Assembly: GCF_026683955.1 (NCBI RefSeq)
Contig: NZ_CP113343.1
Coordinates: 992,001-1,056,000, forward strand
Direction of reading: 5' to 3'
Source: Arthrobacter sp. MMS18-M83
Lineage (GTDB): Bacteria > Actinomycetota > Actinomycetes > Actinomycetales > Micrococcaceae
DNA length: 64,000 nt
Position numbers and translations under genes: made by a program. This document shows, one piece after another, positions 1 to 64,000 of this stretch. Position 1 is the first letter of the stretch. Every line of letters starts with the position of its first letter. The notes under the pieces were generated by a model. It did no database searches. It saw nothing but the letters and a program-made list of their open reading frames with translations, and was not told the DNA's origin.

Positions 1-282
1 CGCCAGATCACCAACCCCTGGCCCGCACCAGACAACTCCGACCTCCGCCGCATTCGGACCGAGCTCGGCCTGACCATCGCGACCGTAGCCGGCGAACTCG
101 GCCAATGGGTATCCATCCTTTCGCGTCTGGAACGCGGACACATCCGTAATGATGACCTCGCGAGAACCTACCGCCAATGGTTGACAGGCCAGCGTAAAAG
201 AGGGGGTATCGAGCCGGTCTTTACGCCACCTGGGGGCGTAAGCTTAGCGTCCGTCGATCAGGCGGGCCGCCGTCTTCCATGA
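1..282 (+). CDS. C-terminal part of an XRE-like helix-turn-helix protein (5' end outside window)
   Basis: Frame 1 is open from the first base to a TGA at 280-282. The visible part contains a helix-turn-helix-like stretch (LRRIRTELGLTIATVAGEL, then ILSRLERGH), the pattern of XRE/Cro DNA-binding domains in which the second helix is followed by SxLERG. About 25 residues later the translation becomes low-complexity, so the natural end may be slightly altered. The partner gene and promoter lie outside the window. It could be a plasmid or phage-type repressor or a regulator beside a mobile element; only the DNA-binding fold is supported. Confidence 0.5.
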   Translation, partial: RQITNPWPAPDNSDLRRIRTELGLTIATVAGELGQWVSILSRLERGHIRNDDLARTYRQWLTGQRKRGGIEPVFTPPGGVSLASVDQAGRRLP

Positions 283-369
283 TGAGCAGGGAACGCAGAG
301 CCACCTCAGAAGCCCTTACCTGTTCCGCCGCCGTGCCCCGCGGACATGCTTCCTGTCTTCTCCTCTGTT

Positions 370-1140
370 CTAACGGCGTTTGACGATCACGGCGACCGCC
401 GTCCCGATGCTCACGGCGACCGCAAGGACTCCGGGTCCTGTTACGGGCTGACCAGGCCACCCTGCCCACGGTGCGGCGTTGGGGAGAAGCACCACCGCAG
501 CGATCGCGGCCGGCACGAGCACCGCTACGTTGACAGCCAGCCGCATCCGGCGTCTCGGTGGCTCGGATGCGGGCGCGTTCTCTTGCTTCTGCCGGCGGAT
601 GCGCTGGTGCCAGTCCTGGGCTATCAGTGCCGGGACACGGCGTACGTAGGCAACGACATGCACTGCGAGAGTGGCGAGCCAGACCAAGAAGCTGACAATG
701 TGCATCCGCATCAGTATGTCGGGGGCAGGTCCGGTGATTGCCAAGGCGATACCAGTGCCGATCAGCGTGAGCGTGGAGGCAACGAGCAATGGAGCTATCA
801 TGCGCAGCAACGGCCGGGGCGGGCCCTTGCGGCGGTATGCGGGATCCCTGGTGTAGTAGCGAATGAATCGCCAGCCGGTGCTTGCGGTCTTGGCCACGAC
901 CGGACCTGCCAGGAGCACGCCGACGAAGAAGTGCGCCACCATCAGGCTGCCCAGCGTCGGAACGGTGGCGACCTCGGCCACCGACAACACCAACACCACA
1001 GCCCCTGCCAGGGCGGTCAGGCGCTCGTTGCCGGCGACGCCAGTGGGCTCAACTCCCACCCCGTGTTTGTCCGCCCCGAACTGGCAGAGCTGTCCATCCT
1101 GGCTCACATCCGGGTTCTGTTCAGGTTGCTGTGCGGACAT
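370..1140 (-). CDS. Multi-pass membrane protein, cytochrome b561-like
   Basis: A 256-residue protein starting at MSAQQPEQ. I prefer this start to the in-frame one at 1215 because an AGGAGG-type ribosome site precedes it and the longer form would overlap the permease gene. After a polar N-terminus there are about five hydrophobic segments with histidines at helix edges (AHFFVG, RMHIVSF, AVHVVAY), the layout of b561-type di-heme membrane proteins. A cytoplasmic Arg-rich loop (RYYTRDPAYRRKGPP) is conserved in actinobacterial relatives as I remember them. It is the last gene of the tetR-ABC operon, 16 nt after the ABC-2 permease. Heme binding is inference; it could be a permease accessory subunit. 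Confidence 0.6.
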   Translation of the reverse strand: MSAQQPEQNPDVSQDGQLCQFGADKHGVGVEPTGVAGNERLTALAGAVVLVLSVAEVATVPTLGSLMVAHFFVGVLLAGPVVAKTASTGWRFIRYYTRDPAYRRKGPPRPLLRMIAPLLVASTLTLIGTGIALAITGPAPDILMRMHIVSFLVWLATLAVHVVAYVRRVPALIAQDWHQRIRRQKQENAPASEPPRRRMRLAVNVAVLVPAAIAAVVLLPNAAPWAGWPGQPVTGPGVLAVAVSIGTAVAVIVKRR

Positions 1141-1156
1141 CCCCCGCTCCCTCCTG

Positions 1157-1966
1157 TCAGGCCTTGACATCCTGGCGTGGGAACACAGAGGCGCTGGCCA
1201 GGACGAAGCCGACAATCCACAGGAGGGCGGCGGCGAGGGCCGCTGGATAACCTTGGGGTGGCGTCGGACCCACCAGGGGCACGGCCGCCCCCACGATGGT
1301 GTTGAACACCCGGCCGGGGAACCACTGGGTCACCTGTGGCAAAACCACCGCGATGATCCCTTCGACGACCAGCATGTACGCCAATGCGATCCCGACGGCG
1401 GCCGCGACCGAACGAGTGAGCACTGCGATGACCATGCCCAGGGCGCAGACCCCGATGAGGCACAGCACCTCGTTGCCGACAAACGCGAGGAAGACGCGTA
1501 TTCCCTCCGCTGAGGTCCAGGGGGTCGTCTGGATGCCTTGTCCTTGGGCAAGGATGAGGATGAACGTGCCGCTGATGAGCAGGGTGAGCAGCATCGAGAG
1601 CAGCACGAAGAGAACCAGCGCCAGCATTTTGCCTGCCAGCCACCGCAGGCGGCGCGGCTCGCGCACGAGCAGGTTGCGCAGTGTCCCCTGTGACCATTCC
1701 GCGGCGAGATTGGCGGTCACCATCACCAGCGCGATGGCAATGATCACAGAGCGGGCCTGACCGATGATGGAGACCAATCCTTGCGGGGTATCGAATGCCG
1801 CGATGAGGCCCGTCATTTCTTTGCCGGTGGCTCCGGAGGCGATCTGGTGGAAGGTCAAGTACGCGATGAAGGTACTCAACGCCAGCATTACCACGGCCCC
1901 GGCCAGGACGCTCCTGCGCCGAAGTTTGAGCACTTCGCTGAGGAAAGCGCGTATCACTGAAATCAC
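1157..1966 (-). CDS. ABC-2-type transporter permease
   Basis: A 269-residue integral membrane protein. It has a short cytoplasmic N-terminus (ISVIRAFLSEVLKLRRRS), six predicted hydrophobic segments and a charged loop after the second (WSQGTLRNLLVREPRRLRW), which is the hallmark of ABC-2 permeases: the WxxGT..LL..PRR motif couples to the ATPase. Its start overlaps the stop of the ATPase gene at 1963 by 4 nt, so the two are translationally coupled and form one exporter, probably for a drug, peptide or lipid. The substrate cannot be read from the sequence. Confidence 0.85.
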   Translation of the reverse strand: MISVIRAFLSEVLKLRRRSVLAGAVVMLALSTFIAYLTFHQIASGATGKEMTGLIAAFDTPQGLVSIIGQARSVIIAIALVMVTANLAAEWSQGTLRNLLVREPRRLRWLAGKMLALVLFVLLSMLLTLLISGTFILILAQGQGIQTTPWTSAEGIRVFLAFVGNEVLCLIGVCALGMVIAVLTRSVAAAVGIALAYMLVVEGIIAVVLPQVTQWFPGRVFNTIVGAAVPLVGPTPPQGYPAALAAALLWIVGFVLASASVFPRQDVKA

Positions 1967-2892
1967 GAGCGGTCTCCTTTCACCAAAGCAAGGAACAATT
2001 TTTCGAGGCTGGCTTCTTTTACCCGGATTATCAAGTCCGGGACGCCGGCTTCCTTGGCGCGCCGGCCCAAAGTCTCGGCAAACCGGGCGGGACAGGCGAT
2101 GCGAAGGGCGTGATCCTCCCGTGTGACCGCATAGCCGGCCTCGGCCACGATCCTGGCCACCACATCCAACTGCACCGCGTCGTCAGCTTCGACCATCACG
2201 TCGACCCGATGGGCCAGCAGCTCGCGGGCCGGGCCACAAAACAGGACCTTCCCCTGATTGAGCAGGATCAACCAGTCCGCGACCTGTTCCAGCTCTCCGA
2301 GCAGGTGGCTGCTAAGCAGGATGGTCTTCCCCTGCGCGGCCAGGCGGCGCAGCAGCTCACGCATCTCGATGATGCCCAGGGGATCGAGGCCATTGGCTGG
2401 TTCGTCGAGAATGAGCAGCTCCGGATCCGGCAACAGTGCCATCGCCAACCCAAGACGCTGTTTCATGCCCAGCGAATAGGTTCCGACCCGATCACGCGCC
2501 CGATCGGAAAAGCCCACCACCTCCAGCACGTCGCTCACGCGGGAACCGGGAAGGCCACCAAGCCGGGCGAGCACCTCCAGATTGGTTCGCCCGGAGAGGC
2601 CTGGATAGAACGCGGGCGCCTCGGTGAGCGCTCCGATGCGCGGCAGGTAGCGTTCGGGCCCGGTGAGGGGGTGGCCCAGAATCGTGGCACTGCCCGCGTT
2701 GGGTCGTACCAGTCCCAGGAGCAGGCGGATGGTGGTCGTCTTGCCTGCTCCGTTGGGACCGATAAAACCCGCGATGGATCCGACAGGCACACGGATAGAC
2801 AGGTCATCGACTGCGGCATGCGCACCAAAATGCTTGCTCAGGCCGTGGGTTTCAATGGCGAAACCCCTTGCGGGATCAGAGGAAAGGGCCAT
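1963..2892 (-). CDS. ABC-2-type exporter ATP-binding protein
   Basis: 309 residues, the usual length of the CcmA/DrrA-type ATPases. Visible motifs in order: Walker A GPNGAGKTT near residue 48, Q-loop region, signature YSLGMKQRLGLA, Walker B LLILDEPANGLDP, and a switch histidine (LLSSHLLGE). The C-terminal 80 residues form the domain typical of DrrA/CcmA exporters. It powers the permease encoded immediately downstream with overlapping stop/start. It starts 6 nt after the FtsX-type permease gene, so both ABC systems sit on one transcript. Confidence 0.92.
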   Translation of the reverse strand: MALSSDPARGFAIETHGLSKHFGAHAAVDDLSIRVPVGSIAGFIGPNGAGKTTTIRLLLGLVRPNAGSATILGHPLTGPERYLPRIGALTEAPAFYPGLSGRTNLEVLARLGGLPGSRVSDVLEVVGFSDRARDRVGTYSLGMKQRLGLAMALLPDPELLILDEPANGLDPLGIIEMRELLRRLAAQGKTILLSSHLLGELEQVADWLILLNQGKVLFCGPARELLAHRVDVMVEADDAVQLDVVARIVAEAGYAVTREDHALRIACPARFAETLGRRAKEAGVPDLIIRVKEASLEKLFLALVKGDRS

Positions 2893-2898
2893 GGCTGC

Positions 2899-4185
2899 CT
2901 ACTCGTAGCGCAGCGAATCGATGGGGTTTTGGCGTGCCGCCCGCCACGCCGGCCATGTTCCTGCGATGAAAGCGATGGCCATGACGAGGAGGACGACGGC
3001 GGCGACCGGGCCTGGTGCAAAGGCCAGGATGTGGAGGCCGGCGAGGTCACTGAGCGGGCCGCGGGCGAGGGCGCCGCTGACTGCTGTGCCCAGGCCGATG
3101 GCTGCGGCTGAACCGATCAGGCTTCCGAGCAACCCGATGAACGCCGCTTCAGTGCTGAAGAGCGCGAACACGGAACCGCTGCCCATGCCCATGGCTTTCA
3201 TGAGGCCGATCTCCCGGGTGCGTTCTTGGACGGACATGAGCAGCGTGTTGACGATGCCGAATCCTGCGGCCAGGAGGGCGATGACGGCGAAGGCGTCCAG
3301 GACCCCAATGATTCCATTGATCACGGTCTTGACGGTGCCGATCCGGTCATCGAGGGTCTGGGCGGTGTAACCGGCCGCGGAAAGGTTGGATTTCATTTCG
3401 TTCACCTGGGCCGGTGACGAAGGGGCGAAGGTCGCCGTTGCGTTCGTCCATGCGCTGGTAGCCGTGGAGGGGGCGCCGCTGGCCTGTGCCTGCGTCAGGG
3501 CGGTGGAGAGTGATTTGTTCACCGCTATCCCTGAGCTGCTGAGCAGGCTGTCTTGCTCAACGCCGGTGACGTGGCCGGCCACTGTATGCATAGCGCCGGT
3601 TGCGTCGGTGATGCCGATGGTCACGTCCTGGCCGATCGCCTGGTTGTTGTCGGCGAAACCGAGCGGGCCGATGTAGCCGATGGGCAGGAGCAGCTGGGCT
3701 TGGCTGCTGGCCTCGTCCAGGCTGGTGCCGGAGGCGAGCTGGGGCTGGGCGCCGGCGAGGGTGCTGACGGAGAGCTGGTATTCGTCGTGACTGCTCCACT
3801 GGATGTAGTCCGGGTTGATCCGGGTGACGGGGGCGACGCCCGTGATCCCGGAAATCGCGCCGATTTTATCCAGGTCGTTCTGGTCCATGGTGAGCTGTGA
3901 GGAACCGGGCCTGCCACCGGCGGCCACACGCTTGATGGTCGGATCGTATTTCTTGGGTCCGCTACCCGGGTTGCTGCTGGTATCGGTTTTGCTGACCGTG
4001 AAGGCGTTGCCTGGTCCGGCGGCCGCGAGCTGGGAATCGATATAGTTCGAGATTCCTGTGCCCAGCCCGTTGGTGATGGTCAGGGTGAATGCGCCGACGA
4101 AGATCGCCAGGACGGTCAGGGTAGTGCGCAGTTTGCTGCGGAAGCTGTTCACGATGGCGGTGTTCAATATCTCGAGCGGTTTCAT
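2899..4185 (-). CDS. MacB/FtsX-family ABC permease
   Basis: 428 residues: N-terminal membrane segment (residues about 15-40), a 220-residue extracytoplasmic domain (MacB-PCD-like), then three membrane segments at the C-terminus with the FtsX signature MSVQERTREIGLMKAMGM preceding the last pair. This topology belongs to mechanotransmission-type ABC transporters (MacB, LolCE, and antimicrobial-peptide resistance systems). It overlaps the upstream ATPase gene by 4 nt, so they form a unit. Export of a toxic compound or envelope-stress defence is likely from the tetR control; the substrate is unknown. Confidence 0.9.
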   Translation of the reverse strand: MKPLEILNTAIVNSFRSKLRTTLTVLAIFVGAFTLTITNGLGTGISNYIDSQLAAAGPGNAFTVSKTDTSSNPGSGPKKYDPTIKRVAAGGRPGSSQLTMDQNDLDKIGAISGITGVAPVTRINPDYIQWSSHDEYQLSVSTLAGAQPQLASGTSLDEASSQAQLLLPIGYIGPLGFADNNQAIGQDVTIGITDATGAMHTVAGHVTGVEQDSLLSSSGIAVNKSLSTALTQAQASGAPSTATSAWTNATATFAPSSPAQVNEMKSNLSAAGYTAQTLDDRIGTVKTVINGIIGVLDAFAVIALLAAGFGIVNTLLMSVQERTREIGLMKAMGMGSGSVFALFSTEAAFIGLLGSLIGSAAAIGLGTAVSGALARGPLSDLAGLHILAFAPGPVAAVVLLVMAIAFIAGTWPAWRAARQNPIDSLRYE

Positions 4186-4880
4186 GCCGCGTGCTCCTCG
4201 TCGGTGGTGATCAGCAGGCCGTCCCGGATGTACAGGCGGCGCTGGAAACGCTCCGCCAGGTCATGGTCGTGCGTCACGACGATCAGGGTGATGCCGTGGT
4301 TCTGGTTCAAGTCGAACAGGATGTCTTCCACAATCCGCCCCGTGGCGGTGTCGAGGTTTCCTGTGGGTTCGTCCGCGAAAAGGACCTGGGGCTTGTTCAC
4401 CAAGGCGCGGGCAATCACCACCCGCTGCTTCTGTCCGCCGGAAAGATTCGCGGCCTTGTTCCGTGCCTTGTCCGCCAATTGGAGCTGCTCCAGGACTTCC
4501 ATGCCCCGGCGGCGCCGTTCCCTGGCGCTCACCCCTGCAATTTTCAGGGGCAGCACCACGTTTTCGAGCACGCTCGCGGCTGGGTTGAGGAAGAACTGCT
4601 GGAAGACGAATCCGAACATCGCGTTGCGCAGCCCGTTGAGTTTGCGCCCGTTCAGGCTCCGGGCCTCCGTGCCGTCCACCGTGATCGTGCCGCCCCCGGG
4701 GGTGTCCAGAAGGGCGAGAAGGTGCATGAGCGTGGATTTGCCCGATCCGCTTTTGCCGACGATCGCCACGGATTCGCCGTGATGGATGTCCAAGGAGACA
4801 CCTTTGAGGGCGTCGAAGCGGTCAGGTCCTCGTCCGTAGGTCTTCGTCAGCTCGCGTGCAGTGAGAATAGGTACGGGCAT
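4182..4880 (-). CDS. LolD/MacB-type ABC ATP-binding protein
   Basis: 232 residues, a standalone nucleotide-binding domain of the LolD/MacB/FtsE class. Walker A is GKSGSGKS near residue 42, the signature is LSGGQKQRVVIARAL, Walker B is VLFADEPTGNLD (the EPTGNLD form typical of this class), and the H-loop is VTHDHDLA. It is the first transport gene after the tetR reading frame (105-nt gap) and its stop overlaps the start of the FtsX-type permease, which it energises. Confidence 0.92.
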   Translation of the reverse strand: MPVPILTARELTKTYGRGPDRFDALKGVSLDIHHGESVAIVGKSGSGKSTLMHLLALLDTPGGGTITVDGTEARSLNGRKLNGLRNAMFGFVFQQFFLNPAASVLENVVLPLKIAGVSARERRRRGMEVLEQLQLADKARNKAANLSGGQKQRVVIARALVNKPQVLFADEPTGNLDTATGRIVEDILFDLNQNHGITLIVVTHDHDLAERFQRRLYIRDGLLITTDEEHAA

Positions 4881-4985
4881 GCGGGTTCCAATCGGTAGGT
4901 CGTGTTGGTTGTGGCGCAGAGATTAGACGGAGGCCGGCCGCCCCAGCCAAGCGGAGGACGCTGAATAAACCAGAACGGAGATACT

Positions 4986-5650
4986 TCACCCGCTATCTCC
5001 CGACAGCGGCTGGTCGCCGGAAGAATCAGACCCCGAGTCCGGCGTGTAGAACTGGGCGACGATCCGCTCGAAGAAATCTCCCCCCGGAACCGCGTTGTCC
5101 TCGAACCGCTGGAACTGCAACAAAGCCAACGGCAGCATCGCCAGCAGGTCCACGTCGGTGCTGGTGGGCAGTTCGCCCCGATCCACGGCACGCTGAATGA
5201 GGCGCCGCAGGGACACTGTGAGCTCCCCGGAGACCTTTGCCCGCCACGCCTTGCGCAGGTCGGGATTGCTGGCAATTTCCCCGCTGAGGGCCGACACCGC
5301 CCGGCTCGCCGCGCCCCGGCTGCGGACCAGATCCTCGAGGAATCTTCGCATGTCGGCAGGGAGCGAGCCATGGTCCGGCAGTTCCGGTACCGGACTGGCG
5401 CGGAACCCGATCGCATCAGCGACCAGGGCTGTCTTGTTCGGCCAACGAAGATACACGCTGGCTTTGCTCACTCCGGCACGGGCCGCAACCAGCTCCATCG
5501 TCAGGCGCGCGAACCCGGCTTCCCCAACAGCTCTGCCGCTGCGGCAAGAACCGCAGCATCCACCCTGCCCTCTCGTGGGCGCCCCCGCAGCTTCCGGCCG
5601 GCGGTAACAGTGTCCCGGCCTTCCGGTCGCGACCCTTCGCGCTCCTCCAA
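4986..5650 (-). pseudogene. TetR-family repressor, single-base frameshift in the DNA-binding domain
   Basis: Downstream of the shift the translation is a clear TetR: helix-turn-helix LVAARAGVSKASVYLRWPNK, then a C-terminal ligand domain. Upstream of it, the matching N-terminus (GRKLRGRPREGRVDAAVLAA, then AAELLG) lies in another frame. The two join perfectly at a run of four C (plus strand 5522-5525) if one base is added. The upstream frame has no ATG; a TTG at 5648-5650 is the best start. Located directly in front of the ABC operon with a perfect palindrome upstream, it should be its autoregulated repressor. If the shift is real the operon would be derepressed; it may be a sequencing error in a homopolymer. 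Confidence 0.75.
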
Positions 5651-5680
5651 AATGTGTTCCGTTCAAATCGCCAAGACCGC

Positions 5681-5708
5681 TTTTACTGAACGTTCTCGTT
5701 CAGTAAAA
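5681..5708. promoter_or_regulatory. Palindromic TetR operator
   Basis: Perfect inverted repeat with arms TTTTACTGAACG and CGTTCAGTAAAA separated by 4 nt (TTCT), about 30 bp upstream of the tetR start. GAACG/CGTTC half-sites next to an AT-rich flank are typical TetR-family operators. Binding by the adjacent TetR is inferred from position. Confidence 0.75.
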
Positions 5709-6036
5709 AGGAACATAGCATGCCAAACTGAAGAGCAGACTCAGGGACGGCGGCGTACCTCTCGACGAGATCCGGCACTCCCTTCGAATGCGTTCCCTTA
5801 GGCAACACGCGTGACCTCAAAAAACTGACGGATGCAGGCCCCAATACGAGTGAGAACCCCCCGCAATAAACCAGTTTGACGACTATAGGAGCATCGTCGT
5901 AGACAAGACAGGGCCAGGGCGGGCCGGAGCCCTGCGACGGACAGCGCTGGACCCAACAGCCGGCCGCGCCAGCGGACGCCCGAACGGGTGCGAGCCCTGC
6001 GAGCATGCCTTGAGCGCGCGGGCCTAGATTGATGGT

Positions 6037-6489
6037 GTGAGCGATGAACTGGTGATCAGGCAGGTCTGGCCGGTACCGCGCGGGCATTCGGTGCTCTCGC
6101 CGTTTGAGGCATCGGAGGACTTCACGCAGGCCTGCTGGCAGGCGAACGAAGTCATCGTTGCCTCCCCCTCGGACCTGTTCTACACCTTCACCAGGGCCGG
6201 GGAGGAAGTCGTCCGCCTGATCGTCGTCGATCACCCGGACGTGGATCCCGGCTACGGCGTCCCGGAAGCGGCGGAAGGTCTGGAGATTGATTTCATGGAA
6301 GTCGCCGAAGGCCGCCGCCGCCAAGGTTTTGGCACACAGGCCATCGAGCTGCTGCGCCGGCAGCATCCCGGCCGTCTCGTGTTCGCCAGGCCGCCTGAAA
6401 GCGAGGACGCGTTCTGGCAGTCCCTGGGCTGGGACCACGTACGCCATTCCCGGAATGGGGACTATCCCCCGCTGTTCCTGAAGCGCTGA
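6037..6489 (+). CDS. GNAT-family acetyltransferase-like protein
   Basis: 150 residues from a GTG start. The central part has the GNAT acetyl-CoA loop RRRQGFGTQAIE (R/Q-x-x-G-x-G/A) after a beta strand (LEIDFMEVAEG), followed by the typical final strand (FWQSLGWDHV, the 'FY..LGF' region of GNAT proteins). The substrate is unknown. It stands alone between the divergent tetR operon and the SOS-controlled umuDC locus, with little recognisable ribosome site. Confidence 0.7.
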   Translation: MSDELVIRQVWPVPRGHSVLSPFEASEDFTQACWQANEVIVASPSDLFYTFTRAGEEVVRLIVVDHPDVDPGYGVPEAAEGLEIDFMEVAEGRRRQGFGTQAIELLRRQHPGRLVFARPPESEDAFWQSLGWDHVRHSRNGDYPPLFLKR

Positions 6490-6661
6490 CCACAACCGGC
6501 GGCCAGCCTAAGTCGCGTTGTCCGGGTTGTGCCCATTGGGGTCAGGTGGAGCCCTCCGCGCAGCTCAAAGCTGTCCCCATTGTGCACAACCCGCCCCGTG
6601 CCGGGGCCGAGCGGGAACGCAGGTGCCTTGAATGTCCGGGCCAGGGGCTACACTGAATGAA

Positions 6662-6677
6662 TCGAACATATATTCGA
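6662..6677. promoter_or_regulatory. SOS (LexA) box upstream of umuD
   Basis: TCGAACATATATTCGA, one base away from the actinobacterial/Bacillus LexA consensus TCGAAC-N4-GTTCGA, located 14 nt before the umuD GTG start with an AAAGG ribosome site between. Position and gene identity make damage-inducible control of umuDC very likely. Confidence 0.8.
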
Positions 6678-6691
6678 ATAAAAGGTGTGTT

Positions 6692-7026
6692 GTGGGCGTT
6701 ATTGTCGGTCCCCGCGTGATAGAGGCGGGTGTGTCGTTGTTGTCGGTACTGGTCTCTCCGGTGCCGGTTGCGGCGGGGTTCCCGTCGCCGGCGCAGGACT
6801 ACTTTGATGGCCGGATCGACCTGAACGAGCATCTGATCAAGGACATCACCAGCACCTATGTGGTGCGGGTGTGCGGGGAGTCGATGGAAGGCGCCGGGAT
6901 CAGCGACGGCGATGAGCTGATCGTGAACCGTGCTCTGGAACCGGTGGACGGGTCCGTGGTCGTCGCGGTTCTGGACGGGGAGCTGACGATCAAGCGGCTG
7001 CGGATCACCCCGGCCGGGGTGGTGCT
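6692..7026 (+). pseudogene. umuD: umuD, 5' part, interrupted by IS21-family element
   Basis: LexA/S24-type autoprotease subunit of the error-prone polymerase V. The GTG at 6692 (VGVIVGP) follows AAAGG and the SOS box. The visible sequence includes a likely self-cleavage site in VAAGFPSPA (Ala-Gly), the nucleophile serine in CGESM and the general-base lysine in LTIKRLRI. The frame runs into the IS at 7027 and ends artificially at 7072. The missing C-terminus is found intact at 9784-9886; removing the element and one copy of GGTGCT restores TPAGVVLQAENPAYPDI in frame. Confidence 0.9.
7021..7026. repeat. Target-site duplication GGTGCT, left copy
   Basis: The same six bases occur at 9784-9789 directly after the right end of the IS21-family element. 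Collapsing the two restores the umuD reading frame. Confidence 0.85.
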
Positions 7027-7110
7027 TGTAAGCGGCAACTTTAAACTGACCGGAGACGGCAAAACTGATTGACCGTTCGCGGCAGTGGTTTTGACCAGCG
7101 GCGGCAAGCA
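7027..7110. repeat. Left-end transposase-binding repeats of the IS21 element
   Basis: Three spaced copies of a TGACC-N4-5-CGGCA motif (starting near 7047, 7070 and 7092) form the left multiple-binding-site array. They mirror the array at the right end in inverted orientation. Confidence 0.75.
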
Positions 7111-7266
7111 TTTTTGAACAGCAGTCGGCCACTACGGGTGGCTTGGCGTGCCGGGATTCCCCCTTGTCCATTCCTCGTGTCGTTACGGGGAGAGCCCCTT
7201 CCTTCCGCGGTGAAATGGCGATGCCAATCGTGTATTTCACCCGTTGCGGGAAGGAAGGGGCTCGTT

Positions 7267-8835
7267 ATGAAGTCTCCAGGAGAGTTCATGGAAATTTTAG
7301 CTGCTTACGATTTGACCCGGTCCTACCGGGATGCCGCGAAGATCTGCGGCGTTTCACACAATACGGTGCGCTCTTATGTGAAGGCCCGTCAGGAAGGCGC
7401 GCAGGCGCCGGTGGCCCGGCACCGCGGCCGGATGACCGACCCGTTCCTGCCGCAGATGATCTCCTGGGTCGAGCAGTCCCGTGGGAAGATCCGCGGTGAT
7501 GTCGTGCATGAGAAGCTCCTCGCTCTAGGGTTCACCGGGTGTGAGCGGACAACCAGGACAACGCTGGCTGAACTGAAGGCCAAATACCGGGCCCGGAACG
7601 TGCGCGTGCACCGGCCCTGGACGCCGGAGCCGGGTCTATGGCTCCAGTTCGACTACGGGGATGGCCCCGTGGTTGACGGTGTGAAGACCGTGTTGTTCGT
7701 CGCTTGGCTGGCCTTCTCGCGGTTCCGGATCGTGATCGCCTTGCGGGACAAGACCATGCCGAGCGTCTTCGCCGCCCTGGACCGGACGTTTAGGCTGATC
7801 GGCGGGATCCCGACCTACATTTTGACTGACAACGAGAAGACGGTCACGATCGAGCACGTCGCCGGAATCCCCGTGCGGAACGCGCAGATCGTGGCGTTTT
7901 CCAGGCACTATTCGACGTCCATGCAGACGTGCATCCCGGCCGACCCGGCCTCCAAGGGCGGGGTCGAGAACGCGGTCAAGATCGCCAAAGCCGACCTCGT
8001 CCCCAAAGAGACGAACCTGCTGCCCGAGTACCGGTCCTTCGCCGAGCTGGAGGCTGCGTGTGAGGCGTTCATGGAGGAGGTGAACTCGCGGGTTCACCGG
8101 GCCACTCTGGAGATCCCCAAGGACATGCTCCGCGTTCTCGAACGTCCCCGGCTGCACCCGGTCCCGGAAACCCCCGTCACGGCCAGTTTCGGCCACACCC
8201 GCCAGGTCCCGCCGAACACGCCCATGATCACCTTTCAGCAGTCCCGGTACTCCGTCCCGCACACCCTGATGGGTGAGATGGTCTGGGTCCGCGGCACCGA
8301 GACCGAGGTCGTCATCGTCCACGTCGGGGACGCCGGCCCGGTGGAGGTCGCACGGCACCAGCTCACCCGCCCAGGGACCCCGGCGATCATCGACGCCCAT
8401 TTCCCGCCGGCCCCGTCCGGTGCCCTCGAACGGGTCATCCGCCCCACCAACAAGGCCGAGGAAGAGTTCCTGGCCATCGGCGCCGGCGCCGCGCTCTGGC
8501 TCAAGGAAGCCGCCGCTGCCGGAACCCAGAAGATCCGGCACAAAATGGAACGCGCCGTCACCCTGGCCAAGGTCCTGGGCGCCGGCGAGGTCGACAAGGG
8601 CCTCGGGGCGGCAGCGGTGCACCAGCGCTTCACCCACGAGGACCTGTGCTCCATCGTCAATACCGCCGGCGGCACAGGCCACACAACCGGCACCACCCGC
8701 ACCGTCACCGACCAGGGCCAATGGTTGAGCCAGGGCACCGGCTCCTGGGCGAATTTCGGCACGACACCCACGACCGCCCCGACCACCGATCCAGTCGTTG
8801 ACGGCGATTTTGAAGGAGCCCTCGATGAGCGCTGA
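7267..8835 (+). CDS. istA: IS21-family transposase IstA
   Basis: 522 residues. The ATG at 7267 is chosen because AAGGAAGGGG precedes it; the frame is open further upstream. There is an N-terminal helix-turn-helix (YRDAAKICGVSHNTVRSYV), then an RNase H-like catalytic core with DDE residues in FDYGDG, LTDNEK and KGGVENAVK, and a C-terminal beta-barrel region. It cuts and joins the IS ends together with IstB. Its 3' end overlaps istB by 11 nt, the standard IS21 arrangement. No frameshift is visible. Confidence 0.95.
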   Translation: MKSPGEFMEILAAYDLTRSYRDAAKICGVSHNTVRSYVKARQEGAQAPVARHRGRMTDPFLPQMISWVEQSRGKIRGDVVHEKLLALGFTGCERTTRTTLAELKAKYRARNVRVHRPWTPEPGLWLQFDYGDGPVVDGVKTVLFVAWLAFSRFRIVIALRDKTMPSVFAALDRTFRLIGGIPTYILTDNEKTVTIEHVAGIPVRNAQIVAFSRHYSTSMQTCIPADPASKGGVENAVKIAKADLVPKETNLLPEYRSFAELEAACEAFMEEVNSRVHRATLEIPKDMLRVLERPRLHPVPETPVTASFGHTRQVPPNTPMITFQQSRYSVPHTLMGEMVWVRGTETEVVIVHVGDAGPVEVARHQLTRPGTPAIIDAHFPPAPSGALERVIRPTNKAEEEFLAIGAGAALWLKEAAAAGTQKIRHKMERAVTLAKVLGAGEVDKGLGAAAVHQRFTHEDLCSIVNTAGGTGHTTGTTRTVTDQGQWLSQGTGSWANFGTTPTTAPTTDPVVDGDFEGALDER

Positions 8836-9613
8836 CACCATGTCCCCGCCCCTGACCGACGCGGCGGTGGAGCAGGTGATCGCGCTTATGCGCACGACCC
8901 GGATGCCGCACGCCCGCGCCGTCGTCGCCGATGTCCTGGCCACCGCGAAAGCCCAGCGCTGGGACCCCACCGAGGTCGTCCGTGTCCTGCTCGAAGCCGA
9001 AGCCACCGGTCGGAACGCCTCGATGCTGGCCACCCGGCGCAAACGCGCAGGTTTCCCCTCCGGGAAGACCTTCGATGTCTGGGACGAGGCTCTGTCCACC
9101 CTCCCGGCCGCAACGACATCGTTCCTGCGGACGCTGGAATGGGTGCGGCGGCGGGAGAACCTGATCGCGTGCGGGCCCTCCGGCACCGGCAAAACCCTGC
9201 TGCTGGAGTCCTTGGGCCAGCAGGCCATCGACCAGGGCATGTCCGTGTCCTGGCTGAGCATGGAAGACCTCGGTGCGCTCGTGCGCCGGCACCGCATCGA
9301 TGACAGCGTGAACAAAGCCATCACCCGGGCCACCAACGTGGATTTGATCTGCATCGATGACATCGGCCTGCTGCCGGTTTCCGCGGACTCGGCCGAGGGC
9401 TTCTACCGCGTCGTGGAGGCCTCCTACGAGAAGCGGTCCCTGGCGATCAGCTCGAACATCCACCCCTCCGGGTTCGATGAGCTCATGCCCAAAACCATCG
9501 CCACCGCGACCGTTGACCGGCTTCTCCACCACGCCCACCTCTGCCAAACCAGCGGCGAGTCCGTCCGGCTCATGCAAGCCCAGAACGGGAAAGGAACCCG
9601 CCCCATGAACTAA
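8825..9613 (+). CDS. istB: IS21-family helper ATPase IstB
   Basis: 262 residues of the DnaC/IstB AAA+ family. Walker A is GPSGTGKTLL near residue 120, Walker B is LICIDDIGLLP, followed by sensor-1-like ISSNIHPSGF. IstB selects target DNA and stimulates the IstA transpososome. The start inside the istA 3' end (ATGAGCGCTG) suggests translational coupling. Confidence 0.95.
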   Translation: MSADTMSPPLTDAAVEQVIALMRTTRMPHARAVVADVLATAKAQRWDPTEVVRVLLEAEATGRNASMLATRRKRAGFPSGKTFDVWDEALSTLPAATTSFLRTLEWVRRRENLIACGPSGTGKTLLLESLGQQAIDQGMSVSWLSMEDLGALVRRHRIDDSVNKAITRATNVDLICIDDIGLLPVSADSAEGFYRVVEASYEKRSLAISSNIHPSGFDELMPKTIATATVDRLLHHAHLCQTSGESVRLMQAQNGKGTRPMN

Positions 9614-9678
9614 CCCCAAACCCTGGTCAGGCGCACTGAAACCCGGCATGCCCGGGGCGCCTGACCCTGTCCAAAAAT

Positions 9679-9783
9679 ACTTGCCGCGACCGGTCAATCA
9701 CTTGCCGCCAGCGGTCAAACCAACATGCCGCCACCGGTCAAACCAACATGCCGCCACCGGTCACTTCTAAGTTGCCGTTGACA
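9679..9783. repeat. Right-end transposase-binding repeats of the IS21 element
   Basis: Four tandem, 22-23-nt units of the form A(C/A)(T)TGCCGCCA/G-CCGGTCAA-ACCA run up to the terminal TTGCCGTTGACA. They are the inverted counterpart of the left array. Their regular spacing reflects IstA binding sites and is not a CRISPR array. Confidence 0.8.
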
Positions 9784-9789
9784 GGTGCT
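9784..9789. repeat. Target-site duplication GGTGCT, right copy
   Basis: Pairs with 7021-7026 across the IS21-family element. Confidence 0.85.
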
Positions 9790-9886
9790 GCAGGCGGAGA
9801 ATCCTGCCTATCCGGACATCCGCGTCCCGGCGTTGTCGGACCTGGTTATTTGGGGTGTGGCCACCCGATGCCTTCATTACGTTTAG
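9784..9886 (+). pseudogene. umuD: umuD, 3' part beyond the IS21 insertion
   Basis: In the frame set by the target duplication this reads VLQAENPAYPDIRVPALSDL, then VIWGVATRCLHYV and a TAG at 9884-9886. This is the classic UmuD C-terminus (NPxYPDI and WGVAT). The first six bases are the right copy of the duplication. The remnant is untranslated in its present position. Confidence 0.9.
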
Positions 9887-9895
9887 GGCGGGGCC

Positions 9896-9951
9896 ATGTC
9901 TAAGCCGGCTGTGATGCGGCGGATGCCGCAGATCGCGCATGTGGATGTGAA
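9896..9951 (+). pseudogene. umuC: umuC, 5' fragment (first 18 codons)
   Basis: ATG at 9896, nine bases after the umuD stop, reads MSKPAVMRRMPQIAHVDVN. That is the start of a Y-family polymerase, ending just before the catalytic-strand motif DVxxFYAS. At 9948-9951 (TGAA) it breaks off. The continuation NCFYASAERAFDP is at 21104. The joined sequence GTG GAT GTG AAC TGC TTC TAC is a perfect UmuC N-terminus, with the first carboxylate Asp on the left side and FYASAE on the right. Confidence 0.88.
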
Positions 9952-9962
9952 TTTTCACTTCC

Positions 9963-10338
9963 CTCAAGAGTGTTGTTGTACGGCGCAACGTCCAAAGGGC
10001 GTCAGGTCGGGATCGGGGTCTAACGAGAGCCTCTCGCAGGCCGGCTCCTCGCAATACCAGCGGTACTTGGACCATAGGACCTCCACGGGTCCGGCGACGG
10101 GAATGTCCCGGATCCGCTGAAGCGGCGTTCCTTACGCCGTGACGCGACCGACCCCGCACGTGGGGCAGCCCGGCGGCTGGCCGGTCTCAGCGATGATCTG
10201 CCGGCATCCGGCAGTGATGGTGGTGGAGATGACAGGGTAGTCAGGCAGGTTGAAGAAGATGGTGGCAGCATCGGCCGCGACCCCGATAGCCTCGTTCAAG
10301 GCTCGTGGTCCTGTTCCAGGTTGAATGCTTAGACACAC
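9963..10338 (-). pseudogene. ISL3-family transposase N-terminal relic
   Basis: Read on the minus strand, one frame gives TIFFNLPDYPVIS and then a zinc ribbon GCPTCGVGRVTA followed by a stop. The next frame continues LQRIRDIPVAGPVEVLWSKY, then RWYCEEPACERLSL, and stops at 9963. These are the N-terminal zinc-binding region and the R.RDIPV.G..V.......C..P.C motif of ISL3 transposases. The catalytic part is absent. It lies just inside the left end of the element in umuC. Confidence 0.65.
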
Positions 10339-10442
10339 TCATCCCAGCAGGGCCACGGGCACTCTTGTCTTCAACGACACGAACTCAATTCCCCACGACC
10401 CACGAAGAGCCCATATAAGGCCTTTTTCGACATGATGGCTTC

Positions 10443-10670
10443 ATGGTCACTAACCCTTCCCCGCTCAATAAGAAGCAAGTCGAAGCCCTGCAGTGGATCC
10501 GTAATGGCCGCCTGAAAGGCATTTACGCGACGGGGTACCATCACAGGATCATTGCGAGGGCACTTGAGCGACGATGTCTGATGGAGATCAACGCGACCTC
10601 AGGATGGACTCTTTGTACGAAGTCTCATGATTCCGACGATCGTGAAAACTATGCCAAAGAGCACCGTTGA
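10443..10670 (+). CDS. Small hypothetical protein (75 aa)
   Basis: A polar protein starting MVTNPSPLNKKQVEALQWIR with a helical N-terminal region and no membrane segment. It has no family I recognise; such short KxxxALxWI proteins are common in phages and integrative elements. Its last 24 codons overlap, on the opposite strand, the end of the small membrane protein gene at 10599-10844, so one of the two may be spurious. No strong ribosome site is visible. Confidence 0.4.
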   Translation: MVTNPSPLNKKQVEALQWIRNGRLKGIYATGYHHRIIARALERRCLMEINATSGWTLCTKSHDSDDRENYAKEHR

Positions 10671-10844
10671 CAGTCCAGGCATAATTTTTCCGGTTGACAA
10701 GATCTGAGCAGTGCCGCTGATAATTCCGACAGCTGAAAGACAGATGAACCCATACCCAATGATGGTGTTCTGTCGTGAACGCTTAGGAGGCTGGTCCAAA
10801 CCTTTTCCCTTCTCTGGTGGAGATGTAATGCGTCCGCTGATCAT
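10599..10844 (-). CDS. Two-helix membrane protein coupled to rhs (candidate immunity protein)
   Basis: 81 residues: polar N-terminus (MISGRITSPPEKGKGLDQPP), two hydrophobic helices (IIGYGFICLSAVGIISG and MPGLSTVLFGIVFTIVGIM), and a short basic tail. Its ATG overlaps the rhs stop codon (ATGA), so translation is coupled. A small protein encoded immediately after an Rhs tip is normally the cognate immunity protein. The Rhs tip here is itself hydrophobic, so a membrane-located immunity partner would make sense. Function is inference from position only. Confidence 0.55.
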   Translation of the reverse strand: MISGRITSPPEKGKGLDQPPKRSRQNTIIGYGFICLSAVGIISGTAQILSTGKIMPGLSTVLFGIVFTIVGIMRLRTKSPS

Positions 10845-13800
10845 GAGGAACAGTCCTGAGATTGTTGGTATAACTCGTACGCGAAATCGATTCCGGCCAA
10901 AACAAAATCGGTTTCAGCCGGTATTAGCAAATCACCTAGCAGTCCAGATGCTACATCTGCGAGAATAGCGCCAGCGGCAAATAGAACGACGCCTCCAGCA
11001 ACTAATGCAGACAGCGCCGCGAACCCACAGTCAATCGAGTCCAAACCTGTCGGGTCTGTCGAGTTGACAGGGTTGCATTGAACATAACCGTATCGGTTGG
11101 CCTCTCGGTTGCTTGGATCTGCCTGGGTGAAGCGGCCTACTGAGGCGTCATAGTAGCGGGCTCCGAACTTCGTGTATCCGGTGGTGGCGTCTTTGTACCC
11201 GGCGGCGTATTGCCATGGATTTACTCCCGCTTGTGTGCCTGTCGCGCTGGTGTTTCCCCAGGAGTCGTAGGCGTAGCTCGCGGCGGAGGCCTGGGTGCTG
11301 TCGGTCAAGAGGATGGTGGAGCCGAGGGCGTCGGTCGTGTAGTAGAAGCTTGCCCCGCTGCTGCTGTTCCTCATGCTGACTAGTGTGCCGTTGGGGTCGC
11401 GGATGAAGGAAGTGGTTGCGCCGCCCGTTGTTTGTTGGGTGATGCCGAGGGTTCCGTTGAGGAAGCTGGTGGCTCCGGCGGTGAGGCGTTCGTCGTTGCG
11501 TGGTCCGGCGTAGCTGAAGTTGGTGGTGGTTCCGTTGGTGTAGCCGGTGAGTTGGTCGAAGGTGTTGTAGGACTGTGTGGCGGCGCCCGCTGTGGTGGTG
11601 TTGCCGTTGGCGTCATAGGCGTAGCTCGTGGCCCCGGTGGGGGCTGTGGTGCAGGTGCCGGTGCTGGCGCCGGTCCAGCAGAGCTGGTCGGCGGCGTTGA
11701 ACGCGGCGTACACGGTTGCGGCGCCGGTCTTGGTGGCCTGGGTGCGGTTGCTGTTGGCGTCGTAGGCCCAGGTTTCGGTGGTGGTTCCGGTGATGGCTGA
11801 GGTGAGGCGGTTGAGTTTGTCGTAACCGTAGGTGGTCGCGAGGCTGCCGTTAGGGGTCATCGTGGTGCGCAGGGCCCCATTCCCGCTTTGGGTGTAGGTG
11901 TAGGTGCTGCTGGCCAGGGTGGTGGCGCTGCTGTTCTTGGCCGAGATGGACAGGATCTTTCCTGCGTTGTCGTACACGGTGGTGTTGGTGACCCCATTGG
12001 GGTACTGGGTGGTGGTGCGCCGGTTGGCGTTGTCGTACCCGAAGCCGGTGCACATCGTGGCGTTCGGGAAGGCCGGGCTTGCCGGGCAGGACCCGCCGGG
12101 TTCGGCCAGGGAGATCAGCCGGTTCGCGGCGTCGTAGCCGTAGGTTACGGTGCCGAGCGGATCGACGTAGGTGAGGATGTTCGAGGCTCCGTCGTACGTG
12201 ACCGTGGTGGTGGTCCCGCCGATGGCCTTGCTCGTGGGCCGGTTCTGGGCATCCCAGGCGTACGTGGTGGTCCCGGCTGCGTCGACGCGTGTGGTGAGGT
12301 TGCCGGCGGCGTCGTAGGTGTAGGTGACGCAGGTTGCGGCCACGCAGGTGGCGCCGTAGCGGATTTGGGTGAGGCGGTCGTTGGCGTCGTAAGTGTAGGT
12401 GGCGGTCTGGCTCTTGCCGTCCGTGGCGGTGGCGATCCGTCCTGCAGCGTCGTAGGTGTAGGTGATGGTGCCCAGCGGCGCGGGCCTGGTCACTGTGATC
12501 GGGTTGCCGGCACTGTCGTAGGTGTAGCTGGTGGTGTTGCCGTTGCCGTCCGTGGACCGGCAGAGCTCGCCGGCTTTGGCGCCGCAGTATGTGGGTACGC
12601 TGTCTTGCTCGTAGAAGCGCTGCGGGGTGCCCCCGAGGTTATCCGGGGTAAGGATCTTGGAAGGCTCCTTGGTGTTCGCGTCGTACTGGATCGTGCTCGT
12701 GTTGCCTTCACTGTTGGTAGTCGTAGCGGGCCGGTAATTCAGCAGCGGGTCCCCGGTCGCCGTCGGATAGGTGAAGGATACGGACCCTGCCGTGCCGCTG
12801 GAGCCGGCCAGCGGGGAGGTGATCTTGGTGATGCTGTTGTTCGCGTTGTACGTCGTCGTGGCGGTCTGGCTCATCCCGTTGACGCTGGTGAGCCGGTTGT
12901 CGTGGCCATCGAAGGTGAATTGGTTTGTGTGTCCATTCGGGTCAGTGACCGTCGTGACGTGGGTTTTACTCGCGTCGAGGGTATAGGTGGTTTGCTTGCT
13001 GTTCGGGTCGGTGAGGTAGGACAGGGTCGGGCCGGTGTTGTGGGTGAGGGTCCAGGTCGCGGCTGCTGGGGATCCTTGGCCGTAGGTGATGGTGTTGACC
13101 CAGTTGTCAGCCGCGTACGCCAGAGCGGTGACGTTGCTGCGGCCGCCGGTGATGGAGGTCAGTTTGCCGTTGGTGTAGGTGAAGGTGGTGACCGCGCCGG
13201 TCGCGTCGGTGATCTTGGACATTTGGCCCTGCCCTCCGCCGTATTCGATGTTCACGGTCCGGTTCAGCGAGTTGTCCGTGATCGAGGAGGGCTGGTTCAG
13301 GTTCCGGGTGTCGTTGTAAGCGTAGGTGAAGAACCTGCCCTGGGTGTCCGAGGTCTGATTGAGCAGACCGTTGCTGTAGTAGTAGTCGACGTGGTTCGGG
13401 TTCAGTGCTTGCGAGTCGAAGGACTTGCCCAGCTCGAAGTTGCCGCTGTTGTCCCAATATTCGTTGGTGATGCCGGTGTCATTGAACCGCAGATCGAACA
13501 CACCGCTCTGGGTCTGGGTGAGGGAGGCGTTCAACCCGGGGGCCATGGTGTAGGTGGAGCCGGAGAGGACGAAGGTGTACCAGCCGCCGTCCGGGGCGAT
13601 ATAGATCATGTTCCCCGTGGACGGATCGGCCCGCATTCCGGATTCGAGCTTGCCCATGGACAAGGTGGGGCGCTGGTCGTATTTGCTGTTGTACCGCCAG
13701 GCGACATTCACGTCCTGGCCGATGCCCCGGACGTTGAACAGCCGACCGGTGAGTACGACGTTGCCATTGGTCGGGTTCACCTCGAGCTTGGAAGAGTCGG

Positions 13801-15256
13801 TAAGGGAATGGCTGACCATGGAGGCCGTGGCACGGGATCCGGAACCTGTCCCGTCGGAAGTGACTGGTGGCAGCAGGTTCGCGTTGCTGAACCAGCCTTG
13901 GGAATCGATGATGATGTTCACGGAACTGCTGCCGGCATTGAAGACCTTGATTTTGCCCGTGGTGGCGCTGGGCCGGACTATCACGACGTTCGAGGCGGAG
14001 TCCGAGCTGTAATTGACCGTGCTCAGGTTCGGTTCAGGCTCGTCCGAGGGCCAGACGCGCAGGTACCCGAAGCCGGAAGAGAGCGGGGTGATGTTCATCA
14101 TGACGCCGGCGACGTTGGTTGAGGCGGCGGGCAGTCCGCCTACTCCGGCGATCTGGACCTCGATCGTGGTGTTGGCGGGGATTGCGGTATTCGGGGCCAG
14201 GCGGGAATCGTAGAGCCGTGATTCGACCGTGGTGAAAGAGCTCGACGAAGAGACCTGGCCATCGAAGTACCCTTGGATGTCGATGAGAACGTTCACTCCC
14301 GGGGTGACGGATGCCCAATGCTTGATGTCCGTCACGCCCGCGGCGTTCAGATTCAGGACCGCGCCAATTGCCGTGGTCTGGTTGCCGCGGAAGTTGATCG
14401 TCGTCCCCGGATCGCTTCCGTTGGCGAACCAGCCCCCTGGAAGTGTTGCGAAGATGGGGTTGGAGGGGTCGGTGCTGATCACTGTGATGTTGGCGAAGAC
14501 AGCGGTCGCCGTGTCCGGGACCCCGCCTTTGCCTTTCAAGGTCACGGACTTGACTGCCGTCCCGGTCCAGGCGCCGGCCGGAAAGCCGGTCCCGTTACGG
14601 GTATCGACCACCCGCGACGTCGGCACGGACACGAAACCGCCCGGGGCCGGAGTGCTGCCCGAGGTGAAATAGCCCTGCACGTCAACAATGAACTGCTGCG
14701 AGGTGCTGGAGTAGAGAGCGAGCTTCCCGTCGCTGCCTACCGCGATGGCGGCTGAGTTCGAGATCGTGTCCCCGGTGCCGGAGAACAGTACGGTGGTGTC
14801 ATGGTGGCGTCCGCTGTTGGGCACGAGCTGCGCCGCGTTGGGCTGGGTTCCATTCACGATGGTCAAGCTCACCAGGACAGTGGCGACACCTGTGACCGGG
14901 ACCCCTGCCTGGCCCAGGATCTGAAAGGGATACCAGGTACCTGCGGCCACAGGGCCGGTGATCCCGCCCAGCCCGCTGCGGGTGTCCACGGCACGGCCCT
15001 GGCCCTCCACCGGGTAGAACACGCCGGCCTGTACTGAGGGGGTCGACTGCATCGGCGCTAGGGCTGGCGCTTGGGCTGAGGCCAGCCCAAGCGGCCCCGA
15101 TTGTGTGGAAGCGGGTGCGGCGAATGCCGGGGCGCTGAGCCCGTACACGCCAAGCGCGGCCGCAACAATTGCGGCAATAAGGATCCTGAAGGTCAGGAAA
15201 ACGACGGACATAGGCTGGAAAAAGGCAGGCTCGCGCCGGCTCCTGGCAATGGACAT
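10841..15256 (-). CDS. Secreted Rhs/YD-repeat protein with short hydrophobic C-terminal tip
   Basis: 1471 residues. A signal peptide covers about residues 1-47 (helix ILIAAIVAAALGVYGLSAPA, then FAAPA). Next come three roughly 120-residue beta modules, each with a (V/Y)DTR or YDSR motif and ending in DVQGYF, DIQGYF or DSQGWF (residues about 80-455). A linker follows, then about 25 RHS/YD repeats (YTYDAAGN..., residues about 600-1290) and the conserved Rhs core ending GYTKFGARYYDASVGRFTQA...NSTDPTGLD at about residue 1405. The remaining 66-residue tip is hydrophobic (ALVAGGVVLFAAGAIL) and unlike known nuclease tips. Such proteins encapsulate a toxin in a YD shell at the cell surface. It is cargo of the element in umuC. 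Confidence 0.9.
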   Translation of the reverse strand: MSIARSRREPAFFQPMSVVFLTFRILIAAIVAAALGVYGLSAPAFAAPASTQSGPLGLASAQAPALAPMQSTPSVQAGVFYPVEGQGRAVDTRSGLGGITGPVAAGTWYPFQILGQAGVPVTGVATVLVSLTIVNGTQPNAAQLVPNSGRHHDTTVLFSGTGDTISNSAAIAVGSDGKLALYSSTSQQFIVDVQGYFTSGSTPAPGGFVSVPTSRVVDTRNGTGFPAGAWTGTAVKSVTLKGKGGVPDTATAVFANITVISTDPSNPIFATLPGGWFANGSDPGTTINFRGNQTTAIGAVLNLNAAGVTDIKHWASVTPGVNVLIDIQGYFDGQVSSSSSFTTVESRLYDSRLAPNTAIPANTTIEVQIAGVGGLPAASTNVAGVMMNITPLSSGFGYLRVWPSDEPEPNLSTVNYSSDSASNVVIVRPSATTGKIKVFNAGSSSVNIIIDSQGWFSNANLLPPVTSDGTGSGSRATASMVSHSLTDSSKLEVNPTNGNVVLTGRLFNVRGIGQDVNVAWRYNSKYDQRPTLSMGKLESGMRADPSTGNMIYIAPDGGWYTFVLSGSTYTMAPGLNASLTQTQSGVFDLRFNDTGITNEYWDNSGNFELGKSFDSQALNPNHVDYYYSNGLLNQTSDTQGRFFTYAYNDTRNLNQPSSITDNSLNRTVNIEYGGGQGQMSKITDATGAVTTFTYTNGKLTSITGGRSNVTALAYAADNWVNTITYGQGSPAAATWTLTHNTGPTLSYLTDPNSKQTTYTLDASKTHVTTVTDPNGHTNQFTFDGHDNRLTSVNGMSQTATTTYNANNSITKITSPLAGSSGTAGSVSFTYPTATGDPLLNYRPATTTNSEGNTSTIQYDANTKEPSKILTPDNLGGTPQRFYEQDSVPTYCGAKAGELCRSTDGNGNTTSYTYDSAGNPITVTRPAPLGTITYTYDAAGRIATATDGKSQTATYTYDANDRLTQIRYGATCVAATCVTYTYDAAGNLTTRVDAAGTTTYAWDAQNRPTSKAIGGTTTTVTYDGASNILTYVDPLGTVTYGYDAANRLISLAEPGGSCPASPAFPNATMCTGFGYDNANRRTTTQYPNGVTNTTVYDNAGKILSISAKNSSATTLASSTYTYTQSGNGALRTTMTPNGSLATTYGYDKLNRLTSAITGTTTETWAYDANSNRTQATKTGAATVYAAFNAADQLCWTGASTGTCTTAPTGATSYAYDANGNTTTAGAATQSYNTFDQLTGYTNGTTTNFSYAGPRNDERLTAGATSFLNGTLGITQQTTGGATTSFIRDPNGTLVSMRNSSSGASFYYTTDALGSTILLTDSTQASAASYAYDSWGNTSATGTQAGVNPWQYAAGYKDATTGYTKFGARYYDASVGRFTQADPSNREANRYGYVQCNPVNSTDPTGLDSIDCGFAALSALVAGGVVLFAAGAILADVASGLLGDLLIPAETDFVLAGIDFAYELYQQSQDCSS

Positions 15257-15354
15257 CCCCCACGGACTTTCTACGAAAAAGCCCCCACTGCGTTCATCAA
15301 CGAAAAGCCAGGAGCCTCGAGACCAATGATGGGACGAGGCTAAATTACCCGCGA

Positions 15355-15383
15355 ATAGTAAGCAAGCTTTTTATTCATGACAA
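15355..15383 (-). promoter_or_regulatory. Candidate sigma-70-type promoter of rhs
   Basis: On the minus strand, TTGTCA (15378-15383), a 17-nt spacer and TACTAT (15355-15360), about 95 nt before the rhs start. The -35 matches five of six and the -10 four of six consensus bases. The surrounding 60 bp are much more AT-rich than the rest of the element. Confidence 0.4.
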
Positions 15384-15522
15384 AAAGTGTAAAGTTGATC
15401 GGCGAAAGCGGTCTCAAAGCTGAGAACGGGCCAGATCTCTCGCTGAAAAATGCTCTACTGCGACCTTCGGTTCGAACATGCCGTGCCCGCGCAGACTCGC
15501 CGGCGCGCAAAATGGTCTAAGG

Positions 15523-15960
15523 TCAGGCGTTCTCAAAGTCTTTGGGATTGCCATGGCCAGGCCGACCTCCCGGACGCAGTGGCGTGACGTTGCCGGAGGA
15601 CCGCAGCCGGTCCAGTAGCCGGTCGCGTTCTTCGGTGACTGCCAGCAATGCCGCGGCGTAGTTGCGCAGTTGTCGGGCCAGCGCGTCGCGTTCCTGGGCG
15701 AGTCGGCCTGCGCGTTCTCGCTCCTCGGCGAGTTGCGTGCGTAGAGCATCGACTTCAGGTTTGCTCCGATTGATCTGCCGCGCACGTTCTTGGAAGGCTG
15801 CGTTGATGTCCGGGTTGGCGAGGGTTAATCGGTGCCGTTTGACCCCTGCCAGTTCGGCCAGGCGAACGCCGGTCAGCGGCCCGGTTGCGCGGCCTTCCAG
15901 GAGGTCGTCGGCGGCTTTCTGAAGTGCTTCGCGGATGGTGTTGGGATCAGCGTGTGTCAT
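15523..15960 (-). CDS. DUF6262 / TnpC-like accessory transposition protein
   Basis: 145 residues, mostly helical. An N-terminal segment (IREALQKAADDLLEGR...GVRLAELAGVKRHRLTLANP) resembles a small DNA-binding fold. It is followed by a long coiled coil (about residues 60-120, heptad Leu/Ala with QLAEERERAGRLAQERDAL). DUF6262 proteins are found as the last gene of Tn554-type recombinase operons, where TnpC influences orientation and frequency of transposition. It overlaps the upstream recombinase stop by 4 nt. Family assignment is from memory of this pattern. Confidence 0.7.
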   Translation of the reverse strand: MTHADPNTIREALQKAADDLLEGRATGPLTGVRLAELAGVKRHRLTLANPDINAAFQERARQINRSKPEVDALRTQLAEERERAGRLAQERDALARQLRNYAAALLAVTEERDRLLDRLRSSGNVTPLRPGGRPGHGNPKDFENA

Positions 15961-18059
15961 CCTCGTCCTTGCTCGTGGTCGTTAATGATTCCGTTGAGGC
16001 GGTCACTAACCTGCCGGGTGCGTTCGTAACGGATCGGGGGCGCGAGTCTGTCTTGGGCGAGCCGGTCCAGGGTGGCTTGGAGTTCGAGGATGTCGTTGTC
16101 GGTGCGGGCGATGTTGGTGCAGGCGCTGCGGCACTGGCCGAGGTTCGGGCTGTTCGCTTGCCGCGCACAGAGCGCTGTTGCCTGGTCGAAGACGCAATGC
16201 AGTCCATCGCCTTTGAAGATCTGCAGTGACGGGTCCTGAAGGAGCTTCTCGGCTTGGCGGCGGGTGGGGAGGGTCCGGCCGGCGAACTTCGCGGCGGCAC
16301 CGCTGGTGCGTTCGCGTAGCTTGTCTGCGGCGGGGCCGCTGACGTTCCCGCCGGCCTTGAGGTAGCCATCGATGTTCGTGATCCGCTCGATGCGCTCCAG
16401 CCATCGCTCCATGGCGAGCTCATTGGGGAACCCGGAGTCGTAGCTGCCGGAGTATCCCTGCGTCACGAGGTCGGCAACATGACCGTATTGGATGGCAGCG
16501 GCCACCAGGCCACGGGGGCGCCGGACGATGTGCCAGGCGAGGGTGCGGCGGAAGCGGCTGGGAGTGATGCGACCATCCGGATCCTCCGGGATGCGGTCCC
16601 TGCGCTGACTATCCTGACAGTACTCGTTGACCCAGCGGACGAAGGAGGCGATGTCACAGGTGGTCTTCGCGGTGGTCTGCCCGTTGCCGGCACGTCCGTC
16701 GGTTCGCCCGGTGGTCCAGCGCACGGCCTGCGGGCGCAAGGTACGCGGGAAGAGCAGGTCCATGGAATGGAGTCGTTCGAGCACGTCGACAGCGTGGGCG
16801 GCCAGCGGGTGGACGATCCAGGGGTTGTGCCGTGGCTGCCCCTCGGGGGCTTTGCTTCCTTCAGGGGTGCGCGCGCCCTTCCATCTGGTGCCGTGTAGTT
16901 CATGCAGGTTCGTCCGAGGATCCTGTCGGTGGCATTGTCGCTGTAGGTTCAGCACCTCGCCGGGGCGCATGCCGGACAGGTAGGCGATGACGATGAAGCA
17001 GGCGGTCTGCAGGTGCACTGCCAGCGGAACGGCTTCCTCCCAGGCGATGAAGGGGTCGTGCCAGAGGCGTCCGTCCAGCTGCGCCGTGCATCTGACCGTG
17101 AGGTAGCTTCCGGCGTCCACGGTCAAGCCGCTGCCCTCGACGATCTCTCGATCGTAGAGGGTGTGGGTGGAGCCTACGAATCCGGTGAGCCTGGCCAGAT
17201 GGGTCCAGTTGATGATGGGTTCACCGTCGGGCCCGGGCTGTCCAGGCAGACCCAGCCCCTGTTCCCGCAGGCCCTCGAGGACGGCGCGCAGGATTGGTTT
17301 GCGGGACCCTGTGGCTGGCGTTTGGCGGGCTGCTGCTGGGGTATGCCGGTGCCCGCTGCCGAGCAGTGCACAGTACTGGTGGTAGGCGGCGGTGATGTCG
17401 GGGGCGAAGTCCTCGATGAAGCGGATGGCCCAGGACAGCAGCGGGATGAGGGTCTTGTCGCCGATGCGCGGAGTGAGGTTTCCCGGTCTCTTGTGTCGGT
17501 GGGCAAGCAGGTCCCCGGCCGTTTCTTCCTGCCACGGAGAACCATCCGGCAGTCGGAGCCGGGGCGGCACGAGGTCCCGGTAGGCCCAGAGCCGTCTGGT
17601 TTCGGTGATGACCCGGCGCTTTTGGGCGAAACCGAGATCCGTTTCGCCCAGCTCGGCCAGGAACCGATCAAGCAATTGCGGGCTCGCGGCCTGGAGGGAG
17701 TTGTGGCCGTGCTCGTTGAACCAGGAGACGAGGCGCCGCAGGTGCGTCGGGACGTGGGAGATGCTGGAGAGGGCCAGAGGCCTGGGTGCGCTGGGTCCAC
17801 CCTGCACGGCTCGAGGCGTCTCGTCGTTGATCAGAATCCAGAAATAGGCCTTCACCGGCTGCTGCCAGGCGGACGGGAAGTGGCGGAAATTGACGCTGTA
17901 TTTCTGCGAATGGTCTTCGAAGATGGCTGGGGTGAGGTCCCAGACGGCGTCTGCGAAGCGGGAGAGCACAGCAGGGGAGGTACCTTCGCGGAGGGGGCGT
18001 CGGGCGAGTACCACGTCATCGTCGACCGGACTTGGTCGCTGCAGCAGATCGGGAATCAT
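15957..18059 (-). CDS. Large tyrosine recombinase (third gene of the recombinase operon)
   Basis: 700 residues. The catalytic tyrosine-recombinase domain is in the second half. Arg I is in YLSGMRPGEVLNLQ, the HxxR box is degenerate (RFRRTLAWHIVRR), the following histidine region is IQYGHVADLVTQGYSG, and the tyrosine there is a candidate nucleophile. The C-terminus has cysteines (LHCVFDQATALCARQ, NLGQCRSACTNI) that may bind zinc, as in TnpB-like recombinases of Tn554-type elements. Start and stop overlap its neighbours by 4 nt (ATGA), so the operon is tightly coupled. Confidence 0.82.
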   Translation of the reverse strand: MIPDLLQRPSPVDDDVVLARRPLREGTSPAVLSRFADAVWDLTPAIFEDHSQKYSVNFRHFPSAWQQPVKAYFWILINDETPRAVQGGPSAPRPLALSSISHVPTHLRRLVSWFNEHGHNSLQAASPQLLDRFLAELGETDLGFAQKRRVITETRRLWAYRDLVPPRLRLPDGSPWQEETAGDLLAHRHKRPGNLTPRIGDKTLIPLLSWAIRFIEDFAPDITAAYHQYCALLGSGHRHTPAAARQTPATGSRKPILRAVLEGLREQGLGLPGQPGPDGEPIINWTHLARLTGFVGSTHTLYDREIVEGSGLTVDAGSYLTVRCTAQLDGRLWHDPFIAWEEAVPLAVHLQTACFIVIAYLSGMRPGEVLNLQRQCHRQDPRTNLHELHGTRWKGARTPEGSKAPEGQPRHNPWIVHPLAAHAVDVLERLHSMDLLFPRTLRPQAVRWTTGRTDGRAGNGQTTAKTTCDIASFVRWVNEYCQDSQRRDRIPEDPDGRITPSRFRRTLAWHIVRRPRGLVAAAIQYGHVADLVTQGYSGSYDSGFPNELAMERWLERIERITNIDGYLKAGGNVSGPAADKLRERTSGAAAKFAGRTLPTRRQAEKLLQDPSLQIFKGDGLHCVFDQATALCARQANSPNLGQCRSACTNIARTDNDILELQATLDRLAQDRLAPPIRYERTRQVSDRLNGIINDHEQGRG

Positions 18060-19514
18060 CGCAGGTCCAATCCGCCGTCCAGCACCATCTCGACCAGACG
18101 GCGGTCCTCGTTACTGGCTTGCTCGGCTGCAACCATGGGTCCGGTGTGCTGCCGCTCGAGCAGATCGGTCAGCTGCTCCGAAGGGATGGAGAAGCGTTCC
18201 TCCCACTCCGCGGCGGGAATCTCGGCGCGGCGCCGGGTGATGCTTTCGAGCATCACGGCCTGGATCGGAATGTGCCTGGGTTCGGAGCGTGCGTTCGGGC
18301 AGCCAAGGCACAGCAGGAACGAGGCACTGCACGCGGTCCCGGACGGTGTGTAGGGGCTGTTCGTGTGGTCGATGCAAGCGGCGGCCACCGTGTCCAGACG
18401 GCCTTCAAGCAGCAGCCGCAGGCGCTCCACGGTTGTTCCAAGCCTCCGCGCCGCCGGCTCGGGATCGTCCGACGCTTCCCGCGCTTCGGCGTCGGTGAGA
18501 ACGAGGATGCTGTGGCTGACGCGGATGCGTTCCACCTCGCCGTGCAGCGCCTTGTCGACGATGACCTGGTATTCGGGCAGAGCGGTGGCGTCTTTGGCAA
18601 GGTATTGCGCCGCGAGCGTCGTCGCACTGTGGGCGACCGGGCGCTGATGGCGCTGCACGAACGCCAGCCTGAGTCGGCGCGAGTCCACCCGCGCGAGGAG
18701 GTCCCCGTCAGGGGTCCTCCCGCGCCACCACTCCAATGCGTGAGTGGGCAGCGCCCGGATCCGGGCCCCGCCTGGAATGCGGTCGGCCGGGCCCGTGGCG
18801 TGGAACACCAGAAGAGCGTCCGTGCCTGCCGGAGGTGTCGATCTTGCCGTCGCGGACCCGGGGCACATCCCCGGTGCGTGCCACCAGTGCGAGCAGCGCG
18901 CCACGGCGTCCAGCCTCCGCATCCGCGCCCGGCCCTGCTGTCTCCCATTCCTTGAGCTCCGCCTCCGCCTCCCGGATTCGGGTCAGCGCGGCACGGACCT
19001 CGGCTCGCGCGGCCCGCTGGATACGGCGCACTTCGGAATCGGTGTACGCGGACAGGGTCCGTGCCTGGGACGCTGGCCGGTGGGGCGCGTAGAGTGCTTC
19101 GCGGAATGCGGTCGGGAGGCCTTCGACCGGCCGGAAAATGACCCGGAGCACCTGAAGCAGGGAGTCCGCATAACGGGTATGCCGGATTCTGAACGGTGCG
19201 ATGTGCGCAGGCGTCAGTGCACTGAGCGACTGCGGTGGGGTGGGCAGTTCCTTCAGACTGCGGGCGAAGATCCGGGCACCTGCGTACAGGGTCTTCACGG
19301 ACTCCACGGTCTTTCGGGTCCCGGCCGGGCCGCAGGCGCGGGCGAAGCCCTTCGCGATGGCCCACTCGATCTCGGGTGCGAGACCGAGCCGACGGAATTC
19401 GAAGTCCTTTGCGGTTCCGCCGGACTCGGGCACAAAGCGGACAATGAGGCGCTCTCCCGCGTCGATGACGGCTTCGGGCCGCGTATACGGTCCCTTCGGC
19501 AGCGAGGCACGCAT
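18056..19514 (-). pseudogene. Middle recombinase-operon protein, frameshifted
   Basis: Two overlapping frames (19514 down to about 18830, then about 18840 down to 18056) make one protein of roughly 485 residues. The break is in DGKIDT | PPAGTDALLVF around 18820-18850. The N-terminal part resembles a core-binding SAM-like integrase domain. The C-terminal part carries a Cys cluster (CIDHTNSPYTPSGTACSASF, then LCLGCPNA) common in companion proteins of such operons. No complete RHRY set is visible, so it may be a non-catalytic partner. It is spaced 2 nt from the first recombinase and overlaps the third by 4 nt. The shift is real decay or a sequence error. Confidence 0.7.
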
Positions 19515-19516
19515 CC

Positions 19517-21040
19517 TCAGAGCTCCTTTTCGGTCTCATCGAGCAGCCGCACCCTGGGGTCGCTGGAGAGGACTGCGAGCAACGACTCCGCATCGAGAAC
19601 CGATCTGCCGTACTCCAGCAGTAACCGGGCCTCCAGCCCCCGGAACGGCTCAAGGTAAACATTCTTCGTCGTGTTCACATCCGAGTGGCCCAGCATCGTC
19701 TGCACCAGCGACCAGGTATCGCCGAACTGCTCGCGCAGATCGCGTTGATGCTCGGCCTCCAGCCCGTCGACCTGCCGGGACCAGATGAGCCGTCCGACGG
19801 CGAACCAGCGCAGAGCGAAGCTGTGCCGCAACATATGGGGTCGGCATTCGAGCCGGTCGATGCCGGCCTTCCTCACGCGGGTGTTCGCGCGCGCAAAAGA
19901 CTTATGCCACGCAGTCTTTGGCCTGGGGCTGCCGTCTTCGTTAAGCCACAGCATGGCCGGTTCAAGCCCGTCCGTGGTGCGCACCATCAGGCGAAGTCTC
20001 TCCCTCGGGGTCAGATCGTTGACCTGGACCGCCGAAAGGAAGGACTTCCCGCCACGAAATGTGCTCACTCTCAACACCCCGCGCCGGACCTCCTCGACGA
20101 CCATCCGCCCACTCATCACCTCGTATAAGCCGCTCGCCCGGGCAGAGCGCACCGCTGTTGCACGCTCCGTCTCCCGGTAGGCTGCCACTTGCTCCAGCAC
20201 GTCGCCCCGCAGCCAATAGGGATGCCCGTGCATCCCCTTCGCGCAGGCATCCGCCAGCCGGAACGACGCGTACTGGCTGTTCGGGACTTCGCGGTCCAGC
20301 TCAAGCACCAGGACGCTGCTCCATTCCTGCAGACGAAGCCCGCCACCGTACAAGCCGTCTGCGAAAGCCGCGTCCCGCGACTGGGAACGGGGACGCCACC
20401 TCGCACGCTCCGACCCCAGCGGCGTCAAACCGTGAATCCCGACATCGCGCCAGCGGCGGTATGCCCGCGGCGAAAGCCATTTGACGTCCGCTCCGCGGAT
20501 TGTCGATGGCCGCAAATCCGTGCCGCGGGCGCCTCGTCCGGCCGAGGCCATCCGGAAGGCGCCTGCGTCAGCGGCGGGAATCAGCGGCGGGCCACCCATG
20601 ACTCGGCTGGACCAGTCGTAGAACATGGTCAGCGCTGCGAGATCGCTGGCCCACGCCGAGCCGGAAATGCGGCGCGGGTTGCGTGGGTCGCTGCGGCGCC
20701 AGAACTTGAAATCCATGACATCGTCTTCGACCGTGGAATCCCAATCCTTGCCGCGCGCCGCGAGGAAGTTCACCCACACCGACAGTGAGTACGCGTACCT
20801 GCGATTCGTCGCTGCGGCGCGGTTGCGCATCTTCGCCCCGGCGAAGAATCGGTTCAAGGCCGCGTGGGGGGCTCCGGTCTTGTCGAGGAAGATCGGACGA
20901 CCCGCCCACGGTAGCCATGCGCCCGACGCATCATGATCATCCGCCGATGCACCCAGCGCACGGTCAAGAAGTTTATCGCCTGCCCAATCGATCCGATCGG
21001 GGGCGAAGAAGACCTGCCACAACGTCCGCTCATCCGTCAT
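19517..21040 (-). CDS. Tyrosine recombinase / transposase A (first gene of operon)
   Basis: 507 residues from MTDERTLWQ; an in-frame ATG at 21088 would lie only 13 nt from the element end. The N-terminal core-binding domain is residues 60-160. The catalytic residues are complete: Arg in YGGGLRLQEWSS, Lys in RGGKSF, HMLRHSF (HxxR), LGHSDVNTTKNVYLEP with the final His and nucleophile Tyr. It should cut and rejoin the element ends and the umuC target. As in Tn554, the gene nearest one end is the canonical recombinase and two further genes follow with minimal spacing. Confidence 0.88.
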   Translation of the reverse strand: MTDERTLWQVFFAPDRIDWAGDKLLDRALGASADDHDASGAWLPWAGRPIFLDKTGAPHAALNRFFAGAKMRNRAAATNRRYAYSLSVWVNFLAARGKDWDSTVEDDVMDFKFWRRSDPRNPRRISGSAWASDLAALTMFYDWSSRVMGGPPLIPAADAGAFRMASAGRGARGTDLRPSTIRGADVKWLSPRAYRRWRDVGIHGLTPLGSERARWRPRSQSRDAAFADGLYGGGLRLQEWSSVLVLELDREVPNSQYASFRLADACAKGMHGHPYWLRGDVLEQVAAYRETERATAVRSARASGLYEVMSGRMVVEEVRRGVLRVSTFRGGKSFLSAVQVNDLTPRERLRLMVRTTDGLEPAMLWLNEDGSPRPKTAWHKSFARANTRVRKAGIDRLECRPHMLRHSFALRWFAVGRLIWSRQVDGLEAEHQRDLREQFGDTWSLVQTMLGHSDVNTTKNVYLEPFRGLEARLLLEYGRSVLDAESLLAVLSSDPRVRLLDETEKEL

Positions 21041-21103
21041 GCGCCCATGATGTCGGCGGGATCTGCCAAAGATGGGCAACACGCCCAAAGGGGGTGGAGA
21101 ATG

Positions 21104-22188
21104 AACTGCTTCTACGCCTCGGCCGAGCGGGCGTTCGACCCGTCCCTTGAGGGCCGGCCCGTCATTGTGCTGTCCAACAATGACGGCTGCGCGGTCACCC
21201 GCTCCCCCGAGGCCAAAGCCCTGGGCATCCCGATGGGTGAGCCGTGGTTCAAGCTCGCCCCCAGGGCGAAGGAATGGGGACTTGTTGCCCTGTCGAGCAA
21301 TTATGAGCTCTACGGGGACATCAGCGCCCGGGTGATGGAGCTGCTGGGCCGGTACTCGGCATGGCTGGAGGTCTACAGCATCGACGAGGCCTTCCTCGGC
21401 GTTAAAGGCACCCCGGCCGAGCTACTGGCTCTTGGTCGGTCCATGAAGGCTGCCGTGCGGCGGAACGTCGGGGTTCGGTCTGTGTCGGGATCGCCGCCAC
21501 GAAAACCCTGGCGAAGCTGGCGAACAAATGGGCGAAGAACAACCCGGCGTTCGGCGGGGTCTGCCACTGGGACTCCGTCCCGTTGCCCGAACGGGAGGCT
21601 CTGATGGGGCGCCTGTCCGTGGTGGAGATCTGGGGTGTCGCGACCCGGCTGACCAGGCGGCTGAACGTGATGGGCATCTTTTCGATCCTTGACCTGTCCC
21701 GGGCCGATCCGGTGATGATCCGGGACCGGTTCTCCGTGGTCATGATGCGCACCGTCCTGGAACTGCAGGGCACCCCCTGCATTCCGATGGAGGAAGAACG
21801 GATCGGGCGGGATCAGCTGATCTTTTCCCGTTCCTTCGCCAAGCCCATCACCACCGCGGCCGGGATGCGGCAGGTTTTGAGCGTGTATGGGCAGCAGGCC
21901 TCGGCGCGGCTGGCCAAACATGACCTGCAGGCCAAAGTCCTCACCGCGTTCGCCGGCACCTCACACTTCAATCCCAAAGACACCTCCTACCCCTCGGTGT
22001 GTGTCCCGCTGCCGATGCCCACCGCGGACCCAGTCATTCTCACCAAGGCTGCTCACGCGCTCCTGCCCCTGATCAATGAGGGAATCCGGTACGCCAGGGC
22101 CGGGATCATGGTCACAGACCTGCGCCCGACCGGCAAACAGGCGCCGCTGTCCCTGTTTGAGAACCCGCACGAGCCCCGGTTCTCCTGA
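21104..22188 (+). pseudogene. umuC: umuC, 3' part, with an additional frameshift
   Basis: Y-family DNA polymerase body. It starts NCFYASAERAFDPSLEGRPV, then LSNNDGCAVTRS (nucleotide-binding loop), YSIDEAFLGV (second pair of carboxylates), ATKTLAKLANKWAK, IWGVATRLTRRL (helix-hairpin-helix) and a C-terminal little-finger domain ending FENPHEPRFS. The frame changes at about 21475-21477: VRRNVG.. must join VCVGIAATK, which needs one more C in GTTCGG. The first 18 codons are 11 kb away at 9896. The gene is doubly inactivated. Confidence 0.9.
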
Positions 22189-22224
22189 AGCTGTCATGAG
22201 GTGCCAAACGCTAGAGTGAGGGGC

Positions 22225-25186
22225 ATGTCTTCGGGAATGCCTGCTGATGCGATCTTGACGGATTGGACTCTGGTCGAGGCTGACTGGGCCCTGGTTGGCG
22301 CGAAGACAGGGTCTACTCGCCTCGGGTTTGCGTTGCTCCTGAAGTTTTTTGAGCGAGAGGCGCGTTTCCCCCGCTATCCGGGAGACTTTGCCGCCGAGGA
22401 GGTTCAGTACGTTGCAGAGCAGGTCAGGATCGCACCGGATTCGCTGAAAGACTTTGATTTTTCCGGGCGTACGGCCAAGAGGTTCCGCGTCCAGATTCGT
22501 ACTTCGTTTGGGTTTCGTGAGTTCGCGGCAAAAGACGAAGCCGGGGTGGCAAGTTGGCTGGCAGAGCGGGTGTGCCCTTCCGAGGTCCGTGACTCCGCCT
22601 TGGTTGAGGCCCTGCTCCTTCGGTGTCGTCAGGAACGGCTGGAGCCACCGGCAAGGATCTCGCGAATCGTCGGAAGTGCACGGACTCTATTCGAACAGCG
22701 GCTTTGTTCTTCGGTGCTCGAATGCCTTGACGCTGATGGTGCCAAGCGGCTTGAAAGCTTGTTGGACGGCGATGCGTCGGGGTCCTTGTTGTCAACGTTG
22801 AAGGCTGATCCGGGACCGGCCGGGCTTGAGGCTCTTCTTTCTGAAGTGGGGAAACTTGCTGCGGCCCAGGCTTTGGAGCTGCCAGGTGCGCTGTTTGACG
22901 GTGTCTCGGAGAAGGTCGTGAGCGCGTGGAGGGCGCGGGCTTCCCGGATGTATCCGTCGGATTTATGGGAAGCGCCGCGACCGGTGCGTCTGACGTTGTT
23001 GGCTGCGTTGTGTCATCAGCGCACGGCGGAGATCGCTGACAGCTTGGTTGATCTGTTGCTCGTTTTGGTGCTGAAGATTAACACCAGCGCCGTGAGGAAG
23101 GTTGAAAAGGAACTCACTGCGGACTTGCAAATGGTCCGCGGTAAGACGGCTCTGCTGTTCCGTCTGGCCGAGACTGCTGTGGGGAATCCGGATGAAACGG
23201 TGAGGAACGCGGTCTTTCCGGTGGTGAGCGAGAAGACGCTTCGGCAGCTGGTGCGGGAATCCAGGGCAAACGAATCGGCATTCCAAGGCAAGGTCCGGGT
23301 GGTCCTGCGCGGATCCTACTCAAGCTATTACCGCCGGATGTTGCCGGCGTTACTGTCGGTACTGCGGTTCCGGTGCCACAACACGGCGTTCAGGCCGGTG
23401 ATGGAGTCGATCGATCTCTTGAACAGGTACGCGCTGGCGGGAAGCAAGGCGCAATACTTCAGCCCGGAGGACGACGTTCCTATTGCCGGCGTGGTTCCGA
23501 AGAATTGGGTCACGGCAGTCCGGGACGAAAAGGGCAGGGTCGAGCGGATACCTTACGAGCTGTGCGTGCTCGTTGCTTTACGGGATGCGTTGCGCCGGCG
23601 CGAGGTTTTCGTCGACGGTGCCGGTAAATGGCGGGATCCGGAGGACGATCTGCCCCCGGACTTCGAGGCCTCCCGTGAACTCCACTACGAAGCCCTGCGC
23701 AAGCCCTTGGACCCGGCTCAATTCATCGCAGACCTGCAATCCAGGATGGCCCAATCGCTGCACACGCTGGACCGTGCTCTCCTGACGGATACCGCCGGAG
23801 GAGTCAGCATTACCCGGCGGAAGGGCGCACCCTGGGTGAAGGTTCCCAAGCTCGAGAATCTCGAAGAGCCTGCCAACCTTGGCCGGCTCAAAGACGAGGT
23901 ACTGGCCAGGTGGGGAACTTTGGACCTTCTGGAGGTCCTGAAGGAGGCTGACTTCCTGGCCGCGTTCACGCCGGGATTTACCTCGATCGCGTCAAGGGAA
24001 GTTCTCGGCAAGGACGCGCTCCGCCGCCGGCTGCTGCTGTGTCTGTTCGGGCTGGGCACGAACATGGGCATCAAAGCGATCGCTGACGCCGGCGGTCACT
24101 CCGAGACCGAACGGGAACTACGGCACGTGCGCAGAACCTACATCACCAAAAGACAACCTGCGGCAGGCCATCGTGAATGTCGTCAACGCAACCTTTGAAG
24201 CACGAAACCCTGAATGGTGGGGAGAAGGAAACGCCTGCGCCTCGGACTCGAAGAAGTTCGGCTCCTGGGAATCGAACCTCATGACCGAATGGCACAACCG
24301 CTACGGAGGGCCCGGGGTGATGATTTACTGGCACGTCGACAAGAAATCGACCTGCATCTACTCGCAGCTGAAGAACTGCTCCTCATCCGAAGTCGCTGCC
24401 ATGATCGAAGGGGTCCTTCGGCATAACACTGACGCCGAGATCGAGGCGAACTACGTCGATACCCATGGCGCCTCGATGGTGGGCTTCGCCTTCACCGAGC
24501 TCCTCGGATTCAAGCTCTTGCCCCGGTTGAAGAACATCGGATCGATCAGGCTTTACCGGACAGACAACGAGGTCAACCACTCAGAGATTGGCCCGGTCCT
24601 CAGCCGCGCCATCAACTGGGACATCATTGCCCAGCAGTACGATCAGATGGTCAAGTACGCCACGGCCCTCAAACTCGGTACTGCGGAGTCGGAAACAATT
24701 CTGCGCCGCTTCACCCGGGGAGGACCAAAGCATCCGACGTACCAGGCGCTCGAGGAACTCGGACGCGCCGTCCGGACCATCTTTGCCGCCGACTACCTCG
24801 CCAGCGAGAGTCTGCGCCGGGAGATCAACTCGGGTCTGCAGGTAGTGGAGAACTGGAACAGCGGCAACGACGTGGTGTTCTACGGCAAGAACCGTGATCT
24901 GACCGGCGCCGACCGGGAAACCACCGAAGTGTCCATGCTCGCCCTGCACCTGCTGCAATCATCCCTGGTGCTGGTGAACACCCTGCTGCTGCAAACCATC
25001 CTGGAAGAGAAGGAATTCAACGACCTGCTGGGCCCCGAGGACCGCCGCGGTCTCACGCCGCTCTTCTGGACGCACATCAACCCTTACGGAAGCTTCAAGC
25101 TCGACATGACCAGCAGCCTCGAACTCGGCCCACCAGCTCCGAAGCCAGCGCAAACAGGCGTCCCGCCACGGGTACCGGTCCCATAA
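22225..25186 (+). pseudogene. tnpA: Tn3-family transposase TnpA, single-base frameshift
   Basis: About 987 residues if joined, the normal Tn3 length. The first frame (22225-24198) holds the DUF4158-type N-terminal domain and the start of the DDE domain. The second (to 25186) continues [21 protein letters not shown] (first Asp), [20 protein letters not shown] (second Asp) and ends [19 protein letters not shown]. The frames join after YITK at a run of four A (24148-24151) where three would read [11 protein letters not shown]. It starts 36 nt after umuC. I could not find the 38-bp terminal inverted repeats, so the element ends are unknown. Confidence 0.85.
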
Positions 25187-25430
25187 CATCACGGTTCCTT
25201 TCGCGGTCGGTGATCCCTGTGGCCGCGGACGTCTTGTCCACGAAGGTGTGTCCCCGGTTGATGCGGCGGCCGCGCGTGAGCTGCCGACGGGGACGGCCCA
25301 ACGGCAGCGTGGACCGTGTGCCGGCCGGTCTGGAACCGGGTGGGTGCGTTGCACGTTGACAGTGAAAGCAAGCACGCGTGAGGGTCGCTTGCCGGTTCGG
25401 TGGCTGAAGGCCGAGGGAAAGGAACTTGCA

Positions 25431-25700
25431 ATGCCGCTGTCGGACTACGAGCGCAAGCGCCTGCAGGAGCTCGAAATGGATCTGGCGGCCGAGGACCCGG
25501 TCCTGGCCCGTGAACTTGCGTCGGGCACGCCTCCCGGGCGGCGGCTCCGGAGGATCGCCGGCGTCAGCCTGGCACTGGCGGGGACCGGCCTGTTGATCCT
25601 GGGCGTTGCCGTGCAGCTTCCGGCTCTGGGCGTGCTGGGATTTCTGATGATGTGCGGCGGCGCCTCCGGGTACCCCTGGCGCCGGGCGGCCGGCTCCTGA
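25431..25700 (+). CDS. DUF3040 small membrane protein
   Basis: 89 residues starting MPLSDYERKRLQELEMDLAA, the signature N-terminus of DUF3040 (PLSxxExxxLxxLExxL...DP). A basic linker and two hydrophobic helices follow (residues about 40-80). It is paralogous to the protein at 28522-28797. The ATG follows GGGAAAGGAAC. Actinobacterial DUF3040 proteins have no established function; they often sit in stress or envelope clusters. Confidence 0.85.
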   Translation: MPLSDYERKRLQELEMDLAAEDPVLARELASGTPPGRRLRRIAGVSLALAGTGLLILGVAVQLPALGVLGFLMMCGGASGYPWRRAAGS

Positions 25701-25773
25701 ACGGGAACGCCGGGGAAAGGCCAAGTACTCTCGAGCTTCGGTGGGAGCGCTGGTTGCAGGCGCCCGGTTCGTC

Positions 25774-26091
25774 TCATCCTGACCGGGCCCTGGCGTTCGC
25801 GCGCTCAGCGGTGGCGGAACGGAGTTCCCGCTGGAGGCGCCGGTTTTCGGCTTCGAGGCGCAGGACCATCCCGATGCCTGCCAGGTTCAAGCCCAGGTCC
25901 AGCAGCTCACCGATCCGCCGCAAGGTCGCCAGATCCTCCTCGCTGTACTGGCGGGTCCCGCCCAGTGTCCGGCCGGGTTCGATCAGGCCCCTGCGTTCGT
26001 ACAGGCGCAGGTTCTGCTGCCCCATGCCCACCAGCTCTGCCGCGACGGAAATCGCGTACACCCCCCTGCCCGCGTTGTTACCGCCTGCCAT
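25774..26091 (-). CDS. MerR-family regulator, HspR-like
   Basis: 105 residues. The N-terminal winged helix ([41 protein letters not shown]) is the HspR/MerR fold with the heat-shock-type Y/F-x-IS-VAAEL-x-GM-HPQTLR-x-YE pattern. A short dimerisation coiled coil ([20 protein letters not shown]) follows. AGGTGG precedes the start. It is divergent from hsp20 across a 133-bp region carrying the dyad motif at 26141, so it probably represses hsp20 and the genes sharing that motif. The tail differs from classical HspR, which ends in a longer basic region. Confidence 0.82.
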
Positions 26092-26140
26092 CAGCCACCT
26101 CCAAATCTTCCCAAAATCAGGCTTGCCACGACCCAGTCGC

Positions 26141-26166
26141 AGTGCTATAAGAAATATATACCAGCC
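26141..26166. promoter_or_regulatory. Dyad promoter motif upstream of hsp20 (copy 1 of 3)
   Basis: Core GCTATA-N7-TATACC within a 26-nt block that is nearly identical at 35850-35875 and recognisable at 35246-35271. It lies between the divergent merR/hspR-like gene and hsp20, 59 nt before the hsp20 start. The imperfect symmetry around a 19-bp unit fits an activator/repressor operator of a MerR-like regulator overlapping a promoter. It does not match the HAIR consensus CTTGAGT-N7-ACTCAAG. Confidence 0.6.
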
Positions 26167-26224
26167 GCAACAGATCGGCTGGGTTGACAACAAAAAAGCT
26201 GCGATCTGCAAGGAGTGACACACC

Positions 26225-26650
26225 ATGCTGATGCGAACGGACCCCTTCCGTGAACTCGACCGGCTGGCCGAACAGGTCCTCGGAACAACGGCACGGCCTG
26301 CGGCGATGCCGATGGACGCCTGGCGAGAAGGCGACGATTTCGTGGTCGCCTTCGACCTGCCCGGAGTCACCGTGGACTCGGTGGACATCGACGTCGAACG
26401 CAACGTGCTGACCGTCAAGGCCGAACGCCCGGACCCCGTCGGCGAGGGCACGGAACTGATTGCCTCCGAACGTCCCCGCGGCGTGTTCAGCCGCCAGCTC
26501 ATCCTCGGCGACGCGCTTGATACCGACGGAGTGCAGGCAAGCTACGACGGCGGGGTCCTGACCCTGCGCATCCCGGTGGCGGAGAAAGCAAAGCCGCGCC
26601 GGATCGAAATCGAAACCACGGCGAACCAGCGCCAGGAGATCAGCGCCTGA
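26225..26650 (+). CDS. Small heat-shock protein Hsp20 (module A)
   Basis: 141 residues. The alpha-crystallin domain covers about residues 33-130: [34 protein letters not shown], and the conserved [20 protein letters not shown] strand with the G-x-L motif. The N-terminal arm is [20 protein letters not shown]. It is an ATP-independent holdase in the cytoplasm. AAGGAGTGA precedes the start. It is about 80% identical by eye to the copy at 35938; both carry the same upstream motif and downstream hairpin. Confidence 0.95.
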
Positions 26651-26778
26651 GCACCGGCACGGCTTTCCGGACCGGGAGCGCCTCGGCGGCCAACACGTAA
26701 TTGGGTGATGGGTTTCACAGACCACGCCACGGCGCGGGTAGCGCACAGATACAGGCCCCCGAGGATGACTCCCGCAAC

Positions 26779-26811
26779 GATGGTCCCCGGCTGAACGGAC
26801 CGGGGACCATC
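26779..26811. terminator. Hairpin downstream of hsp20 (module A)
   Basis: Stem GATGGTCCCCGG / CCGGGGACCATC (12 bp, perfect) with a 9-nt loop. The same stem follows the second hsp20 at 36493, within about 90 nt of conserved intergenic sequence. No U-tract follows, so it may be an RNA-stability or attenuation element rather than a true terminator; the next gene begins 36 nt later. Confidence 0.55.
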
Positions 26812-26846
26812 CCTGTCCCCCAAATGAACACACAGCACCACCAACG

Positions 26847-27284
26847 ATGAAGACCAACAGCCCGGACCCCTACGAGATCCTGCACATTGACCCGACCGCC
26901 ACGGCGCGGGAGGTGAGCCGTGCCTACCGCGCGCAGATGCGCAGCCGGCACCCCGATACCCGGCCGTCCCGCGAACCCGGCACCGGCACCGGCCCGACGA
27001 CGCCCGAATCACAAAAGGAGCTGCAGGACGTCATGAACGCCTATGCCATCCTGGGCAACGCGGAAAAGCGGGCAGCCTACGACAGGGACCACCCGCGGCC
27101 CGCTCCGACCGAACCGCACCCCCGGGAACCCCTGGCACGGCCGCCGGCTCCGCTGCTTCCGGCCGCCTCACTGCTGATCGGACCGGTCATCTGGGAGCCG
27201 GCCGCCGGACTGTCCCGCGCGGTCCCGGCGTGGCCGGGCCCGTATCCGCCCGGTTACACATTGATCCGGCGAATCCCGCATTGA
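26847..27284 (+). CDS. J-domain (DnaJ-like) protein
   Basis: 145 residues. The N-terminal J domain is complete: DPYEILHIDPTATAREVSRA, helix II, the catalytic HPD tripeptide in RSRHPDTRPS, then QDVMNAYAILGNAEKRAAYD. A Pro-rich tail of about 60 residues replaces the G/F, zinc and C-terminal domains of DnaJ, so it is a class III co-chaperone that would stimulate DnaK. Encoded after hsp20, it completes a small chaperone module. The ribosome site is weak. Confidence 0.88.
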   Translation: MKTNSPDPYEILHIDPTATAREVSRAYRAQMRSRHPDTRPSREPGTGTGPTTPESQKELQDVMNAYAILGNAEKRAAYDRDHPRPAPTEPHPREPLARPPAPLLPAASLLIGPVIWEPAAGLSRAVPAWPGPYPPGYTLIRRIPH

Positions 27285-27323
27285 CCACCGTCCGCACCAC
27301 ATCGCAATGACGAAGGAGACCCG

Positions 27324-27698
27324 ATGAGTGCCTGGCGTCCGTACGACAGCCAGTTGATGCCCGCGTTCTACGAACGTTTCGAGAAGCGGTGGGGCAAAGG
27401 AACAGCGCCGTTCCTGGACCCCGAAACCCACGAACAACCCATGCCCCGGGCCCAGTGGATCAACCCGGACACCGGCGCCGCGGTCGCGGTCGTCCCCATC
27501 TGGACCGCGGACCCCCGGCACCGCTCCTTCGGGGTGTTCTACCTGCCCCCGTCCGGCGACATCTGGGTCCTGCGGCCCGGGTACACGAACTACCTCGAAA
27601 CCGACCCCAAAAACCCTGAGCAAGTAACCCTGCGCAACGACGCCTTCCGGAAAGCCGTCGCGCACGCCAAGGAATTCATCTACGGAACCCAACCCTGA
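27324..27698 (+). CDS. Conserved hypothetical protein, hsp20-associated (module A)
   Basis: 124 residues beginning MSAWRPYDSQLMPAFYERFE. It is soluble, with a conserved centre WGKGTAPFLDP, AQWINPDTGAAVAVVPIW and FGVFYLPPSGDIWVL, ending AFRKAVAHAKEFIYGTQ. A close paralogue lies after the second hsp20 (36562-36945). GAAGGAGACC precedes the start. No known family comes to mind. The repeated linkage with hsp20 suggests a role in the same stress response. Confidence 0.82.
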   Translation: MSAWRPYDSQLMPAFYERFEKRWGKGTAPFLDPETHEQPMPRAQWINPDTGAAVAVVPIWTADPRHRSFGVFYLPPSGDIWVLRPGYTNYLETDPKNPEQVTLRNDAFRKAVAHAKEFIYGTQP

Positions 27699-27824
27699 AA
27701 ACCGCCCCCGACCACCCGGATCAGGCAACCGGCAAGCCCGGCGGTGAACCGTCCATCGGATCCGCCCCGGGGACCGGCCCCTCCGCCGCGGCCCGGGCCC
27801 TGACAGACATTCCCGGAGTACCCA

Positions 27825-28031
27825 GTGACCCCTCAACAGATCTGCCAGTTCCTCCAGGACTGCAGCATCCGCGCAGCCGCCGGCAATGCACGCCTCGAGG
27901 CCGATGCGTCCTACCTCCTCTACGTCAGCTGGTGCGGCCTGAACCGGAAAGTCCCCGTCCCCCATCAGGCCTTCCGGACCGCCCTGCGCATGGCTGGCCT
28001 GCGCCCTGCAAAGAAGACCCCGCACCACTGA
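27825..28031 (+). CDS. Small protein, primase-C-terminal-like winged helix
   Basis: 68 residues from a GTG (MTPQQICQFLQDCSIRAAAG). The pattern FLQDC.I...A...ADASYLLYVSWCG......V....F..AL...GL resembles the short winged-helix domain that follows D5-type phage/plasmid primases. Here it stands alone. GGAGT lies 8 nt before the start. It could be a free DNA-binding protein or a domain remnant. Confidence 0.6.
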   Translation: MTPQQICQFLQDCSIRAAAGNARLEADASYLLYVSWCGLNRKVPVPHQAFRTALRMAGLRPAKKTPHH

Positions 28032-28067
28032 CCCGCAACGAGACATGTGGAAATGGAGGAGATGACA

Positions 28068-28499
28068 ATGACGTCAACGGCCCTGAAAACAACACACAGT
28101 GACCATGCGGGCGGGGACCGTCCGTGGTGCGGGACGTGCGACAGCGACGAGTTCCTGATCTTCGAAACCGCTGCGTTCCCGGCCGGCGGTCCGGCCGGTG
28201 AACTGGACGTCAGCTACACCTGCACCGAATGCGAGGGCTACTACGCCCACCAGGTCCCCGCGGGCGCCCTGGACCCGAAGGTCCTGGCCGGGATGCTGCC
28301 CGTCCCGGGCGATGAGCAGCCCGGCATCTACACGCACTGCGGCGAGCCCATGACCCTGGGCCGCCCGGCCGGCCGGAGCGTCGCTTCGGAGGCGGCGAAA
28401 AACACCGGGCGCAGGCTCCTGGAGGTCTATCTCCAGACCCGGGTGCTGCATTGCCGCTGCGGTTTCCAGATGGAACTTCCCCGCCCCCGGGCGGCCTGA
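28068..28499 (+). CDS. Zinc-ribbon protein
   Basis: 143 residues. The start is placed at ATGACGTCAACGG because GGAGGAG ends 6 nt upstream. There are three cysteine pairs: WCGTCDSDEF, YTCTECEGYYAHQVP, and a later CGEPM..LHCRCGFQM. The YxCxxCxxxYxHQ motif recurs in the protein at 46095-46538. It is probably a metal-binding regulatory or adaptor protein; no catalytic residues are seen. Confidence 0.75.
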   Translation: MTSTALKTTHSDHAGGDRPWCGTCDSDEFLIFETAAFPAGGPAGELDVSYTCTECEGYYAHQVPAGALDPKVLAGMLPVPGDEQPGIYTHCGEPMTLGRPAGRSVASEAAKNTGRRLLEVYLQTRVLHCRCGFQMELPRPRAA

Positions 28500-28521
28500 G
28501 GGGCCCGGTGGAGGGATCTCG

Positions 28522-28797
28522 ATGCCTTTGTCCGACTCTGAACGCAGGCGGCTTGAGGAACTCGAATCGGATCTGGCAGCCCAGGATCCGGTTCTCGCGC
28601 GGGAACTGAGCACCGGCAGGCCGGCCCTCCGGTGGCTTCGCCGTTCCGCCGGCCTGGCCCTGACCGTCGCGGGCATTGAACTGATCATCATGGCCATGGC
28701 CGCCCGGCTTCCAGGCATCGGCTTCCCGGGATTCATCCTGCTGCTGGCAGGTGCCTGCGTGCTCCTCACCCGCCGCGCCGGCCGCCGCAGCGGATAG
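28522..28797 (+). CDS. DUF3040 small membrane protein (second copy)
   Basis: 91 residues, starting MPLSDSERRRLEELESDLAA, then DPVLARELSTG, a basic linker, and two hydrophobic segments (LALTVAGIELIIMAMAARL and FPGFILLLAGACVLL). It is clearly paralogous to 25431-25700. GTGGAGGG precedes the ATG. It lies convergent to, and inside the antisense run-on of, the truncated glgX. Confidence 0.85.
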   Translation: MPLSDSERRRLEELESDLAAQDPVLARELSTGRPALRWLRRSAGLALTVAGIELIIMAMAARLPGIGFPGFILLLAGACVLLTRRAGRRSG

Positions 28798-29057
28798 CGC
28801 CGCACCGCACCGTGGCCTGCGCCGCCATCGGCCGCCGGGGCAGATTCTCCGCTGCTGCCCGGCCGGAAGCCCAGGTTCCGGAAGCGGTGAGCGGACTTCC
28901 AGGACGCCGCCGGCATGGGAGAAGCTACAGGGTCCCCGGATCCGGGGAGTACTACGCTGAAGGAGCGCCGGGCCGGCCGGGCCCGGGAGTCCATGGCTTC
29001 CTCCGGGCCAAGGGGGCACGTGCGGGGCACGCCGGGCCCTTGGTTGCGGCGAGCAGG

Positions 29058-30914
29058 GACCCCGAGCGCCCGGGCAAGCGGGTTGTGCCAGTCCTCGGGC
29101 ACCATCACGGACGCGTCCGTGTTCAGCCAGACGATGTCCGGAAGCGGCTGGCCTTCCCTGCGCTTGACCGGACGCCCTTCAAAAAACCTGTTCCGCCGGA
29201 AGGTCGCATGGTCCCGCCGCAGCCGGACGGCCGCGGCGGCGAACTCGGTCAGCGGCTTGTCCGTGCTTTCCCAGTTGATCCAGCTCAGCTCCGAGTCCTG
29301 GCAGTATGCGTTGTTGTTCCCTTCCTGGGTGCGGCCCAGCTCGTCACCGTGGAGCAGCATCGGGACGCCTTGGGAGAGCATCAGGGTGGCAATGAAGTTG
29401 CGTTGCTGGCGGGCACGCAGTGCGAGCACGCTTTCATCGTCGGTGCGTCCCTCGGCGCCGCCGTTCCAGGACCGGTTCTGGGTCTCGCCGTCGTTGTTGC
29501 CGGCCCCGTTGGCCTCGTTGTGCTTCTCGTTGTACGAGACGAGGTCATGCAGGGTGAAGCCGTCGTGAGCGGTGACGAAGTTGACGGAGGCCACCGGACG
29601 CCGGCCTGATGACCCGTACAGGTCCGCGGAGCCGGCAAGCCGGGCGGCGAATTCGCCAAGGGTCGAGGGCTCGCCGCGCCAGAAGTCACGCACCGCGTCC
29701 CGATACTTGCCGTTCCATTCGGTCCACAGCGGCGGGAAATTTCCCACCTGGTAGCCGCCGGGGCCCACGTCCCAGGGCTCGGCGATCAGCTTCACCTGGG
29801 ACACGACCGGGTCCTGCTGGACCAGGTCGAAGAAGCTAGACAACCGGTCCACCTCGTAGAACTCCCGGGCCAGGGTGGCCGCCAGATCGAAGCGGAACCC
29901 GTCCACATGCATCTCCGTCACCCAGTAACGCAGGGAATCCATCAGGAGCTGCAGGACGTGCGGGTGGCGCACGTTGACCGTGTTCCCCGTGCCCGTGTAG
30001 TCCATGTAATACTGCTTGTCGCCCGCGACCAGGCGGTAGTAGGCTTGGTTGTCGATACCCTTGAACGACAGGGTCGGGCCGAGGTGGTTCCCTTCGGCGG
30101 TGTGGTTGTAGACGACATCGAGGATGATCTCCATCCCGGCGGCGTGCACGGAACGGACCATGGCCTTGAAGTCCTGGACCTGCTGCCCGGGCACACGCGT
30201 GGAGCTGTAGCCGTGGTGCGGGGCGAAGAACCCGACGGTGTTGTAGCCCCAGTAGTTGGACAGGTCCTTGTCCCTGAGCACGCTGTCGTGCACGAATTGG
30301 TGCACCGGCATCAGCTCGATCGCGGTAACGCCGAGTCTTTGCAGGTGCTCGATCACGGCCGGGTGCGCCAGGCCCGCGAAGGTGCCGCGTTCCTCCACGG
30401 GCACCTCGGGGTGGAGCATGGTCATGCCTTTGACATGGGTTTCGTAGATGAGCGAGTCGCTGTACGGGACCCGCAGGGGGCGGTCGCCCTGCCAGTCGAA
30501 GAACGGGCTGATCACCACCAACCGCATCGTCGAGCCGGCCGAATCGCTTGTATTCAACGAGAGCGGATCGCCCGGATCGTAGGAGAACATGGCTTGCCCC
30601 CAGGCGATGTCCCCGCTCACCGCTTTCGCGTACGGGTCCAGCAGCAGCTTGGCCGGGTTACATCGCATCCCGTTGGCCGGGTCATAGGGCTCCTCCACCC
30701 GGTAACCGTACGACTGTCCCGGGAGCATATGGGGCAGGTAGCAGTGCCAGACGAACGCGTCCACAGCCTCCAGGGCAATCCGCTGCTCGGTCCCTCGCTC
30801 ATCGAACAGGCACAGATACACCGCACTGGCCGCTTCGCTGAAGACGGCGAAGTTGGTGCCGCTGCCGTCATACGTCGCCCCCAAGGGATAGGCACTGCCC
30901 GCCCAGACTTCCAT
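29058..30914 (-). pseudogene. glgX: Glycogen debranching enzyme GlgX, C-terminal truncation
   Basis: About 619 residues of genuine GlgX: an N-terminal CBM48 (YPLGATYDGSGTNFAVFSEA), then a GH13 barrel with MPVHQF, DVVYNHTAEG, nucleophile in VDGFRFDLA, acid in LIAEPWDVG, stabiliser in TAHDGFTLHD, and the GlgX-specific GDELGRTQEGNNNAYCQD. Homology stops after NPLARALGV (29058), so the last about 80 residues of the C-terminal beta domain are missing. The frame then runs 327 more codons antisense to a DUF3040 and a zinc-ribbon gene, down to 28074. The active site is complete, so a chimeric protein might be made, but its stability is doubtful. GGAGGG precedes the start. Confidence 0.85.
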
Positions 30915-31366
30915 GAGCCCTCCGATACGGAAAAAGCACCACCCACCACACCGGACAGCCCGGGAGCACCGTGCCCCGACGCATCAAACGCGAAGATTTG
31001 ACGCATTCAGCCCCGGGCACCCGAGGCAGACCCGCGTTTCGCTGCAGCCACCTCGTCGTGGCCGTGAGGCGGATGGGAATGCCGGGCCCAGGCACCGGGA
31101 CGGCGGCGGGAATCGCTTCCGGGCAACATGCGCGTCATGCCGGAGGTCCCGGAGGGCCCGTCCGAGCCCGGGCCTGTCGGTCCGTGCCGTGGACGGCCAG
31201 GCTGCCGCGCTTCTAGACTGGGCATACCCTGCTGCGGAGGGCCAACGAGGTGACGCGCGGGCCGCTGCCGCCGGGGACGGCAACGGACCATCTACATCTG
31301 GTTGGAGGTCTGTCTGCGCATCACGGGCACTGCACGTCCTGGTGCAGGAACACAGAGGAGACCGTT
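30915..31366. other. Intergenic region without recognisable gene
   Basis: 452 bp between the divergent glgX and the small ORF at 31367. Open frames exist on both strands, but their residue composition is the Arg/Pro/Gly-rich type of shadow frames, and none has a ribosome site. It presumably holds the two divergent promoters; none could be picked with confidence. Confidence 0.4.
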
Positions 31367-31603
31367 ATGCAGACAGACCCCCGGCCCACAACAGAGGCCG
31401 TGCGTTCGGTGACCGTGGAGGCCTCCAGCACCCGTCCCGGGGACTGGGGGCGGGCCATGGCCCTGGCCTTGGACCGGCTGATCCAGGAGATCATCGCCTC
31501 CACCGGCACGAACCCGTGCCGTGATCCCGGGGGCCTGGACGTCTCCTTGCATATCCAGGCCGTTCCCGATGGTGAGGCCATCACGGTCATCTGGCGCCGC
31601 TGA
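31367..31603 (+). CDS. Small hypothetical protein (78 aa)
   Basis: Starts MQTDPRPTTEAVRSVTVEAS after AGAGGAG. One amphipathic helix (WGRAMALALDRLIQEIIAST), then a short strand region ending SLHIQAVPDGEAITVIWRR. Soluble, no family recognised. The good ribosome site and the single strong frame support a real gene. Confidence 0.6.
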   Translation: MQTDPRPTTEAVRSVTVEASSTRPGDWGRAMALALDRLIQEIIASTGTNPCRDPGGLDVSLHIQAVPDGEAITVIWRR

Positions 31604-31768
31604 GCTGCCGATCACCGCCGCTGTTCACAGCCAAAAGTCCCGCGGATACGGCCCCGGCCGCACCCGCAGTCCGGACCCTCGGCCTGCTCGTTCCCGGCGG
31701 TGTCGTCGGCCAGCCCAGGCGGGATGCGGGCGAGGGGCCCGGACCCTTGGTGCTCCCGGCATTTCCTG

Positions 31769-31945
31769 TCAGTGCTTTTTGAAGGCGTCCTTCACTTTGT
31801 CTGCGGCCTGCTTCAGCTCCGCTTTGGCTTGTGCGGCTTTGCCTTCGGCTTTCAGCCTGTCGTTATCCGTGGCATCGCCGGTTGCTTCTTTGGCTTTGCC
31901 GCCGACCTTTTCGGCGGCGTGCTTGATTTTGTCACCCAGACCCAT
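31769..31945 (-). CDS. CsbD-family stress protein
   Basis: 58 residues: MGLGDKIKHAAEKVGGKAKEATGDATDNDRLKAEGK... The K-x-K-E-x-x-G-x-x-T-x-[DN] pattern defines CsbD/YjbJ-like proteins, which accumulate in general stress. The start is set by GAGAGGAG 6 nt upstream; the longer in-frame extension is Arg/Pro-rich and rejected. It is an isolated minus-strand gene. Confidence 0.9.
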   Translation of the reverse strand: MGLGDKIKHAAEKVGGKAKEATGDATDNDRLKAEGKAAQAKAELKQAADKVKDAFKKH

Positions 31946-32127
31946 GACGGCTCCTCTCAAGGTGGACGGGCCGGCCCGTGCGGGCCGGACATTTTTATCG
32001 TAGACCCGGCCGGTCCCCTTCATCCACGGTTCTGCCCGGCTCCGGCCGGGGCACAGGTGGTTCTGCCCGGGCATCTGGCTGCTCGCGGGACCGGAGCCTG
32101 CCGGGATACGCCGGACGGCCGGGGTTT

Positions 32128-32556
32128 ATGCTGTCGTCCATGGATTCGTATGGGGGCCGTGCGCTGATCTGTGCAGGGCCGGAAACGGTGTGGACCGTCA
32201 TCACTGATTCGGCCGGCTACCCGGAGTGGGATTCGGGGATTGCCGGGCTGATCGGGGACATCGGCCACGGGCAGAGCATCCGGGTCCGGCCCGCCGGCCT
32301 GGCCAGGCCGGTCAGGGTGGCGGTCCACCGGTATGGGGACGGCGCCATGTCCTGGACGTTCCGGTTGCCGGGGAGATTGTTCAAAGCGGTCCGGACCATC
32401 ACCGTGACGGCTGAGAACGGCGAGACCCGCCTGGTGGTGAGGGATGATTTCACCGGCTCCCTCCGGACGCTCATCCAAAAACACAACCCGGGACTGTCCC
32501 GGTCCGCGGACCGGTTCGCCGGCGGGGTCAGGGCCCGGGCCGAAAAGCTGAGCTGA
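32128..32556 (+). CDS. SRPBCC (START-like) domain protein
   Basis: 142 residues. The N-terminal part CAGPETVWTVITDSAGYPEW matches the start of polyketide-cyclase/SRPBCC domains (x-x-P-x-x-VW-x-x-x-T-D-x-x-x-Y-P-x-W). Beta strands (SIRVRPAGL, MSWTFRLPGRLFKAVRTITV, TRLVVRDDFTG) and a C-terminal helix follow. It binds a hydrophobic ligand in this family. The start is uncertain: MLSSMDS at 32128 or MDSYGG at 32140. A second, unrelated-looking SRPBCC gene is at 33052. Confidence 0.72.
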   Translation: MLSSMDSYGGRALICAGPETVWTVITDSAGYPEWDSGIAGLIGDIGHGQSIRVRPAGLARPVRVAVHRYGDGAMSWTFRLPGRLFKAVRTITVTAENGETRLVVRDDFTGSLRTLIQKHNPGLSRSADRFAGGVRARAEKLS

Positions 32557-32701
32557 CACCGGATACGCCGGCGCTGCGGTGGTGCCCGGGGCATGGCGGC
32601 TCCGAGGGCGGGACCAAGCAGCTCTGCCTCCAGGGCCTTGGCTGCGGAACCACGGGTGGAGCAGCATGGAAGGTAAGGCGTTTCAGTGAGTCGGCCGGTC
32701 C

Positions 32702-32777
32702 GCATCCGTAGCTCAGTGGTCAGAGCAGGGGACTTTTAATCCTCGGGTCGTGGGTTCGAACCCCACCGGATGCACCA
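32702..32777 (+). tRNA. tRNA-Lys (anticodon TTT)
   Basis: Full cloverleaf. Acceptor GCATCCG pairs with CGGATGC, the D-arm is GCTC..GAGC, the anticodon stem GGGGA pairs with TCCTC around loop CTTTTAA (anticodon TTT), and the T-arm is GTGGG TTCGAAC CCCAC. The encoded 3' end is ACCA. The variable loop is short. No duplicate of its 3' end was noticed elsewhere in the window, so there is no sign that it serves as an attachment site here. Confidence 0.96.
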
Positions 32778-33051
32778 GTCCCGGAGGCAAACCCTTCCCG
32801 GCATCGCGTTGTCCGGGCGCGGCCTGCCCAGGATCACGGGTTCTCCCAGGCTGGCAGGAATGATCAGCGCGGTCGGTTTCCTTTCCATCTTTTCGTCATC
32901 TTCGAGGTAAACGGAACAGCAATCCTGGCTGTTCCAGTCCGTGGGGCCGGTCATCTTGTCCGCTCCCGTGGATCGTTTTAGCGTGGAAGCGAGGCCGATG
33001 GCCGGCGACCCCCGGCGGCCGGGCCCGTCCTTGAGGAAGGAGTGAGCAGTC

Positions 33052-33525
33052 ATGGCCACCGTGCGGGAAACCGTCGTTGTGAACATGCCCTTGAGCCAGA
33101 CTTACAACCAGTGGACCCAGTTCGAGGAATTTCCCCGCTTCATGACCGGGGTCGAGTCCGTCCGCCAGGTCGATGAAACCACCGTGCACTTCCAGACCCG
33201 CATCGCCGGGGTCGGGCGCGGCTTCGACGCCAGGATCATCGCCCAGATCCCGGACGAACTGATCAGCTGGGAGAGCGTGGAGGGCCCGCACCATTCCGGA
33301 ACCGTCACCTTCGAGGCGGTGAGCACCGTGGAAACACGGGTCACCGTCGAAGTGGACTGGGAACCCCGGACCGTGCTGGAACGGGCCGGGGCCACGGCTC
33401 ATCTGGAGGACCGGCAGATCAAGAAGAACCTGGAACAGTTCAAGGAATTCATCGAGGGCCGGGAAGTGGAGACCGGCGCCTGGCGCGGAAGCATCGCCGG
33501 GGGCAAGGTCGAAGGCCGCAGCTAG
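33052..33525 (+). CDS. SRPBCC polyketide-cyclase/dehydrase-like protein
   Basis: 157 residues: RETVVVNMPLSQTYNQWTQF, EEFPRFMTGVESVRQVDETT, WESVEGPHHSGTVTFEAV. The 'V.V..P....Y..W..FE.FP.FM..V..V' start is the typical form of the SRPBCC subgroup found in actinobacterial stress clusters with CsbD and Hsp20. The ligand is unknown. GAGGAAGGAG precedes the ATG. Soluble, cytoplasmic. Confidence 0.88.
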   Translation: MATVRETVVVNMPLSQTYNQWTQFEEFPRFMTGVESVRQVDETTVHFQTRIAGVGRGFDARIIAQIPDELISWESVEGPHHSGTVTFEAVSTVETRVTVEVDWEPRTVLERAGATAHLEDRQIKKNLEQFKEFIEGREVETGAWRGSIAGGKVEGRS

Positions 33526-33717
33526 ACCACCCTGGCGCCCGGGCCTGCTATGGGCTCCGTGTCAGCCGGTGCCCGCCCGCCGGATGAAGCCCGTCCCGGC
33601 CATGCCTTCCACGCAGCCCTCCGTCCTGCAGGCCTTCGTCCGGCCGGTTTGCCGGAATCAACACCGGGGTTCCGGCGTTGATTTTCTTGTCGCAGATGTG
33701 CGGCAGGAAGGAAGAGG

Positions 33718-34176
33718 ATGAAAAGGAGGAACAGGAACATCGAAACGGTCGAGGACGATGCCGGTATGACCACCACCTACCACCGGCACCCGAACGGAGG
33801 CGGGCTGCTTGGTCCCGGCGCACGGGTGGAGGCGGATTCCTTCATCGGTGCAACGACCTATGTCGAGGCCGGCGCACGTATCGGTTCCGGGTGCCGGATC
33901 GGCCGCGGGAGCTGGATCGACCAGCGGGCAACGGTCGGGGACCATGCCTTCATCGGTGACGACGTGTACGTGGGTCGGGGAACGGTCCTGGGCAGCTGGG
34001 TCCACGTCGGCAGCCACTCCCGCATCGGGGCGTGGGCACTCATCGGCCACGGGGTCCGGCTGCACGGTGACACCCTGGTGCCCGACGGCGCACGCATCCC
34101 GAACGCCGGATCCTCCCGGGGCGCTTCGTCCCGTACCCGGAAATCCCGCGGCCCGGAGTCCCGGATGGCCGCCTAG
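33718..34176 (+). CDS. Left-handed beta-helix (hexapeptide-repeat) protein
   Basis: 152 residues with about eight hexapeptide turns between residues 30 and 125 (ARVEADSFIGATTYVEAGAR, IGSGCRIGRGS, VGDHAFIGDDVYVGRGTVLG), the LbetaH fold of LpxD- and gamma-carbonic-anhydrase-like proteins. The His residues that would bind metal or act as acyltransferase base are not obvious, so the role is open. The start could also be MTTTYHR at 33766. GAAGGAAGAGG precedes the ATG. Confidence 0.8.
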   Translation: MKRRNRNIETVEDDAGMTTTYHRHPNGGGLLGPGARVEADSFIGATTYVEAGARIGSGCRIGRGSWIDQRATVGDHAFIGDDVYVGRGTVLGSWVHVGSHSRIGAWALIGHGVRLHGDTLVPDGARIPNAGSSRGASSRTRKSRGPESRMAA

Positions 34177-34312
34177 ACCCCGCCCGCGGCCCCCGGGGTC
34201 CGTCCAGCGCTCTGACTGCTACGACATTCGGTTCTACCCTGCGAGTCCGGCGCGGGCCGGTCACCGTCACGGGCCATGGCGCGGACGGGCACCGCAGGGG
34301 CAGTATGGGGGG

Positions 34313-35278
34313 ATGAACGTTCCCGCAGCCGGGGCTTCGGAGGATGGCTCCGCGGGTTCCGGGGCCCGCCTGCACCCGTGGAGCCGTTATGTGGCCATGG
34401 GTGATTCCTTCACCGAAGGGGTCGGGGACCCGGAACCGCGCAGCCCGGGGGGCCTGCGGGGCTGGGCGGACCGGGTCGCGGAAGAACTGAGCGCCGGACA
34501 CGAGGATTTCGCTTACGCGAACCTGGCTGTCCGAGGACGGCTGCTCCACCAGATCCTGGACGAGCAGCTCGGTCCTGCCCTGGCCCTGCAACCGGATCTG
34601 ATCACCCTCAACGGCGGCGGCAACGACCTGATCTTCCACCGGACCGACCCTGACACGCTCGCCGCCCGGATGGACGCCGGCGTGCAGCTCCTGGCCTCGA
34701 CCGGGGCCACGGTTGTACTGTTCGCCGGACCGGACTGGGGCGCGACCCCCGTGCTCGGACACGTGCGGGGCAAGGTGGCGATCTTCAACGAGAACCTGCG
34801 CACCATCGCGGCCCGCCATGACGCCGTGATCGCTGATCTTTGGGCCCTGCGCCAGCTCACCCACCCCCGGATGTGGGATCCGGACCGGCTGCACTTCTCT
34901 CCCCTGGGCCAGCACACCATCGCCATCATGGTCCTGGAAACCCTCAACGTTCCCCACTCCCTGGAGCCGATGACCTCCAAAGAGCTGCCTGCGCGCAGCT
35001 GGCGCGAAGCACGGGCCGATGACATCATCTGGACACGCGAACACCTGGTCCCCTGGGTCCTGCGGCACCTCACACACCGCAGCTCCGAGGAAGAGCGCCG
35101 TGCGAAGCGGCCGGACCCGGGCCCCGTGTTCGGCGCCCGGGATGCCGCCCGGGACGTTCATCGGAAACGACCCCCGGAACAAATAGCAGGGACGCGCCCC
35201 CTGGCCTGGCGCACCTCGCGGAAGGCCTTGCCCTTGACTATCTCAAGTGATATAAAAAATCTGTATCAACCAATTTAG
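34313..35278 (+). CDS. SGNH/GDSL hydrolase
   Basis: 321 residues. Block I is AMGDSFTEGVGDP (nucleophile Ser), the Gly block is NLAVRGRLLHQI, block III is LNGGGNDLIF (Asn), and block V is DPDRLHFSPLGQ (Asp-x-x-His). All four SGNH residues are present, so it is probably an esterase or lipase. No signal peptide is seen. The frame continues past the usual length, and its last codons (SSDIKNLYQPI) lie in the dyad promoter motif at 35246-35271, so promoter and coding sequence overlap. GGGGGG precedes the ATG. Confidence 0.88.
   Translation: MNVPAAGASEDGSAGSGARLHPWSRYVAMGDSFTEGVGDPEPRSPGGLRGWADRVAEELSAGHEDFAYANLAVRGRLLHQILDEQLGPALALQPDLITLNGGGNDLIFHRTDPDTLAARMDAGVQLLASTGATVVLFAGPDWGATPVLGHVRGKVAIFNENLRTIAARHDAVIADLWALRQLTHPRMWDPDRLHFSPLGQHTIAIMVLETLNVPHSLEPMTSKELPARSWREARADDIIWTREHLVPWVLRHLTHRSSEEERRAKRPDPGPVFGARDAARDVHRKRPPEQIAGTRPLAWRTSRKALPLTISSDIKNLYQPI
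35246..35271. promoter_or_regulatory. Dyad promoter motif (copy 3, inside SGNH gene end)
   Basis: Core GATATA-N7-TGTATC, more symmetric than the two hsp20 copies and sharing TATAAAAAATCT with 35850-35875. The next downstream gene on the plus strand starts at 35375. It probably places that gene under the same regulator. Confidence 0.5.
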
Positions 35279-35374
35279 ATAGCGGGACGTGTGATCTCCT
35301 CCGGCGTTCCCCGGCGCGGTCGTCCGGGGACCCGCCGAGAAGATCCTGCCCGGCAAGGAAGGGATGAGAGTGGA

Positions 35375-35671
35375 ATGAGTGCGGAGCTGGAGCGCCTGAG
35401 CGCCCTGGCCGGCGCCATCGAGGCCGCGGAAGAGGAGCTCGCCGCCGCCTATCTGACCCTGCGGCAGGTGGCCGCGGCGATCCTGCGTTGCGGGGAAGCC
35501 ACCGTGGCCGAAGTCAGCGAAGCCTCCGGACTGGGCCGGGGCGAGCTGCTGGAGCTGGCCGCCCCTCCACGCCCGCACCGGGGCCGTCCCGGAACCGGGG
35601 CCTGCGCCGGGTGTCATCGGCATCACGAGGCCAGCCGCCGTCCCGGCATCCGGAGAACGGGCAACAGATGA
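35375..35671 (+). CDS. Small protein with helical N-terminus and HTH-like centre
   Basis: 98 residues. An N-terminal amphipathic or coiled helix (SAELERLSALAGAIEAAEEE) leads into a helix-turn-helix-like segment (ATVAEVSEASGLGRGELLEL), then an Arg/Pro-rich tail with CAGCHRHH. GAAGGGATGAGAG lies before the ATG. No known family. It sits between copy 3 and copy 2 of the dyad motif, so it may belong to the stress regulon. Confidence 0.6.
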   Translation: MSAELERLSALAGAIEAAEEELAAAYLTLRQVAAAILRCGEATVAEVSEASGLGRGELLELAAPPRPHRGRPGTGACAGCHRHHEASRRPGIRRTGNR

Positions 35672-35849
35672 CGGCGCCCCTCCCTTGTTCTACACCCGCC
35701 TTTTCAGCACCGCCAAGCTCCCCGGAGGGACGCCGGCCCTCTTCCGCCCGCGGGTCGGAGGAAACGGCAGGAGCCGGGGGTCGCGCGCCGGTCCGGTTCC
35801 GGGGACCATCCAAAAAACCCGGACAGCCCTCTTGCGGCGGTTTCATTCC

Positions 35850-35875
35850 AGTGCTATAAAAAATCTATACCAGCC
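35850..35875. promoter_or_regulatory. Dyad promoter motif upstream of second hsp20 (copy 2)
   Basis: Core GCTATA-N7-TATACC, matching copy 1 at 23 of 26 positions by eye, 62 nt before the hsp20 start. Spacing from motif to gene is nearly the same in both modules (58-62 nt), which supports a shared promoter/operator. Confidence 0.6.
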
Positions 35876-35937
35876 AGCATAGGAAATAGGTGGTTGGGAT
35901 GGAAGGATCGTACCGATCTGTAAGGAGTGAGGAGACC

Positions 35938-36363
35938 ATGTTGATGCGTACCGACCCGTTCCGCGAGCTCGACAGGCTGGCCCAGCAGGTCCTGGGCACT
36001 GCGGCCCGGCCGGCGGCCATGCCGCTGGATGCCTGGCGGGAAGGCGGGGAATTCGTTGTCGCCCTGGATCTTCCCGGGGTCGAGGTCGATTCGGTGGACA
36101 TCGACGTCGAACGCAATGTCCTGACCGTGAAGGCCGAACGCAAGGCCCCGGCCGGGGAGAACACCGAGATGATCGCCGCCGAACGGCCCCGGGGTGTCTT
36201 CAGCCGCCAGCTCGTCCTCGGCGAGGCCCTGGATACCGATGCTGTGAAGGCCAGTTACGACGCCGGGGTGCTGACCCTGCGGATCCCGGTTGCCGAGAAG
36301 GCCAAACCGCGCCGGATCGAGATCGCGTCGGAGTCGACCCCGCGTCAGGCGATCAACGCCTAG
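35938..36363 (+). CDS. Small heat-shock protein Hsp20 (module B)
   Basis: 141 residues, same length and near-identical N-terminal arm ([20 protein letters not shown]) as the copy at 26225. The alpha-crystallin domain runs [20 protein letters not shown]...[21 protein letters not shown]. The internal ATG after GTAAGGAGTGAGGAGACC is used, not the longer upstream frame. The two Hsp20s could co-assemble. Downstream come the conserved hairpin and the paralogue of the 27324 protein. Confidence 0.95.
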
Positions 36364-36492
36364 GACCGGGGCCGGCACCGCTGGACCGGGAGCATTGGAC
36401 CGGCCGCCGGCAGTGAAGGGCGATGCAGATCAGCCACGCCACCGCGCGAGTAGCGCACCGAAAAAGCGGCCCCCGACGATGCCTCCCGCACC

Positions 36493-36525
36493 GATGGTCC
36501 CCGGCCCGCCCGGCCGGGGACCATC
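36493..36525. terminator. Hairpin downstream of hsp20 (module B)
   Basis: Perfect 14-bp stem GATGGTCCCCGGCC / GGCCGGGGACCATC with a 5-nt loop. It is the counterpart of 26779-26811. About 75 nt upstream of each hairpin are also conserved (CACGCCAC-GCGCG-GTAGCGCAC). No T-run follows. Confidence 0.55.
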
Positions 36526-36561
36526 CCGACACCCGGCGCCCGAACCTGGAAGGAGCCTGCC

Positions 36562-36945
36562 ATGAGCGCCTGGCACCCCTACGATGACCTTCTGATGCCG
36601 GCGTTCCATGAACGTTTTGAACAACGCTGGGGCAAAGGGACCGCCCCTTTCCTGGACCCCGGGGTCCAGATCCACCTCCAGCCCCTGCCCCGGGCCCAAT
36701 GGATCAACCCGGACACCGGCGCGGCCGTCGCCGTAGTGCCCATCTGGGCCACGGACCCCCGGCACCGGTCCTTCGGTGTCTTCTACCTGCCCCCGTCCGG
36801 GGACATCTGGGTCCTTCACCCCGGGCACACCGCCTACCTTGAACCCGGCAAGAACGGCACCGAAGAACAGATCACGCTCCGTAACGACGCCTTCAGGAAA
36901 GCCGTCAACCACGCCAAGGAATTTATCTACGGCACGCAGCTCTGA
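36562..36945 (+). CDS. Conserved hypothetical protein, hsp20-associated (module B)
   Basis: 127 residues, MSAWHPYDDLLMPAFHERFE, with WGKGTAPFLDP, AQWINPDTGAAVAVVPIW and FGVFYLPPSGDIWVLHPG: an obvious paralogue of 27324-27698 with a 3-residue insertion. GGAAGGAG precedes the start. The Trp/Tyr-rich beta pattern suggests a compact soluble fold. Function unknown. Confidence 0.85.
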   Translation: MSAWHPYDDLLMPAFHERFEQRWGKGTAPFLDPGVQIHLQPLPRAQWINPDTGAAVAVVPIWATDPRHRSFGVFYLPPSGDIWVLHPGHTAYLEPGKNGTEEQITLRNDAFRKAVNHAKEFIYGTQL

Positions 36946-37044
36946 ACCGGAGAACCCTTCCGCCTGGACGCTCCGGTGAAGTTCGGGCCGCGGGCCTGCA
37001 GTTCTCCCGGGACTGCAAAAGAGGAAATTGGAAAGGAGACGTCC

Positions 37045-37365
37045 ATGTCCATCCTGTACATGGACAAGGGCTTCGGCCCGCATGTGGACCGCGGCTTCGA
37101 GTCCGCATCAACGCGTCTGGAACACAGCGGCCTGCACCCGGAACCGGCGGGCGAGACCGAACGGCACTCCCGCGAACTGGTCCGGCACATCCTCAGCCTT
37201 GAATCAGAACGGGTCCCCGCCGTCACGGCCGAACTGTTCGCCGAAGCCATAGCCATCGCAGACACCATCCGCGAAGCCCAGGGCCGCGGACCCGTCACCT
37301 CGTACCGGGCCCGGGACTTCTGGGAAATCCTCAAGGAACTCATCGACAGCGTCCTGGACCAATAG
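37045..37365 (+). CDS. Conserved hypothetical protein (MSILYMDKGFGPH family)
   Basis: 106 residues after GGAAAGGAG. It begins MSILYMDKGFGPHVDRGFES, followed by acidic helices (SRELVRHILSLESERVPAVT, AELFAEAIAIADTIREAQGR) and an end FWEILKELIDSVLD. Soluble. A degraded paralogue with the same opening lies at 61014-61240, so the family is duplicated in this genome. It lies 100 nt downstream of the module B hypothetical gene. Confidence 0.75.
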   Translation: MSILYMDKGFGPHVDRGFESASTRLEHSGLHPEPAGETERHSRELVRHILSLESERVPAVTAELFAEAIAIADTIREAQGRGPVTSYRARDFWEILKELIDSVLDQ

Positions 37366-37440
37366 CCCAACATCTGCCTGCCTGCGGAGGAGCCGGCGAC
37401 GGGGCCTCCGGCTCCTGTCACGCCCGGGGCTGCCGTGGCC

Positions 37441-37734
37441 TCACGTGCCGGGGTCTTCGGCGGCGTCCGGGTACTCGTCCTCGGCGCCTGGGGAAAGATC
37501 CGTGGCCTGGTCGATGAGGTCAGCTTCGGCGGCCTCCGCTTCCGTGGCCGCGATCCGCCCGTAGCCTGCACCGCCGGGCTGGACCTCCGTGCGCTGTTCG
37601 ATGACGTCCGCTTGCGGGACGTCACCGGGCAAACCGTCCATCTCCGTCAATTCCCCCGTGCCCTCGGGCAGGACCGGTGTGCGCTGCTCGAGAGCATCGG
37701 CTTCGGGTACTTCGGGACCGATTTCCTCTTTCAT
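37441..37734 (-). CDS. Acidic protein with three internal (E/Q)AD-x3-Q repeats
   Basis: 97 residues from MKEEIGPEVPEADALEQRTP, preceded by GGAGG. The same 11-residue unit occurs three times: VPEADALEQRTPV, VPQADVIEQRTEV and EAEADLIDQATDL. It is strongly acidic with no hydrophobic core, probably disordered. Actinobacteria have many small proteins with repeated 'xxADxxEQ' units of unknown role near DUF5709-like proteins; this looks like one of them. Confidence 0.72.
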   Translation of the reverse strand: MKEEIGPEVPEADALEQRTPVLPEGTGELTEMDGLPGDVPQADVIEQRTEVQPGGAGYGRIAATEAEAAEADLIDQATDLSPGAEDEYPDAAEDPGT

Positions 37735-37944
37735 TTCCCCGTCAACCTCCTGTGACCGGTGCGAACGGTCCGCAGGGCGTCTCCCGGACACTGACGCGCC
37801 CGGGAGACGCCCCTGCCGGGAAACCACCGCCACCGTTGGGTCCGGACCCAGGACCGGATCCGCCGGCCGAGGTTTCCGCTGTCCAGTAACCGTTATCCGA
37901 TGTCCCCCCTAGTGGGTGCTGCCCTTATTCAGGTTTTCAGCACT

Positions 37945-38307
37945 TCAGTGCGAGGGGCTGACCCTGTGGTGCCGGTGTTCCTCGGTGCTGGGTTTGATCG
38001 CGGTCGCGGTGACGACGAGCGCCACCAGACCCGTGATCCAGGACGTCCAGGCGACGCCTGTTTGCATGGTGTAGGAACCGAACCACGGGGAAAGGAACAG
38101 CAGGGCGCCGAAGGCCGCCTGGATCCATTCCATGGCCGGGGTTCCGGGCATGGCCAGATTGATGACGCCGCTGATGACCAGCAAAGCGCCGAACACGACC
38201 ATCAAGGCAGCCGACGAACCGGCCGCCGTGGCCCAGATGACCGACAGGGCAGCGTAGAGCCCGGCGGCGACCGCGACCCAATCCTGCCATCGCGTCCATT
38301 TCTTCAT
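37945..38307 (-). CDS. SPW-repeat membrane protein
   Basis: 120 residues from MKKWTRWQDWVAVAAGLYAA with four hydrophobic helices. The family motif appears as WQDWVAVAAGLYAALS and ALLFLSPWFGSY (the SPW tripeptide). SPW-repeat proteins are small four-helix membrane proteins common in actinobacterial stress regions; function unknown. The internal ATG is preferred because the longer frame is not membrane-like. Confidence 0.85.
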   Translation of the reverse strand: MKKWTRWQDWVAVAAGLYAALSVIWATAAGSSAALMVVFGALLVISGVINLAMPGTPAMEWIQAAFGALLFLSPWFGSYTMQTGVAWTSWITGLVALVVTATAIKPSTEEHRHHRVSPSH

Positions 38308-38562
38308 TGAAACCACCTCTGTGATGTGGACTGCACCCCGGCGTTCCTCTGACGTCACGCCGGAGGAGTTTTATGAGGATTCTTATTGTATTTGACGCTG
38401 ACTTCCCGTGAAAGTACCGCTTCCGGGGGCCGCGAAAACGGGCCGGGCGCCGTTCCCGGCGGCTGTCCGCTGTCCTCGCCGCACGGGTACTTTTGCAACA
38501 AAATCCGTGCGCTGCTGCTTCCCGGCAAGCGGCTCCCGGCCGGGCCGGCGGGGCAAGGAAAC
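38308..38562. other. Intergenic region upstream of the SPW gene
   Basis: Between the SPW gene start (38307) and the hairpin at 38563. Around 38360-38400 it becomes AT-rich; on the minus strand TTCACG, 16 nt and TACAAT form a weak promoter candidate for the SPW gene. No coding sequence is supported. Confidence 0.35.
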
Positions 38563-38602
38563 GCGCCAATGCCCGGTGTCACCCGGTGCCGGGCATTGGC
38601 GC
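38563..38602. terminator. Strong hairpin, probable terminator of the DUF1508 gene
   Basis: Perfect 14-bp inverted repeat GCGCCAATGCCCGG / CCGGGCATTGGCGC with a 12-nt loop, 129 bp downstream of the minus-strand DUF1508 stop. It lacks a clear T-run, as is usual in high-GC actinobacteria. Confidence 0.6.
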
Positions 38603-38730
38603 AGCTACCGCCGGAGCATCTTCCACGGAAAACGCTCCTGCGCCGATCGTAGGCCCCGGAACCGGGCCGCCACCCGAGTACCGGCTACCTGTTTTAAGGG
38701 CCGGTACGAGGGTCCACTTGGCCGGACACC

Positions 38731-39129
38731 TCAGGGCTGCAGCTGGCGGGGACGGCCGGCGGCTGCGCGGGCGAGGGTCCCGGCCGGTTCCAGCGCGGCC
38801 GTGCGCTGCGGGGCGTGGATCCTGCCGGCCAGGTGGGGGACCTTCTGCGGGGCGGGCGTGGAAGCGGGCCCCGGGCGGGACGTGGTCGAGGGGCGTTGGT
38901 GGTCTGTGCGCCCGGTGCCTCCGGCGTCCGCTGCGCGGAGGGGGACCGCCGGACACTGGTCGGTGATCAGCCCCATGCCCGCGTACTCGCGCACGGCTTC
39001 GATGCCATCTACCGCTGAGCGTTTGTCCGGGAAATCCCTGGAGAGGGCCATCACGGCCCCGTCGGGGGCCGTGATCCTGAACCTGAAGCAGCCACGCTCA
39101 TCTTCGAAGAGTTCGAACGAACCGGTCAT
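38731..39129 (-). CDS. DUF1508 (YegP-like) protein with extended tail
   Basis: 132 residues. The first 55 match the YegP/UPF0339 unit: SFELFEDERGCFRFRITAPD, GAVMALSRDFPDKRSAVDGI, EAVREYAG. The remaining about 70 residues are Pro/Arg/Ala-rich and of low complexity, so the natural protein may end earlier or have a disordered tail. GGAGGACTTCC lies upstream. YegP proteins are small stress-associated proteins. Confidence 0.78.
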   Translation of the reverse strand: MTGSFELFEDERGCFRFRITAPDGAVMALSRDFPDKRSAVDGIEAVREYAGMGLITDQCPAVPLRAADAGGTGRTDHQRPSTTSRPGPASTPAPQKVPHLAGRIHAPQRTAALEPAGTLARAAAGRPRQLQP

Positions 39130-39310
39130 GGAAGTCCTCCTTCACGCCCGGCCGCCAGCCGGACGCTCGACGTATCCCCGGGGCCCGGACGCGGCGCTGC
39201 GTCGGGGCCCCTGGGCCGGGAATGAATGCGTGTTCCAAAGAACATGTGAGTCACGCCACATGAGGTCAGGCGTCAACCTTACCGGAGGGGACCCGCGGTG
39301 GCCAGTGCCC

Positions 39311-39582
39311 TTGCGCACGAACCCCGTCACGACGCAGGCCCCGGTCTTATCTCATGCGCACCCGCTGCGGCGTGCGTCGCAGCCAGCAGTCCGGAGCCTC
39401 TGCTCACCGATCGGTCCGGCACGCTCCCGTGGCCGGCCCCCGCAAGAGCCGGTGTGGACGGCGTCCTCAGTGGCGTACGGTTGTTCTGGCGGCTTCGCAT
39501 ATCCCCCATTTGCGCAGCCGCCGGGAACCCCCGCGCTGGAGTCGCTCCCGACTCGCGCGAGGGTTCCTTATCAGGCCCTGTC
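39311..39582. repeat. 272-bp structured non-coding repeat, copy 1
   Basis: Nearly identical to 59036-59306 across its whole length (substitutions and a few 1-3 nt indels). It contains no shared open frame. It can fold extensively: CGACGCA..TGCGTCG; a 12-bp stem at 39488-39499 / 39511-39522 with one mismatch; and a long terminal hairpin 39524-39567 (GGAACCCCCGCGC / GCGCGAGGGTTCC, with inner GAGTCG/CGACTC). It lies between divergent genes, 94 bp before the ORF at 39676. It could be an ncRNA, a 5'-UTR element or a non-autonomous mobile repeat. Confidence 0.8.
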
Positions 39583-39675
39583 TTTCCCCATCCGCCCGGC
39601 GTACCCTGATCACGTCCCCGGTACCGGCCCGGCCCGGGTTCTTCGCCTCCGGATTCAAACAGTTAGGCATCATCA

Positions 39676-39933
39676 ATGGAGATGAACATCAGGGACCACT
39701 GGGACGGCCTCAGCCCCGGAACCCGGCAATGGCTCACCGAGAACCCCGGGTGCGTCGTGCTGCCCCGCACCATCACCGAGATCATCCATCAGGAAACCGG
39801 AATCACCGCGGACTCGGACCAGCACGACCAAGCCAGCCTCTCCCCCGAAGACCTCGACTTCCTCCGGGCCCGGGCCGAAGGAACGCCCGCCCCGCCCGGC
39901 CACCGGATCTTCGACGCAAAACAGCCCGGATAA
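39676..39933 (+). CDS. Small hypothetical protein downstream of the structured repeat
   Basis: 85 residues, MEMNIRDHWDGLSPGTRQWL, then TENPGCVVLPRTITEIIHQE and an acidic C-terminal half (SLSPEDLDFLRARAEGT). The segment ending ITEIIHQETG may form a small helical DNA-binding unit, but no family is recognised. The start could be the second ATG (MNIRD, 39682). The ribosome site is weak. Confidence 0.6.
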   Translation: MEMNIRDHWDGLSPGTRQWLTENPGCVVLPRTITEIIHQETGITADSDQHDQASLSPEDLDFLRARAEGTPAPPGHRIFDAKQPG

Positions 39934-39969
39934 CGCTGACGCCGACCGTCGAAGGACAGAGGAGTCCCC

Positions 39970-40302
39970 ATGGACGCAGAACAACATCCGGCCCCGGAGC
40001 CCGCACCCGCACCCGGGGCGTCCCCGCCGGCAGGAGGACGCCGCCCGGTAGTCACCCGCGCCGGAAGGGCATGGACGGCCACCATCGCAGCCCTCGTACT
40101 CCTGATCCTGCTCATCGCGTTCATCGTGCAGAACCAGGACGCCGCCAGGGTCAGGTTCTTCGGCCTGAACGGGACCATCTCCCTGGGCATCGCCCTGCTC
40201 ATCGCCGCGGTCGGCGGCGGGGCCCTGGTCGCCGTAGCCGGTGCCGTGCGCATCATCCAACTCAGATCCCGCAACCGCCACACACCAACACCCCCGCCCT
40301 GA
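39970..40302 (+). CDS. LapA-domain (DUF1049) membrane protein
   Basis: 110 residues. A Pro/Ala-rich cytoplasmic N-terminus is followed by two membrane helices (AWTATIAALVLLILLIAFIV and LGIALLIAAVGGGALVAVAG) joined by the family motif QNQDAARVRFFGLNGTISLG. LapA-like proteins have this QN....V.F....  hairpin. AGAGGAG precedes the ATG. Confidence 0.85.
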   Translation: MDAEQHPAPEPAPAPGASPPAGGRRPVVTRAGRAWTATIAALVLLILLIAFIVQNQDAARVRFFGLNGTISLGIALLIAAVGGGALVAVAGAVRIIQLRSRNRHTPTPPP

Positions 40303-40408
40303 CACCCACGCCCGGCCGGGAACCGGCCTCGGCACGCCTGGATTGCGAGGATAATGCCGGCCCGTAGCCTGAAGTGAGCAGCCTGGCCCAACGCCAAAGG
40401 AGCAACCG

Positions 40409-40597
40409 ATGACCCTTCCGCCGCAACACGAACCCGAACCTTTCCCTCCCGACCCCGGTCCGGCACCTGCCCCGGACCCGGCCCCGCCGTTTCCCCCTCA
40501 CCCGGCCCCCGACCCGAACCCGGCGCCCGGGCCCCTCCCAATCCCGGACCCCGGGCCGGTACCGCCGCCGCACCCCGATCGGACCCGCAGCCGGTAA
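40409..40597 (+). CDS. Proline-rich small protein
   Basis: 62 residues of which nearly half are Pro, with PxPxPxP repeats (EPEPFPPDPGPAPAPDPAPP). A perfect AAAGGAG ribosome site 8 nt upstream is the main support. It is probably an extended linker-like or wall-associated peptide, or a remnant of a longer protein. Confidence 0.45.
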   Translation: MTLPPQHEPEPFPPDPGPAPAPDPAPPFPPHPAPDPNPAPGPLPIPDPGPVPPPHPDRTRSR

Positions 40598-40690
40598 CCG
40601 GCCGCACCCATCCCGGCATGTCCGACACACGGATGTGCTGCAGCCAAGGTCCCGGCCTCGTATCGGCCCCCCCAACCCGCTCCGGAAAGG

Positions 40691-41089
40691 ATGACCATGA
40701 CCGGATTGAACAAATCCACGCACGACATCCAGCACCGCACCGCCGCTTGGATCAGACACGCCATCGAGGATCCCTCGCCCCAGACCGAAGCCGCGATCCG
40801 GTGGGCCCTGGCCAGGCTCGGGGAAGCCAATGTGCCCGACGTGGTCCACGCCGTGGTCCTGACCCTCACCGGGAAGAAGAAGGCCGCCAAACAGGCCCGG
40901 AAATCAGCCGAAGCAACCCTCCGCCGGGCGGAACGGAAACTCAGGCCCACAGGCCACCGCAAGGCCTGGCTGGCCGCCGGCATCCTCGCCGCGGCCGCCG
41001 CGGCAGCAGCCCTGGCATGGCAGCGCCGGCAGGACCGGGCCGCCACCACTGAACCCAAGACCGGACCGGCAGCGGACACGGCTGAATAG
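40691..41089 (+). CDS. Hypothetical single-pass membrane protein
   Basis: 132 residues starting MTMTGLNKSTHDIQHRTAAW. A helical N-terminal domain (IRHAIEDPSPQTEAAIRWAL, VPDVVHAVVLTLTGKKK) and a highly basic helix lead to one C-terminal membrane segment (AWLAAGILAAAAAAAALAW). GGAAAGGATG precedes the start. Function unknown; it lies in the run of small envelope and stress genes before htrA. Confidence 0.65.
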   Translation: MTMTGLNKSTHDIQHRTAAWIRHAIEDPSPQTEAAIRWALARLGEANVPDVVHAVVLTLTGKKKAAKQARKSAEATLRRAERKLRPTGHRKAWLAAGILAAAAAAAALAWQRRQDRAATTEPKTGPAADTAE

Positions 41090-41412
41090 GCCCCTCGGGA
41101 CACTTATGCCTCGCCCCCGCTCCGGCCGGCACCCTGACGGACGGTGGCCCGCGCCGCTGGAGCCCGTCCGGCAGGCCATCCTGTTTCGGAAGCGGCATCT
41201 GGGCCTCTGAATCCTCCAGCAGCCTTGGCCAGTGCATGAAGCACCGCGGAACGCGTGCGGACCGCATCGGGCCAGGACCGGCACGATCGGGCTGGTGCGC
41301 CCGAGGCTCTTTGGAGAGATAATTTCCGTGCAGCCCGTTGCCTGGAGCCACAAAACGGAAGCCGGGCCGGCAACGGGCAGGGGCCAAGGGCAGCCGAGGG
41401 AAGGGAACAAGG
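41090..41412. other. Intergenic region upstream of the HtrA-like gene
   Basis: 323 bp with no supported gene; both strands show only shadow frames. The last 30 bp carry GAGGGAAGGGAACAAGG as ribosome site of the protease gene. Confidence 0.4.
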
Positions 41413-42519
41413 ATGTTCGGCTTCAGGTTCAGGAACGGCCAAGCGGCCGCGGTTCTCGCCGCAGCGGTGCTGCTCACGGTTCCGGGTTGCACCGGACCCG
41501 GCGCCGGGCAAGCCCCGGCCACCTCAGGTCCGGCTTCCGGTGGCGGGTCCTCCGCCGGAACTGCTTCGCCTGGCCCGCCCGGCGTGCTCCCGGTGCCGGC
41601 GGCGACCCTGTCGATACCGCAGGTGGTGAAGGAAGTCGAACCTTCGGTGGTGACGATCACCACCCAGACAGGAATCGGCAGCGGCGTGATCTACCGCGGG
41701 GACGGCAGCATCGTGACGGACGCGCACGTGGTCGAAGACCAGCAAAGACAGCCCTTCAAGAGCGTCCGGGTCCAGTTGGCCGACGGCACCCAGACGACTG
41801 CGTCAGTCATTGCCGTCGATGACCCCACGGACGTGGCGGTCATCAAGGCGGACCGTTCAGGTCTTCCCGCGGCACGGTTCTCCACAGCCACTCCGGAGGT
41901 CGGGGATCTGACCGTCGTGATCGGCACCCCGCTGGGCCTGGAGGAAACCGTCACCTCAGGGATCGTCTCCGGGCTCCACCGCAACATGCCGCCCTCCCGG
42001 GAACAGCCGCAAGGAGCGCTGGACCTGATCCAGACCGATGCCCCCATCTCGCCCGGAAATTCCGGCGGCGCCGTCGCCGACGCAACAGGAGCGGTCATCG
42101 GGCTCTCCGAGGCATACCTGCCCCCGAGCTCCGGAGCCGTGGCCATCGGATTCGTCACGCCCTCGGCCACGGTGACGAACGTCGCGGACCAGCTGCTGAA
42201 GAACGGGAAAGCCTCCCACGCGGTCCTCGGGCTGGTCCCTGCCGATCTGAGCCCGGAAATCGTGCAGCGGTTCAACCTGGCAACCACAACGGGCGCACTC
42301 GTCATCCAGGTTTCCCCCGCAGGCCCGGCGGACAAGGCCGGCATCCGGGCAGGAGACATCATCACCTCCTTCGCCGGGCAGAAAATCACCCAGGTCACCG
42401 ACCTTCTCGCCGCCCTGCGCAAGGCCCAACCCGGCCAACAAGTCGACCTCACCGCCCGGCGAGGACCAGATACCAAGACCTTCACCGCCACCCTGGCAAA
42501 CACCTCAAACACCGGCTGA
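41413..42519 (+). CDS. HtrA/DegP-like serine protease, lipoprotein
   Basis: 368 residues. A lipoprotein-type signal (AAVLAAAVLLTVPGCTG, lipobox VPGC), then a Ser/Gly/Pro linker, then a trypsin-like domain with the triad His in TDAHVV, Asp in DDPTDVAVIK and Ser in SPGNSGG. A C-terminal PDZ domain (residues about 275-360; ALVIQVSPAGPADKAGIRAG, DIITSFAGQKI) follows. It would degrade or refold damaged proteins at the outer face of the membrane, consistent with the surrounding stress genes. The ATG at 41413 follows AAGG and gives the signal peptide. Confidence 0.93.
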   Translation: MFGFRFRNGQAAAVLAAAVLLTVPGCTGPGAGQAPATSGPASGGGSSAGTASPGPPGVLPVPAATLSIPQVVKEVEPSVVTITTQTGIGSGVIYRGDGSIVTDAHVVEDQQRQPFKSVRVQLADGTQTTASVIAVDDPTDVAVIKADRSGLPAARFSTATPEVGDLTVVIGTPLGLEETVTSGIVSGLHRNMPPSREQPQGALDLIQTDAPISPGNSGGAVADATGAVIGLSEAYLPPSSGAVAIGFVTPSATVTNVADQLLKNGKASHAVLGLVPADLSPEIVQRFNLATTTGALVIQVSPAGPADKAGIRAGDIITSFAGQKITQVTDLLAALRKAQPGQQVDLTARRGPDTKTFTATLANTSNTG

Positions 42520-42637
42520 CCCCGAATACTCCCGGCCGCCGAGGACCTCATCACCCGCTCCCGGCCCGCCCGGGCTTCGAAAACATGTCGCGTGCAAAAC
42601 CGGCAACAAGAACCGACAGGAAGAAGGAGTGGTTCAC

Positions 42638-43195
42638 ATGGTAAGGATCGCCGTCGTGGTCGGCAGCACCCGGCCCGGGCGCCGGAGCAGGCAGGTAGCG
42701 GACTGGGTCCTGGCGCGGGCAACCGCGCACGGAGGCGCCGACTTCGAGATCCTGGACCTGGCCGACTACAAGCTGCCGCTGCTGGACGAGCCCGTACCCC
42801 CATCGCTCGGGGACTACAAGCACGAGCACACCAAGGCCTGGGCCCGGACCATCTCGGGGTTCGACGGGTTCATCTTCGTCACCGCCGAATACAACCACTC
42901 CGTTCCCGGGGTTCTGAAGAACGCCCTGGACTTCCTCTACGCGGAATGGAACAACAAAGCCGCCGGCTTCGTCTCCTACGGAAGCTCCGGCGGGGTCCGC
43001 GCCGTCGAAAACCTCCGCCTCATCGCCGGTGAACTCCAGATCGCCGACGTCAGAGCCCAGGTCGCCTTGCCCTTCGCCACCGAATTCGAAAACTTCACCA
43101 CCTTCACCCCAAGCGAAACCGCCGAAGAGGCCCTGAACCCCCTCCTGGACCAGCTGATCTCCTGGACCACAGCACTGAAAACCCTCCGCACCTGA
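42638..43195 (+). CDS. NADPH-dependent FMN reductase family protein
   Basis: 185 residues of flavodoxin-like fold: IAVVVGSTRPGRRSRQVADW (FMN phosphate loop GSTRPGR), DLADYKLPLLDEP, and the hallmark FVTAEYNHSVPGVLKNALDF, then the SYGSSGG glycine loop. It is likely a chromate- or quinone-reductase-type enzyme protecting against oxidative stress. The start at ATG 42638 follows AGAAGGAG; a GTG three codons earlier is possible. Confidence 0.93.
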   Translation: MVRIAVVVGSTRPGRRSRQVADWVLARATAHGGADFEILDLADYKLPLLDEPVPPSLGDYKHEHTKAWARTISGFDGFIFVTAEYNHSVPGVLKNALDFLYAEWNNKAAGFVSYGSSGGVRAVENLRLIAGELQIADVRAQVALPFATEFENFTTFTPSETAEEALNPLLDQLISWTTALKTLRT

Positions 43196-43283
43196 CCGCG
43201 GCCCGACGCCGCACCTTCGTGTCTGGATCGGCCGGAAAGCCAGCGCTTACTTAGAGCGCCAGTTTCCTGGACCCGGTGACGGG

Positions 43284-43505
43284 TCAACCGGGAAGCCATG
43301 ATCCACCCGGTGGAGAGCCGGGCTTTCCGCGGCCCCGGAGTCTCCGGAACAACACCAGGAACGGCAACGCCACCAGCTCCAGAAAGCCCGCCGCAAGCAG
43401 CAGAACAACCAAAAGAACCAGGAAGGGCAGGTACAACAGGAACACTGTGGCCGCCGCTGCGACATAGCCGCCGACAAAGCCGACCATCCACTGCGCATCC
43501 ATCAT
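43284..43505 (-). CDS. Small two-helix membrane protein
   Basis: 73 residues from MMDAQWMVGFVGGYVAAAAT: two long hydrophobic segments (FVGGYVAAAATVFLLYLPFL and LLVVLLLAAGFLELVALPFL), then a basic tail. TGGGAG is placed correctly upstream. No family recognised; it could be a membrane scaffold or a degenerate ORF in GC-rich DNA. Confidence 0.45.
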   Translation of the reverse strand: MMDAQWMVGFVGGYVAAAATVFLLYLPFLVLLVVLLLAAGFLELVALPFLVLFRRLRGRGKPGSPPGGSWLPG

Positions 43506-43746
43506 GACTCCCATCAACCGGCCGCCCGGGACCGCCGATACAACGGTCATAGCAGCACCCGGCCGCGTTGACAACGGTCCCACCTCCCCGGCCGGGTCGG
43601 CGTCTCAGTGTGCCCCTGAGCGGTTGAAGAGCCGGCGCCGTGCGACATGGCTGCGCACGTTCAGGGCCCGCAGCTTGGGTTGCGGAAAGCCCTACCAGAG
43701 ATCCATGGCACTGGCCGTGGGTTCTCCTCCGCCGCATGCTTGCCCG

Positions 43747-43919
43747 ATGGGAATCACTGAGGACCCGATCGAGGAGCTTCGAGCCGGCATCGACGCGTTC
43801 AACAGGGCCCATTCCAGGGTCATCGCATACGACGATCCTGGGTGGCACACCGGCTGGAAGAAATTGCCGCCCAGGCCGAGGAACGGCTCGAGGCCCTGCA
43901 AAGCCGGATGAACTATTAG
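43747..43919 (+). pseudogene. Small helical protein with 1-bp frameshift
   Basis: First frame: MGITEDPIEELRAGIDAFNR, then AHSRVIAYDDP. A different frame continues WVAHRLEEIAAQAEERLEAL, then QSRMNY and TAG at 43917. The two join if one base is added in GATCCTGG near 43837. Both halves are clean helical sequence, so the intact gene would encode about 58 residues. Family unknown. Confidence 0.55.
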
Positions 43920-44034
43920 CCGATCGGGAATCACCCCGCACACCGCCCCTTTCACGGCTGCAGTCTGCAGCGCGTCCGCCGTGGCCCGGCTCCGTACGGT
44001 GGGGTCGGGCCCGCCCGTTTCTCCGTGGGTGCGT

Positions 44035-44709
44035 TCAGTGGATCAGTCCAGAAACGAGGTTGATGGTCGTGGCCAGCACTATGGCTCCCAGCAGATAGGA
44101 CAGGAGCGCCTGGCGCAGCACGGTGGTGCGGATCGCGTCGGTCTTCAGGTCGGTATCGGAAACCTGGAAGGTCATCCCGACCGTGAAGGACAAATAGGCG
44201 AAGTCCAGGAAACGGGGCTGTGTGTCCTCGTTGAAGTCCACCCCGGCCCTGTCCCGGTAATAGATCGACGCGTAGCGAAGGGCAAAAAGCGTATGGACCA
44301 GGAACCAGGACAAGGCAACGCTGCCCAGGGCCACGGAGATGATCGCCGCCTTCGCACCCCCTTGGGCATTGGAAGCCTCCAGCAGGATGAGCGCCACCCC
44401 GCCGAAGCTGGCCACGGTGGCGGCCAGCACCAACACGTCCGAGACGCCCCGGCCCGGATCCTCGCGCCGTGCATGGGCAGCCGTGGCTTCGGCAGGCAGC
44501 CGCCCGACAACCGCCCAGACCCAGACAAGATACGTCAGGGAGGCCACCGCCCAGCCCAGCGCCGGCGCGTACGCCCAGGAATTCAACATTCCAACAGCCA
44601 GGGCGGTACCCAGACCCAAAACGGCCATCACCAGAACCCGAAGCCGCGAATGATGCGCCACGGAATTGAAACCCTTACCCGGGGCACCCGGGACGCCACT
44701 AAGACTCAT
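44035..44709 (-). CDS. DUF1345 integral membrane protein
   Basis: 224 residues with about six membrane segments. The family signature is present: RYASIYYRDRAGVDFNEDTQ, PRFLDFAYLSFTVGMTFQVS, DTDLKTDAIRTTVLRQALLS. DUF1345 proteins are four-plus-two-helix membrane proteins of unknown function with the conserved 'DFxYxxFTxGMTxQxSD' core. The start is not marked by a clear ribosome site. Confidence 0.92.
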   Translation of the reverse strand: MSLSGVPGAPGKGFNSVAHHSRLRVLVMAVLGLGTALAVGMLNSWAYAPALGWAVASLTYLVWVWAVVGRLPAEATAAHARREDPGRGVSDVLVLAATVASFGGVALILLEASNAQGGAKAAIISVALGSVALSWFLVHTLFALRYASIYYRDRAGVDFNEDTQPRFLDFAYLSFTVGMTFQVSDTDLKTDAIRTTVLRQALLSYLLGAIVLATTINLVSGLIH

Positions 44710-45149
44710 GGACCGATGATCCCATTCAAGCAGCCCGCCGGTCCCGACTTCGACCAGCAGCCGGCGAGTCGACCTGTGTCAGGCGGCAGCGGTCCGGCTG
44801 CGCCGGCGGCACCGTTCCGCGTCCGACGTTCGGCCGTCTCCCAAGGCGCGCCTGACCGACGGCGGGGACAATATCGAATACCTCACCTAACGCCAAGTGA
44901 AACTCAGCATCGGCGGATCCATCCAGGACACCACTGACCTGCCGGCAGATACTGTTGAACGATGGGGCCAGATTCGCCAGTGAACCGCCCCGCCCGGTGC
45001 CTTGGCCGGCGCACGCCTCTCACTTGGTCTTGAGCCACACAGACGGATGTCTGCTGTAGCGCTAAAGAACGAAAGACCCGACTTTCGGGGGTGCAGTTCA
45101 CTTAGGCCTCGCCATTTTGTCGGCGCCCCAACCGGAAGGATCCCCATTG
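44710..45149. other. Intergenic region without recognisable gene
   Basis: 440 bp between the DUF1345 start and the two-gene operon at 45150. Codon structure is poor in all frames; short shadow ORFs only. CCGGAAGGATCC near 45127 may serve as ribosome site of the following gene. Confidence 0.4.
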
Positions 45150-45731
45150 ATGCGAGGCAACCCCCTCCTCAGAGTCGCGTCAACGCACCCGTTTCACCGG
45201 TCGGGTCCGATCACTGATGATCCACACACGGAAGCCGGTCTGCAACAGCAGGTCCAAGCGGATGACGGTCCGCAGGAACGACTCCCGTTATCAGAGCTGT
45301 CAGCCCGGGCAGTTGCCGAGCCGCCGCGGGCCGCCGACCTTGCCGATCCCTCGTGGGGGCAGCAGGAAGCGGGTCCAAGGGACGTGCCCCCGACCGGAAC
45401 GGGTGGCAGCAGCGTGCAAGGTTCGGCAATCCTGCTCCATGATCGACTCTTGGCCGAGATCGAAGACCTGGTTCGAAAACTGAAAAAGAAGGTGGCTCGG
45501 TTTGGGATGCTACGGGCGGTCCTGTCCTGCGATCTGCCGAGGGACCGAGCAAACGAGACCGCGGTGACCTGGATTCACGACGCCTTGGAGGATATTTCGG
45601 CAACCGCCCTGGGGATCGAGACCGCGTCAGGCAAGCTGTTCCTTCGTGTCGCCTCGGCCGAGGCGCTGGAGCCAAAAGAAATGGCCGAGACACCGAATCT
45701 TAAGGAAACAACGGTAGGAACCGCGGAATGA
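45150..45731 (+). CDS. Hypothetical protein, ANTAR-like size, two-gene operon
   Basis: 193 residues. The N-terminal 100 residues are polar and low-complexity. The C-terminal part is structured: LLHDRLLAEIEDLVRKLKKK, FGMLRAVLSCDLPRDRANET, VTWIHDALEDISATALGIET. No known motif is identified; the size is the only basis for an ANTAR-like comparison and I do not claim that family. The gene overlaps the next start by 4 nt (ATGA), so both are co-translated. The start could be further upstream at 45117. Confidence 0.55.
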   Translation: MRGNPLLRVASTHPFHRSGPITDDPHTEAGLQQQVQADDGPQERLPLSELSARAVAEPPRAADLADPSWGQQEAGPRDVPPTGTGGSSVQGSAILLHDRLLAEIEDLVRKLKKKVARFGMLRAVLSCDLPRDRANETAVTWIHDALEDISATALGIETASGKLFLRVASAEALEPKEMAETPNLKETTVGTAE

Positions 45732-45955
45732 ATAGCACGATCGAGCCCGGACGGACCTATTTCGTCGAGGCCAACAAGCCAGACCTGATTGATAAGGACC
45801 TGAACGAGGCTGTGGACTTAGCACTGGAGTACGCGATGAAGGCGGGACAGTACGGCATTCTGGTGACACGGCACGGGCATTCAACCTTTACCGTGGCTGT
45901 CAGTGCCGAAGTGCCGTTCCGGCAGACAAGAGAGGAGAACAGTCCTCTTGCATGA
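45728..45955 (+). CDS. Small hypothetical protein coupled to the preceding gene
   Basis: 75 residues: MNSTIEPGRTYFVEANKPDL, IDKDLNEAVDLALEYAMKAG, QYGILVTRHGHSTFTVAVSA, EVPFRQTREENSPLA. An alpha/beta arrangement with a conserved-looking ILVTRHGHSTFTVAVS strand pair. Its ATG overlaps the upstream TGA. Such short LxxALxxAxxxGxxGILVTRH proteins occur in many actinobacterial genomes; function unknown. Confidence 0.7.
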   Translation: MNSTIEPGRTYFVEANKPDLIDKDLNEAVDLALEYAMKAGQYGILVTRHGHSTFTVAVSAEVPFRQTREENSPLA

Positions 45956-46094
45956 ATTCTCAGCGAGACACGTCTGACTTGAGCCCGCTGCCGGACCGGT
46001 GGACCGGGCCTTGCCGCACCTGGCGTCCTTGCGCAGAGCCATGGATTGCCGGCCGGGCAACTCCCTCGATTACAAGGTCTCGGCACGGTGAGAC

Positions 46095-46538
46095 CTATAC
46101 GTACCACTGCCAGCCGGGCGGGGCCCAGTCGTCCGGGGTCTGGTGGGAGTAATGGTTGCCGCAGCGCTTGCAAATGTAGCTGACGGCAGGGGGCCGCAGG
46201 GTTTCGGGGTCGGGAGCGTACGAGGCCGGCACATACCGGGTGAATTCCAGATGCGCATCGGTACCGCATTGGGGGCACCCCGGCAGAGCCGGTGGCTGAG
46301 CGGGAATGCGGTGCCGCTGGTTTTGCTTCCGGCTGGTTTGAGCTGAGATTGCCATACGGGCCTGCACTTTCTCGCCAACCTGATGCCCTTGCGGGGTCCC
46401 GGGACCAGGTTGGAGGGTCGTGGCATCGTCTAGTTCTGCGGATGTGAGAGATCCGGCATTCAGCCCGTCACCGGGCCACGTTCGACTGAACGCTTCCGCG
46501 TGCGCCATTGGCACACCGGAGCGGGGGGTGCGAGTCAT
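46095..46538 (-). CDS. Zinc-ribbon protein
   Basis: 147 residues. The N-terminal half is low-complexity. The C-terminal half has two CxxC knuckles (LPGCPQCGTDAHLEF and YICKRCGNHYSHQTPDDWAP). The second matches the YxCxxCxxxYxHQ motif of the protein at 28068-28499, so both share a metal-binding module. The true start may be MAHAEAF (46505) or later. Confidence 0.6.
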   Translation of the reverse strand: MTRTPRSGVPMAHAEAFSRTWPGDGLNAGSLTSAELDDATTLQPGPGTPQGHQVGEKVQARMAISAQTSRKQNQRHRIPAQPPALPGCPQCGTDAHLEFTRYVPASYAPDPETLRPPAVSYICKRCGNHYSHQTPDDWAPPGWQWYV

Positions 46539-46822
46539 TCTACTCTTTTGAAAGCCGGCCAGGGGTCCGGATAGAGATCGGGGTTTCCGCGCTCCCCTTG
46601 ACCGGCCGCGCCGGTCCGCGGAGGTTCAGGGCTGTTTCCTTTCGAGGAACCGGTGTTCGCGGCGGAGGGCGGCGGCGTCGCCGGACTTGAGCGGATGAAG
46701 GAGCGGTCCTCCTTCGAGAGTGTAGTCTCGCCGTGCCGGTCACCTTCGTCGGTGCCTGTCTCCTGTGACCGCCGTCCTGTCGCTGGAAAAGGCTGCGAAA
46801 CTGAACGCTAAGCCTTGAGAAT
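46539..46822. other. Intergenic region before the resolvase locus
   Basis: 284 bp separating the zinc-ribbon gene from the resolvase recombination-site dyads. Nothing recognisable on either strand. Confidence 0.35.
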
Positions 46823-46870
46823 GTCAGTTTGGGGTACACCCCAGACTGACGTCAGGCATGATCTCATGCC
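46823..46870. promoter_or_regulatory. Resolvase recombination site (res-like), two adjacent dyads
   Basis: First dyad 46823-46850 is 28 bp: arms GTCAGTTTGGGGT and ACCCCAGACTGAC with one mismatch and a 2-nt AC centre, exactly the size and form of a serine-resolvase crossover site I. A second perfect dyad follows at 46855-46870 (GGCATGA-TC-TCATGCC). More GTCAG/CTGAC half-sites occur up to 46880. It sits directly upstream of the serine recombinase gene. Confidence 0.65.
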
Positions 46871-46902
46871 ACATGTCAGAATGAAGTCCGTATTTCTATT
46901 TA

Positions 46903-46931
46903 TTGACATGCGTTGGCGGGGGTCTTAGATT
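46903..46931 (+). promoter_or_regulatory. Promoter of the serine recombinase
   Basis: TTGACA (46903-46908), 17-nt spacer, TAGATT (46926-46931): a full-consensus -35 and a 4/6 -10, 32 nt before the GTG start. It overlaps the region likely bound by the resolvase, which would give autoregulation. Confidence 0.6.
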
Positions 46932-46962
46932 TCACCCTGACAGTTTCGATCGTGGAGGTAGC

Positions 46963-47531
46963 GTGAACGGCCAGCGTCTGGGATACGTCAGGGTCAGCAG
47001 CCTGGATCAGAACACCCGGCGTCAACTCGAGGACATCGAGCTGGGCACGTGTTCACCGACAAGGCACCGGGCAAGGACACGAAACGGCCCCAGCTGGAAG
47101 AACTCCTGAAGTTCGCCCGCGCCGGGGACACCGTGATCGTGCACAGCATGGACCGGCTGGCACGCAACCTCGATGACCTGCGATCCGTGGTGCAGAAACT
47201 GACCGGCCGGGGCGTACGCGTCGAGTTCGTCAAGGAAAACCTCACCTTCACCGGGGACGACTCACCCCTGGCAAACCTCATGCTCTCCGTCATGGGCGCC
47301 TTCGCGGAATTCGAGCGTGCCCTAATCGGTGAACGCCAAAGAGAAGGGATAACCCTGGCCAAACGACGCGGAGCCTACCGGGGACGGAAGAAAGTCCTAA
47401 CCACCGAACGGGCGGCAGACCTGGCCCGGCGCGCCGCAGCGGGGGAGCCAAAAGCGGCCCTTGCCCGCGAGTACGGCATCAGCCGCCAAACCGTCTACGA
47501 ATACATCCGTAAGGCCGACCCTAGGAACTAG
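46963..47531 (+). pseudogene. Serine recombinase (Tn3-resolvase type), 1-bp frameshift
   Basis: About 189 residues if joined. GTG start after GGAGGTA: NGQRLGYVRVSSLDQNTRRQ (catalytic Ser in VSSxDQN), LEDIEL, then a frame change near 47044. The second frame continues VFTDKAPGKDTKRPQLEELL, SMDRLARNLDDLR, FAEFERALIGERQREGI and a C-terminal helix-turn-helix (AALAREYGISRQTVYEYIRK). All catalytic and DNA-binding parts are present. It probably served resolution or multimer control; the Tn3 transposase 22 kb away is not obviously its partner. Confidence 0.87.
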
Positions 47532-48592
47532 ACAAAATTTGGCGGCACGAGTACGGCGACGCCTGTGGGGTTTGGCACCTTATGACAGCTTCAGGAGTAC
47601 TGGGCCGTTAACGCGCACCCCGGCACCGGATCAGATGATGGCGGAGATTCACAAAAGGCTTGCGCTCAAGGAGGCGGGGACCAGGGCGCCTTGGACCAGC
47701 CGCCACAAGCATACCGGCGATACTTGCAGGACGACTGCATTCTGTAATATCAGGGCCGATCACCGGCGGCTGGAGATCGGTTCGACCTGATTGGCCAAGA
47801 GCGTCACCGCGCCGCCGCGAACACCGAAAGCCAAACCGCTCAAGCTCACCCACGCCTTCGAACCCCTTGACTGCATCGCGGTGAAATTCAGAACCATCTG
47901 GCACAACCCGGCTTCGCGCCAGGCTGTCTCCGGCCTGCGTGCCAAGCAGGACCGAATCCCGCGCAACAAGGACCTGTGGCGCGACGGTACGATGCGCTAC
48001 GTCGTGGTGTTCCGATGAGCCTACTGGGCAGGCGCCGAATTCCGGCCAGATAATTTCCGAAGAATGCCCGCTCCCAGCCGTTGCAACTCGATTTTGGGCG
48101 CTGGCGGTAGCCGCCGTGCCGATCGGCTTCATCAGACAAATCAATTTCCATTAACACGTCCTTTTGCTTAGTGACCTTCCGCCGAGACGAGATGCCGGAC
48201 GGCACCCTGTTGGCCCGTGGCAGCGATAAGAAATATCTCTCTTTGTCATTCCGATCTTCGATCGTCGCTGGGCGGAACCTCCGCGCAACCAGGGCGCTAC
48301 GCGCCGCTCGCAATCCAAAACTTCGTACGGCGCTCCTGCCTCGCTTATTTCCTCGCGAACTTTTGGACCGCTCCCGGTACCCCAAGTTGCACTCCGGCCC
48401 CTCATGCCCAGCAGCGGATCCCCTATCAGAACGACTCCGGAAACTGCTGACCCGCTGGCCCCGACCTCCCGGCCCGGTTGCCGAATCACCCCAACTGCAT
48501 GACGTGCCAAACCCCGCCCTGGTAACTTACCTATCGGTCGCCGGGGCGCGAAGCAGGCGCAGGGGAATTATGAAGGCGGCCGGCGAAAATGT
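47532..48592. other. Mostly non-coding region between resolvase and aldo/keto reductase
   Basis: 1.06 kb. Apart from the candidate ORF at 47791 no frame has coding character. From 48050 to 48500 the base composition is less GC-rich and broken by stops on all frames. No repeat, RNA or IS signature was recognised. Confidence 0.4.
47791..48018 (+). CDS. Possible small protein (75 aa)
   Basis: Starts at TTG (MAKSVTAPPRTPKAKPLKLT), with a basic N-terminus and the ending LWRDGTMRYVVVFR. Third codon positions are strongly G/C, as in neighbouring genes, which favours coding. No ribosome site of note and no family recognised. It could be a fragment of a longer gene. Confidence 0.35.
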   Translation: MAKSVTAPPRTPKAKPLKLTHAFEPLDCIAVKFRTIWHNPASRQAVSGLRAKQDRIPRNKDLWRDGTMRYVVVFR

Positions 48593-49621
48593 TCAGATTC
48601 CGACGCTTTTCATTCCCGCCGGATCGTAGCGTTCCCCCGATGCCTCCGGTACGACATTGGAGATGTGTTCTAATGTGTCCTCGTCTAATGTGATCCGGGC
48701 GGCAGCGACATTGTCGGCTAGATGTTGCGGATCGGTGGTGCCGGGAATGGGGACGATACCCGGGTCCTGATGTAGGAGCCACGCGAGCGCAAGTTGGGCA
48801 GGGGTAATGCCGTTCTCTGCCGAGAGTACCCGGATCGCCTCGACCAGCGCGAGGTTGTTGGCTCGGTGTTCCGGGGCGAACCGGGGCAGATTACGGCGCA
48901 CGTCTGAGGGGTCCAGGCATGAAGGATCGGTGTGGCTGCCGGGAAGGAACCCGCGTCCTAAAGGCGCGTACGCCACCAGGCCGATACCTAGTTCCTGCAG
49001 GGTGGGCAGCACTGTGTCCTCCACGTCGCGCGACCACAGCGAATACTCCTGCTGCACCGCCGCGATCGGGTGGACGGCGTGGGCGCGACGAATCGTTTCC
49101 GGCGACGCTTCGCACAGACCGAGATGGGCGACTTTGCCCTGCCGGACCAAGTCAGCCATCGCTCCCACTGTTTCCTCGATCGGAACGGAAGGATCCACCC
49201 GGTGCGGGAAGTAGACGTCGATCCGGTCCACTCCCAGCCGGCGCAGGGAGGCCTCGCAGGAGGCGTAGACGGTGGCAGGACGACCATCCACCGTGCGCCG
49301 CATGGTGACGGGATCCATCCGGATACCGAACTTCGTGGCCACCACGATTTCCTCACGCCGCTGGGCCAACAGCCGGCCGAGCAGTTCCTCATTGGTGTAT
49401 GGGCCGTACGCGTCTGAGGTATCCAGCAACGTACAGCCCAGATCCAGGGCACGGTGCAGGGCCCGCAGTGAGACCGTCGGGTCGGGGGCGCCGTAGAAGC
49501 CTCCGGTCATGCCGATGCACCCGAGGCCTATCGCGGACACAACGGGACCGCTGCTTCCGAGCCTGCGTCCCGGCATTGGAGGAGTGCGCCCGGCCTCCGA
49601 GGCCCGGTTCACCGCGCTCAC
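48593..49621 (-). CDS. Aldo/keto reductase
   Basis: 342 residues, NADPH-dependent TIM-barrel oxidoreductase. LGSSGPVVSAIGLGCIGMTG at the N-terminus; catalytic tetrad Asp and Tyr in LDTSDAYGPYTNEELLG, Lys in VVATKFGI, His in VYFPHRVDPSVPIEETVGAM; cofactor loop IVPIPGTTDPQHLADNVAAA. This is the AKR subfamily with LxLLDTxxxYGxG. The start may instead be MPGRRLGSS (49576). It overlaps the stop of the LuxR relic frame by 4 nt. Confidence 0.94.
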   Translation of the reverse strand: MSAVNRASEAGRTPPMPGRRLGSSGPVVSAIGLGCIGMTGGFYGAPDPTVSLRALHRALDLGCTLLDTSDAYGPYTNEELLGRLLAQRREEIVVATKFGIRMDPVTMRRTVDGRPATVYASCEASLRRLGVDRIDVYFPHRVDPSVPIEETVGAMADLVRQGKVAHLGLCEASPETIRRAHAVHPIAAVQQEYSLWSRDVEDTVLPTLQELGIGLVAYAPLGRGFLPGSHTDPSCLDPSDVRRNLPRFAPEHRANNLALVEAIRVLSAENGITPAQLALAWLLHQDPGIVPIPGTTDPQHLADNVAAARITLDEDTLEHISNVVPEASGERYDPAGMKSVGI

Positions 49622-50070
49622 GCTCGCACCGGCAAGACGCGCTTCCCGGTCTCGATCAGGACCACTCTCCCGACGGCGAAGGCCCCGGACGCAGAGCGGG
49701 AGTGAGAAAGAAAGGTCCTACGAATAATCTGATGAGCTGTCCTGTGCATGGAATCCTCCGTACGAAGCGCCGGGCTGTTCCGGCTCTGGTCAGAAATCGC
49801 CCGGGCGGGCGCTTCCCTCCAGTGTGCGGCACGGATGCCGGGTATTTCGTCGGAGAAACGCCCCCCTTCCGGGTCAGGGGTTGCTGCAGGCGCCAGGGGA
49901 GCCCGTCCGCTCAGTGCGGATGCCTCCGCCCTGTTGCACATACCAAGTTTGGCCAGGAGCCGGCCGAAGTGATGTTCGACGGTCTTGGGCGAGATGCAGA
50001 GCCGACGGCCGATCTCGGGATTAATCAGGCGCTCGCACAACAGATCCAGCACCTGCCGTTCCCGGCACCA
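49618..50070 (-). pseudogene. LuxR-family regulator, C-terminal HTH remnant
   Basis: The frame begins just after an in-frame stop with CRERQVLDLLCERLINPEIG, RRLCISPKTVEHHFGRLLAK, LGMCNRAEASAL: the complete LuxR helix-turn-helix (RExxVL, GLxNxEIxxxL.xSxxTVexH, KLgv.nRaea). The receiver or ATPase part upstream is missing, and the sequence after residue 55 is unrelated run-on down to the aldo/keto reductase start. It is a domain fragment left by deletion. Confidence 0.7.
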
Positions 50071-50272
50071 TCAGAACGTCCACTTGGCGGCTGCCATTCG
50101 TCGCGGTATACGACCTGTTTACGCATGCGTTCCTCGGCGGTGTGCAACCGGACGGGCGAGTCCTTCATCAAGCCCGCATTAATCATGGAGCCTCGATGGC
50201 CCTCGATGTGATCCGCTGTCCCAATGCTCAGGGCAACGGCAGCGGAGAACCCCGTGGGCACGATGTTTTACT

Positions 50273-50907
50273 TCAGTCTTCGGGCCGGGCTGAAGAATGC
50301 CTGCCGTAGGCCACGGTCATGAACCACCCGTCCAGGGTGTCCATAAGATACATGCCCGCGGCGAAGATCGTCCGCCCCAAACCGAAAAGCGGGCCAACAC
50401 ATACATCTGCCAAGGCCTGGTGATGCTCGCTACCGGCAGCAGGATACGGGCCATCAGATCCGTGGCGAACAGGCCGCAGCGAATCCCAGGGCTTCTCTCA
50501 ACGGCGAGGTGTCCTCCCCGAGCAGGCCTCCCAGGTACTGTGCTCCGCCGGCCAGCAGGGCGCACAAACGGAAGACAACGCTGGAATGGCAAGCAAAAAC
50601 CATAAACCGACCGAGAGCGGCCTGCGGCATCCCCGATGAGCTACGCGTAGTGCAGTAAATGCCAGCAATATGGTCGACATCGAAAACGCGCCTAATCCCG
50701 AGCACAAACGCGCCCGCACCGGCCCCCGCACCGAAGACCTGCGTGGAGCTGATGTGCAGGCACTGCGGAACAACACCGAACACCCCGGCCCGCCACGCGC
50801 AACACGATGACGGTACCGGCTATCGCACCGGCCGGAGACAACAATTTCCGGCCCCTAAGGACGTTGCCGCCGGATTTCGGGCGCGCACGCGAAGCAAGGA
50901 TTCCCAT
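50273..50907 (-). pseudogene. Nickel/cobalt transporter (NiCoT/HoxN) relic
   Basis: Pieces in three frames: AGAIAGTVIVLRVAGRG, then GAFVLGIRRVFDVDHIAGIY, CTTRS (degenerate form of the NiCoT signature RHAxDADHIAAIDNxTR), FACHSSVVFRLCALLAGGAQ (HSSVVF motif), ITRPWQMYVL, and LFGLGRTIFAAGMYLMDTLD, GWFMTVAYG (GMxxxDTxDG..M..AYG). The order matches the family, but key His/Asp residues are changed and several frameshifts and an internal deletion are present. It is clearly non-functional. Confidence 0.75.
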
Positions 50908-50919
50908 GCCCCGCTCCTG

Positions 50920-51432
50920 TCAGCCCATTGGAGGTGTCAGCCCGTACCGGGCGATGATGTCCGGCAGCCAGGGCGGCTGGCCGAAATGAAGGCCGTATTC
51001 GGCGGCCAGCTTGCCGATCACCTCGGGATCCGGCGGCCCCGCTTCGAAATGATCTGCGAGCCCCCAGAAGAAATGCTCAAATCCCGCGGGGCTGATGATC
51101 TCGATCATTCGCGCCGGGACTTTTCCGGCGTTCCACATCGTGTGGAGCTCACCGCGCGGTTTCGTGATGTAGCCACCGGCGCCGAGCACGGCCTCACGAT
51201 CGCCGGAACGGAACCCGATCTCGCCTTCAATGACGATCGAGTACTCATCCTCCCTGGTGTGGGTGTGCGGGGGGACCAGAGCCCCGACAGGAAACGGGTG
51301 CTCCACAATCGAGATCTGTTCATCGGTGTGCTCCCCGAAGAGCTTGAAGACAACCCCGATCGATCCGAGACTGCCCTCCCGCCCCTGGCCCGGTTGCACT
51401 ACTGTCAACCGCGGAGCATTATCCATGTCCAT
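50920..51432 (-). CDS. Cupin-domain protein
   Basis: 170 residues from MDMDNAPRLTVVQPGQGREG, after GGAAGGTGG. Cupin motif 1 is PPHTHTREDEYSIVIEGEIG (two His and a Glu for metal), motif 2 is ITKPRGELHTMWNAG (final His). A helical tail follows (LADHFEAGPPDPEVIGKLAA). It is likely a quercetinase-like or sensing cupin. Divergent from a tetR gene with a palindrome between, so probably its target. Confidence 0.9.
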   Translation of the reverse strand: MDMDNAPRLTVVQPGQGREGSLGSIGVVFKLFGEHTDEQISIVEHPFPVGALVPPHTHTREDEYSIVIEGEIGFRSGDREAVLGAGGYITKPRGELHTMWNAGKVPARMIEIISPAGFEHFFWGLADHFEAGPPDPEVIGKLAAEYGLHFGQPPWLPDIIARYGLTPPMG

Positions 51433-51448
51433 GAAAGGCCACCTTCCA

Positions 51449-51480
51449 ATTTTCAATATACAATGGTGTGTATCGAAATT
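51449..51480. promoter_or_regulatory. Operator between cupin gene and tetR
   Basis: Imperfect inverted repeat, left arm ATTTTCAATATACA and right arm TGTATCGAAATT separated by 6 nt, in a locally AT-rich stretch only 17 bp before the cupin start. Its position between divergent genes makes it the likely TetR binding site. Confidence 0.55.
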
Positions 51481-51552
51481 GTGCGCCCGGGAAGGACCAG
51501 AGTCAATACATTGAGTGAACACCAGCGTTCATCCAAGAGTCGGCGCTACGAG

Positions 51553-52170
51553 ATGAGCAAAAGGACCGAACAGATCAGCGGCACGCACCAGCGCATCGTT
51601 GACGCGGCCGTGACACTGCATGGGTCCGTCGGGCCGGCCCGCACCACGATCGCGGGCATCGCCGAGAAAGCCGGTGTCACGAGGCTGACGGTCTACCGGC
51701 ATTTTCCCGACGAGGAAGCACTCTTCTCTGCCTGCTCCTCGCACTGGCTTTCACAGCAGCAACTTCCGGACCCCGCGGCCTGGTCCGGGCATGCCGATCC
51801 CGTCGAGCGCCTCACCGTTGGCCTGTCCGACCTGTATCGGTTCTATCGCGACGGCGAGGCCATGCTCACCCGAATCTATGCGGACTGGGACGCTCTCCCG
51901 CAGACCCACCGCTCAGAGCTCGAATCCAGAAACGCCTATTTCCGGGACGTTTTACTCGAGCCGTTTTCCGAAGCAGACAGGAACCCCAGGCTGATCGCCA
52001 CCCTCAGTCACGGGATCTCTTTCTGGACATGGCGATCGCTATGCCATGACAACGGCCTTTCGAACCCCGATGCGGTCGAAATCATGTCCACCCTGATCAC
52101 AACAACAGTCGGCGCCTCGGAAACATCCGTCCCAACCTTGCGAGTGAACGCCGGCGTCCCTAGACCCTGA
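51553..52170 (+). CDS. TetR-family transcriptional regulator
   Basis: 205 residues. The start MSKRTEQISGTHQRIVDAAV is used because the longer frame upstream is antisense to the cupin gene. The helix-turn-helix is TTIAGIAEKAGVTRLTVYRH, FPDEEALFSAC. The ligand domain follows (LYRFYRDGEAMLTRIYADWD). It is expected to repress the divergent cupin gene and itself through the palindrome at 51449. Confidence 0.9.
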   Translation: MSKRTEQISGTHQRIVDAAVTLHGSVGPARTTIAGIAEKAGVTRLTVYRHFPDEEALFSACSSHWLSQQQLPDPAAWSGHADPVERLTVGLSDLYRFYRDGEAMLTRIYADWDALPQTHRSELESRNAYFRDVLLEPFSEADRNPRLIATLSHGISFWTWRSLCHDNGLSNPDAVEIMSTLITTTVGASETSVPTLRVNAGVPRP

Positions 52171-52231
52171 CCCGCCTAAGCCGGTCGGCACATGGCATCC
52201 ATGAGCCGGACGGGCACCACGCGCCCGCCCC

Positions 52232-53563
52232 TCACCGCGGCGCGGCAAGCACCAATACAACGTCGATGCCGGCAAGGGCTCCTCCCGGGGCCACCATTAC
52301 CGGAGTCGCGTTCGCGACGCTGCCATCGCCGCCGTAGTACCGGGACACAACGGGCGTCCCCTTCCCCACGAAGTAAACCTTGTAGGAACCGGCAGCTAGT
52401 CCGACAATCGTGTACGTCCCGTCGGACTGGACAGCGGCCCCGCCGCCGAAACCGGACGCACTGGACGTTGCGGAGACAAAGATCTGGCTCACATCAACGC
52501 CGTCAGGCACCGTCACCGTGCCGCTGATCGTTGCGCCAAGCGCCAACTCCACGTCGGTGCCTTCCTTGGCTTCCCCGGCCGCCACCACCACGGGGGTCGC
52601 GTTCGCGAAGCTTCCGTCGCCGCCGTAGAACCGGGACACAACATTCTGCGGCATTTCCTTTTGGGAGCCGAAGTTGAGCTTGTAGGACCCGGCCGGCAGT
52701 CCGACGACCGTGTAGCTCCCGTCTGCCTTGACAGCCGCACTGCCCCCGACGCCGGCGCCCGGCCCGCTTGGGAGTGCGACCGCAAAGATCTGGCTCACGT
52801 CGATGCCCTCAGGCACCGTCACCGTGCCGCTGATGGTCGCGCCCAGTGCCATTTGGACGTCAATGCCTGCCCTGGCCTCCCCTGCAGCCACGGCCACCGG
52901 TGTCGCGTTCGCGAAGCTTCCATCGCCCCCGTAATACCGCGGCACGACGTTCTGGCGCACGCCGTTCGGATCCGCGGGGAAATTGCCGAAATTGACCCTG
53001 TATGTACCGGCAGGCAGCCCGACAACCGTGTATGTTCCGTCGGAATCCACGGCCCCGAACGAAGGACTGAAGGACCCACCCGACAACGAAAAGGCAGTCG
53101 CGCTGATCTGGCTGACGTCAATGCCCTCGGGCACGGTTACCATGCCACTGATGGTGGCACCAAGCACCAACTGCACGTCAATACCGGCCTTCGCCTCGCC
53201 CGCGGCCACGTTAACCGGGGTCCCGAGACCGCTTCCGTCGCCGCCGTAAAACCGGCTCACAACGTTCTGCCTGACGCCATACCCATCCGGCCCAGCCTGG
53301 AAACTCACCGGGTACGAACCGGCAGGCAACCCGGTGACGGTGTAAGTCCCATCAGCATCTGGATGCGTTGGGTTAACTACATCCGGCGCATGGAAGACGA
53401 CCACCGCGATCTGGGTCACGTCTATGCCGTCGGGCACCGTCACCGTGCCACTGATGGAACCGGTGCCGGCGGCCTGAGCCGGGACAGCACTGACCAGCGC
53501 TGAAAGGAAGAGGAGAAGAATCGTGACCAGCGCGAGAAATCCGCGTCTTGCTTTGGTTTCCAT
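52232..53563 (-). CDS. Secreted protein with four tandem beta-sandwich repeats
   Basis: 443 residues. Signal peptide MxxKARRGFLALVTILLLFL to ALVSAVPAQAAG. Then four roughly 100-residue repeats, each built as GTISGTVTVPxGIDVSQI, xGTYTVVGLPAGSYxVNF, NVVxRYYGGDGS and TPVxVAAGEAxAGIDVxL. The ISGTVT..G......V..DGTY.V.GLPAGSY pattern belongs to carboxypeptidase-regulatory-like (transthyretin-like) domains; the YYGGDGS..A..V.V..G insert is distinctive. No sortase or other anchor is visible, so it is released or wall-bound. High similarity between repeats suggests recent expansion. Confidence 0.88.
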   Translation of the reverse strand: METKARRGFLALVTILLLFLSALVSAVPAQAAGTGSISGTVTVPDGIDVTQIAVVVFHAPDVVNPTHPDADGTYTVTGLPAGSYPVSFQAGPDGYGVRQNVVSRFYGGDGSGLGTPVNVAAGEAKAGIDVQLVLGATISGMVTVPEGIDVSQISATAFSLSGGSFSPSFGAVDSDGTYTVVGLPAGTYRVNFGNFPADPNGVRQNVVPRYYGGDGSFANATPVAVAAGEARAGIDVQMALGATISGTVTVPEGIDVSQIFAVALPSGPGAGVGGSAAVKADGSYTVVGLPAGSYKLNFGSQKEMPQNVVSRFYGGDGSFANATPVVVAAGEAKEGTDVELALGATISGTVTVPDGVDVSQIFVSATSSASGFGGGAAVQSDGTYTIVGLAAGSYKVYFVGKGTPVVSRYYGGDGSVANATPVMVAPGGALAGIDVVLVLAAPR

Positions 53564-53875
53564 GGGTTTCCCCCAATGTGGAATATGCGATTCCTAGAGC
53601 GCCTGCAGGCACGGGTCTGCAGGCGATCGGCCGCTCAGCGAGCTGGCGCCGGCCGGGACAAGAGCCATGACCGGAGTGTACGCGTCCGGGACCAGCACGG
53701 CACGAGTGGGCGATACCTATTTCCGGGAAACGCCACTCTGTCGACCCACTCGTTCTTACTTACATCGAGTGGCAAATTGACACCGCGCGGGCCACCTCCG
53801 GTACTTCGTTCGTCCTCGGGGCGCCACAGGCTTGGGAATAGCCCTTGGATTCCGTGGTTTTTACTGATCTTGGTC
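53564..53875. other. Intergenic region upstream of the repeat protein
   Basis: 312 bp without supported gene. It should hold the promoter of the minus-strand repeat protein; no clear -35/-10 pair was found. Confidence 0.35.
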
Positions 53876-54052
53876 CTAACCCTCCCTGGCCCAATTCGGA
53901 GGCTTGGGGTACCCAGGGGTGGAATAGTCGCACTCTCCGTTGGTGCACAAATAGGGAATGTGCGTTCCGTTGGCCGCCATCATTCCCATAGCGGGAAGTT
54001 CAACCCACTTGTTGACAACAAGACTATTGCACCGCGTGCAGACATAATTCAT
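53876..54052 (-). CDS. Small zinc-finger protein (58 aa)
   Basis: MNYVCTRCNSLVVNKWVELP, then AAMGMMAANGTHIPYLCTNG, ECDYSTPGYPKPPNW. Two cysteine pairs (YVCTRC and YLCTNGEC) can hold one zinc. AGAAGACC lies upstream. A stand-alone zinc knuckle of unknown role. Confidence 0.65.
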   Translation of the reverse strand: MNYVCTRCNSLVVNKWVELPAMGMMAANGTHIPYLCTNGECDYSTPGYPKPPNWAREG

Positions 54053-54143
54053 GGTCTTCTTCCCCAGAGGTCTGGCCCGTATATCCAACGACTATCTGTG
54101 CTGTGATGCTCACGGCCTACTTCCAACGCTTGGCAACAGACTC

Positions 54144-54755
54144 TCAGAGGCCGCTGGCCCGTGCCACCTCGACGAGTCCTTTATTTGCCTGGTCCGAAGA
54201 CAACCCGCCGGGCGCGTCCGTCGTGTAGTCCAGTTTAAACTCATAGACCCAGGAACCTTTCCATACCACCAAGAGCATGCTCGTCTGCGGCATCGATACC
54301 CTTGGTGACGGCAAGGATTCACCGGTCCGAGGAGGAAGCGTCACCGGCGGGGGCATGTGCAGCTCACGGAGGACCGCGCTGTCTCCAAGCCCGGACACCG
54401 GAGTGCCAATCGCCTTTCCCGGGTCAGGCATTCCACCCGCAGGCGGATGCCCGGGATCCAGGGAGAGGGGGTGGAGTTGGTACGTCCACGCGTACGCCGA
54501 TCCTGGCAGCTGCGTGTCGGCAGTGAAAATGCAGCCAGACGGCCCTTGAGCCGGAGGTGCGGGGAGTCTTCCATAACCGTCGGCCACATGGGTGTCCAAA
54601 CCGAACGCGGTCTTGACTGAGGCAGCCGTGAGTCGACTGCATGGATCAACGCCCGCCGGGGCATTGTAGTCCGGTGGCACGCATGCCCCGAGAAGAATCA
54701 GGAGGGACGTCCCGGCCAGCGCCAGAAGGAAGGGTTTCTTCTTGATGCGTGACAT
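54144..54755 (-). CDS. Lipoprotein, DUF3558-like
   Basis: 203 residues from MSRIKKKPFLLALAGTSLLI after AGGAGG. The lipobox is LGAC (residue about 24). The mature part DPCSRLTAASVKTAFGLDTH, GPSGCIFTADTQ, SGLGDSAVLRE follows the pattern of actinobacterial DUF3558 lipoproteins (DPC..L....V.......; C.W/F.....; GLGD.A). Exposed on the outer membrane face; function unknown. Confidence 0.75.
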   Translation of the reverse strand: MSRIKKKPFLLALAGTSLLILLGACVPPDYNAPAGVDPCSRLTAASVKTAFGLDTHVADGYGRLPAPPAQGPSGCIFTADTQLPGSAYAWTYQLHPLSLDPGHPPAGGMPDPGKAIGTPVSGLGDSAVLRELHMPPPVTLPPRTGESLPSPRVSMPQTSMLLVVWKGSWVYEFKLDYTTDAPGGLSSDQANKGLVEVARASGL

Positions 54756-55143
54756 TTCATCGGCCCTCCTATGCGAAGCCCCCAGACTGCAGTTCAATTA
54801 TTCAACTTGTCGCAAACGAAACGAAGCCAATTGACGTTACTGATTTGAAGCGACATGCCTGACCCCCGGAGCGGACAGCCGCAGCCACAACGCGGACAAG
54901 AGGGCCAACGGGCACAAACGGGATATCGCCGCCGACACGATTGCCGCCTCCTGCCAATGCTCTCGGTCGTTCGAATTCCGGTCCGCAACATCGGCCTGAA
55001 CTGTGAAAAGCCAAGAAGTCATGGCAGGTTGCGGCTCCTGCGGCTAACATCGGGATCGGGAGGAAGTGCGATCATCTGTGCTGCCATCTGGATTCTTTTG
55101 CACTTGGACTGTTCATGGCCGGATGCACAGCCCCGCAGACCGT
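54756..55143. other. Intergenic region without recognisable gene
   Basis: 388 bp between the lipoprotein gene and the phosphoesterase relic. Only shadow frames; somewhat AT-richer around 54795-54850, probably the promoter of the lipoprotein gene. Confidence 0.35.
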
Positions 55144-55300
55144 TGCCTGCATACGTCAACCAGTTGGCCACCGATTGTGCGCGCTGGACGGCAACTACAA
55201 GGAATTCACCCACCCGAGCCTGCCCAATTACTTGGCCCTGACCAGTGGCATCAACGCCTGCACGGCGGATAACTGCGCTCCGGTGGTGAGTGCAAAGCAA
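55144..55300 (+). pseudogene. Phosphoesterase (acid phosphatase) relic
   Basis: One frame reads LPAYVNQLATDCA, the next LDGNYKEFTHPSLPNYLALT, SGINACTADNCAPV. Together they match the conserved N-terminal region of the phosphoesterase family (PYxNxLAxxCAxxxxYxxxTHPSLPNYLALxSG). The frames are separated by one frameshift and nothing else of the roughly 270-residue protein remains. Confidence 0.7.
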
Positions 55301-55440
55301 GAGTGCCGAGCGCCATCACGTCCGGTCAACGACCCTTGCAAGACCGCACTCAGCTAAGGTCAGGCATGCGCCCGCTTCGCGAGCACTTAGGGTGAGCCTC
55401 GTCCGCCCTGCTGACAGAGACCCCGCCGCGAGCCCATACT

Positions 55441-56343
55441 ATGAACATGGCAGGGGATCCGTTCGAAGTCACCGGGCACTTCACGCTGGCCGATACAACG
55501 CTCGCCTACCGCGAAAAGGGCGCCGACGGGACGCCTGTCGTATTCGTGCACGGGGGTCTGAGCGACCTGCGCACCTGGGAAAAGCAGCTCCAGGCAATCA
55601 GCGCCTCGTACCGCACGATCAGTTATAGCCGCCGCTATGCGCGTCCCAATGATGACGTCCCCGCGGGGGCCGATGACCAGATGTTCCCGCATGCGGATGA
55701 TCTTGCCGCAATCCTTCAGGGCCTGGACGGCGGCCCGGCGACACTGGTCGGGAACTCCTGGGGCGCCTTCATCTGCCTTCTCACCGCGATCGGCCACCCC
55801 GGCCTCGTGGCAAACCTGGTGCTTGAAGAGCCGCCGGTCCTTCCCCTGTATGTCAGCACACCCCCTCGGCCGGCCGAACTCCTCCGGCTCGCCCGCAAAC
55901 CCCGGACTCTTGCAAGCATCCTCGGTTTCGGAACCAGGATCGCCCGGGTGCAGAAAGCTTTCCGCAACGACAACGACGAGGAAGCCATGCGTCTGTTCGT
56001 CAACGGAGTCCTCGGCAAAAAAGGCCTCGATGGCGTCCCGGCGCCCCGCCAGCAACAGATGAGGGAAAATCTTGGTGCCCTGAAAGCCCAGATGCTGGGT
56101 GCCGGTTTTCCGCCCCTCCACGATCAGGACGTCCGGGAAGTCACCATCCCCGTGCTCCTGCTCACCGGAGAGCAAAGCCCGGCTTTCCTGCACCGCCTGA
56201 CCGAGCGGCTCAACGACCTGCTACCGAACGCGCAGACAATCCGCATACCCCGTGCCTCCCACCTCATGCACGAGGTAAACCCCGCCGCCGTCAACACGGC
56301 GATCCTCGAATTCCTCACCGCCCAGGCCATTGCAACAAGCTAG
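55441..56343 (+). CDS. Alpha/beta-fold hydrolase
   Basis: 300 residues. Oxyanion strand VVFVHGGLSDLRTWEKQLQA, nucleophile elbow LVGNSWGAFICL (Ser), final His in IPRASHLMHEVNPAAVNTAI; the acid is probably in VLLLTGEQSPAFLHRL (Glu rather than Asp). A cap domain spans residues 140-220. It is likely an esterase or lactone/epoxide-type hydrolase. No signal peptide. No strong ribosome site. Confidence 0.92.
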   Translation: MNMAGDPFEVTGHFTLADTTLAYREKGADGTPVVFVHGGLSDLRTWEKQLQAISASYRTISYSRRYARPNDDVPAGADDQMFPHADDLAAILQGLDGGPATLVGNSWGAFICLLTAIGHPGLVANLVLEEPPVLPLYVSTPPRPAELLRLARKPRTLASILGFGTRIARVQKAFRNDNDEEAMRLFVNGVLGKKGLDGVPAPRQQQMRENLGALKAQMLGAGFPPLHDQDVREVTIPVLLLTGEQSPAFLHRLTERLNDLLPNAQTIRIPRASHLMHEVNPAAVNTAILEFLTAQAIATS

Positions 56344-56368
56344 CTAGAACCGGACCGGCCAGGAAGGA

Positions 56369-57750
56369 TCAGCCAGCCGGCTGGCCGGTGGAGGGTTTGA
56401 TGTTCTGGTTGGAGCTGAAAACATTGCCAGGGTCGTAGTCGGCCTTGATCTGCGCCAACCGCACGTAGCCCTTGCCGTAGGCAGCCCGGATCCGGGCCTC
56501 CCCCTCGTCATTGTGCAAAAAGTTCACATACACGCCGCCGGTGGCGTGCGGTTCCATCGCGGCGAAGTACTCCCGGCACCAGGAAATGTCAGCATGATCC
56601 GGACCCCCTGCCGGCCACGCAGCGTTGATGTTCATCGCATGCGCCGCGTCCCTGCCCGATGCCGCAGAGCCGCCCCCAGGCCCGTCGGCCATGGCACCGC
56701 CCATATGAAAAAGCAGCGTGTAGGACGCGGGCGAATTCTTGGCCCAGGAACGCTCGATCAGAACCTCAATCGCGTCATCGCTCAACGGGGGAAGGTAGTG
56801 CGACTTCCAGTAATAACCCCAGTGGTGCGGCACCCCGGCGTCGAACATCGACTGATGCTCCACATACGGTTTACGCCTGACCAGATCCGCCGCGGGAGGC
56901 CCGAAGCTCCGAAGCGGCCGCAACAACGCCTCTCCCTCATCAAGGTCACCGGAATAACACGGAATCACGAGCAGGACATCGGTTCCGCGCAGGTCCTCGG
57001 GAACCCACTCCAGCGCCGGAGCGGTCCGCAGGTTCAAGTACACCGCGAGCTCCTCCGGCGCCCCGGCAATGAACTCACGATAGAAGGAAAGCACCTCACG
57101 CGCCTGTTCGGCCCTGAACAGGATCGGCCCGGCCAGCACCGTCCTGCCCAGTTGGTGGAGTCCGAACTCGAACTCGGTCACAATCCCGAAGTTCCCGCCC
57201 CCACCCCGGACCGCCCAAAAAGATCCGCATTCTCATCCGCCGCCACACGGACCCGGCTCCCGTCCGCCAACAGCATCCGCACCGAGAGCAGGTTATCCGA
57301 CGTCAGGCCCCACCGGCGGCTGAGCCAGCCGAACCCCCCACCCACGGTCAGCCCGGCAACGCCCGTGTGCGTCACGATCCCGCCAGGCGTAACCAGACCA
57401 TGCGCCTGCGTGGCAGCGTCAACATCACTCCACAACGCTCCCGGCCGGACCCGCGCTACACGGGCACCCGGGTCGACCTCAACACCACGCAACGCCGAGA
57501 AATCGATCACCACCCCGCCCTCACACAAAGCCGAGCCCGAAACGTTGTGCCCGCCACCCCTGACAGCCACCGACAGACCCTCCCGGCGCGCATACGCCAA
57601 CGCCAACGCAGGGTCCTCCACCCCGCCGCAACGCGCGATCAGGGCAGGCCGCCGGTCAATCGCGCCATTCCAAATCCGCCGCGCCTCCGCATAATCAGGA
57701 TCCCCAGGCACTAAAACCGTTCCCCGAAAACCATCCAGAACAGCACTCAT
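56369..57750 (-). pseudogene. FAD-linked oxidase (BBE-type), homopolymer frameshift
   Basis: Two abutting frames. The first, from MSAVLDGFRGTVLVPGDPDY, has the FAD loop SVAVRGGGHNVSGSALCEGG (His for covalent FAD) and GLTVGGGFGWLSRRWGLTSD. The second, from 57181, continues TEFEFGLHQLGRTVLAGPIL and ends with the BBE domain YVNFLHNDEGEARIRAAYGK, NVFSSNQNIKP. They join as ADLFWAVRGGGGNFGIVTEF if the five-A run at 57217-57221 had six. About 460 residues in total, normal for the family. Catalytic parts are complete apart from the shift. Confidence 0.88.
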
Positions 57751-58174
57751 AAACGCATCATGCCTCCACACCGCCGCCGCTGGCAACGATAAATCCGCCC
57801 CAACACCGCCCCCAGCACCCAATCCCCACTTCCGACCCCGCCGCCTTGGGAGTGTCCGCCGGATCAGCGGTTGGCATTTAGTTGATTCTCCGTCGAAGGT
57901 GATGGCGCAGGCATTCAGTGCCGGCTTCCCCGTGCGGCCCATCGTGCCCTTCCGTTGCCCGTCGGGTCCAGTGCCCTGCTTGCCAGGCACAGGCGCCTGC
58001 ACTGGACTTCTGACAACCCGATGTTCCTCTGCACGCGCCCCGTAATTCCGCGGGATCCAGTGCAGACGATTTCGGCCTCGATCCGAGCCAGACCTCTTTG
58101 TCGGTCCATTGACGTTGCAGGGCCAACGTCATGACGATTCATAGGGTAAGTGACCGGAATTTCCTTGCAGATAC
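57751..58174. other. Intergenic region without recognisable gene
   Basis: 424 bp between two minus-strand genes. Antisense and sense frames are both poor; no repeats or RNA features noticed. Confidence 0.35.
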
Positions 58175-58954
58175 TCACTGGCGGCCTGGCGCTTCCTCCG
58201 TGCGGTAGAGGTTTTCGATGACGATGTCGGCGTCCAGGGGGCTGATCTTGGGATACATGGTGCGTAACTCCCTCACGGCCGCTTCATGTCCGCGCTTGAT
58301 ATGGATCACTCTCAACCAGCTGATCTGCAGACCGGACAGGTGCACCCCGGCCTTTGCAAGCTGGCGGTGTTCTATGATGCGCCAGACGCTCACGGTCGCT
58401 TGGGCAAGGGCCAGGACGATGATCAGCGGTGTGAAGGCGTCAGATCGCCGTGGATAGGTAAAGAACATGGCTGTATAGAAAATCGAGAGTAGCAAGGTAC
58501 TGGCGCCGAAGTTCTGCCATCTGAGCCAGTCCAGATAACGTCCGGGACGCAGGGGCGGGATCTCCGAGGCCGCCGCCTGTTCTGCCGGCGCTGCTGAAAT
58601 GCCGGCCGACGCCAGAACCAGACCGGCCATCCACAGGTACGGACGGGCAGGATCTGCGAGCTCGGGCACGGACAGAAGGGTGGATGCGAACACGGCCAGA
58701 GGCAGGAGTCCGGGAAGGGTGTCCGCGGCCTGTATTCGGAGCAAGGTCGTGGGCTGTGACCGTCGCTCCCAGGACAGTATGACGACGCCTCGGACCAAGG
58801 CAAAGACTGCGAAGAAGAAAGAAAACCCGATATTCCTGCCGTCCTGTGGTCCGCTCGAAAGCACGGCCGCATGCCACATGCCCAAGCATCCGGCCAACAC
58901 GACACCACCGCCGATCATCACGGACACCGGTTTAGGGTTCTTCACCACCCGCAT
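58175..58954 (-). CDS. Hypothetical multi-pass membrane protein
   Basis: 259 residues, about six hydrophobic helices (VMIGGGVVLAGCLGMWHAAV, IGFSFFFAVFALVRGVVIL, LLPLAVFASTLLSV, LWMAGLVLASAGIS, LLLSIFYTAMFF, LIIVLALAQATVSVW), then a cytoplasmic tail of 60 residues (VIHIKRGHEAAVRELRTMYP). No family recognised. GAGGAAGGACC precedes the start. Copy 2 of the structured repeat begins 81 bp upstream of it. Confidence 0.75.
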   Translation of the reverse strand: MRVVKNPKPVSVMIGGGVVLAGCLGMWHAAVLSSGPQDGRNIGFSFFFAVFALVRGVVILSWERRSQPTTLLRIQAADTLPGLLPLAVFASTLLSVPELADPARPYLWMAGLVLASAGISAAPAEQAAASEIPPLRPGRYLDWLRWQNFGASTLLLSIFYTAMFFTYPRRSDAFTPLIIVLALAQATVSVWRIIEHRQLAKAGVHLSGLQISWLRVIHIKRGHEAAVRELRTMYPKISPLDADIVIENLYRTEEAPGRQ

Positions 58955-59035
58955 GGACGGTCCTTCCTCATCGACAGGTGTGACCCTCTGCGATCATCGA
59001 ACGCCTGCGCTCCTCCCGTGTCAATGATTCCCGCT

Positions 59036-59306
59036 TTGCGCCCGAACCCCGTCACGACGCAGGCCCTGGTCTTATCTCATGCGCACCCGCTGCGGAGGGC
59101 GTCGCAGCCAGCAGTCCGGAGCCCCTGCTCACCGATCGGTCCGGCACGCTCCCGTGGCCGGCCCCCGCAAGGGACGGGGTTGATGGCGCCCGTGGTGGCG
59201 TGCGGTTGTTCCCGGCGGCTTCGCATATCCCCCCTTTGCGCAGCAGCCGGGAACCCCTGCGCTGGAGTCCTCCCGACTCGCGCGGGGGTTCCTTATCGGC
59301 CCCCTG
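59036..59306. repeat. 271-bp structured non-coding repeat, copy 2
   Basis: Pairs with 39311-39582, same orientation. The terminal hairpin is kept, with pairing-preserving changes: here GGAACCCCTGCGC pairs fully (one G-T) with GCGCGGGGGTTCC, while copy 1 has CCCCCGCGC with GCGCGAGGG. The region lies between divergent genes and ends 147 bp before a lipoprotein gene. No shared open frame. Confidence 0.8.
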
Positions 59307-59452
59307 TTGCCTCACGTCAATACCTCCGGGAACGTTGATTCCTTGTGCACTTTCCCTCCGGACAGCTACCCTGAGCGCAGTTCCTTGGCTCTATCGATTT
59401 GACGCACCACACTTATGCCGTAAATCTGAGGTCCACGGGGGCCATGTAAATC

Positions 59453-60028
59453 ATGCGAAAGCGGTTTGGCGTTATCGCAGTGCCGTTGCTCTGCATTCTC
59501 CTGACGTCCTGTGCGCCTGTCCCTTACGGGCCGTCGACATTCCCTCCCATAACTTCATTCCCTCCGGCAAGCACCACGCCGCCGGTGACCTACTTGTCCC
59601 GTCCGGCAAGCACCACGCCCATGCCGGGTCCTTCGTCCCGAGGCTCTACCCAGCCGACTGTCGAGTGTGCCGAGTTCCTGCCCTCGACACCGTGTGGATT
59701 ATATTCCAGCGTCCGCGGTGCGTCCGGCCGCCAGGATGTAGCCTGGGCCGGTTCCGGCAGCATCACGGCCAGGCTCGAATCCGTTTCCGGCTCCCTGTAT
59801 CTGACCGTCACAACCCCGTGCGCCCCACTGAGTGGGGCTGCATCCATCACTGGGAACATTCTGCAGGTCCGGAGTATCGCCGTCGGCGCCATGTCGTGCC
59901 CGGGCGAACCCGCTTCACAGGAAGCTTGGGTCCTGGAGTTTCTCAGGCGCCCGATCAAGCTGGCGTATGCCAGCGGGACACTGACATGGCTCAGCGGCCC
60001 GGACACCCTGGGATTCAAGAGTCACTGA
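59453..60028 (+). CDS. Lipoprotein with META/HslJ-like domain
   Basis: 191 residues. Signal MRKRFGVIAVPLLCILLTSC with lipobox LTSC. A Pro/Ser/Thr-rich wall-spanning linker carries a duplicated 17-nt coding repeat (TCCGGCAAGCACCACGC, twice). A beta domain follows with CAPLSGAASITGNILQVRSI, AMSCPGE, EAWVLEFLRRPIKLAYASGT, LTWLSG: the C.....Y....L....(m)T.MAC......E...L..L.....Y...G..L.L pattern of META/HslJ domains. Confidence 0.72.
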   Translation: MRKRFGVIAVPLLCILLTSCAPVPYGPSTFPPITSFPPASTTPPVTYLSRPASTTPMPGPSSRGSTQPTVECAEFLPSTPCGLYSSVRGASGRQDVAWAGSGSITARLESVSGSLYLTVTTPCAPLSGAASITGNILQVRSIAVGAMSCPGEPASQEAWVLEFLRRPIKLAYASGTLTWLSGPDTLGFKSH

Positions 60029-60356
60029 ACCACAGCAAATATCGCAACTCATCACACAAATGAAATTGGGGGACAGTAATGCCATCATTCTTACGCGCCG
60101 TGCGCATCTGTGCGGTATTGCTGCTAGCAGTCGTTCATGCCCTGGCCACAGTCCGCGCCGTGTAAATCTCCTCAACCATTGGGGAAACGGTCATGTTCGA
60201 AGACGTACTCGACGGCAAATACAACGACACCACCGCAAGGACCGGAGAATAAGCCAAACTTGTCTCAGACTTCACCGGCCCTGACTGGAGAACTCCCCCG
60301 GAAGCCGTGCCGGCCAGCCTGACCCGACACTGATGATTGCCGCCGGCCGGACCGTC
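60029..60356. other. Intergenic region with two very short ORFs
   Basis: 328 bp. From 60079 an ATG frame encodes 28 residues with one hydrophobic helix (MPSFLRAVRICAVLLLAVVH...). From 60193 another encodes 19 residues (MFEDVLDGKYNDTTARTGE). Neither has a convincing ribosome site; the first resembles a membrane micropeptide and the second a protein fragment. They precede a strong hairpin. Confidence 0.3.
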
Positions 60357-60400
60357 AATGAAGATGGAGTTGCGGCCGGAGCCGCAACTCCATCTTCATT
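60357..60400. terminator. Very strong hairpin, probable bidirectional terminator
   Basis: Perfect 20-bp inverted repeat (arms 60357-60376 and 60381-60400; outer AATGAAGATG / CATCTTCATT, inner GTTGCGGC / GCCGCAAC) around a CGGA tetraloop, followed by TGTTTATC. It is the best terminator in the window and separates the lipoprotein side from the deoR relic. Confidence 0.75.
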
Positions 60401-60522
60401 GTTTATCGGACAGTCCCCCGTGCGGTGATGAGTCCCACTTTGGCAGCCCAGCCTCTTGGCAAGGTGCTGAAATTCCGGACTACGGGATGGCAGGTCCAAG
60501 GAAGAGTCGCGAAATTCCTTGG

Positions 60523-60830
60523 CTATGGGGGTGGCTTATGGCCGTTCAAGCCGGCCTGATCAGCCGTGACGACGCGGACATTGGCCCTGGCAAGTGCTTT
60601 TGCAATCGCCGGGGGCAGGGGCGAATCGGTGACAAGGGTGTCGACGGCATCGAAATCCATCAGATGGACGATTGCCAGGTGGTTCATCTTGCCGCTTGTC
60701 GCGACAACGACTACATGGTCAGCGGCCCGGATCAAGGCTCTTTTCACGGGTAGTTCCAAGTCTCTGTCTACATACAGTCCGTCTGCGTGGAGTGCCTCGA
60801 TGCCGCAACTGCCGCCATGGATATGGGTGT
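60523..60830 (-). pseudogene. DeoR-family regulator, C-terminal sensor-domain fragment
   Basis: About 100 residues: GGSCGIEALHADGLYVDRDL, KRALIRAADHVVVVATSGKM, LMDFDAVDTLVTDSPLPPAI. These match the sugar-phosphate-binding C-terminal domain of DeoR regulators (K..m...A..vv.l.D.sK.g.......p...id.lITD). The N-terminal DNA-binding half is replaced by an oppositely oriented permease fragment at about 60831. Confidence 0.72.
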
Positions 60831-60832
60831 CG

Positions 60833-60985
60833 ATGGCCGCCGCCATCGTCCTTGGACTCTTCGCTGGCGAAGCCCTCGCCAAACGAATGCCCGCGAAATC
60901 GGCGAGGCGGCTCATGGTCCTCCTGGCCTATATCGGTTCAATCGCCGCAGCAGCCAGGGGCATCTGGGAACTGCTTGGGCTCTGA
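60833..60985 (+). pseudogene. C-terminal fragment of a membrane permease (TauE/SafE-like)
   Basis: About 50 residues: MAAAIVLGLFAGEALAKRMP, AKSARRLMVLLAYIGSIAAA, ARGIWELLGL. The last-helix pattern (G....L....P....RRL...LA..G......G) is typical of the C-terminus of TauE/SafE-type permeases. It begins exactly where the minus-strand deoR fragment ends, so the two remnants were brought together by a deletion or rearrangement. Confidence 0.5.
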
Positions 60986-61013
60986 TATCCGCTCAAGGCT
61001 GTACCCGCTCGAT

Positions 61014-61240
61014 TCAAGCCGGGCATTCTCTCTTGACGGCGGGGACCCATTCCGGTTCAAGACCGAGGATTTGCCGTGCCGGCTCGCGCGATTGGGGCCC
61101 GGAATCCCTCCCCGTTCCAGGGCCAGACCGCTGTGTTCCAGAGCCGTAGACACGGACTCGAAGCCGCGGTCCATGTGCGGCCCGAAGCCCTCGTCCATGT
61201 ACAGGACGGGGATGTCGGCATCCTTGGCAATCTCCCCTAG
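61014..61240 (-). pseudogene. Degraded paralogue of the 37045 protein
   Basis: VLYMDEGFGPHMDRGFESVS, TALEHSGLALERG, then after a frameshift DSGPQSREPARQILGLEPEW, VPAV. It aligns along its length with MDKGFGPHVDRGFESASTRL...HILSLESERVPAV of 37045-37365. It lacks a start codon and the second half, and abuts the stop of the DUF72 gene. Confidence 0.75.
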
Positions 61241-61968
61241 TGGTTGCCGAGGAACGAGCGGAGGGTGTGGGCGTTACGGACCGCATTGCCGCCGCCGTCG
61301 TTATTGAAATAGACGAAGACCTCCTTACCCGCCGCCTCCCATTCCACAATTCGCTCCGCCCACCAGCGCAGGTCCTGCTCGGAGTATGAGCCTGCGTATA
61401 GGTGCTGGTGATCCGGCCCATGCATCCTGATGTAGACAAATGGCGCCGTGGCCCTCAGCACGCACGGGAGATCCGCTCCGCTCATGATGCAGTAGGCCGT
61501 TTGGTGCCTTTCGAGCAGTTCGTAGACAGCCTCGTGATACCAGCTGTGATGGCGGAATTCGACGGAGACCTTCATCCACGCAGGGAGGAGGTCAAGGAAA
61601 TAGGCCAGCCGGTCGTCGTCGCGCTCCATTCCCGGCGGAAGCTGGACCAGCAGGACTCCGCGCCTGTCCCCGAGTTCATGCCACGCCGAAGTAATCCTGC
61701 CGATCCAGGCTTCGGGGGCATAGAGACGTTTGCCGTGTGTGAGCCCACGGGGCGCTTTGACCGAAAACACAAAGCCTTCGGGTAGCCGGCGTCGCCAGCT
61801 GGCGAACGATGCATCGCGCGGCCAACGATAGAAACTCGCGTTGAGTTCAACGGTGTCGAATTGCTGCACGTAGTAGCCGAGGCGGTCGCGCGAGGAAGTG
61901 CCGGCGGGATAGAGCACGTCGGTCCAGTGGTCGTAACTCCACCCTGAGGTACCTACATGAGTTTCCAC
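61237..61968 (-). CDS. DUF72 family protein
   Basis: 243 residues: THVGTSGWSYDHWTDVLYPA, FDTVELNASFYRWP, FVFSVKAPRGLTHGKRL, VLLVQLPPGM, KVSVEFRHHSWYHEAVYELL, FVYIRMHGPDHQHLYAGSYS, FVYFNNDGGGNAVRNAHTLR. All conserved blocks of the YecE/DUF72 TIM-barrel family are present (GTSGW.Y..W, E.N..FY, EFRH.SW, R.HG, YFNND). Function of the family is uncertain. Confidence 0.95.
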   Translation of the reverse strand: METHVGTSGWSYDHWTDVLYPAGTSSRDRLGYYVQQFDTVELNASFYRWPRDASFASWRRRLPEGFVFSVKAPRGLTHGKRLYAPEAWIGRITSAWHELGDRRGVLLVQLPPGMERDDDRLAYFLDLLPAWMKVSVEFRHHSWYHEAVYELLERHQTAYCIMSGADLPCVLRATAPFVYIRMHGPDHQHLYAGSYSEQDLRWWAERIVEWEAAGKEVFVYFNNDGGGNAVRNAHTLRSFLGNH

Positions 61969-62039
61969 CCGGCCAGCCTATGGTCGACGCCACTGAATAA
62001 GTAAGCTGATGATATTCGGAATCGATGAGAGGTTGGTCG

Positions 62040-62249
62040 ATGGCCATGCGATTCGGGTCGATTTTCGGGCTGATCATGGTGATCTGGCTCATCATTGGAG
62101 CGGTAGCCGCCGGCCAGCGCGGCTACTTCAACGCAGTCCCCGCACAATGCTCCCAGTTCGCGACAATCTCCTTGAACATTATTGCCGGTCCGCTCAACTA
62201 CATGGGACTGAACCCTGTAGCCGGCTGCGAACTGCCTCGGCCGTCGTGA
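62040..62249 (+). CDS. Small membrane protein
   Basis: 69 residues from MAMRFGSIFGLIMVIWLIIG. One N-terminal helix (FGLIMVIWLIIGAVAAGQR), a short outer loop with one Cys, then a second hydrophobic segment (ISLNIIAGPLNYMGLNPVAG). The 'LWLIIGxxAAGQRxYF...AG..NY.G.NP' pattern is common among uncharacterised actinobacterial proteins. Its TGA overlaps the GTG of the DUF6328 gene (GTGA). Confidence 0.75.
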   Translation: MAMRFGSIFGLIMVIWLIIGAVAAGQRGYFNAVPAQCSQFATISLNIIAGPLNYMGLNPVAGCELPRPS

Positions 62250-62800
62250 GCCGACCGGAAGATCCGCCGCTCCCCGGGCCGGAGGCCGACACCAGGCACG
62301 AGTCCGAGGACCAACGGATGGACCGCAACTAGAATGAGCTGCTCCAAGAAATGCGCGTCCTCCAGACGGGGGTCCAAATTATCGGCGGCTTCCTGCAGAC
62401 CCTGCCGTTCCAGCAGAGATTCGGCACCCTGACCGAGGCGCAGAAGTGGTGGTTTCTCCTGCTGGTCGTTCTGGCGACCATGACCACAGGCCTCATGCTG
62501 GTTCCCGTCAGTCTGCACCGGCGACTTTTCCAACACCACGTCAAAGACCGGTTGGTCGCTGCAGGGGACATGATCGTCAAGACCGTCGTAGCGTGCGTAT
62601 CCCTCCTGATCGCAGGATGCGCCGGACTGATCTTCAGCGTTGCCGTGGACCCCGAAGCAGGCCTCGCCGCCGGCGGCAGCATTCTTGCCGCTCTCGCCGC
62701 GCTCGTACTCATATACCCCCTGCTTTCCTGGTCACCCCGGCGTAAAAAGCCAAAGCGGGAACACGCATCGGGCAAGGCGTCCAAAAACCCGGAACCGTAG
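62246..62800 (+). pseudogene. DUF6328 membrane protein with in-frame TAG
   Basis: A GTG start overlaps the previous stop. The N-terminal polar part SRPEDPPLPGPEADTRHESE runs to RMDRN, then TAG at 62330-62332, then in the same frame NELLQEMRVLQTGVQIIGGF, LQTLPFQQRF (DUF6328 motif), and four membrane helices. The ELLQExRVxQTGVQxxxxFLxxLPFxxRF core needs the residues on both sides, and the usual residue at the stop is Trp (TGG to TAG). About 184 residues if read through. Reinitiation at ATG 62351 would give a 149-residue form. Confidence 0.72.
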
Positions 62801-62961
62801 TTCGCTGACCGAAATCCGCGCTAGCCCAGGCCGTTTCGATCAATATCGTAAGTTTGCTGATCAATTTCCTGGAATCCATGGACAAGGGACCATCCGGGCT
62901 ACTAATTTCGATGAGGTAGCAGGCTCACGCAAGCGTCGAAGGACCGACGAAGTAGGTGATC

Positions 62962-63894
62962 ATGTACCAGTCAGAACCGCAGCAAAGCGAAGCGGAACAA
63001 CCAGGTAGTGCCCAGCTTTTTCCACCGAGGGATCCCCGTTCCGGCTATTACACAGGATCTTTTCCCCAGCAAGAACAGAAGCAGCCGGGATTGACCGCGT
63101 CAATGGATCCCCTGCCTGACCACGGCGAACTCTCGTACACTGGCCATGGCCGCCTGAGGGGCAGGGCAGCCCTCATAACAGGGGGCGACTCCGGGATCGG
63201 AGCGGCTATTGGCATTGCCTTCGCCCGCGAAGGTGCCGACGTCGCGTTCACGCACCTGCCTGAAGAGTCCGAAGACGCGCGGAGCACTGCAGGCTGGATC
63301 CACGAGGCCGGGACCCGAGCCTTGTGCCTGCCGGGTGACGGCCGTTCGGAAGAGTTCTGCCAGTCCACGGTCGAACGCACAGTGGCCGAGCTTGGCCGGC
63401 TGGACACCTTGGTGCTGAACGCAGGGTACCAAAAAAACCGGGAAAGCCTCGATACCCTGCCGAGCGAGGAAATGGACAGGGTTTTCAAAACCAATTTGTA
63501 CTCCTTGATGTGGACTGCCCGCGCGGCAATCCCCCACCTCAATCCGGGCGCATCGATCATTGTCACGGCCTCCATCCAGGCATTCAACCCTTCACCCGAA
63601 CTTATCGACTACGCCATGACCAAAGCGGCGCAAGTGGCCTTCACCAAGGCGCTCGCCCAGGAGCTGGGACCGAAGGGCATCAGGGTGAACGCAGTGGCCC
63701 CCGGACCCATTTGGACGCCGCTGATTCCCGCGACGGAGTGGCCGGACAAGCTTACGGAGTTCGGGCAGGACACGCCGCTCGGCCGGGCGGGGCAGCCAGC
63801 GGAATTGGCTCCGGCCTATGTGCTTCTCGCTTCGGACGAAGGTTCCTACATCTCGGGAGCAGTTCTCCCCGTCACTGGCGGGAAAGGCCTCTAG
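62962..63894 (+). CDS. Short-chain dehydrogenase (YhdF/YghA-like)
   Basis: 310 residues. N-terminal extension (GSFPQQEQKQPGLTASMDPL, PDHGELSYTGHGRL) typical of this stress-related SDR group, then the Rossmann fold: ALITGGDSGIGAAIGIAFAR, VLNAGYQKNRESLDTL, catalytic Ser in IIVTASIQAFNPSP, YAMTKAA (YxxxK), VAPGPIWTPL, and the C-terminal SYISGAVLPVTGGKGL. The start MYQSEPQQ follows TAGGTGATC. NAD(P)-dependent oxidoreductase. Confidence 0.94.
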   Translation: MYQSEPQQSEAEQPGSAQLFPPRDPRSGYYTGSFPQQEQKQPGLTASMDPLPDHGELSYTGHGRLRGRAALITGGDSGIGAAIGIAFAREGADVAFTHLPEESEDARSTAGWIHEAGTRALCLPGDGRSEEFCQSTVERTVAELGRLDTLVLNAGYQKNRESLDTLPSEEMDRVFKTNLYSLMWTARAAIPHLNPGASIIVTASIQAFNPSPELIDYAMTKAAQVAFTKALAQELGPKGIRVNAVAPGPIWTPLIPATEWPDKLTEFGQDTPLGRAGQPAELAPAYVLLASDEGSYISGAVLPVTGGKGL

Positions 63895-63945
63895 CGGCCG
63901 ATCTTTGATTATCCATCACGGGTTCAAGCGCGCGGAGGGGATGGT

Positions 63946-64000
63946 ATGGACATCGACGTGGACAAGCAACACGCAAAAGCCGTCGAGAATCTCGCCTTCG
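63946..64000 (+). CDS. Start of a gene running off the window
   Basis: ATG at 63946 after CGGAGGGG, reading MDIDVDKQHAKAVENLAF to the window end. Too short to identify. An ATG at 63941 gives a poorer sequence. Confidence 0.5.
   Translation, partial: MDIDVDKQHAKAVENLAF

Follow-up and report, generated by a model that had tools for sequence, protein, structure and literature searches.

The umuC gene of Arthrobacter sp. MMS18-M83 is interrupted at codons 18-20 by an 11,148-bp block. Our results make it very probable that this block is a site-specific multi-integrase element, a relative of the SE, GInt and Tn554 elements, which attaches at the conserved active-site stretch of umuC and has an rhs gene for its cargo. 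What is new here is a four-gene operon for which comparison has defined the ends, the 6-bp cores, the targets and the cargo; no paper describing such an operon in umuC was found among the literature matches listed. Already in print, in the parts of the papers covered, are Tn554-related transposons of Actinobacteria (PMC3414803) and another integrase module in the umuDC genes of Arthrobacter (PMC6305408). The window is the whole 64,000-nucleotide stretch analysed, and all coordinates refer to it. The features are as follows:

9896..9947, + strand: umuC 5' piece (codons 1-17 and the first base of codon 18), left part of the target gene
9948..9953, no strand: intA-distal core, TGAATT, found in 0/25 empty sites
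9954..9985, no strand: intA-distal element end, TTCACTTCCC...GTGTTGTTG, aligned with the distal ends of relatives
10022..10412, - strand: IS-like fragment; many same-genus matches end at 10412
10599..10844, - strand: 81-aa predicted membrane ORF overlapping the rhs stop; no Pfam match
10841..15256, - strand: rhs, 1471 aa, with Rhs repeats and an Rhs core that extends to residue 1405; the last 66 residues form the tip
15523..15960, - strand: gene for a small recombination protein of 145 aa, placed like srap/ginD/tnpC; no match to DUF6262
15957..18059, - strand: intB, large tyrosine recombinase, 700 aa; R..R..H..Y by eye
18056..19514, - strand: companion gene, with about 330-355 bp deleted and the frame changed, by comparison with relatives
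19517..21088, - strand: intA, tyrosine recombinase, 523 aa; RHRHY by eye, Pfam Phage_integrase and SAM-like matches
21070..21101, no strand: intA-proximal element end, reading inward TTCTCCACCCCC...GCGTGTTGCC, aligned with relatives
21102..21107, no strand: intA-proximal core, TGAACT, the commonest empty-site core (13/25)
21108..22188, + strand: remainder of umuC, frameshifted at about 21440-21480, final stretch absent

The interrupted umuC gene and the ends of the element

The umuC gene starts with the ATG at 9896; its left piece reads ...GTG GAT GTG AA up to 9951, and the coding sequence picks up again at TGAACTGCTTC, from 21102 on. The initial annotation had located both pieces correctly and stated that they rejoin exactly. 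This is true of the junction, but not of the gene: the umuC body carries a one-base frameshift relative to all four aligned relatives, and its final stretch is missing, an ORF with a Pfam match to Tn3-type transposases coming after it. The same annotation raised the concern that the two pieces might derive from different paralogues. Since the 5' piece agrees with the umuC locus L016 at 50 of 54 bases and the 3' piece at 88%, both fit one gene. Judged from its sequence, the only UmuC-type polymerase found in this genome is destroyed by the insertion. We also considered whether a replacement ribosome site and start for umuC could lie in the element end (in-frame AAAGGGGGTGGAGAATG). This is possible, yet umuC is frameshifted, and a product from such a start would lack the Asp that acts as a metal ligand.

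The umuC comparison set consisted of 30 retrieved loci: the window, 25 aligned loci from the same genus, and L039-L042, which gave no usable alignment across the junction and stand outside the 25-locus count. In the proposed search for empty sites in related genomes, all 25 same-genus loci aligning across the junction proved uninterrupted. Their 6-bp cores are TGAACT (13 loci), TCAACT (11) and TCAATT (one), and never TGAATT. Note that, by eye, umuC can be read as uninterrupted also in L041, which belongs to another family.

The boundaries of the element (9954-21101) were set by aligning the ends of related elements; for the distal end, the alignment took in G710, A. bambusae, P. oxydans, G717 and G035. 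The end motifs are conserved among the elements, six aligned at both ends and four at one. Within the window's element alone, an inverted repeat was not above shuffled sequences (as good a match in 11,319 of 20,000), so it is the alignment with relatives that defines the ends. In SE, the terminal motifs C and C' are imperfect inverted ones. The two cores are unlike in four of the six elements (TGAACT/TGAATT, TTTACA/TCTACA, CCTACG/TGTAGT and CATCAA/CGTGAA, with 1, 1, 4 and 2 mismatched bases), and because of this the plain 4-bp TGAA duplication first proposed as the junction was dropped in favour of two 6-bp cores, which need not be identical. In G717, the reading frame of dprA is preserved with the proximal core but not with the distal one. 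Differing cores at the two ends have been described for SE-6945 (PMC9345347, in the part covered), and unlike cores would fit a donor footprint of the SE/Tn554 type, not a target duplication.

The recombinase operon and its relatives

The operon runs intA, a companion without the first catalytic Arg, the large intB and a small protein, and its genes are coupled. The two tyrosine recombinases, the companion and the small gene of the initial annotation are all there, but the companion gene is broken, with a frame change near 18830-18870. Nor did the small protein prove to be a DUF6262 protein: none of four small proteins, the window's included, matched this Pfam family at E<=10 with HMMER filters on. 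In the relatives the companion has 597-640 aa and lacks the first catalytic Arg; later R/H/Y-like residues are kept, by eye. In the aligned operons (13 loci searched), the two recombinase genes flank a companion of about 600 aa, as they also do on three proteobacterial plasmids. Plasmids of alpha- and gammaproteobacteria carry homologues of the operon genes in the same order; in a 12-protein set, the Sinorhizobium and Serratia operons gave one-to-one matches to all four genes and the Sphingobium operon to three of the four.

Profile-profile comparisons among the companion, IntB and IntA returned nothing, and a search of solved structures with the companion and IntB found none. Their AlphaFold models were poor (mean pLDDT 57 for the companion, 62 for IntB), and Foldseek gave no match with them at E<=0.001, the top rows for the IntB model being Cre at E 0.36 and worse.

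In support of umuC as a specific target, another Micrococcaceae genome, from a different genus (G710), carries a 12.2-kb element at the same umuC codons, with umuC sequence on both flanks and an IntA 71% identical to that of the window. Its cargo is merB and a MerA-like gene, with no rhs. Further relatives occupy a second motif of umuC in four genomes and a third in one, and outside umuC they lie in an ATP-dependent ligase, dprA and ligA; the whole series comprises three umuC motifs, two ligase motifs and one dprA codon shared by distant genera. Loci with no firm target by eye (L046, L048-L050, L132-L136, L139, L140, L143, L144 and L152) were left off this target list. Since relatives with other cargo occupy the same or other umuC spots, the family is site-specific. 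The flanks of other operon copies, which the initial annotation proposed to extract, place the G710 element at the same umuC codons and others at further umuC motifs, in ligases or in dprA.

The cargo varies among the elements, with rhs, mer genes, an L-arabinose (ara) cassette and Pycsar defence genes, and begins about 105-335 bp past the small gene in L120, L124 and L126. Rhs and Pycsar genes travel as cargo of integrase elements, and one operon family at three umuC motifs, two ligase motifs and dprA offers a natural series for studying how tyrosine recombinases are retargeted.

We propose that IntA and IntB, acting together with the companion and small protein, would recombine both ends across the 6-bp core to produce a circle. 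This circle would then enter another umuC at the matching 6-bp core, in many cases on a plasmid. In these genera umuC is commonly plasmid-borne (28 records at >=60% identity). Of the two cores, the intA-distal one would consist of the 6 bp carried over from the donor and the intA-proximal one of the native 6 bp. Decay of the window's copy followed, with roughly a third of a kilobase lost from the companion gene and a frameshift arising in umuC. The deletion and frame change in the companion speak against the working, mobile element initially inferred, and the window's copy is, on sequence grounds, probably immobile. Note that the frameshifts here could be sequencing errors; a deletion of this size could hardly be one.

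The rhs cargo

As the initial annotation held, rhs lies inside the element ends; it starts 266 bp beyond the end of the small recombination gene. Like the Rhs polymorphic toxins, it has a conserved core and, behind this, a variable tip; it also resembles them in being secreted, in its YD repeats and Rhs-associated core, in the shortness of the tip and in the small gene overlapping its stop codon. Unlike in those toxins, tip and small ORF here belong to no named family. The Rhs core was found in all six loci searched (five places, L105 lying within L123), and the tip and the 81-aa ORF in none of the six at E<=0.01, a weak test with such short queries. Rhs is probably an interbacterial competition factor, a putative toxin, and its position makes the 81-aa ORF a candidate immunity gene. 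Capture of rhs from the gene pool of the genus is the best explanation for its presence, and it would have come with its own small membrane immunity protein.

Another possibility could be that the block is composite, rhs and the IS-like fragment having entered an already inserted, smaller element in separate events. The IS-like fragment, presumably of the ISL3 type, does sit between rhs and the distal end, and in G017 and G028 copies of the Rhs core 70% identical to this one have no integrase of the family within 1.5 kb. However, both ends of the block are those of one element type with rhs between them, and a distant element at a ligase site in G035 likewise has rhs sequence between its ends. 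We consider separate entry possible, if somewhat unlikely. It is compatible with a site-specific multi-integrase element in umuC, because cargo capture is expected anyway.

Comparison with known multi-integrase elements

SE, GInt and Tn554 were compared through published descriptions, in the parts of the cited papers covered. The order intA, companion, large intB and small last gene is that of SE (PMC10214605, PMC9345347), the companion without the first catalytic Arg (motifs by eye) taking the tfp place and the small gene the srap place. Shared with SE are also a 6-bp core at each end, which may differ between the ends, few selected targets and variable cargo; six elements with both ends measure 7.7-17.6 kb here, against an SE median of 15.7 kb. 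In contrast, SE are reported in these sources from Gammaproteobacteria only, and their Tfp is without RHRY, whereas the companion here seemingly keeps later catalytic-type residues, by eye. With its first Arg missing, the companion is closer to GinC as described than to Tfp.

A strict GInt (ginA-ginB-ginC-ginD) would likewise have, at one of its ends, four genes that are essential for recombination, with the cargo starting right behind the small one, a 6-nt core in imperfect repeats, several targets and varied cargo, and its GinC lacks the first Arg, as gene 2 does here (PMC5385486). However, the Arg-less protein is third in GInts and second here (order per PMC5385486 and PMC10214605), and we regard this assignment as unlikely. 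Host range does not decide the matter. Actinobacteria are not among the GInt hosts named in the parts of PMC5385486 covered, and ginC-ginD blocks were not found in Alphaproteobacteria (PMC10214605, in part), where the operon family occurs. Yet the GInt authors report homologues from Alpha-, Beta- and Gammaproteobacteria, Bacteroidetes, Firmicutes and Verrucomicrobia (PMC5385486), so this argument against GInt was dropped.

It is conceivable, if improbable, that these elements form a separate family of Actinobacteria and Proteobacteria, with SE gene order and distinct from both SE and GInt, which repeatedly re-aims among conserved-motif codons of DNA-repair genes. If so, the host would lose SOS mutagenesis, ligation or DNA uptake on insertion and regain it on excision.

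A strict Tn554-family transposon (only TnpA, TnpB and TnpC), its companion overlooked or extra, is quite unlikely. The 6-bp footprint, the specific target and the small last gene would fit, as would the actinobacterial couples described from Arthrobacter, Mycobacterium and others, in which a long recombinase (611-828 aa) and a short one (about 350 aa) are accompanied by a TnpC-like protein (PMC3414803). However, the strict form has no companion (PMC10214605), and here one lies between the recombinases, in the aligned operons (13 loci searched) and on the proteobacterial plasmids alike. Moreover, the 2012 text, as far as covered, describes two adjacent recombinases and no companion (PMC3414803), and IntA here has about 500 aa and not 350. 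The 2012 families may still include this operon; at the place matched by IntB in pNL1, the successive proteins have 463, 595 and 741 aa. The label 'Tn554-type' of the initial annotation is fair in a loose sense, since a Tn554-related actinobacterial class, with Arthrobacter hosts, an abnormally long recombinase and a small TnpC-like gene, is already published (PMC3414803); taken strictly, it fails on the companion gene.

Finally, identity with the XER modules of Arthrobacter plasmids, which also carry variable cargo and disrupt umuDC (PMC6305408, in part), is ruled out by sequence: the window's operon is not their set of an integrase, an XRE-type regulator and a long integrase of about 830 aa (three genes; 373, 116 and 828 aa), XER proteins (8 proteins) matched only the IntA profile, weakly (11.5 bits, E 4e-5), and not those of the companion, IntB or the small protein, and the modules in pA8H1 and Brevibacterium pAP13, whose sequences we checked, split umuC at another position, near residues 73-76.

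An integrase island in umuC

The initial annotation had held that the two halves of umuC were split by an inserted recombinase element, and comparison with relatives supported this. The 5' piece of the gene begins at an ATG at 9896 and is interrupted after GTG GAT GTG AA, with its continuation from 21102. When the 3' piece was searched in 59 relatives, 35 had a match and 30 loci were retrieved: the window, 25 same-genus loci aligned over the junction and 4 without usable alignment there. In all 25 aligned loci umuC runs uninterrupted across the junction, and the core 6-mer at these empty sites is TGAACT (13), TCAACT (11) or TCAATT (1). The window's island is genuine and site-specific, with exact boundaries; its class is known, its setting new. 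Note that the element end (21086-21103) is a G-rich stretch plus an ATG in frame with the remaining umuC (AAAGGGGGTGGAGAATG). An IS-like fragment lies inside the element at 10022-10412, and many same-genus matches end at 10412.

The window is G000:C1:992001-1056000 of a genome of 5.1 Mb in two contigs. Besides the broken gene, a UmuC search of this genome found only a C-terminal fragment of 76 residues and two distantly related Y-family proteins (27% and 34% identity). The umuDC operon was struck on both sides, upstream of the umuD tail and after the cut umuC end:

7069-9613: IS21-type istA/istB pair (Pfam), directly before the umuD tail
9682-9763: 23-bp tandem repeat, 3.7 copies
about 9780-9889: umuD tail, directly after the IS21-type pair
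22201-24198: Tn3-type transposase ORF, DUF4158 and the start of DDE_Tnp_Tn3 (Pfam), directly after the cut umuC 3' end

We take the stretch at about 9780-9889 to be umuD; it also resembles the sequence preceding umuC in relatives, and umuD looks to have been cut as well. The stretch from 9700 is probably the IS21 end; six other places in the genome match it, four of them at 90-92% over 82-89 bp and two over shorter lengths.

The operon, its decay and the 6-bp cores

The ends of the four operon genes touch or overlap:

intA: minus strand, 523 aa, Phage_integrase and SAM-like domain (Pfam), RHRHY by eye
companion: minus strand, 597-640 aa in relatives, without the first catalytic Arg
intB: minus strand, 700 aa, R..R..H..Y by eye
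small protein: minus strand, 145 aa

The nearest named relatives of IntA are from Arthrobacter, Pseudarthrobacter and Paenarthrobacter, which places the host among Arthrobacter-type Micrococcaceae. In the window, the N-terminal and C-terminal parts of the companion lie in different frames and its middle is absent, a deletion that alignment coordinates put at ~353 bp relative to A. bambusae and ~332 bp relative to genome G710. All four genes are reported as essential both in the ginA-ginB-ginC-ginD elements, or GInts (PMC5385486), and in the strand-biased circularizing integrative elements, or SEs, as intA, tfp, intB and srap (PMC10214605). Since the companion is broken, the window's copy is predicted to be immobile unless helped. 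This copy of the element is probably a fossil.

We compared the cores of six elements with both ends.

Proximal/distal cores (beside the intA end/at the far end)
Window: TGAACT/TGAATT
G710: TGAACA/TGAACA
A. bambusae: TCTACT/TCTACT
P. oxydans: TTTACA/TCTACA
G717: CCTACG/TGTAGT
G035: CATCAA/CGTGAA (ligase strand)

The two cores are identical in two elements and differ by 1, 1, 4 and 2 bases in the window, P. oxydans, G717 and G035, respectively. Target duplication would give identical cores, and was rejected because four of the six differ. In SE-6945, the 6 bp at the intA end are described as coming from the target and the far-end 6 bp from the donor (PMC9345347). Similarly, no native core is as frequent as the window's proximal TGAACT, and its distal TGAATT occurs in 0 of the 25 empty sites. 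In G717, the dprA reading frame is kept by the proximal core only. These cores suggest a footprint in which the proximal 6 bp would derive from the target and the distal 6 bp from the donor; no donor of the distal core was seen.

Target genes and cargo

IntA matches (E<=1e-3) occurred in 33 of 395 genomes of the family, the window's counted, many of them weak. The closest (71%) was that of G710, whose 12,217-bp element (L124 5828-18044) also lies in umuC at the VDVN codons, with cores TGAACA/TGAACA; a tree of 24 IntA proteins places it as sister to the window's IntA (support 100/100). Four genomes have an element at the YSIDEAF motif of umuC. Those of A. bambusae DP-A9 (7,684 bp) and of P. oxydans USM2 (17,620 bp) are flanked by umuC at either end, that of G675 has only the 3' part of the gene, and beside that of G501 no more than ~50 umuC residues remain. 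These four occupy three places in the tree: A. bambusae and P. oxydans group together, G675 pairs with the ligase-site ISL-30 element, and G501 is near the window. A further element, with a distant IntA, lies at the LSNNDGC motif in G503. In a decayed case, that of G666 (L077), umuC is joined to the interior of intA; this fusion is a deletion derivative of a umuC-inserted element.

Other targets were an ATP-dependent DNA ligase gene, at a first motif in ISL-30, Hiyo8 and OM7 and at another in the window's own genome (~957 kb), G802 and G035 (OM7 and G035 confirmed by Pfam, the rest by eye); dprA, whose halves in G717 and the Streptomyces-like G1091 start at 83 and stop at 82 of the Pfam model, with an insertion in Rhodococcus AW25M09 looking alike by eye; ligA in G1017; and an ABC permease, presumably PstA-like, in G1200. 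Most of the firmly identified targets are DNA-metabolism genes, and the elements strike them within conserved coding motifs. The simplest explanation is that conserved codons provide an identical DNA word across many hosts. With the own-genome ligase case (L122, G000:C1:950000-969000), the window's genome has two elements of this class; this second one is distant and lies ~50 kb away, its intB is apparently frameshifted, and its distal end was not found.

The cargo varies. P. oxydans carries araA, an FGGY (araB-type) kinase and a GH36/melibiase-type enzyme (Pfam), and inspection by eye adds araD and sugar ABC genes; G710 carries merB and a MerA-like reductase. The G717 dprA element (L126 3151-15828) encodes two Pycsar cyclases together with a complete and a partial PycTM, that is, anti-phage defence as cargo. 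The window's cargo is rhs and an 81-aa ORF. In G035 (L123 11608-16656), an incomplete rhs, from residue 744 on, and a second rhs tail lie between the ends of the ligase-site element, together with an 81-aa membrane ORF that does not match the window's. The window's Rhs has the pattern of a putative polymorphic toxin. Its core, which extends to residue 1405, shares 70% identity with copies in G017 and G028, neither of which has an integrase of the window's family within 1.5 kb; the Rhs tip and the 81-aa ORF matched nothing in the six loci searched.

Wider family and other elements in umuC

Profiles built from actinobacterial operons were run against 12 proteins. They matched two plasmid operons gene by gene, with the order kept: that of Sinorhizobium sp. 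M14 pSinB (E 6e-77, 1e-23, 3e-77, 4e-11) and that of Serratia ureilytica pCC119 (E 3e-43, 2e-23, 6e-45, 3e-8). In the plasmid operon of Sphingobium UT26 pCHQ1, genes one to three matched in order and the fourth did not. In pSinB, an alphaproteobacterial plasmid, a mer operon adjoins the small gene (L162 2706-12226). Among 72,556 plasmid records, IntA matched 194 (E<=1e-5), the A. bambusae companion 110 (E<=1e-3) and the window's IntB 257 (E<=1e-2); IntA was also present at E<=1e-30 in 22 of 394 genomes of a class-wide sample, the window's counted. The SE authors report no Tfp or Srap homologues outside Gammaproteobacteria, and found no GInts in Alphaproteobacteria (PMC10214605); the GInt authors place GInts in several phyla, Alphaproteobacteria among them (PMC5385486). 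Compared with the published descriptions of SEs and GInts, the operon may be an SE, a GInt or a member of another family.

A class of Tn554-related transposons in which one recombinase is abnormally long was defined for Actinobacteria, Arthrobacter included, in 2012 (PMC3414803). In 2018, XER modules with variable cargo were described as disrupting umuDC in three Arthrobacter plasmids (PMC6305408), the module being placed there between umuC and umuD. That the window's operon is such a module was ruled out: the XER operon (373, 116 and 828 aa) is distinct, matching only the IntA profile, at 11.5 bits. In pA8H1 (L164) and Brevibacterium pAP13 (L166), of two genera, a three-gene XER-type module (~344-384, 115-118 and 828-864 aa) interrupts umuC after WFKLAP, near residues 73-76, which is another conserved stretch; in pA2H2 it lies before umuC. 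Since XER modules split umuC too, integrase elements of at least two kinds use it as a landing gene. Plasmid-borne umuC was found in 28 plasmid records (>=60% identity), all those listed being from Arthrobacter, Pseudarthrobacter, Paenarthrobacter or Glutamicibacter, and its frequent carriage on plasmids would help the elements spread.
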